Shown: one piece after another, positions 1-44,358 of the stretch
Position numbering within the stretch: the stretch's first letter is position 1
How the letters are laid out: each line of letters opens with the position of its first letter
From: Candidatus Desulfaltia sp.
Lineage (GTDB): Bacteria > Desulfobacterota > Desulfobacteria > Desulfobacterales > ETH-SRB1
DNA: 44,358 nucleotides
Assembly (NCBI GenBank): GCA_030656555.1
Contig: JAUSPN010000089.1
Location: forward strand, 1 to 44,358
Direction of reading: 5' to 3'
Made by a program: the position numbers and the translations under genes
The notes under the pieces: model-generated
Seen by the model: the letters and a program-made list of their open reading frames with translations, nothing else
Database searches by the model: none
What the model was told of the DNA's origin: nothing

Positions 1-41
1 TCGTAGAGTTTGTTAAATTGATTTACTTCTGTTTGTTTCAT
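1..41 (-). CDS. 5' end of a gene running off the left edge (possible tyrosine recombinase)
   Basis: On the minus strand an ATG at 41 is preceded by a strong AAGGAG ribosome binding site six bases upstream. It opens a frame reading MKQTEVNQFNKLY to the window edge. Only 13 residues are visible, so no family can be proved. The 'FNKLY' opening resembles the N-termini of some phage-type integrases (recalled, not searched). A divergently transcribed integrase next to the attC-like site at 132-189 would fit an integron head. The gene start is well supported; the identity is a guess. Confidence 0.45.
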   Translation of the reverse strand, partial: MKQTEVNQFNKLY

Positions 42-131
42 GGTATACTCCTTTTTTATAAGTGCCCGGAATTGGACACATATAGGAGTTATACACTATT
101 TTTGATTGTTTTTCTGCCGCGTAGCGGCTTC

Positions 132-189
132 GTTCAACAAGTAAGTCCAGCCGACCTCGTAAACTCGGCGGCTGATTTTTTCGTTAGCC
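132..189 (+). other. attC-like integron recombination site
   Basis: The left end GTTCAAC fits the attC R'' consensus RYYYAAC. The right end GTTAGCC resembles the R' consensus GTTRRRY. Inside, CAGCCG (148-153), an unpaired A (154) and CC (155-156) pair with GG (167-168) and CGGCTG (169-174) around a 10-nt loop. An imperfect hairpin with an extrahelical base on one arm is the structural hallmark of attC sites. At 58 bp it is at the short end of the known range. It could instead be an attI-type or unrelated hairpin. Confidence 0.45.
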
Positions 190-248
190 CGCTTCCGCAG
201 TAATGGTGGTAATAATTTAATGCGAGAATATACTGATCGGAGAATTCC

Positions 249-815
249 ATGAAACGCCTTTCTAATTTGCTGCTGACGCTGCTTGCAGTTTCCTGCATCG
301 GTTGCGCAACATTCCATCCCTCAACTAATGAGCAGAACGTAAGGCCAGACGACTTCGGTGTTGAGTACGAATGGCGCGAAGGGAGCCTGCCACCGCCTTA
401 CCATTACGAATACACCGTCATCATTAAGCCTTCGCGCCAAAGTGAGATCGTCCTGACTCCTGACTATCCTTCAATCACTGTGCCAAAGTGGACTGAATTT
501 TTTAAGGTAGAAGAGCAGGGCTTGAATGACCTGTACCGAGTGATGGTCGAAAACGGGCTATTCACACGAAAATGGCGGCAACTGGATGCGGCGCCGGTCG
601 GAGGCAGCAATCAGACGCTGGTTGTCACGGCGCAGGGGAAACGAATTAAGGTTGGGGATTACCTTGTCCCTGAGCAACAGGTTTCGGCAAAGGTAATGTA
701 TGCAGCGGTGCAGGCACTGGTCCCAAGGGATATTTGGGAGCGGTTGAAGGCGAGGCGTCAACAGTACATGCAAGAGCAGTTAAAGAATTGGGGTCGGGCC
801 GCAGGAACATCTTGA
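249..815 (+). CDS. Putative lipoprotein of unknown function
   Basis: This 188-residue protein begins with a charged n-region (MKR) and a hydrophobic stretch rich in Leu, ending in a cysteine-containing segment (AVSC, then IGC) that fits a signal peptidase II lipobox. It is therefore probably an acylated, membrane-anchored periplasmic or outer-membrane protein. The start is supported by GGAG six bases before the ATG. The mature part is hydrophilic, with prolines and aromatics in the first half and a basic/Gln-rich C-terminal helix. I do not recognise a domain. It stands alone, following the attC-like site at 132-189 in the orientation expected of a cassette gene. Its base composition is richer in GC than the aminomutase genes that follow, so the two blocks probably have different origins. 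Confidence 0.7.
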   Translation: MKRLSNLLLTLLAVSCIGCATFHPSTNEQNVRPDDFGVEYEWREGSLPPPYHYEYTVIIKPSRQSEIVLTPDYPSITVPKWTEFFKVEEQGLNDLYRVMVENGLFTRKWRQLDAAPVGGSNQTLVVTAQGKRIKVGDYLVPEQQVSAKVMYAAVQALVPRDIWERLKARRQQYMQEQLKNWGRAAGTS

Positions 816-867
816 TATAATATATAAAACGTTTAAATTTTGCATCAAATAAGGTTTTAAAGGGGCA

Positions 868-883
868 TTTTGGGGGGCCAAAA
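868..883. repeat. Small G-loop stem (degenerate copy of the 931-970 hairpin)
   Basis: TTTTGG pairs with CCAAAA around a GGGG loop. The same inner motif occurs inside the larger hairpin at 931-970. Loosely complementary TTTAAA/TTTTAA tracts flank it, so it looks like a decayed version of that structure. Confidence 0.4.
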
Positions 884-930
884 CACACTTTTAAGAGAAA
901 AGTCTAAGATTTTGTTGAAATACTATTTAG

Positions 931-970
931 CTTAAACGGCCCTTTGGGGGGTCCAAAAGAGCCGTTTAAG
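931..970. terminator. Strong 40-nt hairpin between the lipoprotein and kamA-like genes
   Basis: CTTAAACGGC (931-940) is the exact complement of GCCGTTTAAG (961-970). Inside it CTTTGG and CCAAAAG continue the stem around a G-rich loop. There is no long T-run on either side, so a classic Rho-independent terminator is not certain. It could also be an mRNA-stabilising hairpin or a repeat unit. Confidence 0.4.
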
Positions 971-1053
971 ACAATTATAGGGGCTATTTTGGGTTTCTTT
1001 TGCAGTTATTATAGTTGGTTGCTGTGGCCCGAAATTACAAAAAAGGTAATATC

Positions 1054-2592
1054 ATGCAAATAGTAAACGAAATATTCTACAAACACCGAAAATTTAACAC
1101 AATTGAATTGTGGAAAGATGTATCAGAAGATCAATGGAATGATGCAAACTGGCAATTAAAAAATTCAATTCGAAGCGTTGAACAATTGCAAAAGGTAATA
1201 AAATTAAATGCTTTTCAGGCAAAAGAAATAGAAAGGACAATAAAAACCTTAAAAGAACAAGGGAAAGAACCTTTTCGTATAACCCCATATTATGCCTCCT
1301 TGATGCAGGAAGATCCATTTCATCCGGTGATGTTACCGGGAGAAAAAGAAAAAAAACGGCTTGACCCTATTTTTTGGCAAAGCGTACCCACACCAGCTCA
1401 CCTGCTGTTTCCTGATGCAGGTATTGAGGGAGCAATGGCAGAAAGTTCGAGAAGTTACGGTGCTGCTTACCAACGTTATCCAAATAGACTTTCACTTTTT
1501 GTGGCACAAAATACAAGCTGTGCATTCTATTGCCAACATTGCCAAAGAACTAAATCATTAGACGGCTCTGTTGATGTAAATACTACTGAAATTAATAAAG
1601 GATTGTTTTATATCAGTCAAAACCGTAACATCAATGAAGTACTTGTTACCGGTGGCGATGCGCTTATGATTAGCAAACACCGTCTGCAATATGTTTTGGA
1701 AGAATTAAGTAAAATACCTCATCTTCGAGTGATCCGAATTGCAACCCGGGTTCCGGCAGTTTTGCCTATGGCAATTACAGATGAAATTTTAGAATTGATA
1801 AATACTTCGGCGAACAAATACACGAACGGACCTGAAAAATACGTGTATTTTATGACCCATTTAAATCACTATCAGGAAATTACTGAAGATTTGGCTTTAG
1901 CCGTAAAGAAAATACGCAATCACGGTTTTACCATCAGAAATCAAACGGTATTGCTTAATCATGTGAACGACTACTATAAAACACTTGCAGAAACCTTCAG
2001 ACGCATGTTTTGGATTGGCATCCAGCCTTATTATTTATTACAATGCCATAAAGAAAAAGGAATAGTTCATTTTATTACACCTATCCAAATTGGTAAAATC
2101 TATATGAAATATTTGCAAGGCTGGATTTCAGGAATTACAGTTCCAAGATACGCAGTAAATGTAGAAGGTGGAGGAGGCAAAGTATTGCTTATGCCATCAG
2201 GACATGACACATTAGAATTGGGCATTAATATCGATGATACAATATCTGAAAGTTATGCAACGGTTAGGACTTGGGATGGTAAAGAATTACTTAAATATGA
2301 AGCACTTGGCAGGGCCACCTACAAAGAGTATAAAAATAGCGTGGAAATTATGGATACTTTTATTGGAAGAAAGGGTGTATTCGTTCCAAAACTCATTATT
2401 GTTGATAATGAAGGAAACCATATTAAAACAACTAATAGAACAAAGTTACCTATAATTGATAAGTTAAAAAAATCTGAACTCTTGGGATATGAATTATATA
2501 AAAAAAATATGCCCCTGACAAATCCGGCAGACATAGCCGAGAAATTAGATGAACAATTCTTAAAATCAACATTCAATCAAAATTCAATTTAA
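1054..2592 (+). CDS. Radical SAM 2,3-aminomutase of the KamA family (probably not lysine-specific)
   Basis: A 512-residue PLP- and S-adenosylmethionine-dependent aminomutase, a family that moves an amino group from C2 to C3 of an amino acid. The cluster motif CxxxCxxC is present at C156, C160 and C163. The GGGGK motif supplies the PLP lysine (K376). The two aspartates that bind the side-chain amine in Clostridium lysine 2,3-aminomutase (D293, D330) are replaced by His332 and Asn369, at the conserved 37-residue spacing. Glutamate 2,3-aminomutase is reported to carry Lys and Asn there, so a substrate other than lysine is likely. I chose the ATG at 1054 (AAGGT upstream) over a TTG at 1015. The gene is AT-rich and lies 21 bp before an aminotransferase, so the two are probably one operon and probably acquired. 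Confidence 0.85.
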   Translation: MQIVNEIFYKHRKFNTIELWKDVSEDQWNDANWQLKNSIRSVEQLQKVIKLNAFQAKEIERTIKTLKEQGKEPFRITPYYASLMQEDPFHPVMLPGEKEKKRLDPIFWQSVPTPAHLLFPDAGIEGAMAESSRSYGAAYQRYPNRLSLFVAQNTSCAFYCQHCQRTKSLDGSVDVNTTEINKGLFYISQNRNINEVLVTGGDALMISKHRLQYVLEELSKIPHLRVIRIATRVPAVLPMAITDEILELINTSANKYTNGPEKYVYFMTHLNHYQEITEDLALAVKKIRNHGFTIRNQTVLLNHVNDYYKTLAETFRRMFWIGIQPYYLLQCHKEKGIVHFITPIQIGKIYMKYLQGWISGITVPRYAVNVEGGGGKVLLMPSGHDTLELGINIDDTISESYATVRTWDGKELLKYEALGRATYKEYKNSVEIMDTFIGRKGVFVPKLIIVDNEGNHIKTTNRTKLPIIDKLKKSELLGYELYKKNMPLTNPADIAEKLDEQFLKSTFNQNSI

Positions 2593-2613
2593 CCTATTAA
2601 CCAGAACGATATT

Positions 2614-3912
2614 ATGATCCATATTTCAATCAATCAAAATGAATTTATCAACCCAAATTTAAATGGGTTGGAGCAATCTGATACCCTGGCAATAAACGAA
2701 CGGTCAAAAGAACTTATTGCAAAAGGAAAAATAGTTTACCGGTTTGGACTTGGGCAATCTCCTTTTCCTGTGCCAAATTGTGTAGTTGAAGCTTTACGAC
2801 AAAATGCAGCGCAAAAAGACTATTTACCCGTAAAGGGTCTTCAGCAGTTGCGTGAAGCTGTTGCTGAATTTCATAGAAAAAAAGATGGTATTGCAGCTAT
2901 TGCTGATAATGTAATTGTCGGTCCCGGTTCTAAAGAACTTGTTTTTTTGCTACAATTGGTATTCAACAGTGAAATAATTATTGTCAGCCCTTGCTGGGTT
3001 TCTTACATTCCTCAAGCAAAAATTATTGGGAAAAAGATTTCTGTTATTCACAGTACTTATGAAGACAAATGGCATTTGGCACCTGCATTATTTCGTGATT
3101 ATCTAAAAAAGAGAAATATAAAAGATACGCTTACATTAATGATTTTAAATTATCCGGGCAATCCTGATGGTATTTCTTTTAATGAAGAGTATTTGAAAGA
3201 AATAGCTGCCTTGGCAAAAGAAAACAACATCTATATCCTTTCGGATGAAATTTACGGACAATTGAATCACTTAGGTCGTCATGTTTCTATTGCAAAATTT
3301 TATCCTGAAGGAACTATAATAAGCTCCGGACTATCTAAATGGTGCGGTGCCGGAGGTTGGCGATTAGGAACATTTACTTTCCCAGAAAATTTAAATTGGA
3401 TTTTAGAAAAAATGGCAATTGTTGCAAGTGAAACATATACATCCGTAAGCGCTCCCATACAATTTGCAGCAATACAAGCGTTCAAAGGCGGAACAGAAAT
3501 TGAAGAATATCTTTGGCATGCACGAAAAATTCTATCAAAAATCGGGAATGAATGTGCTGAAAAATTAAATAATGCCGGAATCAGAACACATGCTCCTGTT
3601 GGTGGTTTTTATCTTTTTCTCGATTTCTCAAATTTTACCGATAAAATACATTCAAAAGGAATAAAAACATCGAAAGAACTTTGTAATACGATTTTGAATG
3701 ATACAGGGGTAGCTATTCTACAAGGAAGTTCTTTTAATTGTAAGGAAGATCTATTTACTGCAAGAATAGCTTACATTGATTTTGATGGTGCAAGAGTGCT
3801 GGCTGCTGCTAAAACTGTTCCTATTCATGAACCTTTGCCTGCTTCTTTTACAATAACTTATTGTCACAAAGTACTTGAAGGCATTGATAAATTGATAAAT
3901 TGGTTTAACTAA
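2614..3912 (+). CDS. Class I/II PLP-dependent aminotransferase
   Basis: A 432-residue fold-type I aminotransferase of the aspartate aminotransferase superfamily. Visible landmarks are NYPGNP (N183), SDEIY (D211, Y214), the PLP Schiff-base lysine in SGLSK (K242) and the following GWRLG (R250). Length is slightly above the usual 380-410. It follows the KamA-family gene by 21 bp in the same direction, which suggests it acts on the same or a derived amino acid, for example deaminating a beta-amino acid or making its precursor. No strong Shine-Dalgarno precedes the ATG, and both genes are AT-rich with As upstream of the start, as in Bacteroidetes. That hints at lateral transfer. Substrate unknown. 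Confidence 0.85.
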   Translation: MIHISINQNEFINPNLNGLEQSDTLAINERSKELIAKGKIVYRFGLGQSPFPVPNCVVEALRQNAAQKDYLPVKGLQQLREAVAEFHRKKDGIAAIADNVIVGPGSKELVFLLQLVFNSEIIIVSPCWVSYIPQAKIIGKKISVIHSTYEDKWHLAPALFRDYLKKRNIKDTLTLMILNYPGNPDGISFNEEYLKEIAALAKENNIYILSDEIYGQLNHLGRHVSIAKFYPEGTIISSGLSKWCGAGGWRLGTFTFPENLNWILEKMAIVASETYTSVSAPIQFAAIQAFKGGTEIEEYLWHARKILSKIGNECAEKLNNAGIRTHAPVGGFYLFLDFSNFTDKIHSKGIKTSKELCNTILNDTGVAILQGSSFNCKEDLFTARIAYIDFDGARVLAAAKTVPIHEPLPASFTITYCHKVLEGIDKLINWFN

Positions 3913-4078
3913 TTACATTAAATATTTTAACTATTATTCATAAGACATTGATGTGCCTTTGACCAAAACACCAGATGCATTATTTAAATTAAAAAACATT
4001 TTAAAAAATCAAAATATTGCAAACAAGACTGAAAAGGCAGGGACAAAGGGGTAGAGTAGAGAGCTGGTTGCTGCAACC

Positions 4079-4228
4079 TTAGGTTTGGCATATATTATCC
4101 ATTTCCGCCTCTTTCGTCTGGCAGTGCCTCAATAGCCGTGCCGTAGCTGCCCCTTCTTTGGCCTCGATGTCCTCAAAAGTTGTGCCGTCTATGCCGGCGC
4201 TCCCTTTGTTGGCTCGGACAAGAGCATA
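4079..4228 (-). pseudogene. Fragment of a group II intron reverse transcriptase/maturase
   Basis: The minus-strand frame reads YALVRANKGSAGIDGTTFED followed by IEAKEG. This matches the conserved N-terminal block of group II intron-encoded reverse transcriptases (NKGSAGIDGxTxEDIE). It diverges after about 30 residues and stops at 4079-4081. No further RT blocks (YADD) or intron RNA domains are seen nearby. It is a small relic of a retroelement. Confidence 0.65.
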
Positions 4229-4304
4229 GGGGGACGGGGGACAAAAAGGGGGGCGGGGTTGAATTTAGGCGTTTCTTTTCATTTGTTTGGGGTAATGAAG
4301 TCAC

Positions 4305-4412
4305 ATGCTACGTCAATCCAGAATAGATGCGAAATACTGCAAAGACTGCGGAGCAAAACTTAAAAAAACCTGCTTTCCGATGAACTTCCATTTCTGTTTA
4401 AAATGCTGTTGA
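4305..4412 (+). CDS. Possible 35-residue zinc-ribbon microprotein
   Basis: An ATG at 4305 opens a 35-codon frame containing KYCKDCGAKL and ending FCLKCC. That gives two CxxC pairs plus extra cysteines, the spacing of a small zinc ribbon. There is no clear ribosome binding site and it sits amid mobile-element scraps. It may be a real small protein, the metal-binding end of a lost transposase, or chance. Confidence 0.2.
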   Translation: MLRQSRIDAKYCKDCGAKLKKTCFPMNFHFCLKCC

Positions 4413-4485
4413 CATAAAACCTGAGGACTTCCGGGACATCCTATTATAAATTTCTATTTTATCTGTTATATGATATGGTCTTAGC

Positions 4486-4668
4486 ATGCCACGTAAAGCC
4501 CGTATTGATGCTCCTGGTGCCCTTCATCATATTATTGTAAGAGGCATCGAACGGAGAAAAATATTTAAAGATAACACCGGCAGAAATAATTTTTTGGATC
4601 GGCTGGGAAAAGTGCTCTCAGAAACCGGCACAAAATGTTTTGCATGGGCCCTGATTCCCAACCACTAA
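4486..4668 (+). pseudogene. Truncated REP-associated tyrosine transposase (RAYT, Y1_Tnp)
   Basis: The 60-residue frame starts MPRKARIDAPGALHHIIVRG and is closely related to the longer copy at 32514-33029 on the other strand. It stops exactly at IPNH, before the HxH metal-binding motif (HFH) is completed, so it cannot be catalytic. The sequence after the stop is unrelated to the rest of the gene. It marks an old RAYT insertion beside the attC-like site at 4769. Confidence 0.8.
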
Positions 4669-4768
4669 TTTCAGGGGCGCAAGTCCCTCCGATTCCGCCC
4701 TTGCCTTCGGCTAATACTTTTGTTAATATATCAAAAATATTAACAGGGTTCACGCCCATGCCGGGCGT

Positions 4769-4839
4769 ACACAACTGAATTCACTCGGATGTCAGTTCCG
4801 CTGGAGCTCCACTCACCCCGGTGATTCAGAGCGTTCCGC
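4769..4839 (+). other. attC-like integron recombination site
   Basis: TGAAT-T-CAC-T-CGG (4776-4788) pairs with CCGGTGATTCA (4818-4828) if two T residues are left extrahelical. AAC (4773-4775) pairs with GTT (4833-4835) at the base. This is the attC plan: inverted arms, bulged bases on one strand, and a GTT crossover triplet preceded by GC. The outer R boxes (ACACAAC, GTTCCGC) deviate from consensus, so the site may be degenerate. The two-gene unit at 4889-5744 begins 50 bp downstream. Confidence 0.5.
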
Positions 4840-4888
4840 GCACAGAGTGACCATAGATGTTTTTAACCAAACTTAAAATAGGAAACAT

Positions 4889-5413
4889 ATGCTAAGAGAT
4901 GAAATTTTAAAATACTTGCATGCTCTTAACGAAAAGCTTCAGCGGCGAAATGTAAAAGGTGAGATATGTTTGTATGGTGGTGCCGTTATGTGTCTTGTTT
5001 ATGATGCAAGACCCAGCACAAAAGACGTTGATGCTATTTTTCAACCATCTGAAATTATAAGAGAGGTGGCCAAAGAGATTGCGAATGAGTATGAAATAGT
5101 GAATGATTGGCTAAATGATGGCGTTAAAGGATTCCTTGTTGAGCATCCAAGAAAAGTATTTCTTAACTTGTCACACTTGGTCGTTATGGTTGCTGATCCG
5201 GAATATATGTTGGCGATGAAATCCCTTTCAGCAAGAATTGATGGAACAGACAGTAAGGATATTGAGTTTTTAATCAATAAATTAAAGATCACTAATGTTG
5301 ATGAAGTATTTAAAATAATAGATAAATATTATCCACGTCGAATTGTCAAACCGGCGACTCAATTTTTTTTAGAGGAAGTATTCGATGAAATACAGGACAA
5401 TTCAAGAAGCTAA
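4889..5413 (+). CDS. Nucleotidyltransferase-like protein (DUF6036-type), possible toxin-antitoxin member
   Basis: A 174-residue protein with a nucleotidyltransferase-fold signature near the N-terminus: LYGGAVMCLVYDARPSTKDV with Gly30-Gly31 and the acidic pair D46/D48 (DVDAIF). Proteins of this type are commonly annotated as DUF6036 nucleotidyltransferases and occur in two-gene, toxin-antitoxin-like modules. The start is supported by AGGAAA before the ATG. The next gene overlaps it by 29 bp in another frame, which implies coupled translation. The unit lies between an attC-like site (4769-4839) and a possible half site (5779-5799), as a gene cassette would. The function as toxin or antitoxin is inferred. 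Confidence 0.6.
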   Translation: MLRDEILKYLHALNEKLQRRNVKGEICLYGGAVMCLVYDARPSTKDVDAIFQPSEIIREVAKEIANEYEIVNDWLNDGVKGFLVEHPRKVFLNLSHLVVMVADPEYMLAMKSLSARIDGTDSKDIEFLINKLKITNVDEVFKIIDKYYPRRIVKPATQFFLEEVFDEIQDNSRS

Positions 5414-5744
5414 GACGGCTATGTTGAAAAGTGGGGAAAACTGGCGAATTCCATTTATGGAATTTGTCGATGATTTACGTCGTACACGCGATCATAGTCT
5501 AATAGAGAAGCCCTTCTCCTTAAATGATGAAAATATCGATTCACTATTGGCTTCAACAACAGAGTATTTATGTGATGAAATGGGAATTGAAACGCCGAAT
5601 TGGATATGGAACGTTCCATCTTGCAAAGAGCCTTGGTTTGTTTCTGGATATGATAATTTAAAAGCAATATCGATAGCAGAAAGCCCTGTGTTTTTTCGCA
5701 GAAGGAAAATATTTGTATTGAAAAATTTTCTTTCACGAGTATAA
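5385..5744 (+). CDS. Hypothetical protein, partner of the DUF6036-like gene
   Basis: A 119-residue protein with no domain I recognise. It has acidic and aromatic stretches in the middle (TPNWIWNVPSCKEPWF) and a very basic C-terminus (FFRRRKIFVLKNFLSRV). Its start lies inside the preceding gene (29-bp overlap), a typical arrangement for stoichiometric partners. It is probably the second half of a two-gene module. The basic tail could bind nucleic acid, but that is speculative. Confidence 0.55.
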   Translation: MKYRTIQEAKTAMLKSGENWRIPFMEFVDDLRRTRDHSLIEKPFSLNDENIDSLLASTTEYLCDEMGIETPNWIWNVPSCKEPWFVSGYDNLKAISIAESPVFFRRRKIFVLKNFLSRV

Positions 5745-5778
5745 AATAAAGAAACGCAGGCCCTTTTCCCCGCTTGTA

Positions 5779-5799
5779 GGTGATGCGGAGACGTTGGCC
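5779..5799 (+). other. Possible right half of an attC site
   Basis: GGTGATGCGGAG followed by ACGTTGGCC parallels the right arm of the site at 4769-4839 (GGTGATTCAGAG, then CGTTCCGC). No matching left arm is visible upstream, so it may be a recombination remnant or chance. If real, it closes a cassette of about 960 bp (4833-5793). Confidence 0.25.
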
Positions 5800-5809
5800 A
5801 TCAATAAAA

Positions 5810-5845
5810 TTGACAACCCTTATCGTTCATGTTATCGTAATACGA
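5810..5845 (+). promoter_or_regulatory. Promoter and operator of the AbrB/PIN toxin-antitoxin pair
   Basis: TTGACA (5810-5815) is followed after 17 bp by TATCGT (5833-5838), a plausible sigma-70 promoter. TTATCGT occurs twice in this stretch, and TCGTA-A-TACGA (5835-5845) is a palindrome overlapping the -10. That is a likely binding site for the AbrB-type antitoxin to autoregulate the operon. Confidence 0.5.
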
Positions 5846-5869
5846 AATAATATCGATGGAGGTTGTGAC

Positions 5870-6076
5870 ATGCAAACTGTAACTGTATCACCAAAATATC
5901 AAGTCGTTATACCAAAAGTAGTCAGGGAGGCATTGCGTCTTCACCCAGGTCAAAAAATGCATGTTGTAGAATATGGTGGGCGGATCGAACTTATTCCAGA
6001 ACGAGATATTAAAGAGCTTCGCGGATTCCTCAAAGGCATAAACACTGAATTCGAACGTGAGGAAGATAGATTATGA
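5870..6076 (+). CDS. AbrB/SpoVT-type antitoxin
   Basis: A 68-residue protein starting MQTVTVSPKYQVVIPKVVRE, the swapped-hairpin AbrB DNA-binding fold (VxxKxQVVIPKxVRE, then LxPGQKMHVV). The start at 5870 is fixed by GGAGG at 5859-5863. The C-terminal 25 residues are charged and probably wrap the toxin. It overlaps the PIN gene by 4 bp (ATGA), the standard antitoxin-first layout. It should neutralise the downstream RNase and repress the promoter at 5810-5845. Confidence 0.85.
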   Translation: MQTVTVSPKYQVVIPKVVREALRLHPGQKMHVVEYGGRIELIPERDIKELRGFLKGINTEFEREEDRL

Positions 6077-6447
6077 ATATCGTCGATTCTTCCGGTTGGC
6101 TTGCATACTTCGCGGACGAGCCGAATGCCAAACATTTCCTGACACCTTTGAATGACACGGATTCGCTTGTTGTTCCAACGGTAACGATATATGAGGTCTT
6201 CAAGGTAGTTCTTCGAGAGTCCAGTGAGAATGAAGCGTTACAAGCAGCCGTTGCTATGCAAAAAGGAAGGGTTGTGGACCTGACAGCTTCTATGGCGATT
6301 GCTGCCTCAAAAATAAGTCTGGAGCACAAGATTCCAATGGCTGACAGTATTATTCTCGCAACAGCAAAAGAATTCGAGGCTACTATCTGGACTCAAGATT
6401 CAGATTTTATGAATATAGATGATGTGAAATATTTCCCCAAGAAATAA
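6073..6447 (+). CDS. PIN-domain ribonuclease toxin (VapC-like)
   Basis: A 124-residue PIN domain, an Mg-dependent RNase that inhibits translation in VapBC-type modules. The acidic active-site residues are in place: D5 (MNIVDSSGWL), E41 (TIYEVF), D91 (MADSIILATA) and D109/D111 (WTQDSDF). Length is normal for VapC. It overlaps its antitoxin by 4 bp. It appears intact, so the module is probably functional. Confidence 0.85.
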   Translation: MNIVDSSGWLAYFADEPNAKHFLTPLNDTDSLVVPTVTIYEVFKVVLRESSENEALQAAVAMQKGRVVDLTASMAIAASKISLEHKIPMADSIILATAKEFEATIWTQDSDFMNIDDVKYFPKK

Positions 6448-6487
6448 TTAAGGCGCAAAAGGGGGACGGATACCGGTGTTCACGGTC

Positions 6488-6521
6488 GAAGATTCCCTGT
6501 GGCTTGCGACAGGGAATCTTC
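6488..6521. terminator. Perfect 13-bp hairpin between convergent vapC-like and glnA genes
   Basis: GAAGATTCCCTGT (6488-6500) and ACAGGGAATCTTC (6509-6521) pair perfectly around an 8-nt loop. A run CAAAAAAC follows on the plus strand. It sits in the 112-bp gap between two convergent genes, so it probably acts as a bidirectional transcription stop. Confidence 0.55.
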
Positions 6522-6559
6522 AAAAAACTGTGAAGTGGGAACCGACAACCGTGATCGGA

Positions 6560-7972
6560 TTATATGTCGAAGTAAAGAAAAAATTCATGTGGATGCGGCC
6601 TGAGTTTAACAGCGTTTACCTCGTTTTTGGTCTTGTATTCAATCCATGTATCAATAACATCCTGTGTAAAAACATCCCCTTTGAGCAAAAAGGCGTGGTC
6701 TTCTTTTAAAGCGGCAAGAGCCTCTTCCAGAGAGCCGGGAGCAGACGGTATATTGGCAAGCTCTTCCGGCGGAAGACCATATATATCTTTGTCCAGCGGT
6801 TCACCAGGGTCTATCTTATTTTCTATGCCGTCAATTACAGCCATAAGAATAGCCGAAAAAGCCAGATATCCGTTACAGGATGGGTCAGGGGTTCGAAATT
6901 CAATCCGCTTTGCCTTTGGCGATGCGGAATACATCGGTATGCGGATTGCAGCACTACGATTACGGCTTGAATATGCCAGATTTACAGGAGCTTCAAAGCC
7001 CGGGACAAGCCGCTTGTAAGAATTGGTGGTCGGGTTGGTAAGAGCACACAGTGCCCTGCAGTGTTTTAATATCCCTCCGATTCCATAAAGAGCTTCCTGA
7101 GAAACTCCGGCATACTTGTCACCTGCAAAGATTGGCTCTCCTTTTTTCCATATGCTTATATGTGTGTGCATTCCAGAGCCGTTATCCTCGAAAAGAGGTT
7201 TCGGCATAAATGTAACCGTACGGTTATCACGAGTTGCCACGTTTTTAATCACATACTTAAACCACATGAGCTGGTCACCCATCTGTACAAGCGGTTTAAA
7301 TTGCATATCAATTTCTGACTGCCCGGCTGTTGCGACTTCTTGGTGCTGGCACTCAATATCTATTCCAAGTTTTTCAAGGGTGAGAAGCATTCGGGTGCGC
7401 AGATCCTGAAATTTGTCGGTGGGAGGAACAGGAAAGTATCCCTGTTTATACCTTGTTTTATAGCCAAGATTCGGGCATTCTTCTCTGCCGCTGTTCCATA
7501 TCCCTTCTACAGAGTCAACCTCATAGAAAGCCATGTTTGTCGATGATTCAAAGCGTACATCATCAAAGATAAAAAATTCTGCTTCAGGACCGATATAAGC
7601 TGTATCGCCAATTCCGCTGCCCTTCAGGAATAATTCCGCTTTTTTAGCTATATAGCGCGGGTCGCGGGAATAAGGTTCCCGTGTAAGAGGGTCAGCAATA
7701 TCTCCGATAAGAACCATAGTCGGTGCTTCAAAGAAAGGATCCATCTTTGCGGTAGCGGGGTCGGGTATCACAAGCATGTCGCTTGCGTGTATAGGCTGCC
7801 ACCCCCTGATGCTTGAGCCATCAAACCCGAAACCGTCTTCAAAGCTCGATTCATTAAGTTCGCTTATCGGCACGGTAAAATGCTGCCATATCCCGGGAAG
7901 GTCAAGAAATCGTAAATCAACAACCTTAACCTTATTTTCTTTTGCCATTTCTAACACCTGTTTTGGTGTCAT
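6560..7972 (-). CDS. glnA: Glutamine synthetase, type I
   Basis: A 470-residue GSI that makes glutamine from glutamate, ammonia and ATP in the cytoplasm. Family landmarks include DGSSIRGW near the N-terminus, the ATP-binding GSGMHTHIS segment and the Glu-flap/NRSAAIRIP region. The regulatory tyrosine (Y398 in [11 protein letters not shown]) matches the adenylylation site of E. coli Tyr397. It is therefore a GSI-beta-type enzyme likely controlled by GlnE, whose gene is not in this window. It lies 20 bp downstream of glnB in the same direction, so the two form one operon tying the enzyme to its nitrogen sensor. Intact and of normal length. Confidence 0.97.
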
Positions 7973-7992
7973 AATAATTATTCTCCTGAAAG

Positions 7993-8334
<342 letters not shown>

Positions 8335-8572
8335 TCATGTCTCCTTTTGCGAATAAAAACCAATCCGATTACCTGAAGCTCATTACGTAAAAGTTATTTT
8401 AGTCTACAGTGACAAATAGTGGCATAACATAGCTTTTTACGAGGCTGTCAAACTTGAGGATTTGATTTTTAAATAATTTTGCTATATAGATTTCGATAAA
8501 AATTTCAACCAATATTTATACTATTATTCTTAAATTTACAATAAAAATATTTTCCAGAATTAAAGGATTATT

Positions 8573-9673
8573 ATGCGGCTTTTGAAGCTTTACATAAATC
8601 AGGAGGTTGCTGATTCAGATGAGGTTATTTCCATAAAATCGCGCCTTAATCTACCTTCTGAAACAGTTCAGGATGCGCGTGAATTATTTGAATTGATTTC
8701 ATCAGCGGATGATCCTGTTAAAAAAGGGAAAGAGATTCTTTTCCTTACAAAAAATAATGGCGCTTTTATCAAACCATGTCCTGGAACCCGCCATTATACA
8801 TGTTGCGGCTACAAGATACTGCAGATCGGCACTTTCTGCACCATGGACTGTTCTTACTGCATCCTGCAATCATATTTTCATCCGCCTGTTCTTCAGTATT
8901 TCGTTAACCATGACGATCTTCTGTCAGAATTAGACACCCTGTTTCAAAAAAAGATTGTGAGAAGGGTAGGGACCGGAGAGTTTACTGACAGCATGATCTG
9001 GGAGTGGTGGACAGACCTTTCAAGCCTGCTTATTCCTAAGTTTTCAGGCCAAACATCCGCCGTGCTGGAACTAAAGACCAAAACAATTGCCATTAACAGG
9101 CTGAAAAATCTCGATCACAATCGCAAGACAATAGTTTCCTGGTCACTTAATACAAATGCAATTATCAGCAATGAGGAGCGTCATACAACCTCTCTTTCCG
9201 AGAGGCTAAAAGCGGCTGCCAAATGCGAGTCGTGGGGATATCCGCTGGCCTTTCATTTTGATCCAATAGTTATTTATGAAGGCTGCGAAGAGGATTACAG
9301 GCAAGTGATTATACAGCTCTTTTCCACACTATCTTCTGAAAATATCGTATGGATAAGCCTCGGTACTTTTAGATTTATGCCGTCTTTAAAACAGGTTATC
9401 CAAAAACGGTTTCCTGAATCAAAAATAATATATGGAGAATTCATATCCGGCCTTGACAATAAGATGCGCTACTTTAAGCCTCTTCGTATTGATCTTTATC
9501 AAAAGATGGCCTCCTGGATCAAGGAGGCAGCCCCTAATGTTCTTGTCTATTTCTGCATGGAAGATGATGAGGTATGGGAAAAGTCTCTTGGATTTATCCC
9601 ATCTGACTGCGGAGGTCTGCCTAAAATGCTGGATGAAGCTGCTGTGAGGCATTGCGGACTTGATAGAACTTAG
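8573..9673 (+). CDS. SPL-family radical SAM protein
   Basis: A 366-residue protein related to spore photoproduct lyase, a radical SAM enzyme that repairs DNA photoproducts in spore formers. The 4Fe-4S motif CxxxCxxC is at C89, C93 and C96 (CTMDCSYCILQ), preceded by CPGTRHYTCCGY with three more cysteines (C69, C77, C78). Non-sporulating deltaproteobacteria carry such homologues without proven function, so DNA repair is an inference. The ATG follows an AAAGGA tract. It is divergent from glnB and appears monocistronic. A heptad-repeat element follows its stop codon. Confidence 0.75.
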   Translation: MRLLKLYINQEVADSDEVISIKSRLNLPSETVQDARELFELISSADDPVKKGKEILFLTKNNGAFIKPCPGTRHYTCCGYKILQIGTFCTMDCSYCILQSYFHPPVLQYFVNHDDLLSELDTLFQKKIVRRVGTGEFTDSMIWEWWTDLSSLLIPKFSGQTSAVLELKTKTIAINRLKNLDHNRKTIVSWSLNTNAIISNEERHTTSLSERLKAAAKCESWGYPLAFHFDPIVIYEGCEEDYRQVIIQLFSTLSSENIVWISLGTFRFMPSLKQVIQKRFPESKIIYGEFISGLDNKMRYFKPLRIDLYQKMASWIKEAAPNVLVYFCMEDDEVWEKSLGFIPSDCGGLPKMLDEAAVRHCGLDRT

Positions 9674-9689
9674 TTCGCTTCGCTCACAA

Positions 9690-9861
9690 TTTAAAAGATG
9701 AACGTCCAACATCGAACATCGAACGGCAGAGTAAAGCGTTTTTCGAACATCGAACATCGAACGTTGAACATCGAATAATGAAATCGCTTCGCTCCGCCAG
9801 TTTATAAATTGGCAGAATACCTTATTCAACGTTCGATGTTGGACGTTCGATGTTCGATATT
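9690..9861. repeat. Heptad-word inverted-arm element, family A, copy 1
   Basis: The left arm (about 9700-9776) is built of imperfect 7-mers such as GAACGTC, CAACATC and GAACATC. The right arm (about 9824-9860) carries their complements (GTTCGATGTTGGAC, GTTCGATGTTCGAT). Between them is a short core with its own GCCAGTTTATAAATTGGC hairpin. The first 30 bases (9690-9719) recur exactly at 15950-15979. It fills the gap between the SPL gene and the end of the EF-G-like gene. Confidence 0.8.
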
Positions 9862-9871
9862 TATTTTTTTT

Positions 9872-11944
9872 CTATTCCCTGCTCTTTTTTATTTCCTCAA
9901 TAAGCTTTTGTGATATTTGCGCCGGAACCTCGTCATAATGAGAGAATTCCATGGTAAACATGCCTCGGCCGCCTGTCATTGATTTGATATCAGGAGCATA
10001 GGTAAGAAATTCAGACATGGGTACGGTTGCGTTGATAATTTGATTTTTACCCTTGTTGTCCATACCCAGGACTCTGCCGCGCCTGCTGTTAAGATCTCCC
10101 ATGATGTCGCCCATATATTCATCAGGCGTTGTAATGGAAACCTTCATGACAGGTTCAAGCAAAACAGGATTGGCTGCTTCGGCAGCTTTTTTAAAGGCAA
10201 TAGAACCGGCAATCTTAAACGCCATTTCAGAAGAGTCAACAGCGTGATAGGAACCATCGTCAAGTAAAACTTTGAAATCTACGCAGGGAAACCCGACAAG
10301 CACACCCTTTTGTGCCGCTTCCACAATCCCTTTTTCAACCGCCGGAACATAAGTCTTTGGAATTGAGCCTCCTACAGTTGCATTGACAAACTCAAACCCT
10401 TTTCCTCTTGGAAGCGGTTCCATCTGAATCCAGCAATCACCGTACTGGCCGTGGCCTCCTGATTGTTTTTTATGTTTTCCCTGAACCCTGACCTTTTTCT
10501 TAATTGTTTCCCTATAGGGTACCTTGGGGGTGTTGAGATTTACTTTAACATTGTACTTTCTTTTGAGCTTTTCAACAACAGTCTCGATGTGGACCTGCCC
10601 CCTTCCCGCCAGAAGAATCTCCTTTGTTTCGGAATTCCGTGTAAGCTGCAGAGCAATATCCTCTTCCAGAAGCTTTGAGAGAGAGGAAAATATTTTGTCT
10701 CCATCCTCTTTTGTTTTTGGCTCAATAGCAAAAGAGATAAGTACAGGAAGAGGGTCTGCGCATTTAAATTTAACCTTATTGGCTTCATCACAAATAGTAT
10801 CGCCTGTAGTAGTATCTTTAAGTTTTGCGACAGCGACTATAGAACCCGGCCCGGCTTCAGTTATCGGTTTTTGTTCTTTTCCTGCAAGTCTTAATAGCTG
10901 GGTAAAGCGTTCCTTTGAATTTTTGTTTGCATTATAAAAGGTTCCGTCACTTCCCAGGGTTCCTGAAACAATTCTGAAGATTGATAGCCGGCCGGCATAC
11001 GGGTCTGCTATGGTTTTAAACACAAAACCTGAAAAAGGAGCATCTGGATCCGGGCTTTGCTTGATTTCATTTTCGCCTTCAGGATCCGTACCTGTTATAG
11101 TGCCTCTATCAGAAGGTGAAGGCATGCACTTAACAATTGCATCGGACAATAAATCAATGCCGATATTACTTATAACCGATCCGCAAAGAACAGGCACAAT
11201 TGCTCGCGATAATACACCTTTTCTTAAACCTGTTATAATATCGTCATCGGACAAAGTTTCTCCATCAAGATACCTTTCAAGAAGCTCATCATCTGCCTCT
11301 GCAATATTTTCAATCAGGGTTTCTCTTACTTTTTCCGCCTGCTCCTGCATATCAGAAGGAATATCGCCTTGTTTTGCCTTTCCGTCAGAATCATAGGTAT
11401 ATGCTTTCATCCTGACAAGGTCCACGACCCCTTTAAAATCAGCTTCAGTTCCTATCGGAAGCTGCAATATGATCGGCTTTGGTTTAAAACAGTTTGCCGC
11501 ATCTTCAAAAGTGCGAAAAAAATCCGCTCGTTCCCTGTCCATTTTATTTATAAAAATTATGCAGGACAGGTTGAATTCTTCGGCAAAATCCCATGCCATC
11601 TCTGTTTGCACCTTGACGCCGTCAACGGCATCAATCAGAACAACGATTCCATCGGCAGCCTGCATGCAGCTTTTGGTATCTGAAAAGAAATTCTGATCTC
11701 CCGGGGTATCAATAAGAGAAATAACCTGTTCTCCCCATTTGAACTGGTGGAATCCGCTGCTGATACTTGTATTGCGTTTAAGCTCTTCCGGCTCAAAATC
11801 CATAACTGTATTGCCGTCTTCAACCCGTCCAAGCCTGTTGATAACGCCAGCGTTAAAAAGCATAACCTCGGCCAGAGATGTTTTTCCGGCTCCACCATGT
11901 GATACAAAAGCGATGTTTCTTAAGTTTTCAGTCATGTCGGTCAT
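9872..11944 (-). CDS. Elongation factor G-like GTPase (EF-G-2/FusA2 type)
   Basis: A 690-residue translational GTPase with the EF-G domain order. The G1 loop is SHGGAGKTSL (K21), G4 is NKMD, and the later domains include GRGQVHIETV and YRETIKKK. The G3 motif is DTPGDQNF instead of DTPGHVDF, so the histidine that activates the hydrolytic water in EF-G/EF-Tu is an aspartate here. This fits the divergent EF-G-like paralogues that coexist with true FusA, whose role in translation is unclear. GAGGAG lies five bases before the ATG at 11944. It is transcribed alone, away from tlyA's operon end. Probably not the essential elongation factor. Confidence 0.88.
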   Translation of the reverse strand: MTDMTENLRNIAFVSHGGAGKTSLAEVMLFNAGVINRLGRVEDGNTVMDFEPEELKRNTSISSGFHQFKWGEQVISLIDTPGDQNFFSDTKSCMQAADGIVVLIDAVDGVKVQTEMAWDFAEEFNLSCIIFINKMDRERADFFRTFEDAANCFKPKPIILQLPIGTEADFKGVVDLVRMKAYTYDSDGKAKQGDIPSDMQEQAEKVRETLIENIAEADDELLERYLDGETLSDDDIITGLRKGVLSRAIVPVLCGSVISNIGIDLLSDAIVKCMPSPSDRGTITGTDPEGENEIKQSPDPDAPFSGFVFKTIADPYAGRLSIFRIVSGTLGSDGTFYNANKNSKERFTQLLRLAGKEQKPITEAGPGSIVAVAKLKDTTTGDTICDEANKVKFKCADPLPVLISFAIEPKTKEDGDKIFSSLSKLLEEDIALQLTRNSETKEILLAGRGQVHIETVVEKLKRKYNVKVNLNTPKVPYRETIKKKVRVQGKHKKQSGGHGQYGDCWIQMEPLPRGKGFEFVNATVGGSIPKTYVPAVEKGIVEAAQKGVLVGFPCVDFKVLLDDGSYHAVDSSEMAFKIAGSIAFKKAAEAANPVLLEPVMKVSITTPDEYMGDIMGDLNSRRGRVLGMDNKGKNQIINATVPMSEFLTYAPDIKSMTGGRGMFTMEFSHYDEVPAQISQKLIEEIKKSRE

Positions 11945-12045
11945 TTAAACTCCTCTTCAATGGAATGTTAAAAATATGTCTTTCCTTTGTGGCTTAGTGC
12001 CTTGGTGGCTGAAAGAAATATATCTATCTTTTTACCCAAAAAAAA

Positions 12046-12789
12046 TCAAGACTTATAAAGCGATTTTAATACAACCATAAATTCCCTGTTCCCCTTGGGG
12101 CCAAGTATTGGAGAGGGTATAACCGATTCGCATGAAAAACCTGTTTTGATAAAAAAATCTAAAAGATCCTTTATTACTTCATCGTGCAGTTTTTTGTCAC
12201 GAACCACGCCACCATTGCCTACCTTTCCCTTGCCGACTTCAAACTGTGGCTTTATCAGGGCAAGGATCATTCCCTCTTTTTTTATAAACTTAATTAATGC
12301 AGGAACAACTATTTTTAAGGAGATAAATGAAACATCTATTGTGATAAGATCAACAGGCCGGGGAATTATTTCAGCCGGCATATGCCGGATATTTGTCCGT
12401 TCAATAACCACGACGCGCGGATCCTGCCGAAGCTTCCAGGCCAATTGTCCATATCCGACATCAACGGCATACACACAGGCAGCTCCATGTTGCAACAAAC
12501 AGTCTGTAAATCCGCCGGTTGATGCTCCCACATCAAGACAGATAAGATTTTCAACATCTATTTTAAAAGCATGCAAAGCCTCTTCAAGCTTAAGGCCGCC
12601 TCTGCTTACATAGGGGATATCCTCTCCTTTAATAGTTATTTCATCATCTTGTGAAACAACAGCGCCCGGCTTATCTACCGGGCGGTTATTTACCAGAACC
12701 TTCCCCGACATAATCAGAGCGTGTCCGCGTTGCAGGCTTTGCGCCAGCCCTTTTTCCACAATTATCAGGTCAAGTCTTGTTTTTGACAA
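12046..12789 (-). CDS. tlyA: TlyA-family rRNA methyltransferase (S4 + FtsJ-like)
   Basis: A 247-residue protein with an N-terminal S4 RNA-binding domain (SKTRLDLIIVEKGLAQS, SGKVLVNNRPV) and a Rossmann methyltransferase domain with the SAM loop LDVGASTGGFTDCLL. TlyA enzymes 2'-O-methylate 16S/23S rRNA; the family is often labelled hemolysin. The start is a TTG at 12789, because the nearby upstream ATG is in another frame and runs into a stop. It lies downstream of dxs, a neighbour pairing seen in many bacteria, but here a 320-bp repeat element separates them. Confidence 0.88.
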   Translation of the reverse strand: MSKTRLDLIIVEKGLAQSLQRGHALIMSGKVLVNNRPVDKPGAVVSQDDEITIKGEDIPYVSRGGLKLEEALHAFKIDVENLICLDVGASTGGFTDCLLQHGAACVYAVDVGYGQLAWKLRQDPRVVVIERTNIRHMPAEIIPRPVDLITIDVSFISLKIVVPALIKFIKKEGMILALIKPQFEVGKGKVGNGGVVRDKKLHDEVIKDLLDFFIKTGFSCESVIPSPILGPKGNREFMVVLKSLYKS

Positions 12790-12810
12790 TTTTGCCCATC
12801 AAGCATTTAG

Positions 12811-13070
12811 TAACTGTTCACGGTTATCGGTTCACAGTTCACAGTTTTTTCAATGAACTATGCAACGATTGAACCATTTTGGATATTGATTTCAACTCTT
12901 GAATTAATTCTTTCGCATCTAAATCAGAAAATATATGTAACCGTTCACGGTTACGAATAGATATAGATGAGCGCAGCATTTGATCTTTCATTAACAGAGG
13001 ACCCCATAATTCTCCTCTACCTTCTGTTTTTTCAACTGTAAACCGATAACTGTAAACCGTGAACGGTTAC
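12811..13070. repeat. Heptad-word inverted-arm element, family B, with an S23 gene relic as core
   Basis: The left arm (12811-12846) reads as 7-mers (GTTCACG, GTTATCG, GTTCACA, GTTCACA). The right arm (about 13034-13070) is the complementary series (AACTGTA, AACCGAT, AACTGTA, AACCGTG, AACGGTT). A further palindromic unit, GTAACCGTTCACGGTTAC, lies within the core near 12936-12953. The core is the remains of a four-helix-bundle gene. It fills the dxs-tlyA gap. Confidence 0.8.
12839..13033 (-). pseudogene. Relic of a 23S-rRNA intervening-sequence (S23, four-helix-bundle) protein
   Basis: The minus frame reads EKTEGRGELWGPLLMKDQML, then RSSISI. This resembles the S23 block '(D/E)LYGLTxQMRRAAVSIPSNIAEG'. 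The conserved PSNIAEG is missing. In its place is an in-frame RNRERL encoded by the palindromic repeat word GTAACCGTGAACGGTTAC, then an end like the family's C-terminal helix (KSISKMVQSLHSSLKKL). It looks like an internal deletion with a repeat unit inserted. The start is lost in the right arm. Confidence 0.6.
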
Positions 13071-13109
13071 TTATAATCTTAGTGTCTTTGTGCCTTAGTG
13101 GCTGAACTC

Positions 13110-14978
13110 CTACAGAAGTTTTTTGGCTGTATTTACTATGGCAGATGCATCTATCCGGTATTTTTTTCTGAGAAACTTCTGAGAGCCGTGTTCAACAAAG
13201 ACATCGGGTATGCCGATACGTTCAAGGCAAAATGCTGATATACCTTCATCATTTAAGCATTCCAGAACCGCGCTTCCAAATCCTCCCTGACGAACATTTT
13301 CTTCAACGGTTATAATGCGCGGTATTTTTTTTGCCAGAGAACATATCAAATCAACATCAATCGGCTTCACAAATCGGCAATTTACAATTGTTGCATTTAT
13401 ATCCTGTCCGGCCAGTGTTAAATGTGCTGAAAGGGCTTCGCAAACAGAACTGCCAATGGCTAAAATAAGAACATCATCCCCTTTTTTTAGAATCTCTCCT
13501 TTCCCAAGAGGTATGGGAGTGATATCTTCTTCTATTTGTACACCCACTGCTTTTCCCCGTGGGTATCGAAATGCTATAGGGCCATTATGGGCAAAGGCGG
13601 TAACTAACATCCGGCAAAGTTCATTTTCATCCTTCGGCGCCATGACCACCATGTTTGGAAGACTTCTAAGATAAGAAAAATCGAACACTCCCTGATGAGT
13701 CCGGCCGTCTTCACCTACAATACCTCCTCTGTCTAATGCAAAAATCACGGGCAGGGCTTCAATGCACACATCGTGGAGTATCTGATCATATGCGCGCTGC
13801 AAAAAGGTAGAGTAGATTGCCACAACCGGCCTCAGCCCCTCAGCCGCCAGTCCAGCGGCAAATGTTACACCGTGCTGCTCAGCTATCCCAACATCAAAAA
13901 ACCGGTCGGGATAAGTCTCGGCAAACTTAACAAGCCCTGTGCCTTCGGGCATTGCCGCAGTAACAGCGACAATCCTTTTATCGTTTTTGGCTAATTTCAA
14001 CATTATTTCGCCAAAAACTTCGGTATAGGTCGGAGTGGATTTTTTTTGGTCAATACAGTTTCCGTTTTTAGCATCAAAAGATCCAACTCCATGAAAATAA
14101 ACAGGATTTTTTTCAGCAGGAGGGTATCCCTTTCCCTTCTTAGTAATGACATGAAGGAGAACAGGCTCGTCGGTATTTTTAATATTATTCAGTATATCAA
14201 TAAGATGGTCCAGTTTATGCCCCTGTATCGGGCCAAAGTATTCAAAATTGAATGCCTCAAACAGTATTCCCGGCGTAATAAATGTCTTAAAGGATTCTTT
14301 TGAACGTTTAGCGAACTGATAAACATCCTCTCCGATTTTCGGTACGGATTTAAGGAAAAGCCCAAGCTCTTTTTTTAAATCCTGCATATATTTTGCTGAA
14401 AATGTCCGGCTTAAAAGTGAGGATAAAGCACCCACATTACGAGAAATAGACATATCGTTGTCGTTTAGTATAACCAGGAAATTCTTATGAATGTCTCCTG
14501 CCTGGTTAAGCCCTTCATAGGCAAGCCCAGCGGTCATGGAACCGTCTCCTATAACAGCGACCACTTTGGATGTTTCATTTTTTAAACGCTTGGCGCAGGC
14601 CATGCCAAGGCCGGCCGATATAGATGTGCTGCTGTGTCCGGTTGTAAAGGCATCGTAAGGGCTTTCTTTCATGCGGGTAAATCCGCTGATGCCATTGTGT
14701 TGCCTGAGAGTATGAAATTGTTCCCTGCGTCCTGTAAGCAGCTTGTGGGCATATGTCTGGTGCCCGACATCCCAGATAATTTTATCATCAGGAGTATTAA
14801 AAACATAGTGGATGGCGATTGCAAGTTCAACAGCGCCTAAACTTGAAGCCAGATGGCCGCCGTTTTTGGACACCACATCAACTATAACTTTTCGAATTTC
14901 CGTTGCAAGAGCCGGCAGATCGGATCGTGAAATCTGCTTTAAATCTGCGGGTGAATTAATATTATCAAGTATGCTCAT
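13110..14978 (-). CDS. dxs: 1-deoxy-D-xylulose-5-phosphate synthase
   Basis: A 622-residue thiamine-diphosphate enzyme that condenses pyruvate and glyceraldehyde 3-phosphate, the first step of the MEP isoprenoid pathway. It shows the N-terminal SPADLK and DVGHQTYAHKLLTGR blocks, the ThDP loop GDGSMTAGLAYEGLN, and the transketolase pyrimidine domain (FDVGIAEQHGVTFAAGLA) with its catalytic Glu. A C-terminal transketolase domain follows. I prefer the ATG at 14978 (MSILDNINSPADL, the usual Dxs start, GGAAG just upstream) to a TTG at 15008. It follows ispA by 54 bp in one operon, coupling precursor and prenyl chain synthesis. Confidence 0.96.
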   Translation of the reverse strand: MSILDNINSPADLKQISRSDLPALATEIRKVIVDVVSKNGGHLASSLGAVELAIAIHYVFNTPDDKIIWDVGHQTYAHKLLTGRREQFHTLRQHNGISGFTRMKESPYDAFTTGHSSTSISAGLGMACAKRLKNETSKVVAVIGDGSMTAGLAYEGLNQAGDIHKNFLVILNDNDMSISRNVGALSSLLSRTFSAKYMQDLKKELGLFLKSVPKIGEDVYQFAKRSKESFKTFITPGILFEAFNFEYFGPIQGHKLDHLIDILNNIKNTDEPVLLHVITKKGKGYPPAEKNPVYFHGVGSFDAKNGNCIDQKKSTPTYTEVFGEIMLKLAKNDKRIVAVTAAMPEGTGLVKFAETYPDRFFDVGIAEQHGVTFAAGLAAEGLRPVVAIYSTFLQRAYDQILHDVCIEALPVIFALDRGGIVGEDGRTHQGVFDFSYLRSLPNMVVMAPKDENELCRMLVTAFAHNGPIAFRYPRGKAVGVQIEEDITPIPLGKGEILKKGDDVLILAIGSSVCEALSAHLTLAGQDINATIVNCRFVKPIDVDLICSLAKKIPRIITVEENVRQGGFGSAVLECLNDEGISAFCLERIGIPDVFVEHGSQKFLRKKYRIDASAIVNTAKKLL

Positions 14979-15032
14979 ATCTTCCCAATTTCTACTTTCC
15001 AATTTCAAATTTCAAGCCGTGAACGGCTACCA

Positions 15033-15923
15033 TTATTTTTTTCTTTCAATAATGTATCCGGCAATAGCGCGAAGCGGATCAGACCTGTTGTCAAAACCAT
15101 CTAATGCCTGCAATGCATTGTCTGCAAGTTTTTCAGCAAATTCTCTGGATTTATCAATTCCCATAATAGAAGGGTAGGTGCTTTTTTTACGGTTTTTATC
15201 AGTGCCGACAGCCTTTCCCATTATCTTTGGGTCACCTTCGACATTAAGGATATCGTCTGTGACCTGAAAGGCAAGCCCGATATTTTTTGCATAAACTCCA
15301 AGCTGTTTTATCTGCTCAATATTACCGTTTTCAATAATGGCTCCGCAATATATTGATGCTTCAATAATAGCCCCAGTCTTTAAGGAATGCATTTCTTCAA
15401 GTTCGTTCAAGGTCAGCATAAGCCCTTCAGAGGCAATATCCCTCATCTGTCCTTCAATCATTCCCTGATACCCGGCTGCACGTGAAATAGCACAAATAAC
15501 ACTCAGCCACTTTGAGGCATAATGTTCATTTTTTAACTCAATTGACGAAAGTATCTGAAATGCCAGCGTGAGGAGAGCATCGCCTGCAAGGATTGCGGTA
15601 GCCTCATCAAATGCAACATGACAGGTTGGTTTGCCCCTTCTTAAACCATCATTGTCAATGGCAGGAAGATCGTCGTGGATTAACGAATAGGTGTGGATCA
15701 TCTCAATGGCGCAGGCGGCCGGCAAAACCTTATCTGCTTTTCCGCCCACAGCCTCGGCAGCGGCAATACACAAAACAGGTCTGATACGCTTCCCGCCGGC
15801 CATAAGAGAATATTCCATGGCAGACACAATCCTGCTCGAACTTAATCTGTCACGCAGTATTTCATTAAGTGAGTTGTTTATATGGTTATTTTTCGAAACA
15901 AGATATGAATTTAGATCAAACAT
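15033..15923 (-). CDS. ispA: Polyprenyl (farnesyl/geranylgeranyl) diphosphate synthase
   Basis: A 296-residue trans-prenyltransferase that extends DMAPP with IPP units. The first Asp-rich motif is present as HDDLPAIDNDGLRRGKPT. The second reads VTDDILNVEGD, with Asn where the family usually has Asp (DDILDV), a change at a position that helps bind Mg. The KSTYP motif is intact. Chain length cannot be told for certain; the small residues before the first motif fit a C15-C20 product. It lies between the coiled-coil membrane protein and dxs in the xseA-xseB-ispA-dxs order common in proteobacteria, with a heptad-repeat element upstream. Confidence 0.93.
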   Translation of the reverse strand: MFDLNSYLVSKNNHINNSLNEILRDRLSSSRIVSAMEYSLMAGGKRIRPVLCIAAAEAVGGKADKVLPAACAIEMIHTYSLIHDDLPAIDNDGLRRGKPTCHVAFDEATAILAGDALLTLAFQILSSIELKNEHYASKWLSVICAISRAAGYQGMIEGQMRDIASEGLMLTLNELEEMHSLKTGAIIEASIYCGAIIENGNIEQIKQLGVYAKNIGLAFQVTDDILNVEGDPKIMGKAVGTDKNRKKSTYPSIMGIDKSREFAEKLADNALQALDGFDNRSDPLRAIAGYIIERKK

Positions 15924-15949
15924 AACATCAGACTTCTCAAATTCCCCCC

Positions 15950-16080
15950 TTTAAAAGATGAACGTCCAACATCGAACATTGAACGTCGAACGTCGAATAA
16001 TGATGTCGCTCCGCTCCTCAAATTATTCCAACAGCTTTTACAATTCAACATTCGATGTTGGGTTCGATGTTCGATGTTCA
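15950..16080. repeat. Heptad-word inverted-arm element, family A, copy 2
   Basis: The left arm (15960-15999) is heptads GAACGTC, CAACATC, GAACATT, GAACGTC. The right arm (about 16043-16080) is the complement (CATTCGATGTTGGGTTCGATG and on). The 30-base left end is identical to copy 1 at 9690-9719. Both copies also share a TCGCT(T/C)CGCTCC segment after the left arm. The element sits upstream of ispA within an operon. Confidence 0.8.
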
Positions 16081-16121
16081 TTTTTTTAGAGCTTATGGTT
16101 CGGATTGATGACTTTTTTCCT

Positions 16122-16649
16122 CTAATTGCCCCTTTTTTCTTCAAGAGGAATCTTTTCTTCACTGGCAGGTGATTGAACTTCCTGCTTAGCAGGATCTTTT
16201 TCTCCGCTGACAGTGGATTTAACTTCTTGTTCAACAGGCTTTTTTTCTTCGCCGGCAGGGGATTTAACTTCAACAATATTTTCTTTAACCGGATTGAGTT
16301 CGTTTGTGAGCCGATCGATTTTTGCCTGCAATTGTTCCTTTTCTTTCTCAAAAGAGGCTGACTTGTCCTGAAGGCTTTTGGCTTGAGCGTCAAATTGGAT
16401 TTGGGCAGCCTTCACATCCTTTTTCGTAGCGGCGATGTCGGTCTCTAAACGTTTTATCTGTTTGATAAAGCCTTGATTATCTTTTTCTATGTTGCTTATA
16501 TAATCAATTGTTTTTGAAAGATATTTTTTATAATCAGGCTTTTTTTGTTTGTCCATTCCCCATATATAATATCCAAAACCGACCCCTCCGCCAAATAAAA
16601 TAATTACGACAACAAGATATGAAATTATTTTTTTTCTTTCATTTGTCAT
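16122..16649 (-). CDS. Membrane-anchored coiled-coil protein with C-terminal 15-residue repeats
   Basis: A 175-residue protein of unknown function. A short basic N-terminus is followed by one transmembrane helix (SYLVVVIILFGGGVGFGYYI), a predicted coiled coil (about residues 40-115, rich in K/E/Q with heptad leucines and isoleucines) and a tail of three 15-residue units. The units begin EVKSPAG, EVKSTVS and EVQSPAS and each ends in a Q/E-rich motif. Topology is likely N-in with the coiled coil periplasmic. AAGGAG precedes the ATG by five bases. It lies between xseB and ispA, but nothing suggests a role in either pathway. Confidence 0.7.
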   Translation of the reverse strand: MTNERKKIISYLVVVIILFGGGVGFGYYIWGMDKQKKPDYKKYLSKTIDYISNIEKDNQGFIKQIKRLETDIAATKKDVKAAQIQFDAQAKSLQDKSASFEKEKEQLQAKIDRLTNELNPVKENIVEVKSPAGEEKKPVEQEVKSTVSGEKDPAKQEVQSPASEEKIPLEEKRGN

Positions 16650-16784
16650 AGCATCTCCTTAATACATGTATTCTTAAATATGGTTACATATCATGAAATA
16701 AGTTTGAAGTGCCTATGAAATTAGCAGCGCCGGAGGCGCATTCCTTAACTTTAGGCATTTTAGGCACTTTAGCTCACTTGTAAC

Positions 16785-17018
16785 TTATTTTTCCACGTCG
16801 GTTATAAATGGCTTTTCGGAAATATTTCCTTCCTGATCCCGCAGTAACATAGTGATCTTTTTTTCTGTTTCATCCAGTTTTTCAGAACAGAACTTTGTCA
16901 GCCTGATCCCTTCTTCAAATTTTTTTATAGCACCCTCAAGAGACAAATCACCGGATTCAAGTTCCTGGACTATCTGTTCAAGCTCTTTCATAGATTTTTC
17001 AAATGTCAGCTTAGCCAT
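16785..17018 (-). CDS. xseB: Exodeoxyribonuclease VII small subunit
   Basis: A 77-residue helical protein with the family signature FEKSMKELEQIVQELESGDL, then SLEGAIKKFEEGIRLTKFC. XseB subunits coat XseA to form exonuclease VII, which degrades single-stranded DNA from both ends. It overlaps the 3' end of xseA by 8 bp, consistent with translational coupling. It ends about 135 bp before the coiled-coil gene. Confidence 0.95.
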   Translation of the reverse strand: MAKLTFEKSMKELEQIVQELESGDLSLEGAIKKFEEGIRLTKFCSEKLDETEKKITMLLRDQEGNISEKPFITDVEK

Positions 17019-18387
17019 TATTCAATATCCTTTCTATACGGCATATTAAAGAACCCTTTGCAACCATTACTTCAAGCTCCTGCCTTTTACTTACCTGTTT
17101 CACATCAGTAATAACAACTGAATCCGGAATCGTCCTGGTGATGCTATAACCACGCGCCATGATTGAGCGAGGGCTTAAAACATTAAGCTTGGCTGTAAGT
17201 TCTCGAAGTATAGAATACTTACCGTCCAAATATATTCTTATATAAGTTAAAAGGTTATCATTATTTTGTTGAAGTTTATCATTAACCTTTTTTATATGTA
17301 TTAATGGGCTGTTTGCCCGCAGACTGTTAACACGCCAAACAAGTCGTTCGCGTCTCAAGCGCAAGTTGTTTTCAAATAGTCTGATAAGCCTGGAAGTCAA
17401 GTCGTCTATTCTAAGCCTGAGGTCCTGAATTTTTTTCTTTGGATCAACCAGCCGTTTGGATGTTTCATTTATTCGTATGCGAAAACGCTCAATCTTATTA
17501 AAAAAACAGGATGTTAATAATCTTGTGGTTTCAATGTGTCTCCTCACAAGATCATCCTTTTTATTAACCGCCAGCTCTGCAGCAGCAGATGGGGTCGGGG
17601 CTCTGAGGTCAGCGACAAAGTCGGAAATTGTAAAATCGGTCTCATGTCCGACAGCCGAAATAACCGGAATCTTTGAGGCAAAAACAGCCCTGGCAACTGT
17701 TTCTGAATTAAATGCAGCAAGATCTTCTATAGATCCGCCTCCTCTGGCCAGGATGGCTAAATCGGCACTGTCCTTTGTATCCGCTCTGAGATTTAACAAT
17801 TCAAAGGCTGATGCAATTTCCCTTTCAGCTCCATCTCCTTGAACCTTAACCGGTATGATCTCAATATGAAGGTTTGGAAAACGCCTGTAAATTGTTTTCA
17901 GGATATCATGGATGACCGAGCCGGTGGGAGAGGTTATAATGCTGATTTTTTTAGGTAAAAAGGGTAGGGGTCTCTTGTGTTTTTCATCAAAAAGCCCTTG
18001 TTCGGAAAGTTTCGCTTTGAGCTGTTCAAAAGAGATTTGCAGCGCGCCTATGCCTATTGGTTCCAGGTGCTCAAAGATTATCTGATAGTTCCCACGAGAT
18101 TCGTAAACACTTATCCTGCCAAGTCCAACTACGCTTAACCCATCTTTGACATTAAATTTCAAATTCCGATTCTGACCGTGAAACATTACCGCACTTATCT
18201 GAGCATTTTCATCTTTTAATGTAAAATAAAAATGCTTGGAAACCGGCATGCGGAAATTCGAAATTTCTCCTGAAATCCATACAAAGGGGAATCTTTCTTC
18301 AAGTAAAGATTTAATAGAAAAGGTCAGTTCGGATACAGTATATATCCGTTGTTGTATTTTTCCGTTATTAGAATTCACTATATACAC
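17011..18387 (-). CDS. xseA: Exodeoxyribonuclease VII large subunit
   Basis: A 458-residue nuclease subunit. The N-terminal OB fold (FPFVWISGEISNFRMPVSKH, YFTLKDENAQISAVMF) is followed by the catalytic core with ITSPTGSVIHDI, ARGGGSIEDL and SAVGHETDFTISDFVADLRA. A long coiled coil (about residues 270-390) binds the small subunits. Length is normal. The start is a GTG at 18387 (VYIVNSNNG...) with a weak ribosome binding site; a second GTG at 18378 is possible. It is the first gene of the operon leading to dxs. A 520-bp repeat-filled gap lies upstream. Confidence 0.96.
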   Translation of the reverse strand: MYIVNSNNGKIQQRIYTVSELTFSIKSLLEERFPFVWISGEISNFRMPVSKHFYFTLKDENAQISAVMFHGQNRNLKFNVKDGLSVVGLGRISVYESRGNYQIIFEHLEPIGIGALQISFEQLKAKLSEQGLFDEKHKRPLPFLPKKISIITSPTGSVIHDILKTIYRRFPNLHIEIIPVKVQGDGAEREIASAFELLNLRADTKDSADLAILARGGGSIEDLAAFNSETVARAVFASKIPVISAVGHETDFTISDFVADLRAPTPSAAAELAVNKKDDLVRRHIETTRLLTSCFFNKIERFRIRINETSKRLVDPKKKIQDLRLRIDDLTSRLIRLFENNLRLRRERLVWRVNSLRANSPLIHIKKVNDKLQQNNDNLLTYIRIYLDGKYSILRELTAKLNVLSPRSIMARGYSITRTIPDSVVITDVKQVSKRQELEVMVAKGSLICRIERILNNG

Positions 18388-18408
18388 TTCGTTGATCGTT
18401 GCTGGTTA

Positions 18409-18447
18409 CTCGTTACTCGTTGCTGGTTACTAAAAACGAGTAACGAG
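18409..18447. repeat. Heptad-word hairpin (CGTTACT words)
   Basis: CTCGTTACTCGTT (18409-18421) pairs perfectly with AACGAGTAACGAG (18435-18447). The surrounding sequence is made of 7-mers GGTTACT, CGTTACT, CGTTGCT, GGTTACT. It lies directly upstream of xseA and abuts the next element. Confidence 0.75.
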
Positions 18448-18448
18448 T

Positions 18449-18616
18449 GTAACCGTTCACGGTTCAGAAGTTCAGGGTTATTTTTCCTGGAGCGCAGGGC
18501 TAACTGCTATGCGCCAATATTTTTAAATCGAAGATTGTTAGCTATTAGCCTTTAGCTAAGAACTTGGCTAATAGCTTTATCTTGAACCTTTGAACCTTGA
18601 ACCTCTGAACGGTTAC
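18449..18616. repeat. Heptad-word inverted-arm element, family B-like
   Basis: It begins GTAACCGTTCA and ends TGAACGGTTAC, an exact inverted pair. The right arm continues as GAACCTT-type 7-mers (TTGAACC, TTTGAACC, TTGAACC). The core holds a second nested pair built of TTAGCTA/TTAGCC words (about 18538-18577). The rest of the gap to 18910 shows only the inverted repeat at 18723-18771 and no supported gene. Confidence 0.75.
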
Positions 18617-18722
18617 AAAATATATCTATCACAGCCTGAGGAATCATTCAATAACTATAAACTCAGCGGCAATTCTAATCTTAACACTTAACACGGTTCG
18701 CAAAACGTCATTGAGAGCAAAG

Positions 18723-18771
18723 CGAAGCAATCTCGTATAAGATAAGTGATTATATTTATAAGATTGCTTCG
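18723..18771. repeat. Inverted repeat with CGAAGCAATCT ends
   Basis: CGAAGCAATCT (18723-18733) and AGATTGCTTCG (18761-18771) are exact complements flanking an AT-rich 27-bp middle. It is preceded by CGTCATTGAGAGCAAAG. This resembles the widespread 'CGTCATTGCGAGCGAAGCAATCT' intergenic palindromes of many bacterial genomes. Confidence 0.7.
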
Positions 18772-18910
18772 TCATCTAAAAACCGGATTTTTTGTTCAGG
18801 CATTAGTTTAGCTATTTGTTCGTGCGCGACATTAATTTATATAATGTCCGATAAGGGATATTATGTAAACTTATGCATAGAATCATACCAGCTCTTAGTC
18901 AGAAGCCGTT

Positions 18911-19207
18911 CTAATCCACAAAACCCTCTTCCCTTTCGAGCTCTCTATGCTTGTTTACAAAATCGCGCACCACAGGCATTATATAAATATTTTCAAGCGG
19001 CATTTTATTTAAAAGCCCTGCTAAAATTATATTTTTTTTAAAAACCGGCAGGTGTTTATCAATTATAAAAAAATCTTTGCCTTTAACCTTACAGAATCCG
19101 CTTTGAATATATATGCCTGTTTTACGAAAATTTTTCTCTGATACTTTAACGTTCAGTTTTTCAGCAATCTCTATCAGGCTTTGATATAATTGTTCGGGGT
19201 TCATCAT
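18911..19207 (-). CDS. Small hypothetical protein
   Basis: A 98-residue protein I do not recognise. It has a predicted N-terminal helix (PEQLYQSLIEIAEKLNVKVS), a beta-rich middle with a cysteine (YIQSGFCKVKGKDFFIIDKH) and a basic-acidic C-terminal helix ending EREEGFVD. There are no membrane segments. The start is one of two adjacent ATGs (19207 or 19204) with no clear ribosome binding site. It is a single gene between repeat DNA and the divergent Bax-inhibitor-like gene. The sensible length and structured composition suggest it is real. Confidence 0.6.
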   Translation of the reverse strand: MMNPEQLYQSLIEIAEKLNVKVSEKNFRKTGIYIQSGFCKVKGKDFFIIDKHLPVFKKNIILAGLLNKMPLENIYIMPVVRDFVNKHRELEREEGFVD

Positions 19208-19286
19208 TTTTTAATGCACGCTTTTTTTATTCCCGCCCCGCATCAAGTACGGGATAAACTTCAGCGAGAATTCAGTAATTACAGGC

Positions 19287-19314
19287 TTGAAATAGTTTAA
19301 AATTGTATTATAAT
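19287..19314 (+). promoter_or_regulatory. Probable sigma-70 promoter of the Bax-inhibitor-like gene
   Basis: TTGAAA (19287-19292) is separated by 16 bp from a perfect TATAAT (19309-19314). It lies about 110 bp upstream of the ATG at 19423 on the same strand, with no other gene between. Confidence 0.55.
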
Positions 19315-19422
19315 ATGGTATAGCATTTATGAAACGTATTAGATTAAAGCAATTATTTGTCTTATCAAGCAGTTAACATCTAATGCTTAACACATGTCAT
19401 TATAATAGTTAAGGAGGTAATA

Positions 19423-20124
19423 ATGCAACTTGCATCAACAGATAGAACACAAACTCAGGTCATAGTTAATGAGTTTATTCGCAGCGTATATAACTGGATG
19501 GCGATTGGGCTTGGCCTTACAGGTTTTATCGCGTTTTATGTTTCACAAAGCCCGGATATTATAAAGCTTATTTATGGAAATCAGATTTTGTTTTTTGGAC
19601 TGATAATCGGTGAACTAGCCCTTGTTTTTTATTTAAGCGCAAGAGTTCAAAAAATTCAGGCATCAACCGCGACCTCGCTGTTTATACTTTATGCGGCATT
19701 AAACGGAGTCACCCTGTCCTTTATATTCATTATTTATACCAGTTCATCCATCGCATCGACATTTTTTATCTGCGCTGCAACCTTTGTTACATGCAGTATA
19801 TACGGTATGGTTACAAAACGTGATCTTACCTCGCTTGGCGGTTTCTTAACCATGGGGCTTATCGGAATTATCATAGCATCTGTCGTTAATATGTTCATCC
19901 GCAGCTCAGGGATGAGTCTGATCATCAGCTATATAGGTGTTCTTGTTTTTGTCGGTTTAACCGCATATGACACACAAAAACTAAAACGCATGGCCCTTAC
20001 ACAACCCGCCGGTCTTGAGGCAGGAGTTGTCAGAAAAGGGGCGATTATGGGCGCCCTTACATTATATCTGGACTTTATCAACCTGTTTCTTATGCTGCTT
20101 AGAATATTAGGAGACAGAAGATAG
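19423..20124 (+). CDS. Bax inhibitor-1/YccA-family membrane protein
   Basis: A 233-residue integral membrane protein with about seven transmembrane helices. The family's conserved segments are visible: FIRSVYNWMAIGLGLTGFIA at the N-terminus and VFVGLTAYDTQKLKRM before the last helices, containing the Asp of the BI-1 pore/sensor pair. E. coli relatives (YbhL, YccA) are inner-membrane proteins; YccA interacts with FtsH, and the role in this organism is unknown. The start is fixed by AAGGAGG. It is monocistronic, followed by a family B repeat element. Confidence 0.9.
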   Translation: MQLASTDRTQTQVIVNEFIRSVYNWMAIGLGLTGFIAFYVSQSPDIIKLIYGNQILFFGLIIGELALVFYLSARVQKIQASTATSLFILYAALNGVTLSFIFIIYTSSSIASTFFICAATFVTCSIYGMVTKRDLTSLGGFLTMGLIGIIIASVVNMFIRSSGMSLIISYIGVLVFVGLTAYDTQKLKRMALTQPAGLEAGVVRKGAIMGALTLYLDFINLFLMLLRILGDRR

Positions 20125-20140
20125 CTTTACAAGTTACAAG

Positions 20141-20321
20141 TGTAACAGTTCACGGTTGTCGGTTCACAGTTAACTGTTTATAGTTTTCTTTAATCTCTAC
20201 TGGTGAAATTCCTCGAAGCTTGCTTCGATAAATCTTCGATAAAATGGGGTATCCTTGTCAGACTCTGGCTAATATGTTTTGATCAACCGTGAACCGATAA
20301 CTGTAAACCGTAAACAGTTAT
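20141..20321. repeat. Heptad-word inverted-arm element, family B
   Basis: The left arm (20141-20177) reads TGTAACAGTTCACGGTTGTC then GGTTCACAGTT. The right arm (about 20284-20321) reads AACCGTGAACCGATAACTG then TAAACCGTAAACAGTTA. These are complementary with 7-bp periodicity. The core (about 100 bp) contains CGAAGCTTGCTTCG and shows no gene. Confidence 0.75.
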
Positions 20322-20370
20322 GCTCATTTTAATTCTTAAATTAAGAAAAACACGTTAACTTTAGCTCACT

Positions 20371-21723
20371 TCAAACTCCCAGCTCTTTTTGTACTATATC
20401 GGCTATCTGCTTACAGTACATGCTGGTTTCGTCCATGCTCGGACCCTCAACCATTATTCTGCAAAAGGGCTGGGTGCCTGAATATCGAACAAGCACCCTG
20501 CCCTTTTCACTTAAATTTTCTTCAACCGATTTTATCGCCTCTTTGATGACAGGTATTGATCGGATATCAGGTTTGCTCTTCACTTCGACGCTAACAAGAA
20601 CCTGTGGAAATACGGTCATGCTTTTGCCGAGTTCTGAAACAGGTTTTGATCCCATTTTAACGGCTTCGATCAGCTTTATGGCCGCAATAAGCCCATCACC
20701 TGTTGTGTGATGATTCAAAAAGATCATGTGCCCTGATTCTTCGCCGCCTAAAACAGCTTTGGCTGAAATCATCTTTTCCGCAACATAACGGTCTCCCACA
20801 TCTGCCGCGATATGCTCTACGCCTATATCTTTTAAAGCAAGCTTAAGCCCGATATTGCTCATAACAGTACTTACAACCAGATTGTTTTTAAGCTCCCCTT
20901 TTTGCTTCATGGCCGTTGCACAGATGAAAATCGTCTGGTCACCGGTTAAAACATTTCCTTTTTCATCAACCACAATAAGCCTGTCACCGTCGCCGTCAAA
21001 GGCAAGCCCGATATCAGCCCCTTTTTCAACAACCTTTTTACTTAGGATTTCAGGATGCTGGGATCCGCAGTTATCATTTATATTTTTTCCATCAGGATTT
21101 ATGAAGATGGATTCTATATTTGCGCCAAGACCTGCAAATAGTTTGGGCGCAACACTATATGTAGCACCATTTGAACAATCAACGACGATCTTAATTCCTT
21201 TGAATGGGTTGTCCTGAGCAATTGCGGTTTTAAGAAAAGCACAGTAACTTTCTTCAGCATCATCAATTTTATAAACATTTCCTGTATCACGTATCTGTTT
21301 TGACACTGAAATTGTTTCGTCGCCAAGAACAAGCTTTTCGATTCTTTCCTGTTCTTTATCTGAAAGCTTAAAACCGTCTCCTTTAAATATCTTTATTCCA
21401 TTATCATAAAAGGGATTATGGGATGCAGATATCACAATTCCGGCAACAGCATTAGTTGAGGTGGCTAAAAAGGCTATGCCTGGGGTCGGGAGAACGCCTG
21501 CAAGGTATGCGTCCACACCCATTGAACAGATTCCGGAAACTAACGCATATTCCAACATATACCCGGATATCCTGGTATCTTTTCCGATGATTATACCGGA
21601 TACACCCCTTTCTTTCTTAAAAAATGACGCAATTGCCCTGCCAACGGCTACAGCTGTTTCAGGTATTATCGGATATTCATTTGCCACACCCCTTATACCA
21701 TCGGTGCCGAATAGTTTGCCCAT
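20371..21723 (-). CDS. glmM: Phosphoglucosamine mutase
   Basis: A 450-residue enzyme interconverting glucosamine 6-phosphate and glucosamine 1-phosphate on the way to UDP-GlcNAc, peptidoglycan and LPS. Landmarks are FGTDGIRG at the N-terminus, the phosphoserine loop VISASHNPFYDNGIKIF, the metal loop AFDGDGDR, the sugar loop GGEESGHMIF and the phosphate-binding RYSGTQP, which reads Gln where the family more often has Glu. Full length. It lies downstream (same strand) of a beta-helix protein resembling the acyl/acetyltransferase half of GlmU, suggesting an amino-sugar pair, although about 300 bp separates them. Confidence 0.95.
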   Translation of the reverse strand: MGKLFGTDGIRGVANEYPIIPETAVAVGRAIASFFKKERGVSGIIIGKDTRISGYMLEYALVSGICSMGVDAYLAGVLPTPGIAFLATSTNAVAGIVISASHNPFYDNGIKIFKGDGFKLSDKEQERIEKLVLGDETISVSKQIRDTGNVYKIDDAEESYCAFLKTAIAQDNPFKGIKIVVDCSNGATYSVAPKLFAGLGANIESIFINPDGKNINDNCGSQHPEILSKKVVEKGADIGLAFDGDGDRLIVVDEKGNVLTGDQTIFICATAMKQKGELKNNLVVSTVMSNIGLKLALKDIGVEHIAADVGDRYVAEKMISAKAVLGGEESGHMIFLNHHTTGDGLIAAIKLIEAVKMGSKPVSELGKSMTVFPQVLVSVEVKSKPDIRSIPVIKEAIKSVEENLSEKGRVLVRYSGTQPFCRIMVEGPSMDETSMYCKQIADIVQKELGV

Positions 21724-21918
21724 TTACTGTTACCTATTATCTTTTGAAAGTATCCACCGCCCGCTTTGCTCAAGACGCAGAGATCGCAAAGGTTAAGTTA
21801 TTTTTGTTTTCCGGTGAGAGGTCAGAAAACAAAAGTCCACAGGCCAATAGACATTTATATTAGAATTATACAATTTTAACCATAGGACCATTCAAAACAT
21901 GTGCGGCATCAGAGTTTT

Positions 21919-21947
21919 ATCCTTTCTGTCCTCTCAACAGAAAGGAT
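21919..21947. terminator. Hairpin between the beta-helix gene and glmM
   Basis: ATCCTTTCTGT (21919-21929) pairs with ACAGAAAGGAT (21937-21947) around 7 nt. An AT-rich tract follows on the plus strand. It may end transcription of the upstream gene (minus strand), though the T-run expected on that strand is lacking. A second stem, TTTTGTTTTC/GAAAACAAAA (21802-21834), and CTCTGCG heptad words (about 21960-22000) fill the rest of this gap. Confidence 0.35.
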
Positions 21948-22021
21948 AAATATTTATTTTCTCTGCGCTCTCTGCGCTCTCTGCGGCTCTGCGGTGCACT
22001 AATATATGACAGGAATATTGG

Positions 22022-23251
22022 TCACATGAAAGATGGAATAATTTCAAGCATTTTCATGGTAATGTCATCGATAATGCCCTGAAGCCACATGGTTCCGGTT
22101 TTTGAGTCTTTGCTCTCAAGCCCTTTTATAACGGTAATATAATCCTTGCCTGTTTTTTTTATGCCTGCATCTATTTTTTCAAGAAAAACATCTCTTAAGG
22201 CTTGATCACCTGAACTGTCGCGAAGCTCTCCAAAAGATTCTTCCAGCGTAGTCCGCATACTATAAAGCTCATGCTTTTGCATCGCAACAATTGAAGACGG
22301 ATTGTCATCTGCAGTATCCGGCATTTTATCACATAAATCTTTAAACCTTTTTATTCGTTCATCAATTCCCATGTTAAGTTTTTCTTTTAGACCGATAAAA
22401 AGGGGCTTTGGAAAATCATCTGAAATAAACTGCGAGCGAACATAAATATACCACTGCATAAGAGCTGTAAGATTTGCCATATATATAATGTTGTTTGTAA
22501 CTATTCTTTTAATGCCTTTATATGCGCCCGGAGTAAATACAACATTTCCACCCTTTCCCGGTTTATTGAAAATGAGACGTTGCGGCCTCAGTTCATCTTT
22601 TCTGCATATTGTGCCGGCAGCCACTACAGTGCCGAACGCAAGGCGACACGGGCCTACAAGACCCCCCTGCCCTCCAAGAAATATAGGATTCTGGTTCATC
22701 ATTACGCCGCTTGGCACATCGCCGACAAGGGATGGGGTAGCCTTATCCTGATCAGGAGTATAATTAAAATGAATGTATGAGCTGCCGACCTCGCTGTGAT
22801 TTTTCCGGCTTGTTCCTCCTGCCATTAGACAATCACAAAAATCGATTTGGCTGCCCAGGGTTACGAACGGGAATAAAATAGTCTGTTTTAAGCCAACTGT
22901 GTGAGCTATGCTTGATTCTTCCTCAAGTATGGTTCCTCCTCGTATATGAGAACCAGAACCAACGGACACTTTGCCTAAAAATACAGCATCCTTGAAAAAC
23001 CCTGAGTTAAGGTTAACCTGCGGCCCGATCTGACAGTTTTCAACAGTAACCGGCCCCTCATATCCTAACCTGGCTCCATGAACTATGAGGGTTGAGCTGC
23101 CAAAAATTTTACAACCTGAATAAATTATAGTTTTGTTTCCTGAAATCCTGTCAATATTTACATCGTCACCGATTTCAACACTATCAGGATTTGGAATTTT
23201 TACACCCTTTTTTATCAGCTTCTCAATTTTCAAAACACTCGAGTTTTTCAT
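22022..23251 (-). CDS. Left-handed beta-helix protein, GlmU C-terminal-like
   Basis: A 409-residue protein whose residues about 20-240 show the hexapeptide pattern of left-handed beta-helix sugar transferases (VEIGDDVNIDRI, GPVTVENCQIGPQVNLNSG, GKVSVGSGSHIRGGTILEEE, GTVVAAGTICRKDEL). The C-terminal part is helical (coiled segments near IDERIKRFKDLCDKM). There is no pyrophosphorylase domain, so it is not a full GlmU. The start at 23251 (GGAAGGA then ATGAAAAACTCG) is preferred over an upstream start at 23314, whose extra 21 residues look non-coding. The neighbour glmM suggests a nucleotide-sugar role. The next 300 bp (23252-23555) hold no gene; only a TATAAT at 23513 stands out. Confidence 0.7.
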   Translation of the reverse strand: MKNSSVLKIEKLIKKGVKIPNPDSVEIGDDVNIDRISGNKTIIYSGCKIFGSSTLIVHGARLGYEGPVTVENCQIGPQVNLNSGFFKDAVFLGKVSVGSGSHIRGGTILEEESSIAHTVGLKQTILFPFVTLGSQIDFCDCLMAGGTSRKNHSEVGSSYIHFNYTPDQDKATPSLVGDVPSGVMMNQNPIFLGGQGGLVGPCRLAFGTVVAAGTICRKDELRPQRLIFNKPGKGGNVVFTPGAYKGIKRIVTNNIIYMANLTALMQWYIYVRSQFISDDFPKPLFIGLKEKLNMGIDERIKRFKDLCDKMPDTADDNPSSIVAMQKHELYSMRTTLEESFGELRDSSGDQALRDVFLEKIDAGIKKTGKDYITVIKGLESKDSKTGTMWLQGIIDDITMKMLEIIPSFM

Positions 23252-23555
23252 ATTAATCCTTCCACAGCAGAATATATTGCGGAATATGTGGGAAACAAAA
23301 AACAGGGGGAACATGCGGGCATATAAAACATCTGAATATCATGCAACGCTCAATTCTCCAGAATAAAGTGATGTAAAACACACGGTACGTCTAAGCGGAC
23401 CAATCTATGCATACAAAATTTCTATCAATAATATATCTACATGTCAAGTTAGTTACTTGTTTATGGATATCCCGCATACCACTTGATTTTAAAAAGACTT
23501 GTTTGACCAATCTATAATTCTTTAGTAAAATTCTTAAAGACAGGAGATAAATCAG

Positions 23556-25301
23556 TTGAAATCCTTATACTTAATAAAACCTTATTTTGCAAGAAACCGC
23601 GATATTATTCTCTTAGGCCTTTTTTGTTTGATCGTTGTTGACGTGTTGCAACTGTTTATTCCCCGCATAATTAAATGGGCTGTGGATGATCTTACGCTTT
23701 TTCAAATAAACTTGAAACAACTGCTGTCTTATGCGCTGTACATAGTTGGAATTTCGGTAATTATAGGATTTTTCAGATATGGATGGCGACGCTGTCTCAT
23801 CGGCATGTCAAGAAGTGTTGAACAGGGTTTGAGAAACAGTCTGCTCGACCATATTCAAACCCTTTCTGCTTCATATTTCGATAAAGTAAAAACAGGGGAT
23901 CTAATGGCCCATGCTACAAATGATATCCAGCATATAAGAATGGCTATGGGCATGGGTATGGTTGCACTGACAGACGCAATAGTTCTGGGCTCTGCATCCA
24001 TCTGTTTCATGTTATACATTAATAAGCTTTTAACATTATATGTTTTAATTCCAATGCCTGTGATTGTACTGGGAACCCGTTTTCTCAGCAAAAAAATGCA
24101 TCGTCTGTATCAGGAGGTGCAGGGATCGTTTGCAGATCTTACAGAAGCTGTAAGGGAAAGGTTTGCGGGCATACGCATAATCAAGGCATATAACCTGGAA
24201 GAGCAGGAAGCATCCAGGATAAATACAATATCAAAAAATTATATTAATAAAAATCTCCGGCTTGTAAAAAATACCGGGTCTTTTTTCCCCATGCTGCTTT
24301 TCTTTTCCAACATAAGTCTTGCAATAGTTCTTTTTCTTGGAGGCAGACAAACCATCACCCTTGATATAACGCCCGGAGATTTTGTTGCTTTTATCAGCTA
24401 TCTCGGGCTTCTGACATGGCCTATGATGGCTATGGGATGGGTTATAAATCTTATCCAGAGAGGAAGAGCATCCTTGGACAGAATCAACAAGATTTTAAGC
24501 ACGAGGCCGGAGATTGATGACACAACTGATGCTAAATCCATTAAACAGATTAAAAATAACATAGTTTTTGAAAATGTCTCGTTTTCTTATGCAAAAAACA
24601 CTCCTTTGATTCTAAGCAACATAAACATAAAACTGAAACACGGCGCTATCCTGGGTATAATAGGTCCTCAGGGCAGCGGTAAAACAACATTATTAAACCT
24701 TATTCCAAGGCTCTTTGACGTATCATCGGGCAGGATTTTAATCGACGGAATAAATATATCCCGGATACTGCTTCGCGATCTCAGATCACTTGTTTCTTTT
24801 ATGCCGCAAGAGCCCTTTTTGTTTGCAGGTTCAATTAAACAGAACATAATGCTTGGAACTGCTGAAACAAATGATTCTCAACTAATATCAGCAGCAGAAA
24901 AGGCTGCCCTGTATGATACTGTCAGGCTTTTCCCCAAAGGCTTTGATACAATTGTCGGCGAAAAAGGAATTATTCTGTCAGGCGGACAAAAGCAGCGTAT
25001 TGCCCTTGCGCGAACCCTTATGCATGACAGACCCATTATGATATTAGACGATCCTGTAAGCCAGGTAGATATGGAAACCGGAAACCTTATTATAAAAACC
25101 GTCAAATCAATGGCCGGCAAAAGAACAATCATAATTGTTTCTCACAGGCTTTCTGCGGTGCGTTTTGCTGATTTAATTATATCCCTGGACAAAGGCAGAA
25201 TCGTAGAATCAGGCACCCATGAGCATTTGATGGAAAATAACCGATACTATGCAAAAACGTTTCGTTTGCAGGAAATTGAAGAGGAATTTAATGCGAACTA
25301 A
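23556..25301 (+). CDS. ABC exporter half-transporter with degenerate Walker B site
   Basis: A 581-residue type IV ABC exporter: six transmembrane helices, then a nucleotide-binding domain. Walker A is GPQGSGKTTLL, the signature is canonical (LSGGQKQR), the H-loop is SHRLS. The Walker B reads IMILDDPVSQVD, so the catalytic glutamate is an aspartate. The start is TTG at 23556 with AGGAG nine bases upstream and no alternative ATG nearby. It overlaps the next gene, a second half-transporter with an intact Glu, by 11 bp. The two should form a heterodimer of the TM287/288 or BmrCD kind with one hydrolytic and one regulatory ATP site. Substrate unknown (drug or lipid). Confidence 0.9.
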   Translation: MKSLYLIKPYFARNRDIILLGLFCLIVVDVLQLFIPRIIKWAVDDLTLFQINLKQLLSYALYIVGISVIIGFFRYGWRRCLIGMSRSVEQGLRNSLLDHIQTLSASYFDKVKTGDLMAHATNDIQHIRMAMGMGMVALTDAIVLGSASICFMLYINKLLTLYVLIPMPVIVLGTRFLSKKMHRLYQEVQGSFADLTEAVRERFAGIRIIKAYNLEEQEASRINTISKNYINKNLRLVKNTGSFFPMLLFFSNISLAIVLFLGGRQTITLDITPGDFVAFISYLGLLTWPMMAMGWVINLIQRGRASLDRINKILSTRPEIDDTTDAKSIKQIKNNIVFENVSFSYAKNTPLILSNINIKLKHGAILGIIGPQGSGKTTLLNLIPRLFDVSSGRILIDGINISRILLRDLRSLVSFMPQEPFLFAGSIKQNIMLGTAETNDSQLISAAEKAALYDTVRLFPKGFDTIVGEKGIILSGGQKQRIALARTLMHDRPIMILDDPVSQVDMETGNLIIKTVKSMAGKRTIIIVSHRLSAVRFADLIISLDKGRIVESGTHEHLMENNRYYAKTFRLQEIEEEFNAN

Positions 25302-27267
25302 TTTTGGATATTTTGAAGAAAAACAGCTCGGCAAACCATATGACATGAAGATGCTGAAAAGGCTGTATCCTTTTACAAAGCCGTACAAACTTCTTGTTTC
25401 AGGTTCAATCATGCTTGTAGTTTTAATCGCGTTTCTTGATCTTTCTCTTCCTTATCTCACCAAAATAGCCATAGATCGGTATATAGTGCCTCAATCAGCA
25501 TCAGACAAGGCTGATGTTTCTGGATCAGAAATCAGGCATTTAAAGGTCAATGCCCTTGAACCAGAAACAAGAGAAATTATCAGCAGGTATCCGGATATTT
25601 TTCAAATCAGCGGCCAGGAAGCCGTAATAGAGTTAAAGAATCTGTCGCAACTGAGTAAAAATGACCTTACAGAACTCCGCAAAAAAGATTTTAACGGTTT
25701 AAATATTATTACCGCTGTCTTTATCTGTATAATTATTTTTAGCTTTGTCTTTAATTTTTTGCAGGTCATGCTCATGGAATATACCGGCCAGATGATAATG
25801 CATGATTTAAGAATGCGACTGTTTAACCACATTCAGAGGCTGTCAGTCTCATTTTTTACCAAAAATCCTGTTGGTCGTCTTGTTACAAGGACAACTAATG
25901 ATATTCAGAACATGCATGATCTTTTCACCTCTGTTATCTCTTTTGTTTTCAAGGATATGTTTCTGCTCACAGGTATTACACTTGCCTTGCTTTGGATAAA
26001 CTGGAAGCTGGCTCTTGTTTCATTTTCCGTACTCCCCTTTGTTGTTTTTGCTTCCATGTATTTTTCCACAAGCTCAAGGACTGCTTTCAGAACCTTAAGA
26101 ATCAAGATTGCGGAAATAAATACCAGATTTGCGGAAACCATAGAGGGAATAAAAATCCTGCAGATTTTTCTGCATGAAAGAGAAAATTACCTGTCTTTTA
26201 AAAAATTGAATCATGAGCATTACATAGCCGGCATGCAACAGATTCATGTGTTTGCTGTTTTCATGCCGGTTATAGAACTTTTAGGTTCAATAGCTCTTGC
26301 AGCTGTTATTTACTATGGAGGCGGCAGCATGATTGAAGGGAAAATAAGCCTTGGATCGCTTGTTGCATTTATATCATATTTAAAGATGTTTTTCAGGCCG
26401 ATAAGGGACATTGCTGAAAAATACAATATATTGCAGAATGCCATGGCATCGGCTGAAAGAATATTTCTAATCCTGGACAACCAGGAAAAAATTCCACAAC
26501 CTGTTACTGATTCCGGGTATAAAACCCCTGATCTAAAAAAAATACAAAATATAGTAATGGAGAATGTATCATTTGGTTATACTGAAGATGAACCTGTGCT
26601 GAAGGATATCTCTCTTGAAATCAACGCGGGTGAAACAATAGCCATTGTAGGACGAACAGGCTCAGGCAAGACAAGTTTGATAAACCTGCTTCTCAGGTTT
26701 TATGATCCAACGTCTGGAAAAATAACAATAAATGGAATCAACATAAAAGATTTCGAGCTGTCTTCTTTGCGATCAAAAACAGCCATGATCATGCAGGACC
26801 CATTTCTGTTTTCAGGAACAATACTGGATAATATTGTTCAGGGACAAAACAACATTTCCAGACAAAACATGGATTTTATTTTAGAAGCATCAAACTGTAA
26901 AAGTTTTATAGAAAGATTGCCTGATGGTCTTAATACACTGCTTTACGAAGGGGGGACATCTCTGTCAAGCGGTGAACGTCAGTTAATATCAATGGCAAGG
27001 GCTTTTGCGCGCAATCCTGACCTTATAATACTTGACGAGGCAACTTCATATGTTGATTCTGAAACAGAAGAAAAGGTCAGGCAGGCGCTTTACAGCCTGA
27101 TTAAAAAAAGGACATCTATTATTGTAGCTCATCGCCTGTCAACCGTTCGACATGCAGACAGAATAATAGTTATAAATAAAGGAAAGATAATCGAAACAGG
27201 AACACACGACAAATTAATGAAGGAAAAGGGTTTTTATTTCAGGCTGAATCAGTTGCAGTTATCTTAA
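25291..27267 (+). CDS. ABC exporter half-transporter, catalytic partner
   Basis: A 658-residue half-transporter. Walker A is GRTGSGKTSLI and Walker B LIILDEATSYVD has the catalytic Glu. The signature is degenerate (LSSGERQL, with Ser for the second Gly). Together with the upstream partner's LSGGQ and Asp this assigns one canonical and one degenerate ATP site to the heterodimer. About 70 extra hydrophilic residues (around 55-125) lie between TM1 and TM2, forming an extracytoplasmic domain. The start at 25291 has GAGG six bases upstream and overlaps the partner by 11 bp; an in-frame ATG at 25249 is possible but less well placed. Confidence 0.9.
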   Translation: MRTNFGYFEEKQLGKPYDMKMLKRLYPFTKPYKLLVSGSIMLVVLIAFLDLSLPYLTKIAIDRYIVPQSASDKADVSGSEIRHLKVNALEPETREIISRYPDIFQISGQEAVIELKNLSQLSKNDLTELRKKDFNGLNIITAVFICIIIFSFVFNFLQVMLMEYTGQMIMHDLRMRLFNHIQRLSVSFFTKNPVGRLVTRTTNDIQNMHDLFTSVISFVFKDMFLLTGITLALLWINWKLALVSFSVLPFVVFASMYFSTSSRTAFRTLRIKIAEINTRFAETIEGIKILQIFLHERENYLSFKKLNHEHYIAGMQQIHVFAVFMPVIELLGSIALAAVIYYGGGSMIEGKISLGSLVAFISYLKMFFRPIRDIAEKYNILQNAMASAERIFLILDNQEKIPQPVTDSGYKTPDLKKIQNIVMENVSFGYTEDEPVLKDISLEINAGETIAIVGRTGSGKTSLINLLLRFYDPTSGKITINGINIKDFELSSLRSKTAMIMQDPFLFSGTILDNIVQGQNNISRQNMDFILEASNCKSFIERLPDGLNTLLYEGGTSLSSGERQLISMARAFARNPDLIILDEATSYVDSETEEKVRQALYSLIKKRTSIIVAHRLSTVRHADRIIVINKGKIIETGTHDKLMKEKGFYFRLNQLQLS

Positions 27268-27362
27268 AGTATCACTGCCCGGTATCTTCACCTGTTACGA
27301 GAAATTACTAAAAAGTTACAAAAATATATTTGGGGAATGAACTCGCCATTGCGGTTCAACAC

Positions 27363-27779
27363 ATGGATATTTTACAAAAAAAAGGATTTAATTTTGGTTT
27401 TGATCCCAGGGCCTGCAAAAACTGCTTCGGCAGATGCTGTATCGGTACATCCGGCAATATCTGGGTTAATAAAGAGGAGATTAAAAAAATTGCCGGTTTT
27501 CTGGATTTATCTGCTGAAGTCTTCATCAAATACTATTTAATAAAAGTTCACTATAAATACTCTCTTAAAGAGCTTAAAATAAGCGGCAGTTTTCAATGTG
27601 TCTTTTTCGATGACAAAAACAAGAATTGTTCAATATATAAATTAAGACCCACGCAGTGCAGAACATTTCCTTTCTGGGAATATTTCAAAAATAATACAAA
27701 AGAAGCAGTTAAAGAATGCCCCGGCATTAAAATACAGAGTGAAGAACGTGCAGAAATCATATCTACGCCCGACTCTTAG
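27363..27779 (+). CDS. YkgJ-family cysteine-cluster protein
   Basis: A 138-residue protein of the zinc/iron-chelating YkgJ family. Cysteines follow the family pattern: CKNCFGRCC near the N-terminus, then one in FQCVFF, CSIYKLRPTQCRTFPFWEY and ECPGI. The cluster probably binds a metal; the biological role is unknown. I chose the ATG at 27363 (MDILQKKGFNFGFDP, resembling relatives) over a TTG at 27330. Neither has a clear ribosome binding site. It follows the ABC pair by about 95 bp and may share their transcript. Confidence 0.8.
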   Translation: MDILQKKGFNFGFDPRACKNCFGRCCIGTSGNIWVNKEEIKKIAGFLDLSAEVFIKYYLIKVHYKYSLKELKISGSFQCVFFDDKNKNCSIYKLRPTQCRTFPFWEYFKNNTKEAVKECPGIKIQSEERAEIISTPDS

Positions 27780-27940
27780 CATATTCCGCCCCTGCTCGGC
27801 GTTCCCCGACTGCATGCTTAAAAAACTTGACATAAACAATTAACATAAGCATATTTTAATTTAAATTTTAACATGCAGGCTGTTGCAAAATGTTCAATTA
27901 TGTTAAGAAACTTTTTACAACAGCCTCTAAAGGAAACCAC

Positions 27941-28339
27941 ATGCTTTTAAAACTTTTTATAGCCTTCACCCTGATACCGGTTGCCGAGATATACCTGCTG
28001 ATAAAGGTAGGATATTCCATAGGAGCTTTAAACACAGTATTAATAGTAATCATAACTGCTTTTGTGGGTGCAACCCTTGCCCGCATACAGGGCCTTCAAA
28101 CCATGATCCGTATTAAAACCAGTCTTCAGCAGGGGATAACGCCAACAGAAGATCTGGTTGACGCCTTTATAATATTTTTAGCGGGAATTGTTCTTTTAAC
28201 CCCCGGATTCATCACCGATGTTGCCGGACTGCTGCTGCTTATTCCTGTAACCAGATACCACTTTAAACGATATTTAAGAGCTAAATTTGACGAGTGGGTC
28301 AGGAATCAGACCGTACATATCAGGCGCTTTCCTGAATAA
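27941..28339 (+). CDS. fxsA: FxsA-family membrane protein
   Basis: A 132-residue small membrane protein with the FxsA core: LFIAFTLIPVAEIYLLIKVG, GATLARIQGLQTM and LLTPGFITDVAGLLLLIP, giving three to four transmembrane helices. E. coli FxsA relieves exclusion of phage T7 by the F plasmid when overproduced; its normal function is unknown. The ATG at 27941 has AAAGGA six bases upstream, so the 17 extra upstream codons are discounted. It appears monocistronic. Confidence 0.88.
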   Translation: MLLKLFIAFTLIPVAEIYLLIKVGYSIGALNTVLIVIITAFVGATLARIQGLQTMIRIKTSLQQGITPTEDLVDAFIIFLAGIVLLTPGFITDVAGLLLLIPVTRYHFKRYLRAKFDEWVRNQTVHIRRFPE

Positions 28340-28409
28340 CATTTCTTCTGATTTCTCAAATATCCTCGCCATGCGCATTAAATCATCGCGTCTGCTCTCA
28401 GAGATGCTT

Positions 28410-28475
28410 TTGGCCACTTCTTCAAAAAATCTCCTTGCCAATGAAGATGTAAAAAAGGCATACCTTGGTTTTTAA
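28410..28475 (+). pseudogene. Possible relic of an ABC ATPase C-terminus
   Basis: The frame ends NLLANEDVKKAYLGF and a stop. This resembles the C-terminal tail of LptB/LivF-type ABC ATPases ('LAN(E/P)xVxxAYLG'). Nothing upstream in the frame looks like the rest of such a protein. It is either a short relic or coincidence. Confidence 0.25.
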
Positions 28476-28558
28476 TCTCTTTTCGGGTTTAATTCCCCGC
28501 AGATTGTTGTTTTGGACTCCATTTATTATAGTCGGTGATGGTCGATGAGGAAAACACT

Positions 28559-29449
28559 ATGAACAATTATCAAAAATGGTTTTTAGCCAGCAGGCCATGG
28601 TCTTTTACCATGACAGCTGTTTCAATAAGCGCGGGAAGCATTCTTGGATCTATGGAAGGCGAATTTTCATGGTTTCTTTATGTACTCACTCTCGCCGGCA
28701 TTGTTTTCATGCATGCTGCGGCGAATCTTTTTAATGACTACTATGACTTTTTAAGCGGAGTTGACACACTGGATGTTTCGACCGCGCAATATCGGCCACA
28801 TCCACTGGTTGCAGGAATACTCAAGCCAAAGGAAGTGCTGATAGAGGCAAGCTGTTTTTTTATTTTTGCAGGGATTATTGGTATTTTTCTTGCCGCAACA
28901 AGGGGCTGGATGATTTTAGCAATAGCTTTGATCGGGGCATTTGCAGCTCTGTTTTATACCGCACCTCCATTTAAATATAAATATAAGGGATTAGGAGAAA
29001 TATCGGTTTTTTTAATGTGGGGGCCATTAATGGTTGAAGGCGCGTGTTTTGTTCAAAAACAGGCCTTGAGCATGGATGCCTTCTGGATTTCTCTTCCCCT
29101 TGGCGCGCTGGTGGCACTGGTGCTTCTGGCTGATAACATTCGAGATACAGTAAACGATAAAGAAAAAGGCATAAAAACACTGCCGATTATAGTAGCAAAC
29201 CCTCAGAAAAGCATATGGTTATATGTAATACTGGTGATATTTACCTACTTGTCGGTTATATTAATGGCTTTTTTAGGGCCTCTTAACCTCTGGGCGCTGG
29301 TGGTTCTCGTTTCACTTCCATTAGCCTTTAGTCTGCTTCGGCAGATGATCAAAAATGTTCCAATAGATGCTGATGCGCAGACAGCAAAATTAAACACAGC
29401 GTTTGGTATTCTGCTTCTCATTCCCATTGTAATTGGAAGACTGGTTTGA
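28559..29449 (+). CDS. menA: UbiA/MenA-family prenyltransferase
   Basis: A 296-residue polytopic membrane enzyme of the UbiA superfamily, most like 1,4-dihydroxy-2-naphthoate polyprenyltransferase of menaquinone synthesis. Both Asp-rich motifs are present: NDYYDFLSGVD in the first half and DNIRDTVNDKEKGIKTLP in the second. They bind Mg and the prenyl diphosphate. About eight to nine transmembrane helices are evident. The ATG at 28559 follows GAGG by eight bases; two upstream starts (28535, 28538) are less likely. No other men gene is in the window, so the quinone assignment rests on family resemblance. Confidence 0.82.
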   Translation: MNNYQKWFLASRPWSFTMTAVSISAGSILGSMEGEFSWFLYVLTLAGIVFMHAAANLFNDYYDFLSGVDTLDVSTAQYRPHPLVAGILKPKEVLIEASCFFIFAGIIGIFLAATRGWMILAIALIGAFAALFYTAPPFKYKYKGLGEISVFLMWGPLMVEGACFVQKQALSMDAFWISLPLGALVALVLLADNIRDTVNDKEKGIKTLPIIVANPQKSIWLYVILVIFTYLSVILMAFLGPLNLWALVVLVSLPLAFSLLRQMIKNVPIDADAQTAKLNTAFGILLLIPIVIGRLV

Positions 29450-29504
29450 AGCACTTCGGCAAAAGAAACGCCCAGTTCATTTAAATCCCCTGGCAAATGT
29501 TACA

Positions 29505-29563
29505 GCCGCCCTCCCCTGCTGAAACTTCACATAGTCCTCACAAGTTTAAAAGTTGAGAACGTT
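29505..29563. repeat. ~50-bp intergenic repeat, copy 1 of 3
   Basis: Carries CATAGTCCTCACAAGTTTAA then AAGTTGAGAACGTT. Related copies lie at 30549-30601 and 31450-31510. The unit contains TTAAACTT/AAGTTTAA inverted ends (one mismatch in this copy). No known element is recognised. Confidence 0.75.
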
Positions 29564-29576
29564 ATTTTCCTCCAGA

Positions 29577-29627
29577 CGGTTCATCCCCACGCCTGTGGGA
29601 AACACTTTCTAAAAAGAGGATTGAAAC
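29577..29627 (-). repeat. Orphan type I-E-like CRISPR repeat joined to a second repeat-like segment
   Basis: On the minus strand 29605-29577 starts GTGTTTCCCAC and ends GTGGGGATGAACCG, almost the common 29-nt I-E repeat (GTGTTCCCC...GGGGATGAACCG). It differs clearly from the main array's repeat, which ends GTGTTTC. Directly next to it 29627-29606 begins GTTTCAATCC, the usual start of many type I/III repeats. There is no second copy, so this is a fossil of other CRISPR loci. Confidence 0.55.
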
Positions 29628-29681
29628 GCGGTCTTTTACAGGTATTGGTTTAAGTGGTGGCAACATAATTGATGTCATTTG

Positions 29682-30509
29682 TTATTTAATAGCTTTATTT
29701 TTCTGTTGGTTTCGCTCCCGCTGCTTTGTGTGAGCTTCATCCAGCAATCTGATCGACTCTGACCAGGATTCAGCGCAGAAGCGTTTAAACCTGTCCAACT
29801 TATTAACATCAGGCAACAATTCACTCCGGGCGGTAACAGTACCTACTGATAGATGATATTCCGCCAGGGCTTCTATGTATTCCTGACGACGCTCTTTTGG
29901 AATAATAATAGGGGGATAACCAAACCTGATTACAGGAACATTGGCAATGAGACGGGCCATCCGGCCATTGCCGTCCCAAAAGGGATGAATTCTGACAAAG
30001 GAAACATGAAGACACACATAAGCTGACAATGCCGCCTCCTTGCTTGCCGTATTTTCTTTACAGGTATTTTGAAACAAGGCAAGCCAGCCTTGCATAAGTT
30101 CCGGTACATCTTTTGGAGAAGCATATTCAAAAATAGTCTGGGTATCGCCGGAGACAATAACCGTAGAGTTTGGTTCTACTTTCCATGCACCAACAGGCTT
30201 ATAGACATCAATAATCCGTTCTGTCTGCACAGCCTTATGCAGGTCAAAAAGGTCCTTTTCAGTTAAATCGGATTTTCTTCTAATAAACTCATAAACAAGA
30301 TCAATCGCTCTGGCATGTCCAACGATCTCTTCATGATCCTTCAGCGGCTTACCTGAAATCGTAAGCCCTTCCTCAAGGACAAATGCTGTTTCACCAAGCG
30401 TCAGTGTGTTGCCTTCAATCGCCGTAGATGTGTGTGTCCATAGATTACGCAGTTGCGCCAACAAGGCATCACGGATATCATTATCCAAGTTTTGCATAAA
30501 ATCGAACAT
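29682..30509 (-). CDS. Fic-domain protein (AMP-transferase type) with N-terminal inhibitory motif
   Basis: A 275-residue Fic protein, a family that transfers AMP from ATP to target proteins. The core motif HPFWDGNGRMAR provides the catalytic His and the anion hole. Near the N-terminus S28-TAI-E32-G33 matches the [S/T]xxxE[G/N] inhibitory helix, so it is an intramolecularly inhibited (class II) Fic whose Glu would block ATP binding until relieved. A 'flap' region (KPVGAWKVEPNSTVIVSG) precedes the core. AAGGAG precedes the ATG at 30509. It stands alone between repeats. Targets unknown. Confidence 0.88.
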   Translation of the reverse strand: MFDFMQNLDNDIRDALLAQLRNLWTHTSTAIEGNTLTLGETAFVLEEGLTISGKPLKDHEEIVGHARAIDLVYEFIRRKSDLTEKDLFDLHKAVQTERIIDVYKPVGAWKVEPNSTVIVSGDTQTIFEYASPKDVPELMQGWLALFQNTCKENTASKEAALSAYVCLHVSFVRIHPFWDGNGRMARLIANVPVIRFGYPPIIIPKERRQEYIEALAEYHLSVGTVTARSELLPDVNKLDRFKRFCAESWSESIRLLDEAHTKQRERNQQKNKAIK

Positions 30510-30548
30510 AGTTAAATCTCCTTCTGATCCCCGACGTGATATAAAACA

Positions 30549-30601
30549 ATCGCCCGCCCCTGCTTAAACTTCCCATAGTCCTCACAAGTTTAAAAGTTGA
30601 G
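30549..30601. repeat. ~50-bp intergenic repeat, copy 2 of 3
   Basis: Reads CGCCCGCCCCTGCTTAAACT, then TCCCATAGTCCTCACAAGTT and TAAAAGTTGAG. TTAAACTT and AAGTTTAA form inverted ends around CCCATAGTCCTCAC. Directly upstream of the Fic gene. Confidence 0.75.
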
Positions 30602-30622
30602 ATGTCCCGCAAGTTCTACCTA

Positions 30623-30817
30623 ACTGTAGCAATCGGCATATCACCGGTTTTTAGCAGCAAATGAAAATGATTAGGAATAAGCGCCCAGCCAAAACAACAC
30701 GTATTAGTTTCCTTAATGATGAAACGCCCCTGGCGCATCTGTTCTCGATTTTCTCGGCATGACAACCGCTTAGTATATTAATGATAATTTGTAAACTGCA
30801 AAACTAAAGGGCGTCCC
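30623..30817 (-). pseudogene. Internally deleted RAYT copy plus its terminal repeat
   Basis: 30623-30760 matches two separate parts of the copy at 32514-33029: the IPNHFHLLLKTGDMPIATV coding segment and the MPRK start. The middle is deleted between short ATGAT repeats. 30793-30817 is the RAYT-associated repeat (AAACTGCAAAAC...GGGCGTCCC). It is a non-coding relic. Confidence 0.8.
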
Positions 30818-30838
30818 TATTCTACCCCGTCAAGTTTT

Positions 30839-31162
30839 TTACTTATTTATGGATTGTTCCGCAGATGGCCCCTCTGCTGCTGCGTGCAATTTTAAGCCGA
30901 GTGCGCCAATTACTTTAAGGATTGTGTCGAAACCCGGGGTCCGCTCCCCAGAGAGAGCTTTGTAAAGACTTTCACGGGATAGACCGGCATTACGCGCAAC
31001 TTGTGACATACCCTTGGCGCGGGCGATATCACCCAGTGCTTTCGCAATAAAGGCAGCATCGCCGTTCGCCTCCTCAAGGCAAGCTTCAAGATAAGCAGCC
31101 ATTTCTTCTGGGGTACGAAGATGTTCAGCGACATCATATCGGGTAGTTACGGTTTTGGCCAT
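30839..31162 (-). CDS. HigA-like addiction-module antitoxin (HTH)
   Basis: A 107-residue helix-turn-helix protein of the 'putative addiction module antidote' family (TIGR02684-like): an N-terminal acidic arm (RTPEEMAAYLEACLEEANGD) and the HTH GMSQVARNAGLSRESLYKAL followed by SGERTPGFDTILKVI. AGGAG lies six bases before the ATG. Its cognate toxin gene immediately upstream (31172-31376) is broken, so the antitoxin is now effectively an orphan repressor. It should bind the palindrome at 31386-31401 and regulate its own promoter. Confidence 0.85.
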   Translation of the reverse strand: MAKTVTTRYDVAEHLRTPEEMAAYLEACLEEANGDAAFIAKALGDIARAKGMSQVARNAGLSRESLYKALSGERTPGFDTILKVIGALGLKLHAAAEGPSAEQSINK

Positions 31163-31171
31163 GATACACTC

Positions 31172-31376
31172 CTATAAATTCTGTGCCAGACGTAAGGCGG
31201 TTTTGATATCCTTAATCAATCCGCAACTCTGAAACGCCTTCACCCACGGGCTTAACATCTCCCGGATTTCCAGCCGCCAATCGCTCTATCCGGACTAGGA
31301 TACGAGCACGAGCACGGATGTCATGCAACCCATCAAGCCATTTAGCGAAGATTTCAGTCTTGCGAATTTCAATCAT
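31172..31376 (-). pseudogene. Internally deleted RelE/HigB-like addiction toxin
   Basis: The frame starts MIEIRKTEIFAKWLDGLHDI and continues RARARILVRIERLAAGNPGD, then VKPVGEGVSELRID, the N-terminal two thirds of the 'addiction module killer protein' family, and hits a stop at 31212-31214. In another frame the sequence continues KDIKTALRLAQNL, the family's C-terminus, and stops at 31172. The part encoding the central strands is missing (roughly 90-100 bp) and the junction is out of frame. The toxin must be inactive. Confidence 0.85.
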
Positions 31377-31382
31377 GATCCA

Positions 31383-31411
31383 ATCGTATCCAATTGGCTA
31401 CATATTGTCAA
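31383..31411 (-). promoter_or_regulatory. Promoter and operator of the addiction module
   Basis: On the minus strand TTGACA (31411-31406) is followed after 17 bp by TACGAT (31388-31383). The near-palindrome GTATCCAATTGGCTAC (31386-31401) fills the spacer, ideal for repression by the antitoxin. A start point about seven bases past the -10 would fall on or next to the toxin's ATG (31376), so its mRNA would be leaderless. Confidence 0.65.
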
Positions 31412-31449
31412 CGAATATTGTATGATGTCATGCATGAGACCACACCCAC

Positions 31450-31510
31450 AACCGCCCGCCCCTGCTTAAACTTCCCATAGTCCTAACAAGTTTAAAAATT
31501 GAAAACGTTC
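31450..31510. repeat. ~50-bp intergenic repeat, copy 3 of 3
   Basis: Nearly identical to copy 2 (one change in CCTAACAAG, one in AAAAATTGA) and, like copy 1, continues into AACGTT. It lies upstream of a PIN toxin-antitoxin operon. Confidence 0.75.
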
Positions 31511-31578
31511 CGGTATTCCCTTGTACACGGTCGTTTTCCGAGGGTGACCCTTTTGTTTTCCCGAAATACTAATTTTTA

Positions 31579-31608
31579 TTGACAGACAGCTTCTTTTGTC
31601 TTTATCGT
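31579..31608 (+). promoter_or_regulatory. Promoter of the second PIN toxin-antitoxin pair
   Basis: TTGACA (31579-31584) is followed by TATCGT (31603-31608) after 18 bp, the same -10 word as the promoter at 5810-5838. It lies about 50 bp before the antitoxin gene. Confidence 0.45.
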
Positions 31609-31659
31609 ACTAATTATTAAAGGAATGCTTTAAATGTAAATCTTGCTGGAGGTATCTAT

Positions 31660-31884
31660 ATGAAAGCAATCAAGAAATTTGCAGAAGTGGCATCAGATAA
31701 AAGTCTGATCCTTAAATCCCTGCCCTTTCCACCCGGTAGCAGAGTTGAAGTCATCGTTTTCCCAGCCGCTGACGAAGAAGATGTTTTTGACGCTATGGAT
31801 AGTGTCGTGAAAAAGAAAGGAATCAAACCTTTGACAATGAAGCAAGTGGAAAGAATTGTTCATGATGCAAGAGGAGTCAGGTGA
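31660..31884 (+). CDS. Antitoxin of a PIN-type module
   Basis: A 74-residue small protein starting MKAIKKFAEVASDKSLILKS. The first half (LPFPPGSRVEVIVFPA) is a beta-rich region typical of antitoxins that precede 'PIN family toxin-antitoxin toxin component' genes. The C-terminal half is helical and charged. GGAGG precedes the ATG. It overlaps the PIN gene by 4 bp. The antitoxin role is inferred from size and position. Confidence 0.75.
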   Translation: MKAIKKFAEVASDKSLILKSLPFPPGSRVEVIVFPAADEEDVFDAMDSVVKKKGIKPLTMKQVERIVHDARGVR

Positions 31885-32294
31885 AGGTTCCGGTTGTTAT
31901 TGACACTAATATTCTCATTTCTGGATACCTTTGGAAGGGTACACCGCGCAAGGTAATCAGGTTTGCCCGATCCAAAAATTACGAACTTCTCTATTGTACT
32001 GAGTCGATGACGGAATTAGTGAGAATCCTTTCAGGTAAGTTCCATATGGATGCATGGGAAGTTATCAGGATCGTATCGGATATTAAAGGCATAGGGAGGA
32101 ATATAGCTGTAGTTTCCCAGGAATCCCCAATATCCGAAGATCCGACGGATAATCTTTTTATTAACATGGCTATCGACGGTGCAGCACGGATAATAATCAG
32201 CGGTGATTCTCATCTTTTGAAACTCAAACGATACAAGGAAGTCGAAATAATCAAGGCCGCTGAATTCTTAAATAAATTCGGGGGGAAAGAATAA
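31881..32294 (+). CDS. PIN-domain ribonuclease toxin
   Basis: A 137-residue PIN-domain protein with the acidic quartet D8 (VVIDTNILISG), E45 (SMTELVRIL), D90 (DPTDNLFINMA) and D109 (IISGDSHLL). The GTG start at 31881 overlaps the antitoxin's stop. It belongs to the COG1569-like 'PIN family toxin' group, distinct from the VapC at 6073. Intact, so the module is probably active. RAYT repeats begin about 30 bp after it. Confidence 0.85.
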   Translation: MKVPVVIDTNILISGYLWKGTPRKVIRFARSKNYELLYCTESMTELVRILSGKFHMDAWEVIRIVSDIKGIGRNIAVVSQESPISEDPTDNLFINMAIDGAARIIISGDSHLLKLKRYKEVEIIKAAEFLNKFGGKE

Positions 32295-32321
32295 GACCAA
32301 CACTGAGCTACGTCCCTCATA

Positions 32322-32554
32322 TTTTACTGGCGCATCTGTTCTCGATTTTCTTGGCATGACACCCGCTTAGCATATTAATGATAATTTGTAAACTGCAAAA
32401 CTAAAGGGCGTCCCCTAAACACTAAAGGGCGTCCCCTAAACATTATTTGTAAACTGCAAAACTAAAGGGCGTCCCCTAAACCGATTTTCTTGGCATGACA
32501 CCCGCTTAGCATATTAATGATGATTTGTAAACTGCAAAACTAAAGGGCGTCCCC
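32322..32554. repeat. Tandem RAYT end fragments and terminal repeats
   Basis: This stretch holds full copies of the repeat core (AAACTGCAAAAC...GGGCGTCCCC) at 32390-32415, 32451-32476 and 32529-32554, and a partial copy at 32421-32436. Two scraps of the RAYT start region (about 32330-32358 and 32479-32499) lie between. All have the same orientation, as if repeated insertions or slippage stacked the element ends. Confidence 0.8.
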
Positions 32555-33029
32555 TAAACCACTGCCAGTCATAGTTTACCTTGCCTATAATTACACTGTG
32601 CCCGGCAAATGGGTATTTGTCCAGCTCTTTAACATCTTTTACAATTCCAGCACGAACCGGATTCAGGTGGATGTATCGTACCAGCTCCGACAGGTAGGTG
32701 TCTTCCTGGCACAAAATTGACTTATATCGATTTTGGAAAAGATGCCCGCTCCTGCTGTGACGTCTATTATGCGAAACCGCATATCCTGTCAACAGCCGTC
32801 GCATCACTGTAGCAATCGGCATATCACCGGTTTTTAGCAGCAAATGAAAATGATTAGGGATAAGCGCCCAGCCAAAACAACACGTATTAGTTTCCTTAAT
32901 GATTCCACCAAGCCGATTTAAAAAATTGTTCCGGTCAGTATTGTCCTTAAAGATATCAGAACGCTCAATCCCACGTGCTATGATATGATGAAACGCCCCA
33001 GGCGCATCTGTTCTCGATTTTCTTGGCAT
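32514..33029 (-). pseudogene. C-terminally truncated RAYT (Y1_Tnp, IS200-like) transposase
   Basis: The frame encodes MPRKSRTDAPGAFHHIIARG through the metal-binding HFH (IPNHFHLLLK), the FQNRYKSI region where the catalytic tyrosine is expected, and RYIHLNPVRAGIV. RAYTs are single-strand transposases linked to REP palindromes. After YDWQW the frame enters the terminal repeat (about 32559) and ends within 14 unrelated residues, whereas relatives continue for roughly 80 more. The catalytic core might survive, but the tail is lost. The start and flanks are bounded by the same repeats. Confidence 0.8.
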
Positions 33030-33061
33030 GACACCCGCTTAGCATATTAATGATGATTTGT

Positions 33062-33087
33062 AAACTGCAAAACTAAAGGGCGTCCCC
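33062..33087 (+). repeat. RAYT-associated repeat at the distal edge of the CRISPR array
   Basis: AAACTGCAAAAC...GGGCGTCCCC, identical over 26 bp to the copies at 32390, 32451 and 32529, and the exact reverse complement of 43870-43895. It ends 16 bp before the first CRISPR repeat. Confidence 0.85.
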
Positions 33088-33103
33088 TAAACCCAAATCT
33101 ATA

Positions 33104-35447
33104 GAAACACCCCCACGTGCGTGGGGAAGACAAAACCGACCTCTCAGATCGTTTTTAGGGGTAGGAAACACCCCCACGTGCGTGGGGAAGACCATGACTT
33201 TTGAAAGCGTATCCAGCAACAAGCAGAAACACCCCCACGTGCGTGGGGAAGACGCCCTCCTTGTGGTGCGGAGGACTGCATTGATAGAAACACCCCCACG
33301 TGCGTGGGGAAGACGCATTTATATCGCCATGAAGATGCTCCGCAATAGAAACACCCCCACGTGCGTGGGGAAGACTAACTCAGGCAAGGGAAAAAAAGAA
33401 ATGAAGCGGAAACACCCCCACGTGCGTGGGGAAGACTCTTTTCGCCGTAAAGATTCTGACTCAACCAAGAAACACCCCCACGTGCGTGGGGAAGACACCA
33501 GCAATAAAGGCAGGCACGGCTTCGGATTAGAAACACCCCCACGTGCGTGGGGAAGACCTGCCTCCCTTTTTTAACCGGCGTTATTACCGGGAAACACCCC
33601 CACGTGCGTGGGGAAGACATTGCATCATCGTCTGTTACCCCATATTCGTCGGAAACACCCCCACGTGCGTGGGGAAGACTTTGCTCTAATTCTATATTTT
33701 GAGGTGGTATGGAAACACCCCCACGTGCGTGGGGAAGACTCACAGACAAAATGAAACTGCCAAGGGTGCCGAGAAACACCCCCACGTGCGTGGGGAAGAC
33801 TCAGCATGGAAAGCCATAGTTTCATAATAACGAGAAACACCCCCACGTGCGTGGGGAAGACTGTCTGTATAGATCGATGTAAACGCCCCGAATAGAAACA
33901 CCCCCACGTGCGTGGGGAAGACCAATCATGGCGACCGGATGGAACTGCCGCACAAGAAACACCCCCACGTGCGTGGGGAAGACCACCTACATTCCTATTT
34001 TAATTGCGCCCCAACAGAAACACCCCCACGTGCGTGGGGAAGACTCAATATATCTGCCGGGCAGAGCCGGTGGAATAGAAACACCCCCACGTGCGTGGGG
34101 AAGACAGTCGGGTCTTATCCCTTGAGGTGCCTGGTAAAGAAACACCCCCACGTGCGTGGGGAAGACCCCTTTCCAGCGACCGGCATAACCCATCGCTACG
34201 AAACACCCCCACGTGCGTGGGGAAGACCCTTACCATACGAACTTGCTATTTCATGCCTAAGAAACACCCCCACGTGCGTGGGGAAGACTGCCTTGCCTCT
34301 TCTTTCGCTACAGCCCAACAGGAAACACCCCCACGTGCGTGGGGAAGACCCTCAATTTGATCCGCTTTGCTAAGGCATATCAGAAACACCCCCACGTGCG
34401 TGGGGAAGACTGCCGCCATGGCCGGCCGTAGAATAACTGATGAGAAACACCCCCACGTGCGTGGGGAAGACTCCGATGTGCGAAAGTGATGAAAACTGTA
34501 TAAAGAAACACCCCCACGTGCGTGGGGAAGACCTACAAAGCAATCCTCATGCCATCTTTGTGCCAGAAACACCCCCACGTGCGTGGGGAAGACCACAACC
34601 GGCAACCAAACCAACCCCAGATCAAAGAAACACCCCCACGTGCGTGGGGAAGACTTTGCCTTGGTTGTAAAGTACGCTGTAGCTCGAGAAACACCCCCAC
34701 GTGCGTGGGGAAGACTGGTATAACCTGACAGGTGCACAAATCTATATGGAAACACCCCCACGTGCGTGGGGAAGACTAAACCGATTTAAACCAGTTACGG
34801 GCAACCGCAGAAACACCCCCACGTGCGTGGGGAAGACCTGGTTTTATTAAGAATAAAAAATGTTGACAAGGAAACACCCCCACGTGCGTGGGGAAGACTA
34901 TGGAGTTTAGAAGTTTTAGAAGCCGGAACGAGAAACACCCCCACGTGCGTGGGGAAGACTGAAAATCACCCAAAAGTGGGGAAAATAACCGGGAAACACC
35001 CCCACGTGCGTGGGGAAGACGATATCTCTATACGCTTCTGCACAACGATGAAAGAAACACCCCCACGTGCGTGGGGAAGACTTACTCCTTTGTTTGTTTC
35101 AGTAGTTGTTGATAGAAACACCCCCACGTGCGTGGGGAAGACAGCTGCGGAAAACAATAAGAAACGCAACCATCAGAAACACCCCCACGTGCGTGGGGAA
35201 GACCTGATTGATATGCTCTACTACGGTGCCCTGATGGAAACACCCCCACGTGCGTGGGGAAGACCGTCTTTCTTCACTGTAATCTCGTCAAGTTTCAGAA
35301 ACACCCCCACGTGCGTGGGGAAGACTCGTGCACTGTATATAGATACTATTCTATTATAGAAACACCCCCACGTGCGTGGGGAAGACAAAGCGTGCCAAAA
35401 AGACGAAATACGGCCAAAAGAAACACCCCCACGTGCGTGGGGAAGAC
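33104..35447 (-). CRISPR. Type I-E CRISPR array, 39 repeats and 38 spacers
   Basis: A 28-nt repeat, plus-strand form starting GAAACACCCCCAC and ending GTGGGGAAGAC, recurs 39 times without any difference I can see. Spacing is 61 bp in 36 intervals and 60 bp in two (33-nt spacers; 32-nt before 33469 and 33712). By comparison with I-E repeats (GTGTTCCCC...), the crRNA sense is the minus strand: GTCTTCCCCAC-GCAC-GTGGGG stem, then the tag GTGTTTC. Newest spacers should be at the cas2 end. No degenerate terminal repeat exists at 33104. Confidence 0.98.
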
Positions 35448-35530
35448 ACCAAGATATGGTAACTTATAGAATTTAAATCACTATGTTGTGGTGTTGTTTG
35501 GGTAACAATGTCGCTCCTTGCTTCTCCAGT
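35448..35530 (-). promoter_or_regulatory. Probable CRISPR leader, overlapping the 3' end of cas2
   Basis: Only 25 bp separate the last repeat from the cas2 stop. The AT-rich minus-strand stretch TAAATTCTATAAGTTACCAT, about 20-40 bp before the first repeat in sense, includes a -10-like TATAAG. Leader function (promoter, integration signals) must therefore extend into the cas2 tail, which carries about 15 residues beyond the usual Cas2e end. Confidence 0.45.
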
Positions 35531-35793
35531 ATTAGCTGTAACCCTGAAATAGAAATCAATTCTCGACGAGGATCCCCAATGCCTCTGATTTTATAACCTG
35601 GGACACGGTTGATTCGCTGAAAAATGACGACCCCTGCATCCGATGAGCAATATTTGTGCAAATAGTTTACGACACCATCAGCAACAGAGTCTTTTACACT
35701 CGAGATAAAAACATTTGGCTTCGGCTCTATAAACCACAGTTTCATTCTACCCCTTACTGCAGGGGGCAAATCATTCGCCAGCACGACTAGCAC
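35473..35793 (-). CDS. cas2: Cas2, type I-E (CRISPR integrase subunit)
   Basis: A 106-residue ferredoxin-fold protein that bridges two Cas1 dimers in spacer integration. The Cas2e pattern is clear: LVVLANDLPPAVRGRMKLWF, IEPKPNVFISSVKDSVAD, and the late GLQLIL strand. I prefer the GTG at 35793 because GGAGG lies five bases before it and Cas2e usually starts M-L-V-V. The ATG at 35805 (four residues longer) is the alternative. It overlaps cas1. The tail after GLQLILEK is longer than usual and runs toward the array. Confidence 0.92.
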   Translation of the reverse strand: MLVVLANDLPPAVRGRMKLWFIEPKPNVFISSVKDSVADGVVNYLHKYCSSDAGVVIFQRINRVPGYKIRGIGDPRRELISISGLQLILEKQGATLLPKQHHNIVI

Positions 35794-36640
35794 GTTTACC
35801 TCCATTTAAAGCATAATTAATATCAACAGGAATTTTTGCCAATAAATCTATATCAATAACCCGTTTGCGAAACTCACTTGCTACCATTGCTTTATCATAT
35901 TTGCCTGCCATTTCGAGAGTTGCCAAAAACGCGAGATCTATGCACAAATGTTCTTTATACAGATCGGCCATGTCATACACAAAGGGCAAGGGACTCCCCG
36001 AATGAATAAACCCAATATGTGGTGAGTAGCCTAAAGCATAAATGCTTGATAGAAGAATGCCATAAAGCGCCGCATTTGCTGAAGTAAGAATTTTATTTGT
36101 CATGTCTGACATCGCAAATTTCCCGGGTTGGTATGATCTGCCCTGCCAACCGACACCATACTTTTTTGCCAATTTCTCATATAGCTGGCGGACACGATGG
36201 CCTTCCATACCCATCATCTCCTTGAGTATTTTCCCCTCAAGGTCTGCGGCTGGGAAACGCATAGCAAACATGCGTCGAGCGACTTCAACTGATTTTATTT
36301 TATCGCAGGACAATTCCATCTGCCGCCGAAAATTTCGCGTGCTGGCAGTCGGCGTATGCCCAACCGCATAGAAAATCAGACTGTCCTCCCCCACCCAGCA
36401 CACCCCGCAATTGGCAGAAGCCAAAACTTTGACTGATTCATGTGTCAAGGTTGTGCCTGGCCCTAAGAGCAGAGTGCCGATAGTTGCGATAGGAAGGCGT
36501 ACCACATTATTCTCGCAGTCAATCCACTTCACACTGCTGTCGTCCACCTCAAGACGCCCCCTTTCCAAATACAGAAACGGGTATTTGTCCTTAACTTGCG
36601 GCAGAGTATCCCGCGTGACTTTTACCAATAGACGATTCAT
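35771..36640 (-). CDS. cas1: Cas1, type I-E (CRISPR integrase)
   Basis: A 289-residue integrase that inserts new spacers at the leader end. The metal site is complete: E146 (MEGHRVRQLYE), H213 (IGFIHSG) and D226 (FVYDMADLY), each exactly five positions later than E141/H208/D221 of E. coli Cas1. The N-terminal beta domain and helical catalytic domain are of normal length. ATGA overlap with cas5e and overlap with cas2 show a tightly coupled operon. Adaptation should be functional. Confidence 0.96.
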   Translation of the reverse strand: MNRLLVKVTRDTLPQVKDKYPFLYLERGRLEVDDSSVKWIDCENNVVRLPIATIGTLLLGPGTTLTHESVKVLASANCGVCWVGEDSLIFYAVGHTPTASTRNFRRQMELSCDKIKSVEVARRMFAMRFPAADLEGKILKEMMGMEGHRVRQLYEKLAKKYGVGWQGRSYQPGKFAMSDMTNKILTSANAALYGILLSSIYALGYSPHIGFIHSGSPLPFVYDMADLYKEHLCIDLAFLATLEMAGKYDKAMVASEFRKRVIDIDLLAKIPVDINYALNGGKRASRAGE

Positions 36641-37359
36641 GCGGGCACCACTGTAACGCGACGATCACGATATTTTTTGATCTCGCCAAATTGGATAGGT
36701 ACATCATTCAGCGTCATCACATTGCCTTCATACTCACCGTCCAAGACACGAAAATCTTCAAGCAAGTGTTTGTCCTGCGCAAGCGCTCCCGCCTTTTGCC
36801 ATGCATCATCTATGCTGTCAAAAGAGCCCTGGAAGATTCTCTCAGTTGGCACGCAACTTTTACGACCAAAGTAGAGATCGTAAACGGGGTTTTGAAGGGC
36901 ATCGCTAATGGTAACATCCATGTTCGCAGGAACTTCCAATACAGCCGCAAAGCGAGCGTCCTGGAGGTAATACCGGTAGGTCATTTTAGAACCACCGCCT
37001 ACTGCCGGTTTTCCTTCACTGGTTTTGGGGATTAACAACTTCTGCCAAACATCCTTGTTATTATACCCGCTTCCGACCATATGAAAATCCCGAAGCAATG
37101 GCTCCTTGGTTACTTTGTCACGGTTCTGACCATCCTTGCTATGTTTTGAACGCACATAGGACACAATTTCGAGTTTCCCCATGCTCAATTTAGCAAGCAG
37201 ATCTTTCTGGGAGCCAGATGCCCCCATAGCGCAGAGCACCAGCCCCAAAACCCCCGACTTTGTCGGAAACGGCAGGGTGTCTCGTCGCCCAAATTTGGAA
37301 TCAGCCCCCCACGCTTGCAGAGGAGCTTCAATCCATAAAAGGATATATTTTTTCTCCAT
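36637..37359 (-). CDS. cas5e: Cas5e (CasD) Cascade subunit
   Basis: A 240-residue RAMP protein that caps the 5' tag of the crRNA in Cascade. It shows the I-E Cas5 start ILLWIEAPLQAWGADSKFGR, the PTKSGVLGLVLCAMG block and the late VPTERIF region. Start and stop are shared by short overlaps: 1 bp with cas7e (TAATG) and 4 bp with cas1. Confidence 0.95.
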   Translation of the reverse strand: MEKKYILLWIEAPLQAWGADSKFGRRDTLPFPTKSGVLGLVLCAMGASGSQKDLLAKLSMGKLEIVSYVRSKHSKDGQNRDKVTKEPLLRDFHMVGSGYNNKDVWQKLLIPKTSEGKPAVGGGSKMTYRYYLQDARFAAVLEVPANMDVTISDALQNPVYDLYFGRKSCVPTERIFQGSFDSIDDAWQKAGALAQDKHLLEDFRVLDGEYEGNVMTLNDVPIQFGEIKKYRDRRVTVVPA

Positions 37360-38504
37360 TATGCCACCTTAGCAACTTCAGTTTTAAGGAATGACACAAC
37401 CTCGTCAATGCCTTTGTCTCCACCATATTCAATCATACCCTGCTCCCCGTACAGAGAACCCCATAACTTTTTCTGCTTATCAAGGTAGGTCGTAAGCGCT
37501 GTCATGCTGGGTTCAAGAATACTGCCGTTTTCGGGTCGTATCGCCTTTTCAAAGGGCGCTTGCAGGCGTTGACCCTTGCGCACAGTAATACGTGCAAAAT
37601 CCCAGGGTGAGGCACCGGACATGGTGGTCTGCCTGGCTGCGGGAATGGCCACAAAAAGCGCTTTGGTAAAAGCTTCAACAGATTCGACCATATTGCTACC
37701 AGCCAGATTTGTCCACAACTGCCCCAGGTCCAGACTGACATAACGGTAATAGGTGGCTGAATTAAATTCCAAGCTACCCATATGGGCAGAGCCTTGATCC
37801 TCTTTATTGTCATCCAGGGCCGTAAAAAATTCCACTTCATTGCTAACGCGATGGGTGGAAATTGCGTGTGCAAAAGAGGTTGCGGCTTCTATGTTCATCG
37901 TGGCCGCTTGTGCTACCATTCTGCCAAAAAGGGCAATGTCTATCCCATCCGTTTCATAATCAAGTCTTGGTTTGCCAATCAGGCCGGCTAATTCTTTGGC
38001 CTGCTTTTTGGCATCCTTTTGTACGATTAGCGCATCAGGATCAAAGTCTTTTTCTTTTAAAGCATTGGCAATTTTTGTTACTTCTGTTGGACTGAGAAAC
38101 AGGAGGGTATCTGTTTTCTCTGTAGAGGTTTCAGTGTCAGAATCTTCTTCAGGTTTTGTTTTTTTCCCTTTATCAGTAACATCTGATTTTTTGATAAAAA
38201 TACGCTCAATCTTTTGACCGCACTTTTCAGCTTCTTCTTGGGTTGCTCCCAGTTCTTTGCATTTTGCAGCAATCAGTTTAGCGATAAGTTTTGTTCTGGT
38301 TCCTTGTGGCAAACCCATTTCGTGAATTGCCAACCGAACCTGTCGTTTCCAGCACTGGCTGCTGACACGGGCGCGGGAAGTGCCGCCCACCATAGCGCTT
38401 TTAGGGGCTCCCACATCATCGCGATTGAGGCAGGTAACAGGGAATGACTGAAGGATATGAAACTCTACACGCTGTCCACAAAAAGGGTTGTTTTGCTGAG
38501 TCAT
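37359..38504 (-). CDS. cas7e: Cas7e (CasC) Cascade backbone subunit
   Basis: A 381-residue RAMP protein that polymerises along the crRNA. The signature NRDDVGAPKSAMVGGTSRAR, followed by VSSQCWKRQVRLAI, is typical. A charged low-complexity insert (around residues 108-135, DKGKKTKPEEDSDTETSTEK) lies in the thumb/palm region and may vary between relatives. AAGGAG precedes the ATG. It is preceded by cas6e with a 29-bp gap. Confidence 0.95.
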   Translation of the reverse strand: MTQQNNPFCGQRVEFHILQSFPVTCLNRDDVGAPKSAMVGGTSRARVSSQCWKRQVRLAIHEMGLPQGTRTKLIAKLIAAKCKELGATQEEAEKCGQKIERIFIKKSDVTDKGKKTKPEEDSDTETSTEKTDTLLFLSPTEVTKIANALKEKDFDPDALIVQKDAKKQAKELAGLIGKPRLDYETDGIDIALFGRMVAQAATMNIEAATSFAHAISTHRVSNEVEFFTALDDNKEDQGSAHMGSLEFNSATYYRYVSLDLGQLWTNLAGSNMVESVEAFTKALFVAIPAARQTTMSGASPWDFARITVRKGQRLQAPFEKAIRPENGSILEPSMTALTTYLDKQKKLWGSLYGEQGMIEYGGDKGIDEVVSFLKTEVAKVA

Positions 38505-38533
38505 TTGATTCTCCTTACTTAGAATTTTATAGG

Positions 38534-39130
38534 TTATTGTGTTTGCAAGGGAATAATTTGTAAAAAGCCAAAGCCGAAACCCTTGGCACGACCGATTCCT
38601 TTGCGAAAACTCTGCTGAAACTTGACACGATTTGTTACCTTCAGCTTTCCAATAAAAGAAGCACTGTTATGGGTAACGATACTACCGTTGCCGAGGTCAA
38701 AGGTTTGTACCCCGGCATGACGAATCTCAAGGCTTTCCGCCTGAATTTCAAAGCCAAGCGAAGGCGCCTTGCCCAGGAACCATTGGCGCAGGTTCTCACG
38801 CCCACGAATAGCGACCGTTTTCCTGGTTTGCTTATCCCGCTTTGTTGGGTTAAGCGTAATTTCAAAGCCATAATTGTCATGATCCAAAAAGCTGTCGGCT
38901 ATCAGCTTGGATTGAATTTCTCCGTATTGTGGGATTTCAGGTTTGCGATCTGAAAGAATCAATATTTGCCGTGCCTGAAAATCGCCGCCTTTGTCGACAA
39001 AGAGAAAGTCTCTGGACTCTCCGGGAAACAGTTCATAGACTACACGGTGAATGGTGTAACCGTCCATGGTCTTGTTGTTGTTGAGTGCCTTGCAGTCCGA
39101 GCGGCTCAATCTAAGCACCGATGCTATCAT
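38534..39130 (-). CDS. cas6e: Cas6e (CasE) crRNA endoribonuclease
   Basis: A 198-residue double-RAMP nuclease that cuts the repeat at the base of its hairpin and stays on the crRNA 3' end. The likely catalytic pair is Y25/H28 (MDGYTIHRVVYELF), and the Gly-rich loop GIGRAKGFGFGFLQI is at the C-terminus. The ATG at 39130 is chosen because GGAGG precedes it; an ATG seven codons upstream is not used. It overlaps cse2 by 20 bp. Its position between cse2 and cas7e differs from E. coli, where it follows cas5e. Confidence 0.94.
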   Translation of the reverse strand: MIASVLRLSRSDCKALNNNKTMDGYTIHRVVYELFPGESRDFLFVDKGGDFQARQILILSDRKPEIPQYGEIQSKLIADSFLDHDNYGFEITLNPTKRDKQTRKTVAIRGRENLRQWFLGKAPSLGFEIQAESLEIRHAGVQTFDLGNGSIVTHNSASFIGKLKVTNRVKFQQSFRKGIGRAKGFGFGFLQIIPLQTQ

Positions 39131-39638
39131 CTTTGTCCTCCCTCCTTCCATAGAAGTCTATTGCCCACCGCTCCTTGACCCTGGGACCAAAATCAAAATA
39201 CAGCAGATCATCGAGCAGTCGCCCAAAGTTCACACGAACCCCTCTTGATTCCGCCAAACGCAACAAAGGTCGCACCCATTGGCAGGCATCCGAGCTGGTA
39301 TCGCATGCCAGTAGGCGGCGTAGTTTACGTTTAGCGGAATCATTCTGATTCCCGTCCTTGTAGCTTCTGGCAATTGCAGAACCGATACTGGACGGGGTAT
39401 CTATGCTCTGCTTGGCATGGGCAAGCCCTGCTGCCACTGTTGCAAAGCACGTGCGTTCATAAGTGTTGTCCAAGTCACACCATGAGGCCAGATACTCCCA
39501 GCTCTGATACTCGGTAGCGGGATTATCCGCCCTTCGAAGTGCCGCGCCGAAGGCAGTATCTTGCACCAACCTCTTGAGGACGAACGCCACAAAAGCGGTT
39601 CCTCGACTGGGTTTTTTTGAAACCTTTGCAGTTTCCAT
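39111..39638 (-). CDS. cse2: Cse2 (CasB, Cas11e) Cascade small subunit
   Basis: A 175-residue, mainly helical protein with many basic residues (RRADNPATEYQSWEYLASWC, KRKLRRLLACD, PLLRLAESRGVRVNFGRLLDDL). Cse2 dimers form the belly of Cascade and stabilise the R-loop. Length and position after cas8e are typical. AAGGAG precedes the ATG by four bases. Confidence 0.92.
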   Translation of the reverse strand: METAKVSKKPSRGTAFVAFVLKRLVQDTAFGAALRRADNPATEYQSWEYLASWCDLDNTYERTCFATVAAGLAHAKQSIDTPSSIGSAIARSYKDGNQNDSAKRKLRRLLACDTSSDACQWVRPLLRLAESRGVRVNFGRLLDDLLYFDFGPRVKERWAIDFYGRREDKDDSIGA

Positions 39639-39650
39639 AATTCTCCTTTT

Positions 39651-41237
39651 TTAAGAATTGTTGGATGGTTGAAGAGCGTTTTTTGTATTGAAATATTTCC
39701 CCAATTGTGGTCGAGTAGCGGCCCAGGCATCCAGTTGCCGTGCGGTATCTTTAGGGCAATAGGTGTCGTAGGCTTTGAGGGCAACTTGAGCGAACACGGG
39801 GCGCAACGATTCAGCGGTGTCTGTACCGCAGGCATTGATGAGTGTTTGGAAGTGGTGTTCAGCGAGTTGCCAGAACAAATTCGACGCCTGTTTTGCTTGG
39901 TCTTTACCCGCAACTTTTTGCTTTTTGTAAAAAGCCTTGGTGCGGGCGTAAACACTGTCCGCGAGGTCTTCGATAATTATCATCTCGGCCTTCAACTGCA
40001 AAAACCAGCGCTCACCCAGGTCGGAGGATTCTAATAAGAACTCAGATTCTACAAAGTCGTCATCTCCCTTTGCCGATTGGTCGCCAGCATTTGCCCGCAC
40101 TTTAAGTCCGCCAGACCATAAACCGAGCTTTTCAGCATCACTAAGTCTCGCTCTGCTAAGTCCGATTCTAATTTGCTGGCAATCGAAACCTCGTGTTGAA
40201 GTACTTGACATAAACGACAGCATGGACGTCAAAGACCTCCATGGTCTTTTGTTTGGATCGACCCATAGAATTTTCGCTCCACTGGCTTCTTCTAAAACAG
40301 ACATGCTTGGCTCTCTCCACCCATTTTTATGACTTGGATATTGTAGCCCTTCCAAGTAGTAGATGCCTATGCCTTCAAACAACACAAACCTGCACATGCC
40401 GACTAAGCAGCCCATGTAAGAATTTTTCAGCGAGGTGGCCACTTGGCATATCTCACTTTCTGGCATTGACTCCCAAGGTGGTTTTCCTAATCCTGCTGTC
40501 CAGTAGGCGTTGCTTCCGATATTCTTATGTGTAAACAGGTTGAGCCAAATTGATTCCCTTAGTCGGTCACACAGCAGAAAACTATGCAGGTATCCCCAGT
40601 GATTGCCTATGCTTGGCCCCGCTTTAGCGGAATCTGTTTTGCCGACACAATCTCGGCTAAAGGGAGGCAACCCTTTCTCGACTCTCTTTCCACCCAGCGC
40701 AAAATTCATCAAGGATACAAGAAAGACGGCCTTTTCGGCATCAGTCTCAATTGGGCTAACTTGGAGTTGCGTAAGTACGGTATTGTTTTCTGAGGGTAAA
40801 TCTGGAATATGACCAGATCCGAATGGTTTTGGGTACGAATTTTCGAGCGCCTCTTGTTCTTTCGTACCTTTTTTGGCTGTTTGAAGTTCCTTGTCTTTCC
40901 GTTCAGTAACCATTTTTTTAATTGCAGGTATCTGCAAAAATGGCTTCTCCCCATATAGCCAGAAACAATCCTTCTTCTCTTCCAAATAAGCCAACGCCTT
41001 TAAGGCCATCCCCATTGCACCCAGCCGTTTCCAGTCCTCATCATCCTCCGGGGTGTAAGCGGCCTGGGCAATTGCGAGCAGCAACTTTGTAAGGGCAATT
41101 TTTTGGATAGGGTTGCCGCTCAAAGCTTTGAAGTGCGATTGCGAAAAAATATCCGCGAGACTTGCCAAACCGTGGTTAGCGATGGGTATCCATTTCTCGT
41201 CCACCAGGTTAAATCGATTTGAAACCTTTTCTGCCAT
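39651..41237 (-). CDS. cas8e: Cas8e (Cse1, CasA) Cascade large subunit
   Basis: A 528-residue protein that recognises the PAM and recruits Cas3. It begins FNLVDEKWIPI, the standard Cse1 opening, and retains the central GKPPWE and LSFMSSTSTRGFDCQQIRIG segments and a C-terminal helical bundle. I prefer the ATG at 41237, seven bases after AAGGAG, to the one at 41243. It lies 18 bp after cas3. The array's pyrimidine-biased first spacer base suggests its PAM ends in T or C. Confidence 0.95.
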   Translation of the reverse strand: MAEKVSNRFNLVDEKWIPIANHGLASLADIFSQSHFKALSGNPIQKIALTKLLLAIAQAAYTPEDDEDWKRLGAMGMALKALAYLEEKKDCFWLYGEKPFLQIPAIKKMVTERKDKELQTAKKGTKEQEALENSYPKPFGSGHIPDLPSENNTVLTQLQVSPIETDAEKAVFLVSLMNFALGGKRVEKGLPPFSRDCVGKTDSAKAGPSIGNHWGYLHSFLLCDRLRESIWLNLFTHKNIGSNAYWTAGLGKPPWESMPESEICQVATSLKNSYMGCLVGMCRFVLFEGIGIYYLEGLQYPSHKNGWREPSMSVLEEASGAKILWVDPNKRPWRSLTSMLSFMSSTSTRGFDCQQIRIGLSRARLSDAEKLGLWSGGLKVRANAGDQSAKGDDDFVESEFLLESSDLGERWFLQLKAEMIIIEDLADSVYARTKAFYKKQKVAGKDQAKQASNLFWQLAEHHFQTLINACGTDTAESLRPVFAQVALKAYDTYCPKDTARQLDAWAATRPQLGKYFNTKNALQPSNNS

Positions 41238-41255
41238 AGTCATTCTCCTTGAGTC

Positions 41256-43838
41256 TCACCATAAATCATTAGCGGCATCGCCATTGTTTCTTTTTCGGGC
41301 ACTGTACCCATATATCGGCGTGTATGTTAACTCATAGCCTTGTAATGCATTCCCGTGGTCTATACCACAAAGGGTCCCATCCTCCCTTACTATCGCCACG
41401 CGAAAGGGACTTTCATCTCTATCTCCCAGATAGACAAAATTTTTAAGCCACTGAATCTGATGCGGTGAAGTACTCGGTGCAAGATGCCCAGGCACAAGCA
41501 CTACATTTTGCTGTAGCTCTGCGGCAAGGCTCCGCCATACTCTACGGTCTTTGCGTTTAACATTTTGTGGCAGTAGTAATTTCTTGCCATTCAACAAAAT
41601 GAGAGTTGTTCCCGTTTCATCGGAAGATTTTTTTCTGATGAGTAAAACTTCACAGCTTTCCGTCTCACTGTAACGCGTGGTCGCCTTGCTTTCCGGAAGG
41701 GTTTTGCCCCCAGTTGAAAGTCCGATTCGTGCCAAGCCTGCAAGCTTTACCCGATTTGCTTCGACATCAGCCTTGCATTTATTAAGAATGCTTGATTCCT
41801 CTTGTTCGGCATAGGTGGCTTCCAACATGGGCCGAATATCTTGCGGCAAAGAAACTTGTTGTTTTTGTTGCCAAACGGCAAGACTGCGATACAGGACGTA
41901 TGGCAAGTAAACCTTGCCGATCTTGCCCCATACATTTAATTTATTACGGCTATCTTCCAGAGTAGGGGCCAAAATCCACGCTTCGCGTTTTGCCCGTTCA
42001 GAGCGCAGTTTGTCAGCTTCCCGATGTCGCCACAGACGACCAATACGTTGAAAGAGCATATCGGTCGGGCAAATGCGTGTAATCAGGAAATCCGCGTCGA
42101 TGTCAAGCGATTGTTCCAGCACCTGTGTTCCGACAAGTACTCGACCACAATCTCTGCGTTTAGCATGCCCATTTTTGCCAAAGGCGTTAACCCATTTTTC
42201 TTCATTATATTTACGGTCAACCCGAAGAAAACGGGAATGAAGCAGCCCGCACTCTATTTTTGCACCACACGCCTGAGCGCGGGCCGCGATTATCTTGAAG
42301 CGGTCTTGGGATTCTGTGACGATATTCTCGATCCATAATACCTGCTCGCCGTGTTCAGCGCGAAGTATCACTTCTTCAAGCGCTTCCTTGTCATCATTCT
42401 TTACCGAGACAGATACAGTAGCAGAATCTGTCTGAGCCACAGGGAGATAAAAAGGGACGCTACCCGTCGGAGATGCAGATACCAGAGGATAGGGTGTCTC
42501 ACTGCTTTTTTGCCCGAGCAATTCCGACCGTCTTTCCGCTGTAAGTGTGGCGCTCAAGATTATAACGGTACAGTGGAGATCCCGCAGCGTATGGACCAAT
42601 TTGTCCATAATGGTGCCTGTGTAGCTGTCATAGCTATGCACTTCGTCAAGTATCACTACTTTGCCAGCCAAGCCAAAGGTGCGCACAAACCCGTGTTTGA
42701 TATTCATCACACCCATCAAAGCCTGGTCAATAGTTCCTACGGCAAAGGGTGCAAGAAGGCCACGCTTACTGCTGTTGAACCATCCCTTGCCAGGCATGCC
42801 CTCTTCGCCAAGTTCGGTATCCCGCAGCCATGCAGTACTATGGAGTAGTAAAGATCTAAATTTACAATCATCGGCGAGTACCTTTGCAAGAAAGTCGTTC
42901 ATTCGGTCATAAATTTTGTCGGATGTTAGCTGAGTCGGAAGCGCGAAATAAATACCCGTGGCAGTGCCTTGCGACAGGGCTTTGTAGGAGGCATATAATG
43001 CTGCCTCCGTCTTGCCCATACCCATGGGGGCTTCAAGGATATAAACGCCCTGTCTATCAGCAGCCTGAATGAGCTTGGTTTGCGCCTCATGTGGTTTAAA
43101 GGGGAAGAAAATATCTTCAAAACTTAAATTAGAGCGCACCTTGAAGCCAACGAATCCCGCCCTGTCTACTGCTTCGCTGATTAGGTTTTGCCATGGCGTT
43201 GTATCAGGCTGACCATCTGGGAAAACCCCATCAAAGAGTGCACCTGAGCCAATCCAGTCTGCTACACAGGTAAGCCCGGAAAGTGAATTGGCCTGATCTT
43301 CATCTCTTACAGCAGGCCAGTCGTAGCCAAAACAATCCTTGAGATTGGCAAGGAGATTCATTCGGCTTTCTTGCCATTCCTGTCCACCATAAATATCATC
43401 GTTCGGGCATCCCACGCCATTTGGTGATGCACCATGATGTCGTCCAACAATTTGAGGAATAAATTTTAAAAAGCTGTCCAGTAGGCATGCCTGACTGATG
43501 GTAGCATGACCGCCAAGTGTAGTATCCAACTCAGCCTTGCCAATTCCTAATGGTAATCCTGCGGCAGAGTATATTTTTTCTTGAAAATGAGGGCTAACTT
43601 TACCGAGATCATGAGCAGCGGCAACAAGCTCGCTTCCTTTTGGGTATAGTGATTCTCGGAGCCATTGTGGTTGTCTGCGTATAAGTTCACGGGCCACATA
43701 TCCTACGATTTGACAATGAGTAGAAACGGTGATTCCTTTTATAACCTTCCCGTCCGCAAGTTTTACGGTTTTTGCGAGACAGGCATCAAGAGGGAGCATT
43801 TTTTGCGCTCTCGAAGAAATTTGTGCCGGTTTAAGCAT
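41256..43838 (-). CDS. cas3: Cas3, HD nuclease-helicase of type I-E
   Basis: An 860-residue effector that unwinds and degrades target DNA after Cascade binding. The HD domain carries H41 (STHCQIVGY), H76-D77 (AAAHDLGK) and GRHHGA. The SF2 helicase has Walker A PMGMGKTEAALYA, DEVH (ILDEVHSYD), SAT and a late QRIGRLWRH motif VI. It is full length, first gene of the cas operon. The promoter must lie in or near the flanking RAYT repeat, since only 31 bp separate its ATG from the repeat at 43870; a TATAAA is visible in that gap. Confidence 0.97.
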   Translation of the reverse strand: MLKPAQISSRAQKMLPLDACLAKTVKLADGKVIKGITVSTHCQIVGYVARELIRRQPQWLRESLYPKGSELVAAAHDLGKVSPHFQEKIYSAAGLPLGIGKAELDTTLGGHATISQACLLDSFLKFIPQIVGRHHGASPNGVGCPNDDIYGGQEWQESRMNLLANLKDCFGYDWPAVRDEDQANSLSGLTCVADWIGSGALFDGVFPDGQPDTTPWQNLISEAVDRAGFVGFKVRSNLSFEDIFFPFKPHEAQTKLIQAADRQGVYILEAPMGMGKTEAALYASYKALSQGTATGIYFALPTQLTSDKIYDRMNDFLAKVLADDCKFRSLLLHSTAWLRDTELGEEGMPGKGWFNSSKRGLLAPFAVGTIDQALMGVMNIKHGFVRTFGLAGKVVILDEVHSYDSYTGTIMDKLVHTLRDLHCTVIILSATLTAERRSELLGQKSSETPYPLVSASPTGSVPFYLPVAQTDSATVSVSVKNDDKEALEEVILRAEHGEQVLWIENIVTESQDRFKIIAARAQACGAKIECGLLHSRFLRVDRKYNEEKWVNAFGKNGHAKRRDCGRVLVGTQVLEQSLDIDADFLITRICPTDMLFQRIGRLWRHREADKLRSERAKREAWILAPTLEDSRNKLNVWGKIGKVYLPYVLYRSLAVWQQKQQVSLPQDIRPMLEATYAEQEESSILNKCKADVEANRVKLAGLARIGLSTGGKTLPESKATTRYSETESCEVLLIRKKSSDETGTTLILLNGKKLLLPQNVKRKDRRVWRSLAAELQQNVVLVPGHLAPSTSPHQIQWLKNFVYLGDRDESPFRVAIVREDGTLCGIDHGNALQGYELTYTPIYGYSARKRNNGDAANDLW

Positions 43839-43869
43839 TAGGAAGTCATACCTTGTTTATATTTAACTC

Positions 43870-43895
43870 GGGGACGCCCTTTAGTTTTGCAGTTT
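43870..43895 (-). repeat. RAYT-associated repeat at the cas3 edge, inverted
   Basis: GGGGACGCCC...GTTTTGCAGTTT, the exact reverse complement of the 26-bp repeat at 33062-33087. The two bracket the entire CRISPR-Cas locus as inverted repeats. From 43896 to 44084 no supportable gene is seen; a short minus-strand frame (43939-44040) ending AKLAAMIWFEMGKI is not identified. Confidence 0.85.
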
Positions 43896-44084
43896 TTGTC
43901 CTACAATATCGATAAATAATATTTTCTAAACCACTCATATCTTTCCCATCTCAAACCATATCATGGCTGCAAGTTTTGCATCATCAAGGGCGCAAGCCGT
44001 TTCTAAGCTGGATACTCTTAAGGTTTTCCATGGGCTAAGGGACAATCCTCAGTTTATAAGTTTATATCGTCAAGAATAAAACAG

Positions 44085-44180
44085 CTAAAGTAAAAAGCCC
44101 CATCTTAACTCTTCGACAAACAGGGTTTTGAAGTCAAACTCCCGGAGGAGCCTTCGGATACGTTCAAGATTAAGAGGCAT
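44085..44180 (-). pseudogene. Relic of a type IIG restriction-modification enzyme N-terminus
   Basis: The 31-codon frame reads MPLNLERIRRLLREFDFKTL then FVEELRWG before a stop. This resembles the opening of Eco57I-like R-M enzymes and related methylases ('...FDFxxLFIEELGW...'), which normally continue for 900 or more residues. AAGG lies upstream. The rest is missing, so it is at most a fragment left by a deletion near the CRISPR locus. Confidence 0.4.
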
Positions 44181-44243
44181 AGTCTACGACCTTTTTAGCA
44201 AAATGCTACCTGTAAAGATATGTATCGACCTGACGAATTGAAA

Positions 44244-44358
44244 TTACTGTCGAAGTGTCTCTATTAAGCCGATATTTCTTCTGAGCCAATCATTTACTAA
44301 CTTTTCAATATCTGTGTCTTTCTGCCCAGCGAGTTTTCGCATAAATTCGGCAATATCC
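44244..44358 (-). CDS. 3' end of a gene entering from the right edge
   Basis: An open minus-strand frame of 37 residues, DIAEFMRKLAGQKDTDIEKL then VNDWLRRNIGLIETLRQ, ends at a TAA at 44244. It is amphipathic and helical with charged repeats, like the tail of a small antitoxin or a DNA-binding protein, but too short to assign. It precedes the R-M relic on the same strand. Confidence 0.45.
   Translation of the reverse strand, partial: DIAEFMRKLAGQKDTDIEKLVNDWLRRNIGLIETLRQ

Follow-up and report, generated by a model that had tools for sequence, protein, structure and literature searches.

The KamA family of radical SAM enzymes moves an amino group from C2 to C3 by a radical-driven shift, with the amino acid held by PLP. 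To our knowledge, the natural substrates known for radical SAM 2,3-aminomutases are few, i.e., lysine, glutamate, arginine and EF-P-linked lysine. A 44,358-nucleotide stretch of DNA from Candidatus Desulfaltia sp., analyzed here as a whole and referred to as the window, encodes a KamA-like protein (P0001) that appeared to lack both lysine-binding aspartates of clostridial lysine 2,3-aminomutase (KAM), and an aminotransferase gene follows directly downstream. The initial annotation of this DNA raised the possibility of an undescribed beta-amino acid pathway (osmolyte, antibiotic building block or fermentation step). Which amino acid, then, would such an enzyme use, and does its neighbor have a part in the answer?

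The features of the locus are listed in Table 1. The reading frame of P0001 begins with an ATG at 1054, and its stop codon ends at 2592; an in-frame TTG is located 39 bases upstream, and the starts of relatives favor the ATG. In a phmmer search with P0001, the single distinct solved sequence at E <= 0.001 was lysine 2,3-aminomutase (2a5h, E 6e-62). The predicted model of P0001 is of middling confidence (pLDDT 75.9) and superimposes on 2a5h with a VIA-align Z of 41.7 and an rmsd of 1.9 A over 338 residues. The C-terminal region, when modeled alone, gave a pLDDT of 54, too poor for a fold search, and it had no convincing Pfam or PDB sequence match (17 members in the Pfam search). Pfam MalM matched this region in 13 of the 17 members at E up to 1; P0001 had E 0.0062 and 16.7 bits, where the cut-off is 26, and the lowest E among members was 0.00067. 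In the PDB, the top sequence match reached E 0.04. Both matches were taken as chance.

Table 1. Positions in the window of the kamA-like gene, its key codons and the gene that follows it
Feature	Position	Strand	Basis
kamA-like gene, 512-aa radical SAM/PLP 2,3-aminomutase of the His/Asn subfamily (P0001)	1054..2592	+	ORF, family models, alignment, predicted fold
CxxxCxxC [4Fe-4S]/SAM motif, C156-C160-C163	1519..1542	+	sequence, alignment
His332 codon (KAM D293 position)	2047..2049	+	phmmer, alignment
Asn369 codon (KAM D330 position)	2158..2160	+	phmmer, alignment
Lys376 codon (equivalent of KAM Lys337)	2179..2181	+	alignment
Subfamily-specific C-terminal region, ~121 aa	2227..2589	+	no convincing Pfam or PDB sequence match
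Aminotransferase of class I/II (432 aa), next gene after kamA with a gap of 21 bp	2614..3912	+	ORF, family models

P0001 scored above the cut-off of the model for KamA family radical SAM proteins (TIGR00238; 241.8 bits, cut-off 199.2). It did not reach the cut-offs for the lysine (TIGR03820; 276.4 bits, cut-off 525.4), glutamate (TIGR04368; 263.8 bits, cut-off 650) or arginine enzymes (TIGR04468; 209.4 bits, cut-off 600), and scored 185 bits against AblA_like_2 (cut-off 396) and 168 bits against the EpmB model TIGR03821 (cut-off 369). Six other members of what we describe below as a subfamily had 202.5-268.8 bits with TIGR00238 and behaved like P0001 across models. P0001 resembles lysine 2,3-aminomutase (KamA/AblA, 2a5h) in its predicted fold, in the CxxxCxxC motif (C156/C160/C163) and in the equivalents of KAM R112 (R141), R116 (R145), R134 (R165) and K337 (K376, the PLP lysine after GGGG). 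We take KAM K337 to be the PLP-binding lysine and R134 the carboxylate-binding arginine, roles that presumably fall to K376 and R165 in P0001. Because this catalytic set is complete, P0001 very likely carries out a PLP-held, radical-driven shift of the amino group from C2 to C3. It differs from the lysine enzyme by D293H, D330N, Y290L and the longer C-terminal region.

The phmmer alignment with 2a5h and a MAFFT alignment agree in placing His332 at KAM D293 and Asn369 at KAM D330, as the initial annotation had it. That annotation also held that Asn369 matches the Asn of glutamate 2,3-aminomutase while His332 matches neither enzyme, and this is what we found: the pair is K,N in all seven proteins above the TIGR04368 cut-off, and D,D in 2a5h and two annotated AblA proteins. 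Residues were read from a table of 120 rows, for which removal of identical copies left 119 of 145 KamA matches, two references were added and one copy of P0001 was taken out. The subfamily makes up 36 of these rows (34 distinct proteins), and two further members read later bring it to 36 distinct proteins; the 61 rows of the D,D group and the 22 of the K,N group owe their labels to these very residues, and their purity is no test. His and Asn are present in 36/36 distinct members, P0001 included. The pair in P0001 is not due to chance, because the 35 other loci, chosen by full-length similarity and not by residues, each give one H,N protein. These 35 proteins are 44-82% identical to P0001 and come mostly from Bacteroidota MAGs, with three labeled Proteobacteria, one from a Delongbacterium and one from a methanogen. 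Leu at KAM 290 (Leu329 in P0001) is likewise found in 36/36 members. This position is Phe throughout the 22 K,N rows; the 61 D,D rows divide into 49 with Tyr and 12 with Phe.

Enzymes with known cationic substrates (KAM 2a5h, annotated AblA, EpmB and BlsG) retain an acid at 293. Two of these belong to the KamA family like P0001 and differ from its H,N pair: the arginine 2,3-aminomutase BlsG has D,T at 293/330, and E. coli EpmB, an EF-P lysylation mutase, has D,E. The initial annotation had further pointed to the coincidence of numbering with glutamate 2,3-aminomutase. The two positions are spaced by 37 in 22/22 K,N proteins, of which none is numbered exactly 332/369; therefore, the matching numbers have no meaning beyond the 37-residue spacing. 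KAM Cys268, a zinc ligand, was considered as a marker of the lysine type and dropped, since Cys is absent in 32 of the 61 D,D rows (present in 29); P0001 has Tyr at this position, and 35/36 subfamily rows have no Cys, one row being unreadable.

A broader comparison took the 63 positions at which each of the three groups (D,D, K,N and H,N) reaches 90% conservation. Identical residues occupy 44 of them across all three groups, including R112, R116, the three Cys, R134 and K337. Relative to the D,D group, the K,N group differs at 10/63 positions and the subfamily at 17/63, with eight positions in common against 2.7 expected (hypergeometric p 2e-4, or 0.002 when positions 293/330 are left out, both values ignoring relatedness). 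At four of these eight, the subfamily and the K,N group have the same residue (M128, Q164, T199 and N369), which makes P0001 similar to glutamate 2,3-aminomutase at Asn330 and at the equivalents of Met98, Gln133 and Thr169. Common ancestry, rather than convergence, may therefore account for the pocket residues that the two groups share. P0001 differs from glutamate 2,3-aminomutase in having His, not Lys, at 293 and Leu, not Phe, at 290, and in lacking the FH(P/A)K motif, with QCH instead of H(P/A)K; in addition, the subfamily has Gln where the glutamate enzyme has Arg at KAM 111.

One report describes the K/N pair as conserved in glutamate 2,3-aminomutase and linked to glutamate binding, and also mentions that some clusters of this subgroup contain no annotated protein (PMC3965090). 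Thus, unassigned KamA groups were already known; the conserved His/Asn pocket type is apparently undescribed as far as our searches show, and no description of the subfamily was found in the literature searched, which most subscription papers fell outside of. The engineered alanine 2,3-aminomutases have also lost an active-site Asp, probably the equivalent of KAM D330; these are laboratory mutants of lysine enzymes, whereas the P0001 subfamily is a natural clade. A review that covers these mutants gives D331G and D339H, each with one active-site Asp replaced, as the key change, and assigns 331 to B. subtilis and 339 to P. gingivalis (PMC9850924). The two organisms may be swapped in these residue numbers, because KAM D330 aligns with residue 339 of B. 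velezensis KamA.

Placement in a KamA tree had been proposed in the initial annotation as a check; it put P0001 in its own clade and did not cluster it with lysine 2,3-aminomutases. In a tree of 117 rows, the bootstrap of which is not fully settled, a branch with 100/100 separates the 33 subfamily rows from all others; the K,N rows group without P0001 (100/99), and support for the D,D rows is only 76/90. Although the labels (D,D, K,N and H,N) were given by residue, they follow the clades of this tree. It was built without the L060/L080 protein (the same gene at both loci, with a product 82% identical to P0001) and without L117 and L118, which are partial copies of L109 and L114. L080 was restored in trees of 44 rows, and members L180 and L181 are absent from all trees. 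The subfamily (12 rows) is still supported at 100/99 in the 44-row trees after removal of ten pocket columns, and its monophyly is therefore not circular.

We propose that P0001 represents an apparently undescribed subfamily of radical SAM/PLP 2,3-aminomutases with an acidic or amide substrate, likeliest L-glutamate or L-glutamine, a reading from sequence to which we give about an even chance. PLP would hold the alpha-amino group of the free L-amino acid, a 5'-deoxyadenosyl radical would abstract a beta hydrogen, and the nitrogen would shift from C2 to C3, followed by release of a beta-amino acid. With His332, Asn369 and Leu329 replacing the Asp, Asp and Tyr of KAM, the pocket would be unsuited to a cationic group, which is disfavored because both acids (D293 and D330) are lost. 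It would suit an acidic or amide side chain, favored because His and Asn occur together with glutamate-type residues, and the product would be beta-glutamate or beta-glutamine, perhaps retained as a compatible solute. The same His/Asn/Leu pocket could fit other side chains.

The alternatives differ mainly in the side chain assigned to this pocket. P0001 might be a glutamate 2,3-aminomutase in function, with His332 replacing Lys332 as the gamma-carboxylate partner; this is a special case of our reading, its probability is contained in that of the latter, and we view it as somewhat unlikely. The Asn at 330 and the Q, T and M at three other positions agree with it, as does the best 117-row tree, in which subfamily and K,N rows form one side of a weakly supported branch (76/55; 86/49 in the 44-row tree with all columns). 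However, P0001 has 264 bits against the TIGR04368 cut-off of 650, the subfamily clade is separate from the K,N clade, and the residues at 290 and 111 and the absence of FH(P/A)K set it apart. Moreover, once the pocket columns are removed, the join with K,N is no longer in the best tree, although it is not rejected (p-AU 0.35); the tree without these columns carries a warning of long-branch meeting (subfamily with L136). That P0001 has kept the lysine 2,3-aminomutase function in a rearranged pocket appears very improbable: TIGR03820 is its best-scoring equivalog (276 bits), but both lysine-binding Asp residues are lost in every subfamily member read, P0001 is 28-37% identical to the 61 D,D rows, and two KamA proteins of the D,D type are already encoded in the window's genome. 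A natural 2,3-aminomutase for an amide side chain, e.g., glutamine or N-epsilon-acetyl-lysine, is a tentative possibility, for which we see somewhat less than an even chance; we know of no characterized 2,3-aminomutase that uses such a substrate. If true, it would provide a route to beta-glutamine or acetyl-beta-lysine solutes, and a fused acetyltransferase-deacetylase would allow reversal in some carriers.

Such a fusion bears on N-epsilon-acetyl-lysine in particular, which as the substrate would lead to the known AblA/AblB solute with the steps in reverse order; we consider this clearly unlikely. In L062, a gene for a GNAT-deacetylase fusion precedes the mutase gene by 23 bp; in L109, it follows at a distance of 26 bp, and an MscS channel gene comes next. 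The deacetylase domain of the fusion beside these two members is nearest to acetylpolyamine amidohydrolases, which suggests an omega-amine and not glutamate. In another genome (G683), the fusion sits next to a KamA of the D,D type, the window's genome has it on another contig (55% identical), and the change of KAM Tyr290 to Leu may widen the pocket. On the other hand, the fusion is a neighbor in only 2/36 loci, no AblB homology was found for its GNAT part, and it also occurs with ATP-grasp genes, in what seems to be another operon. The full-length fusion was present in 5/34 carrier genomes and 0/13 non-carriers, a small and unmatched control in which the non-carriers are all of one order and two of the five fusion carriers are not known to belong to that order.

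The fusion also belongs to an apparently unnamed gene set that includes two ATP-grasp proteins and a GNAT. In G683 (L133:5702-11183), it adjoins two D-Ala-D-Ala-ligase-like ATP-grasp genes and a GNAT, with the D,D-type KamA added, and in G766 (L134:8351-12704) it adjoins what by eye is the same ATP-grasp pair and GNAT. The corresponding genes in the window's genome are at L135:5011-8322 and L132:2379-4337, where a KamA of the D,D type has an ATP-grasp-GNAT fusion nearby and the GNAT-deacetylase fusion is on a separate contig. NCBIfam has no model that matches the GNAT-deacetylase fusion, and the tested proteins of G683 and L135 are below the cut-offs among the matches listed.

The pathway that the initial annotation had drawn from the downstream aminotransferase was not borne out, as no close homologue of the latter occurs near the mutase in the 35 other subfamily loci. 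The sole aminotransferase match there at E 1e-3 is 22.5% identical and ~6 kb away (L060). The protein belongs to class I/II, is nearest to aspartate aminotransferases and is below the cut-offs of the best 25 of the 59 NCBIfam families that it matched. Matches at E 1e-30 are present in 29/50 genomes, mostly at 28-33% identity, and orthologues (47-49%) among these 50 genomes only in G802 and G810. Because the aminotransferase is adjacent to the mutase in this window only, its position argues weakly for a pathway. The location of both genes on one strand, with a 21 bp gap and the same low GC, is consistent with a two-gene catabolic or antibiotic building-block pathway. BlsG (blasticidin) also has an aminotransferase gene downstream, but of another family, and a D,D-type KamA locus (L078) has an aminotransferase 29.7% identical to that of the window, ~2 kb away on the other strand. 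Yet the pairing was seen in 1/36 subfamily loci, that of the window, and the G802 and G810 orthologues are on contigs apart from the mutase, and we regard such a pathway as quite improbable. What stands of the proposed undescribed enzyme with a pathway is thus the enzyme, by sequence neither of the lysine nor of the typical glutamate type, and not the part based on the aminotransferase.

The MscS gene in one locus and the GNAT-deacetylase fusion in two give the proposed osmolyte role weak circumstantial support. Beta-glutamate and beta-glutamine are known solutes of methanogens; a review reports NMR evidence in methanogens that excluded formation of beta-glutamate by a glutamate aminomutase, and synthesis of beta-glutamine by glutamine synthetase (PMC1224877). 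Insofar as these solutes have other sources in methanogens, a solute role of P0001 would therefore be a different route.

Other neighbors of the mutase gene mostly differ from locus to locus. A same-strand neighbor within 80 bp is present in 12/36 loci, no partner gene is conserved across the 36 subfamily loci, and a conserved operon was rejected, neighbors being held in common mainly among near relatives. Upstream membrane proteins in L061 (399 aa) and L100 (393 aa), by eye candidate Na+/H+ antiporters, were set aside; that of L061 had no Pfam or NCBIfam match. Control of the mutase gene by a salt or c-di-AMP riboswitch was also rejected, as no riboswitch was found near the gene in window 1-9000 or in nine relative loci. 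Rfam gave nothing at the gathering threshold in the former; in the latter, nine of the 35 other loci, its matches were limited to two tRNAs and a DUF805b motif, all distant from the gene.

The distribution of the subfamily is patchy. A scan of genome contigs returned 20 loci, 17 of which are subfamily relatives at 44-82% identity: 12 from named Bacteroidota MAGs (71-82%), one from a Delongbacterium (with an assembly gap), one from a Methanosarcinaceae archaeon, and three labeled Alphaproteobacteria, Proteobacteria and Deltaproteobacteria. The last two are the relatives found in a sample of 395 genomes from the window's phylum, which had two full-length relatives, 55% identical. Among the matches listed for 291 sampled genomes of the window's order, 217 genomes had some KamA match, the 290 other genomes had no full-length relative, and the best-scoring other match was 40% identical over residues 9-382 only. 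The gene is carried by 17/344 genomes in the order of G670 and by 3/395 in its phylum (G670 counted in both), and by 1/119 in the order of the archaeon, i.e., the archaeon itself.

In the 117-row tree, P0001 groups (98/85) with seven other rows, of which six are of Bacteroidota origin and the seventh comes from a MAG labeled Alphaproteobacteria. The GC content of kamA (0.352) and the aminotransferase gene (0.346) is below that of the window (0.424) and among its lowest 5% of stretches. This low GC, the identities (71-82% to the Bacteroidota MAG proteins versus 55% to the two relatives from the phylum sample), the lack of a full-length relative in the 290 other genomes of the order and the nested place in the tree make a Bacteroidota donor the probable source of the pair. 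Viral and plasmid carriage were considered and rejected: 60 stretches in viral contigs matched a pattern and none encodes a relative, and among 136 matching plasmid records the best 15 are at <= 35.4% identity.

Several additional features were observed. A Mariniphaga MAG (G672, L062) apparently has two mutase copies, on contigs C422 and C432, both 77% identical to P0001. Next to the kamA pair, window positions 4889-6447 contain small genes that by eye resemble a nucleotidyltransferase/toxin-antitoxin area (AbrB-like, PIN-like), possibly mobile. A 366-aa protein with CxxxCxxC (8573-9673) resembles by eye a radical SAM protein of the spore-photoproduct-lyase type. The stretches 33833-35020 and 35771-43838 contain a CRISPR-like repeat array (unit GAAACACCCCCACGTGCGTGGGGAAGAC plus spacer) beside proteins that by eye resemble a cas set of type I-E (Cas3, Cse1, Cse2, Cas6, Cas7, Cas5 and Cas1).

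Overall, a clade with a conserved and different pocket provides a well-delimited case for testing what determines side-chain specificity in these enzymes. Its members are mostly from Bacteroidota, with one archaeal member, and the subfamily may point to the source of a beta-amino acid in Bacteroidota. Genes of the His/Asn type should not be named ablA.
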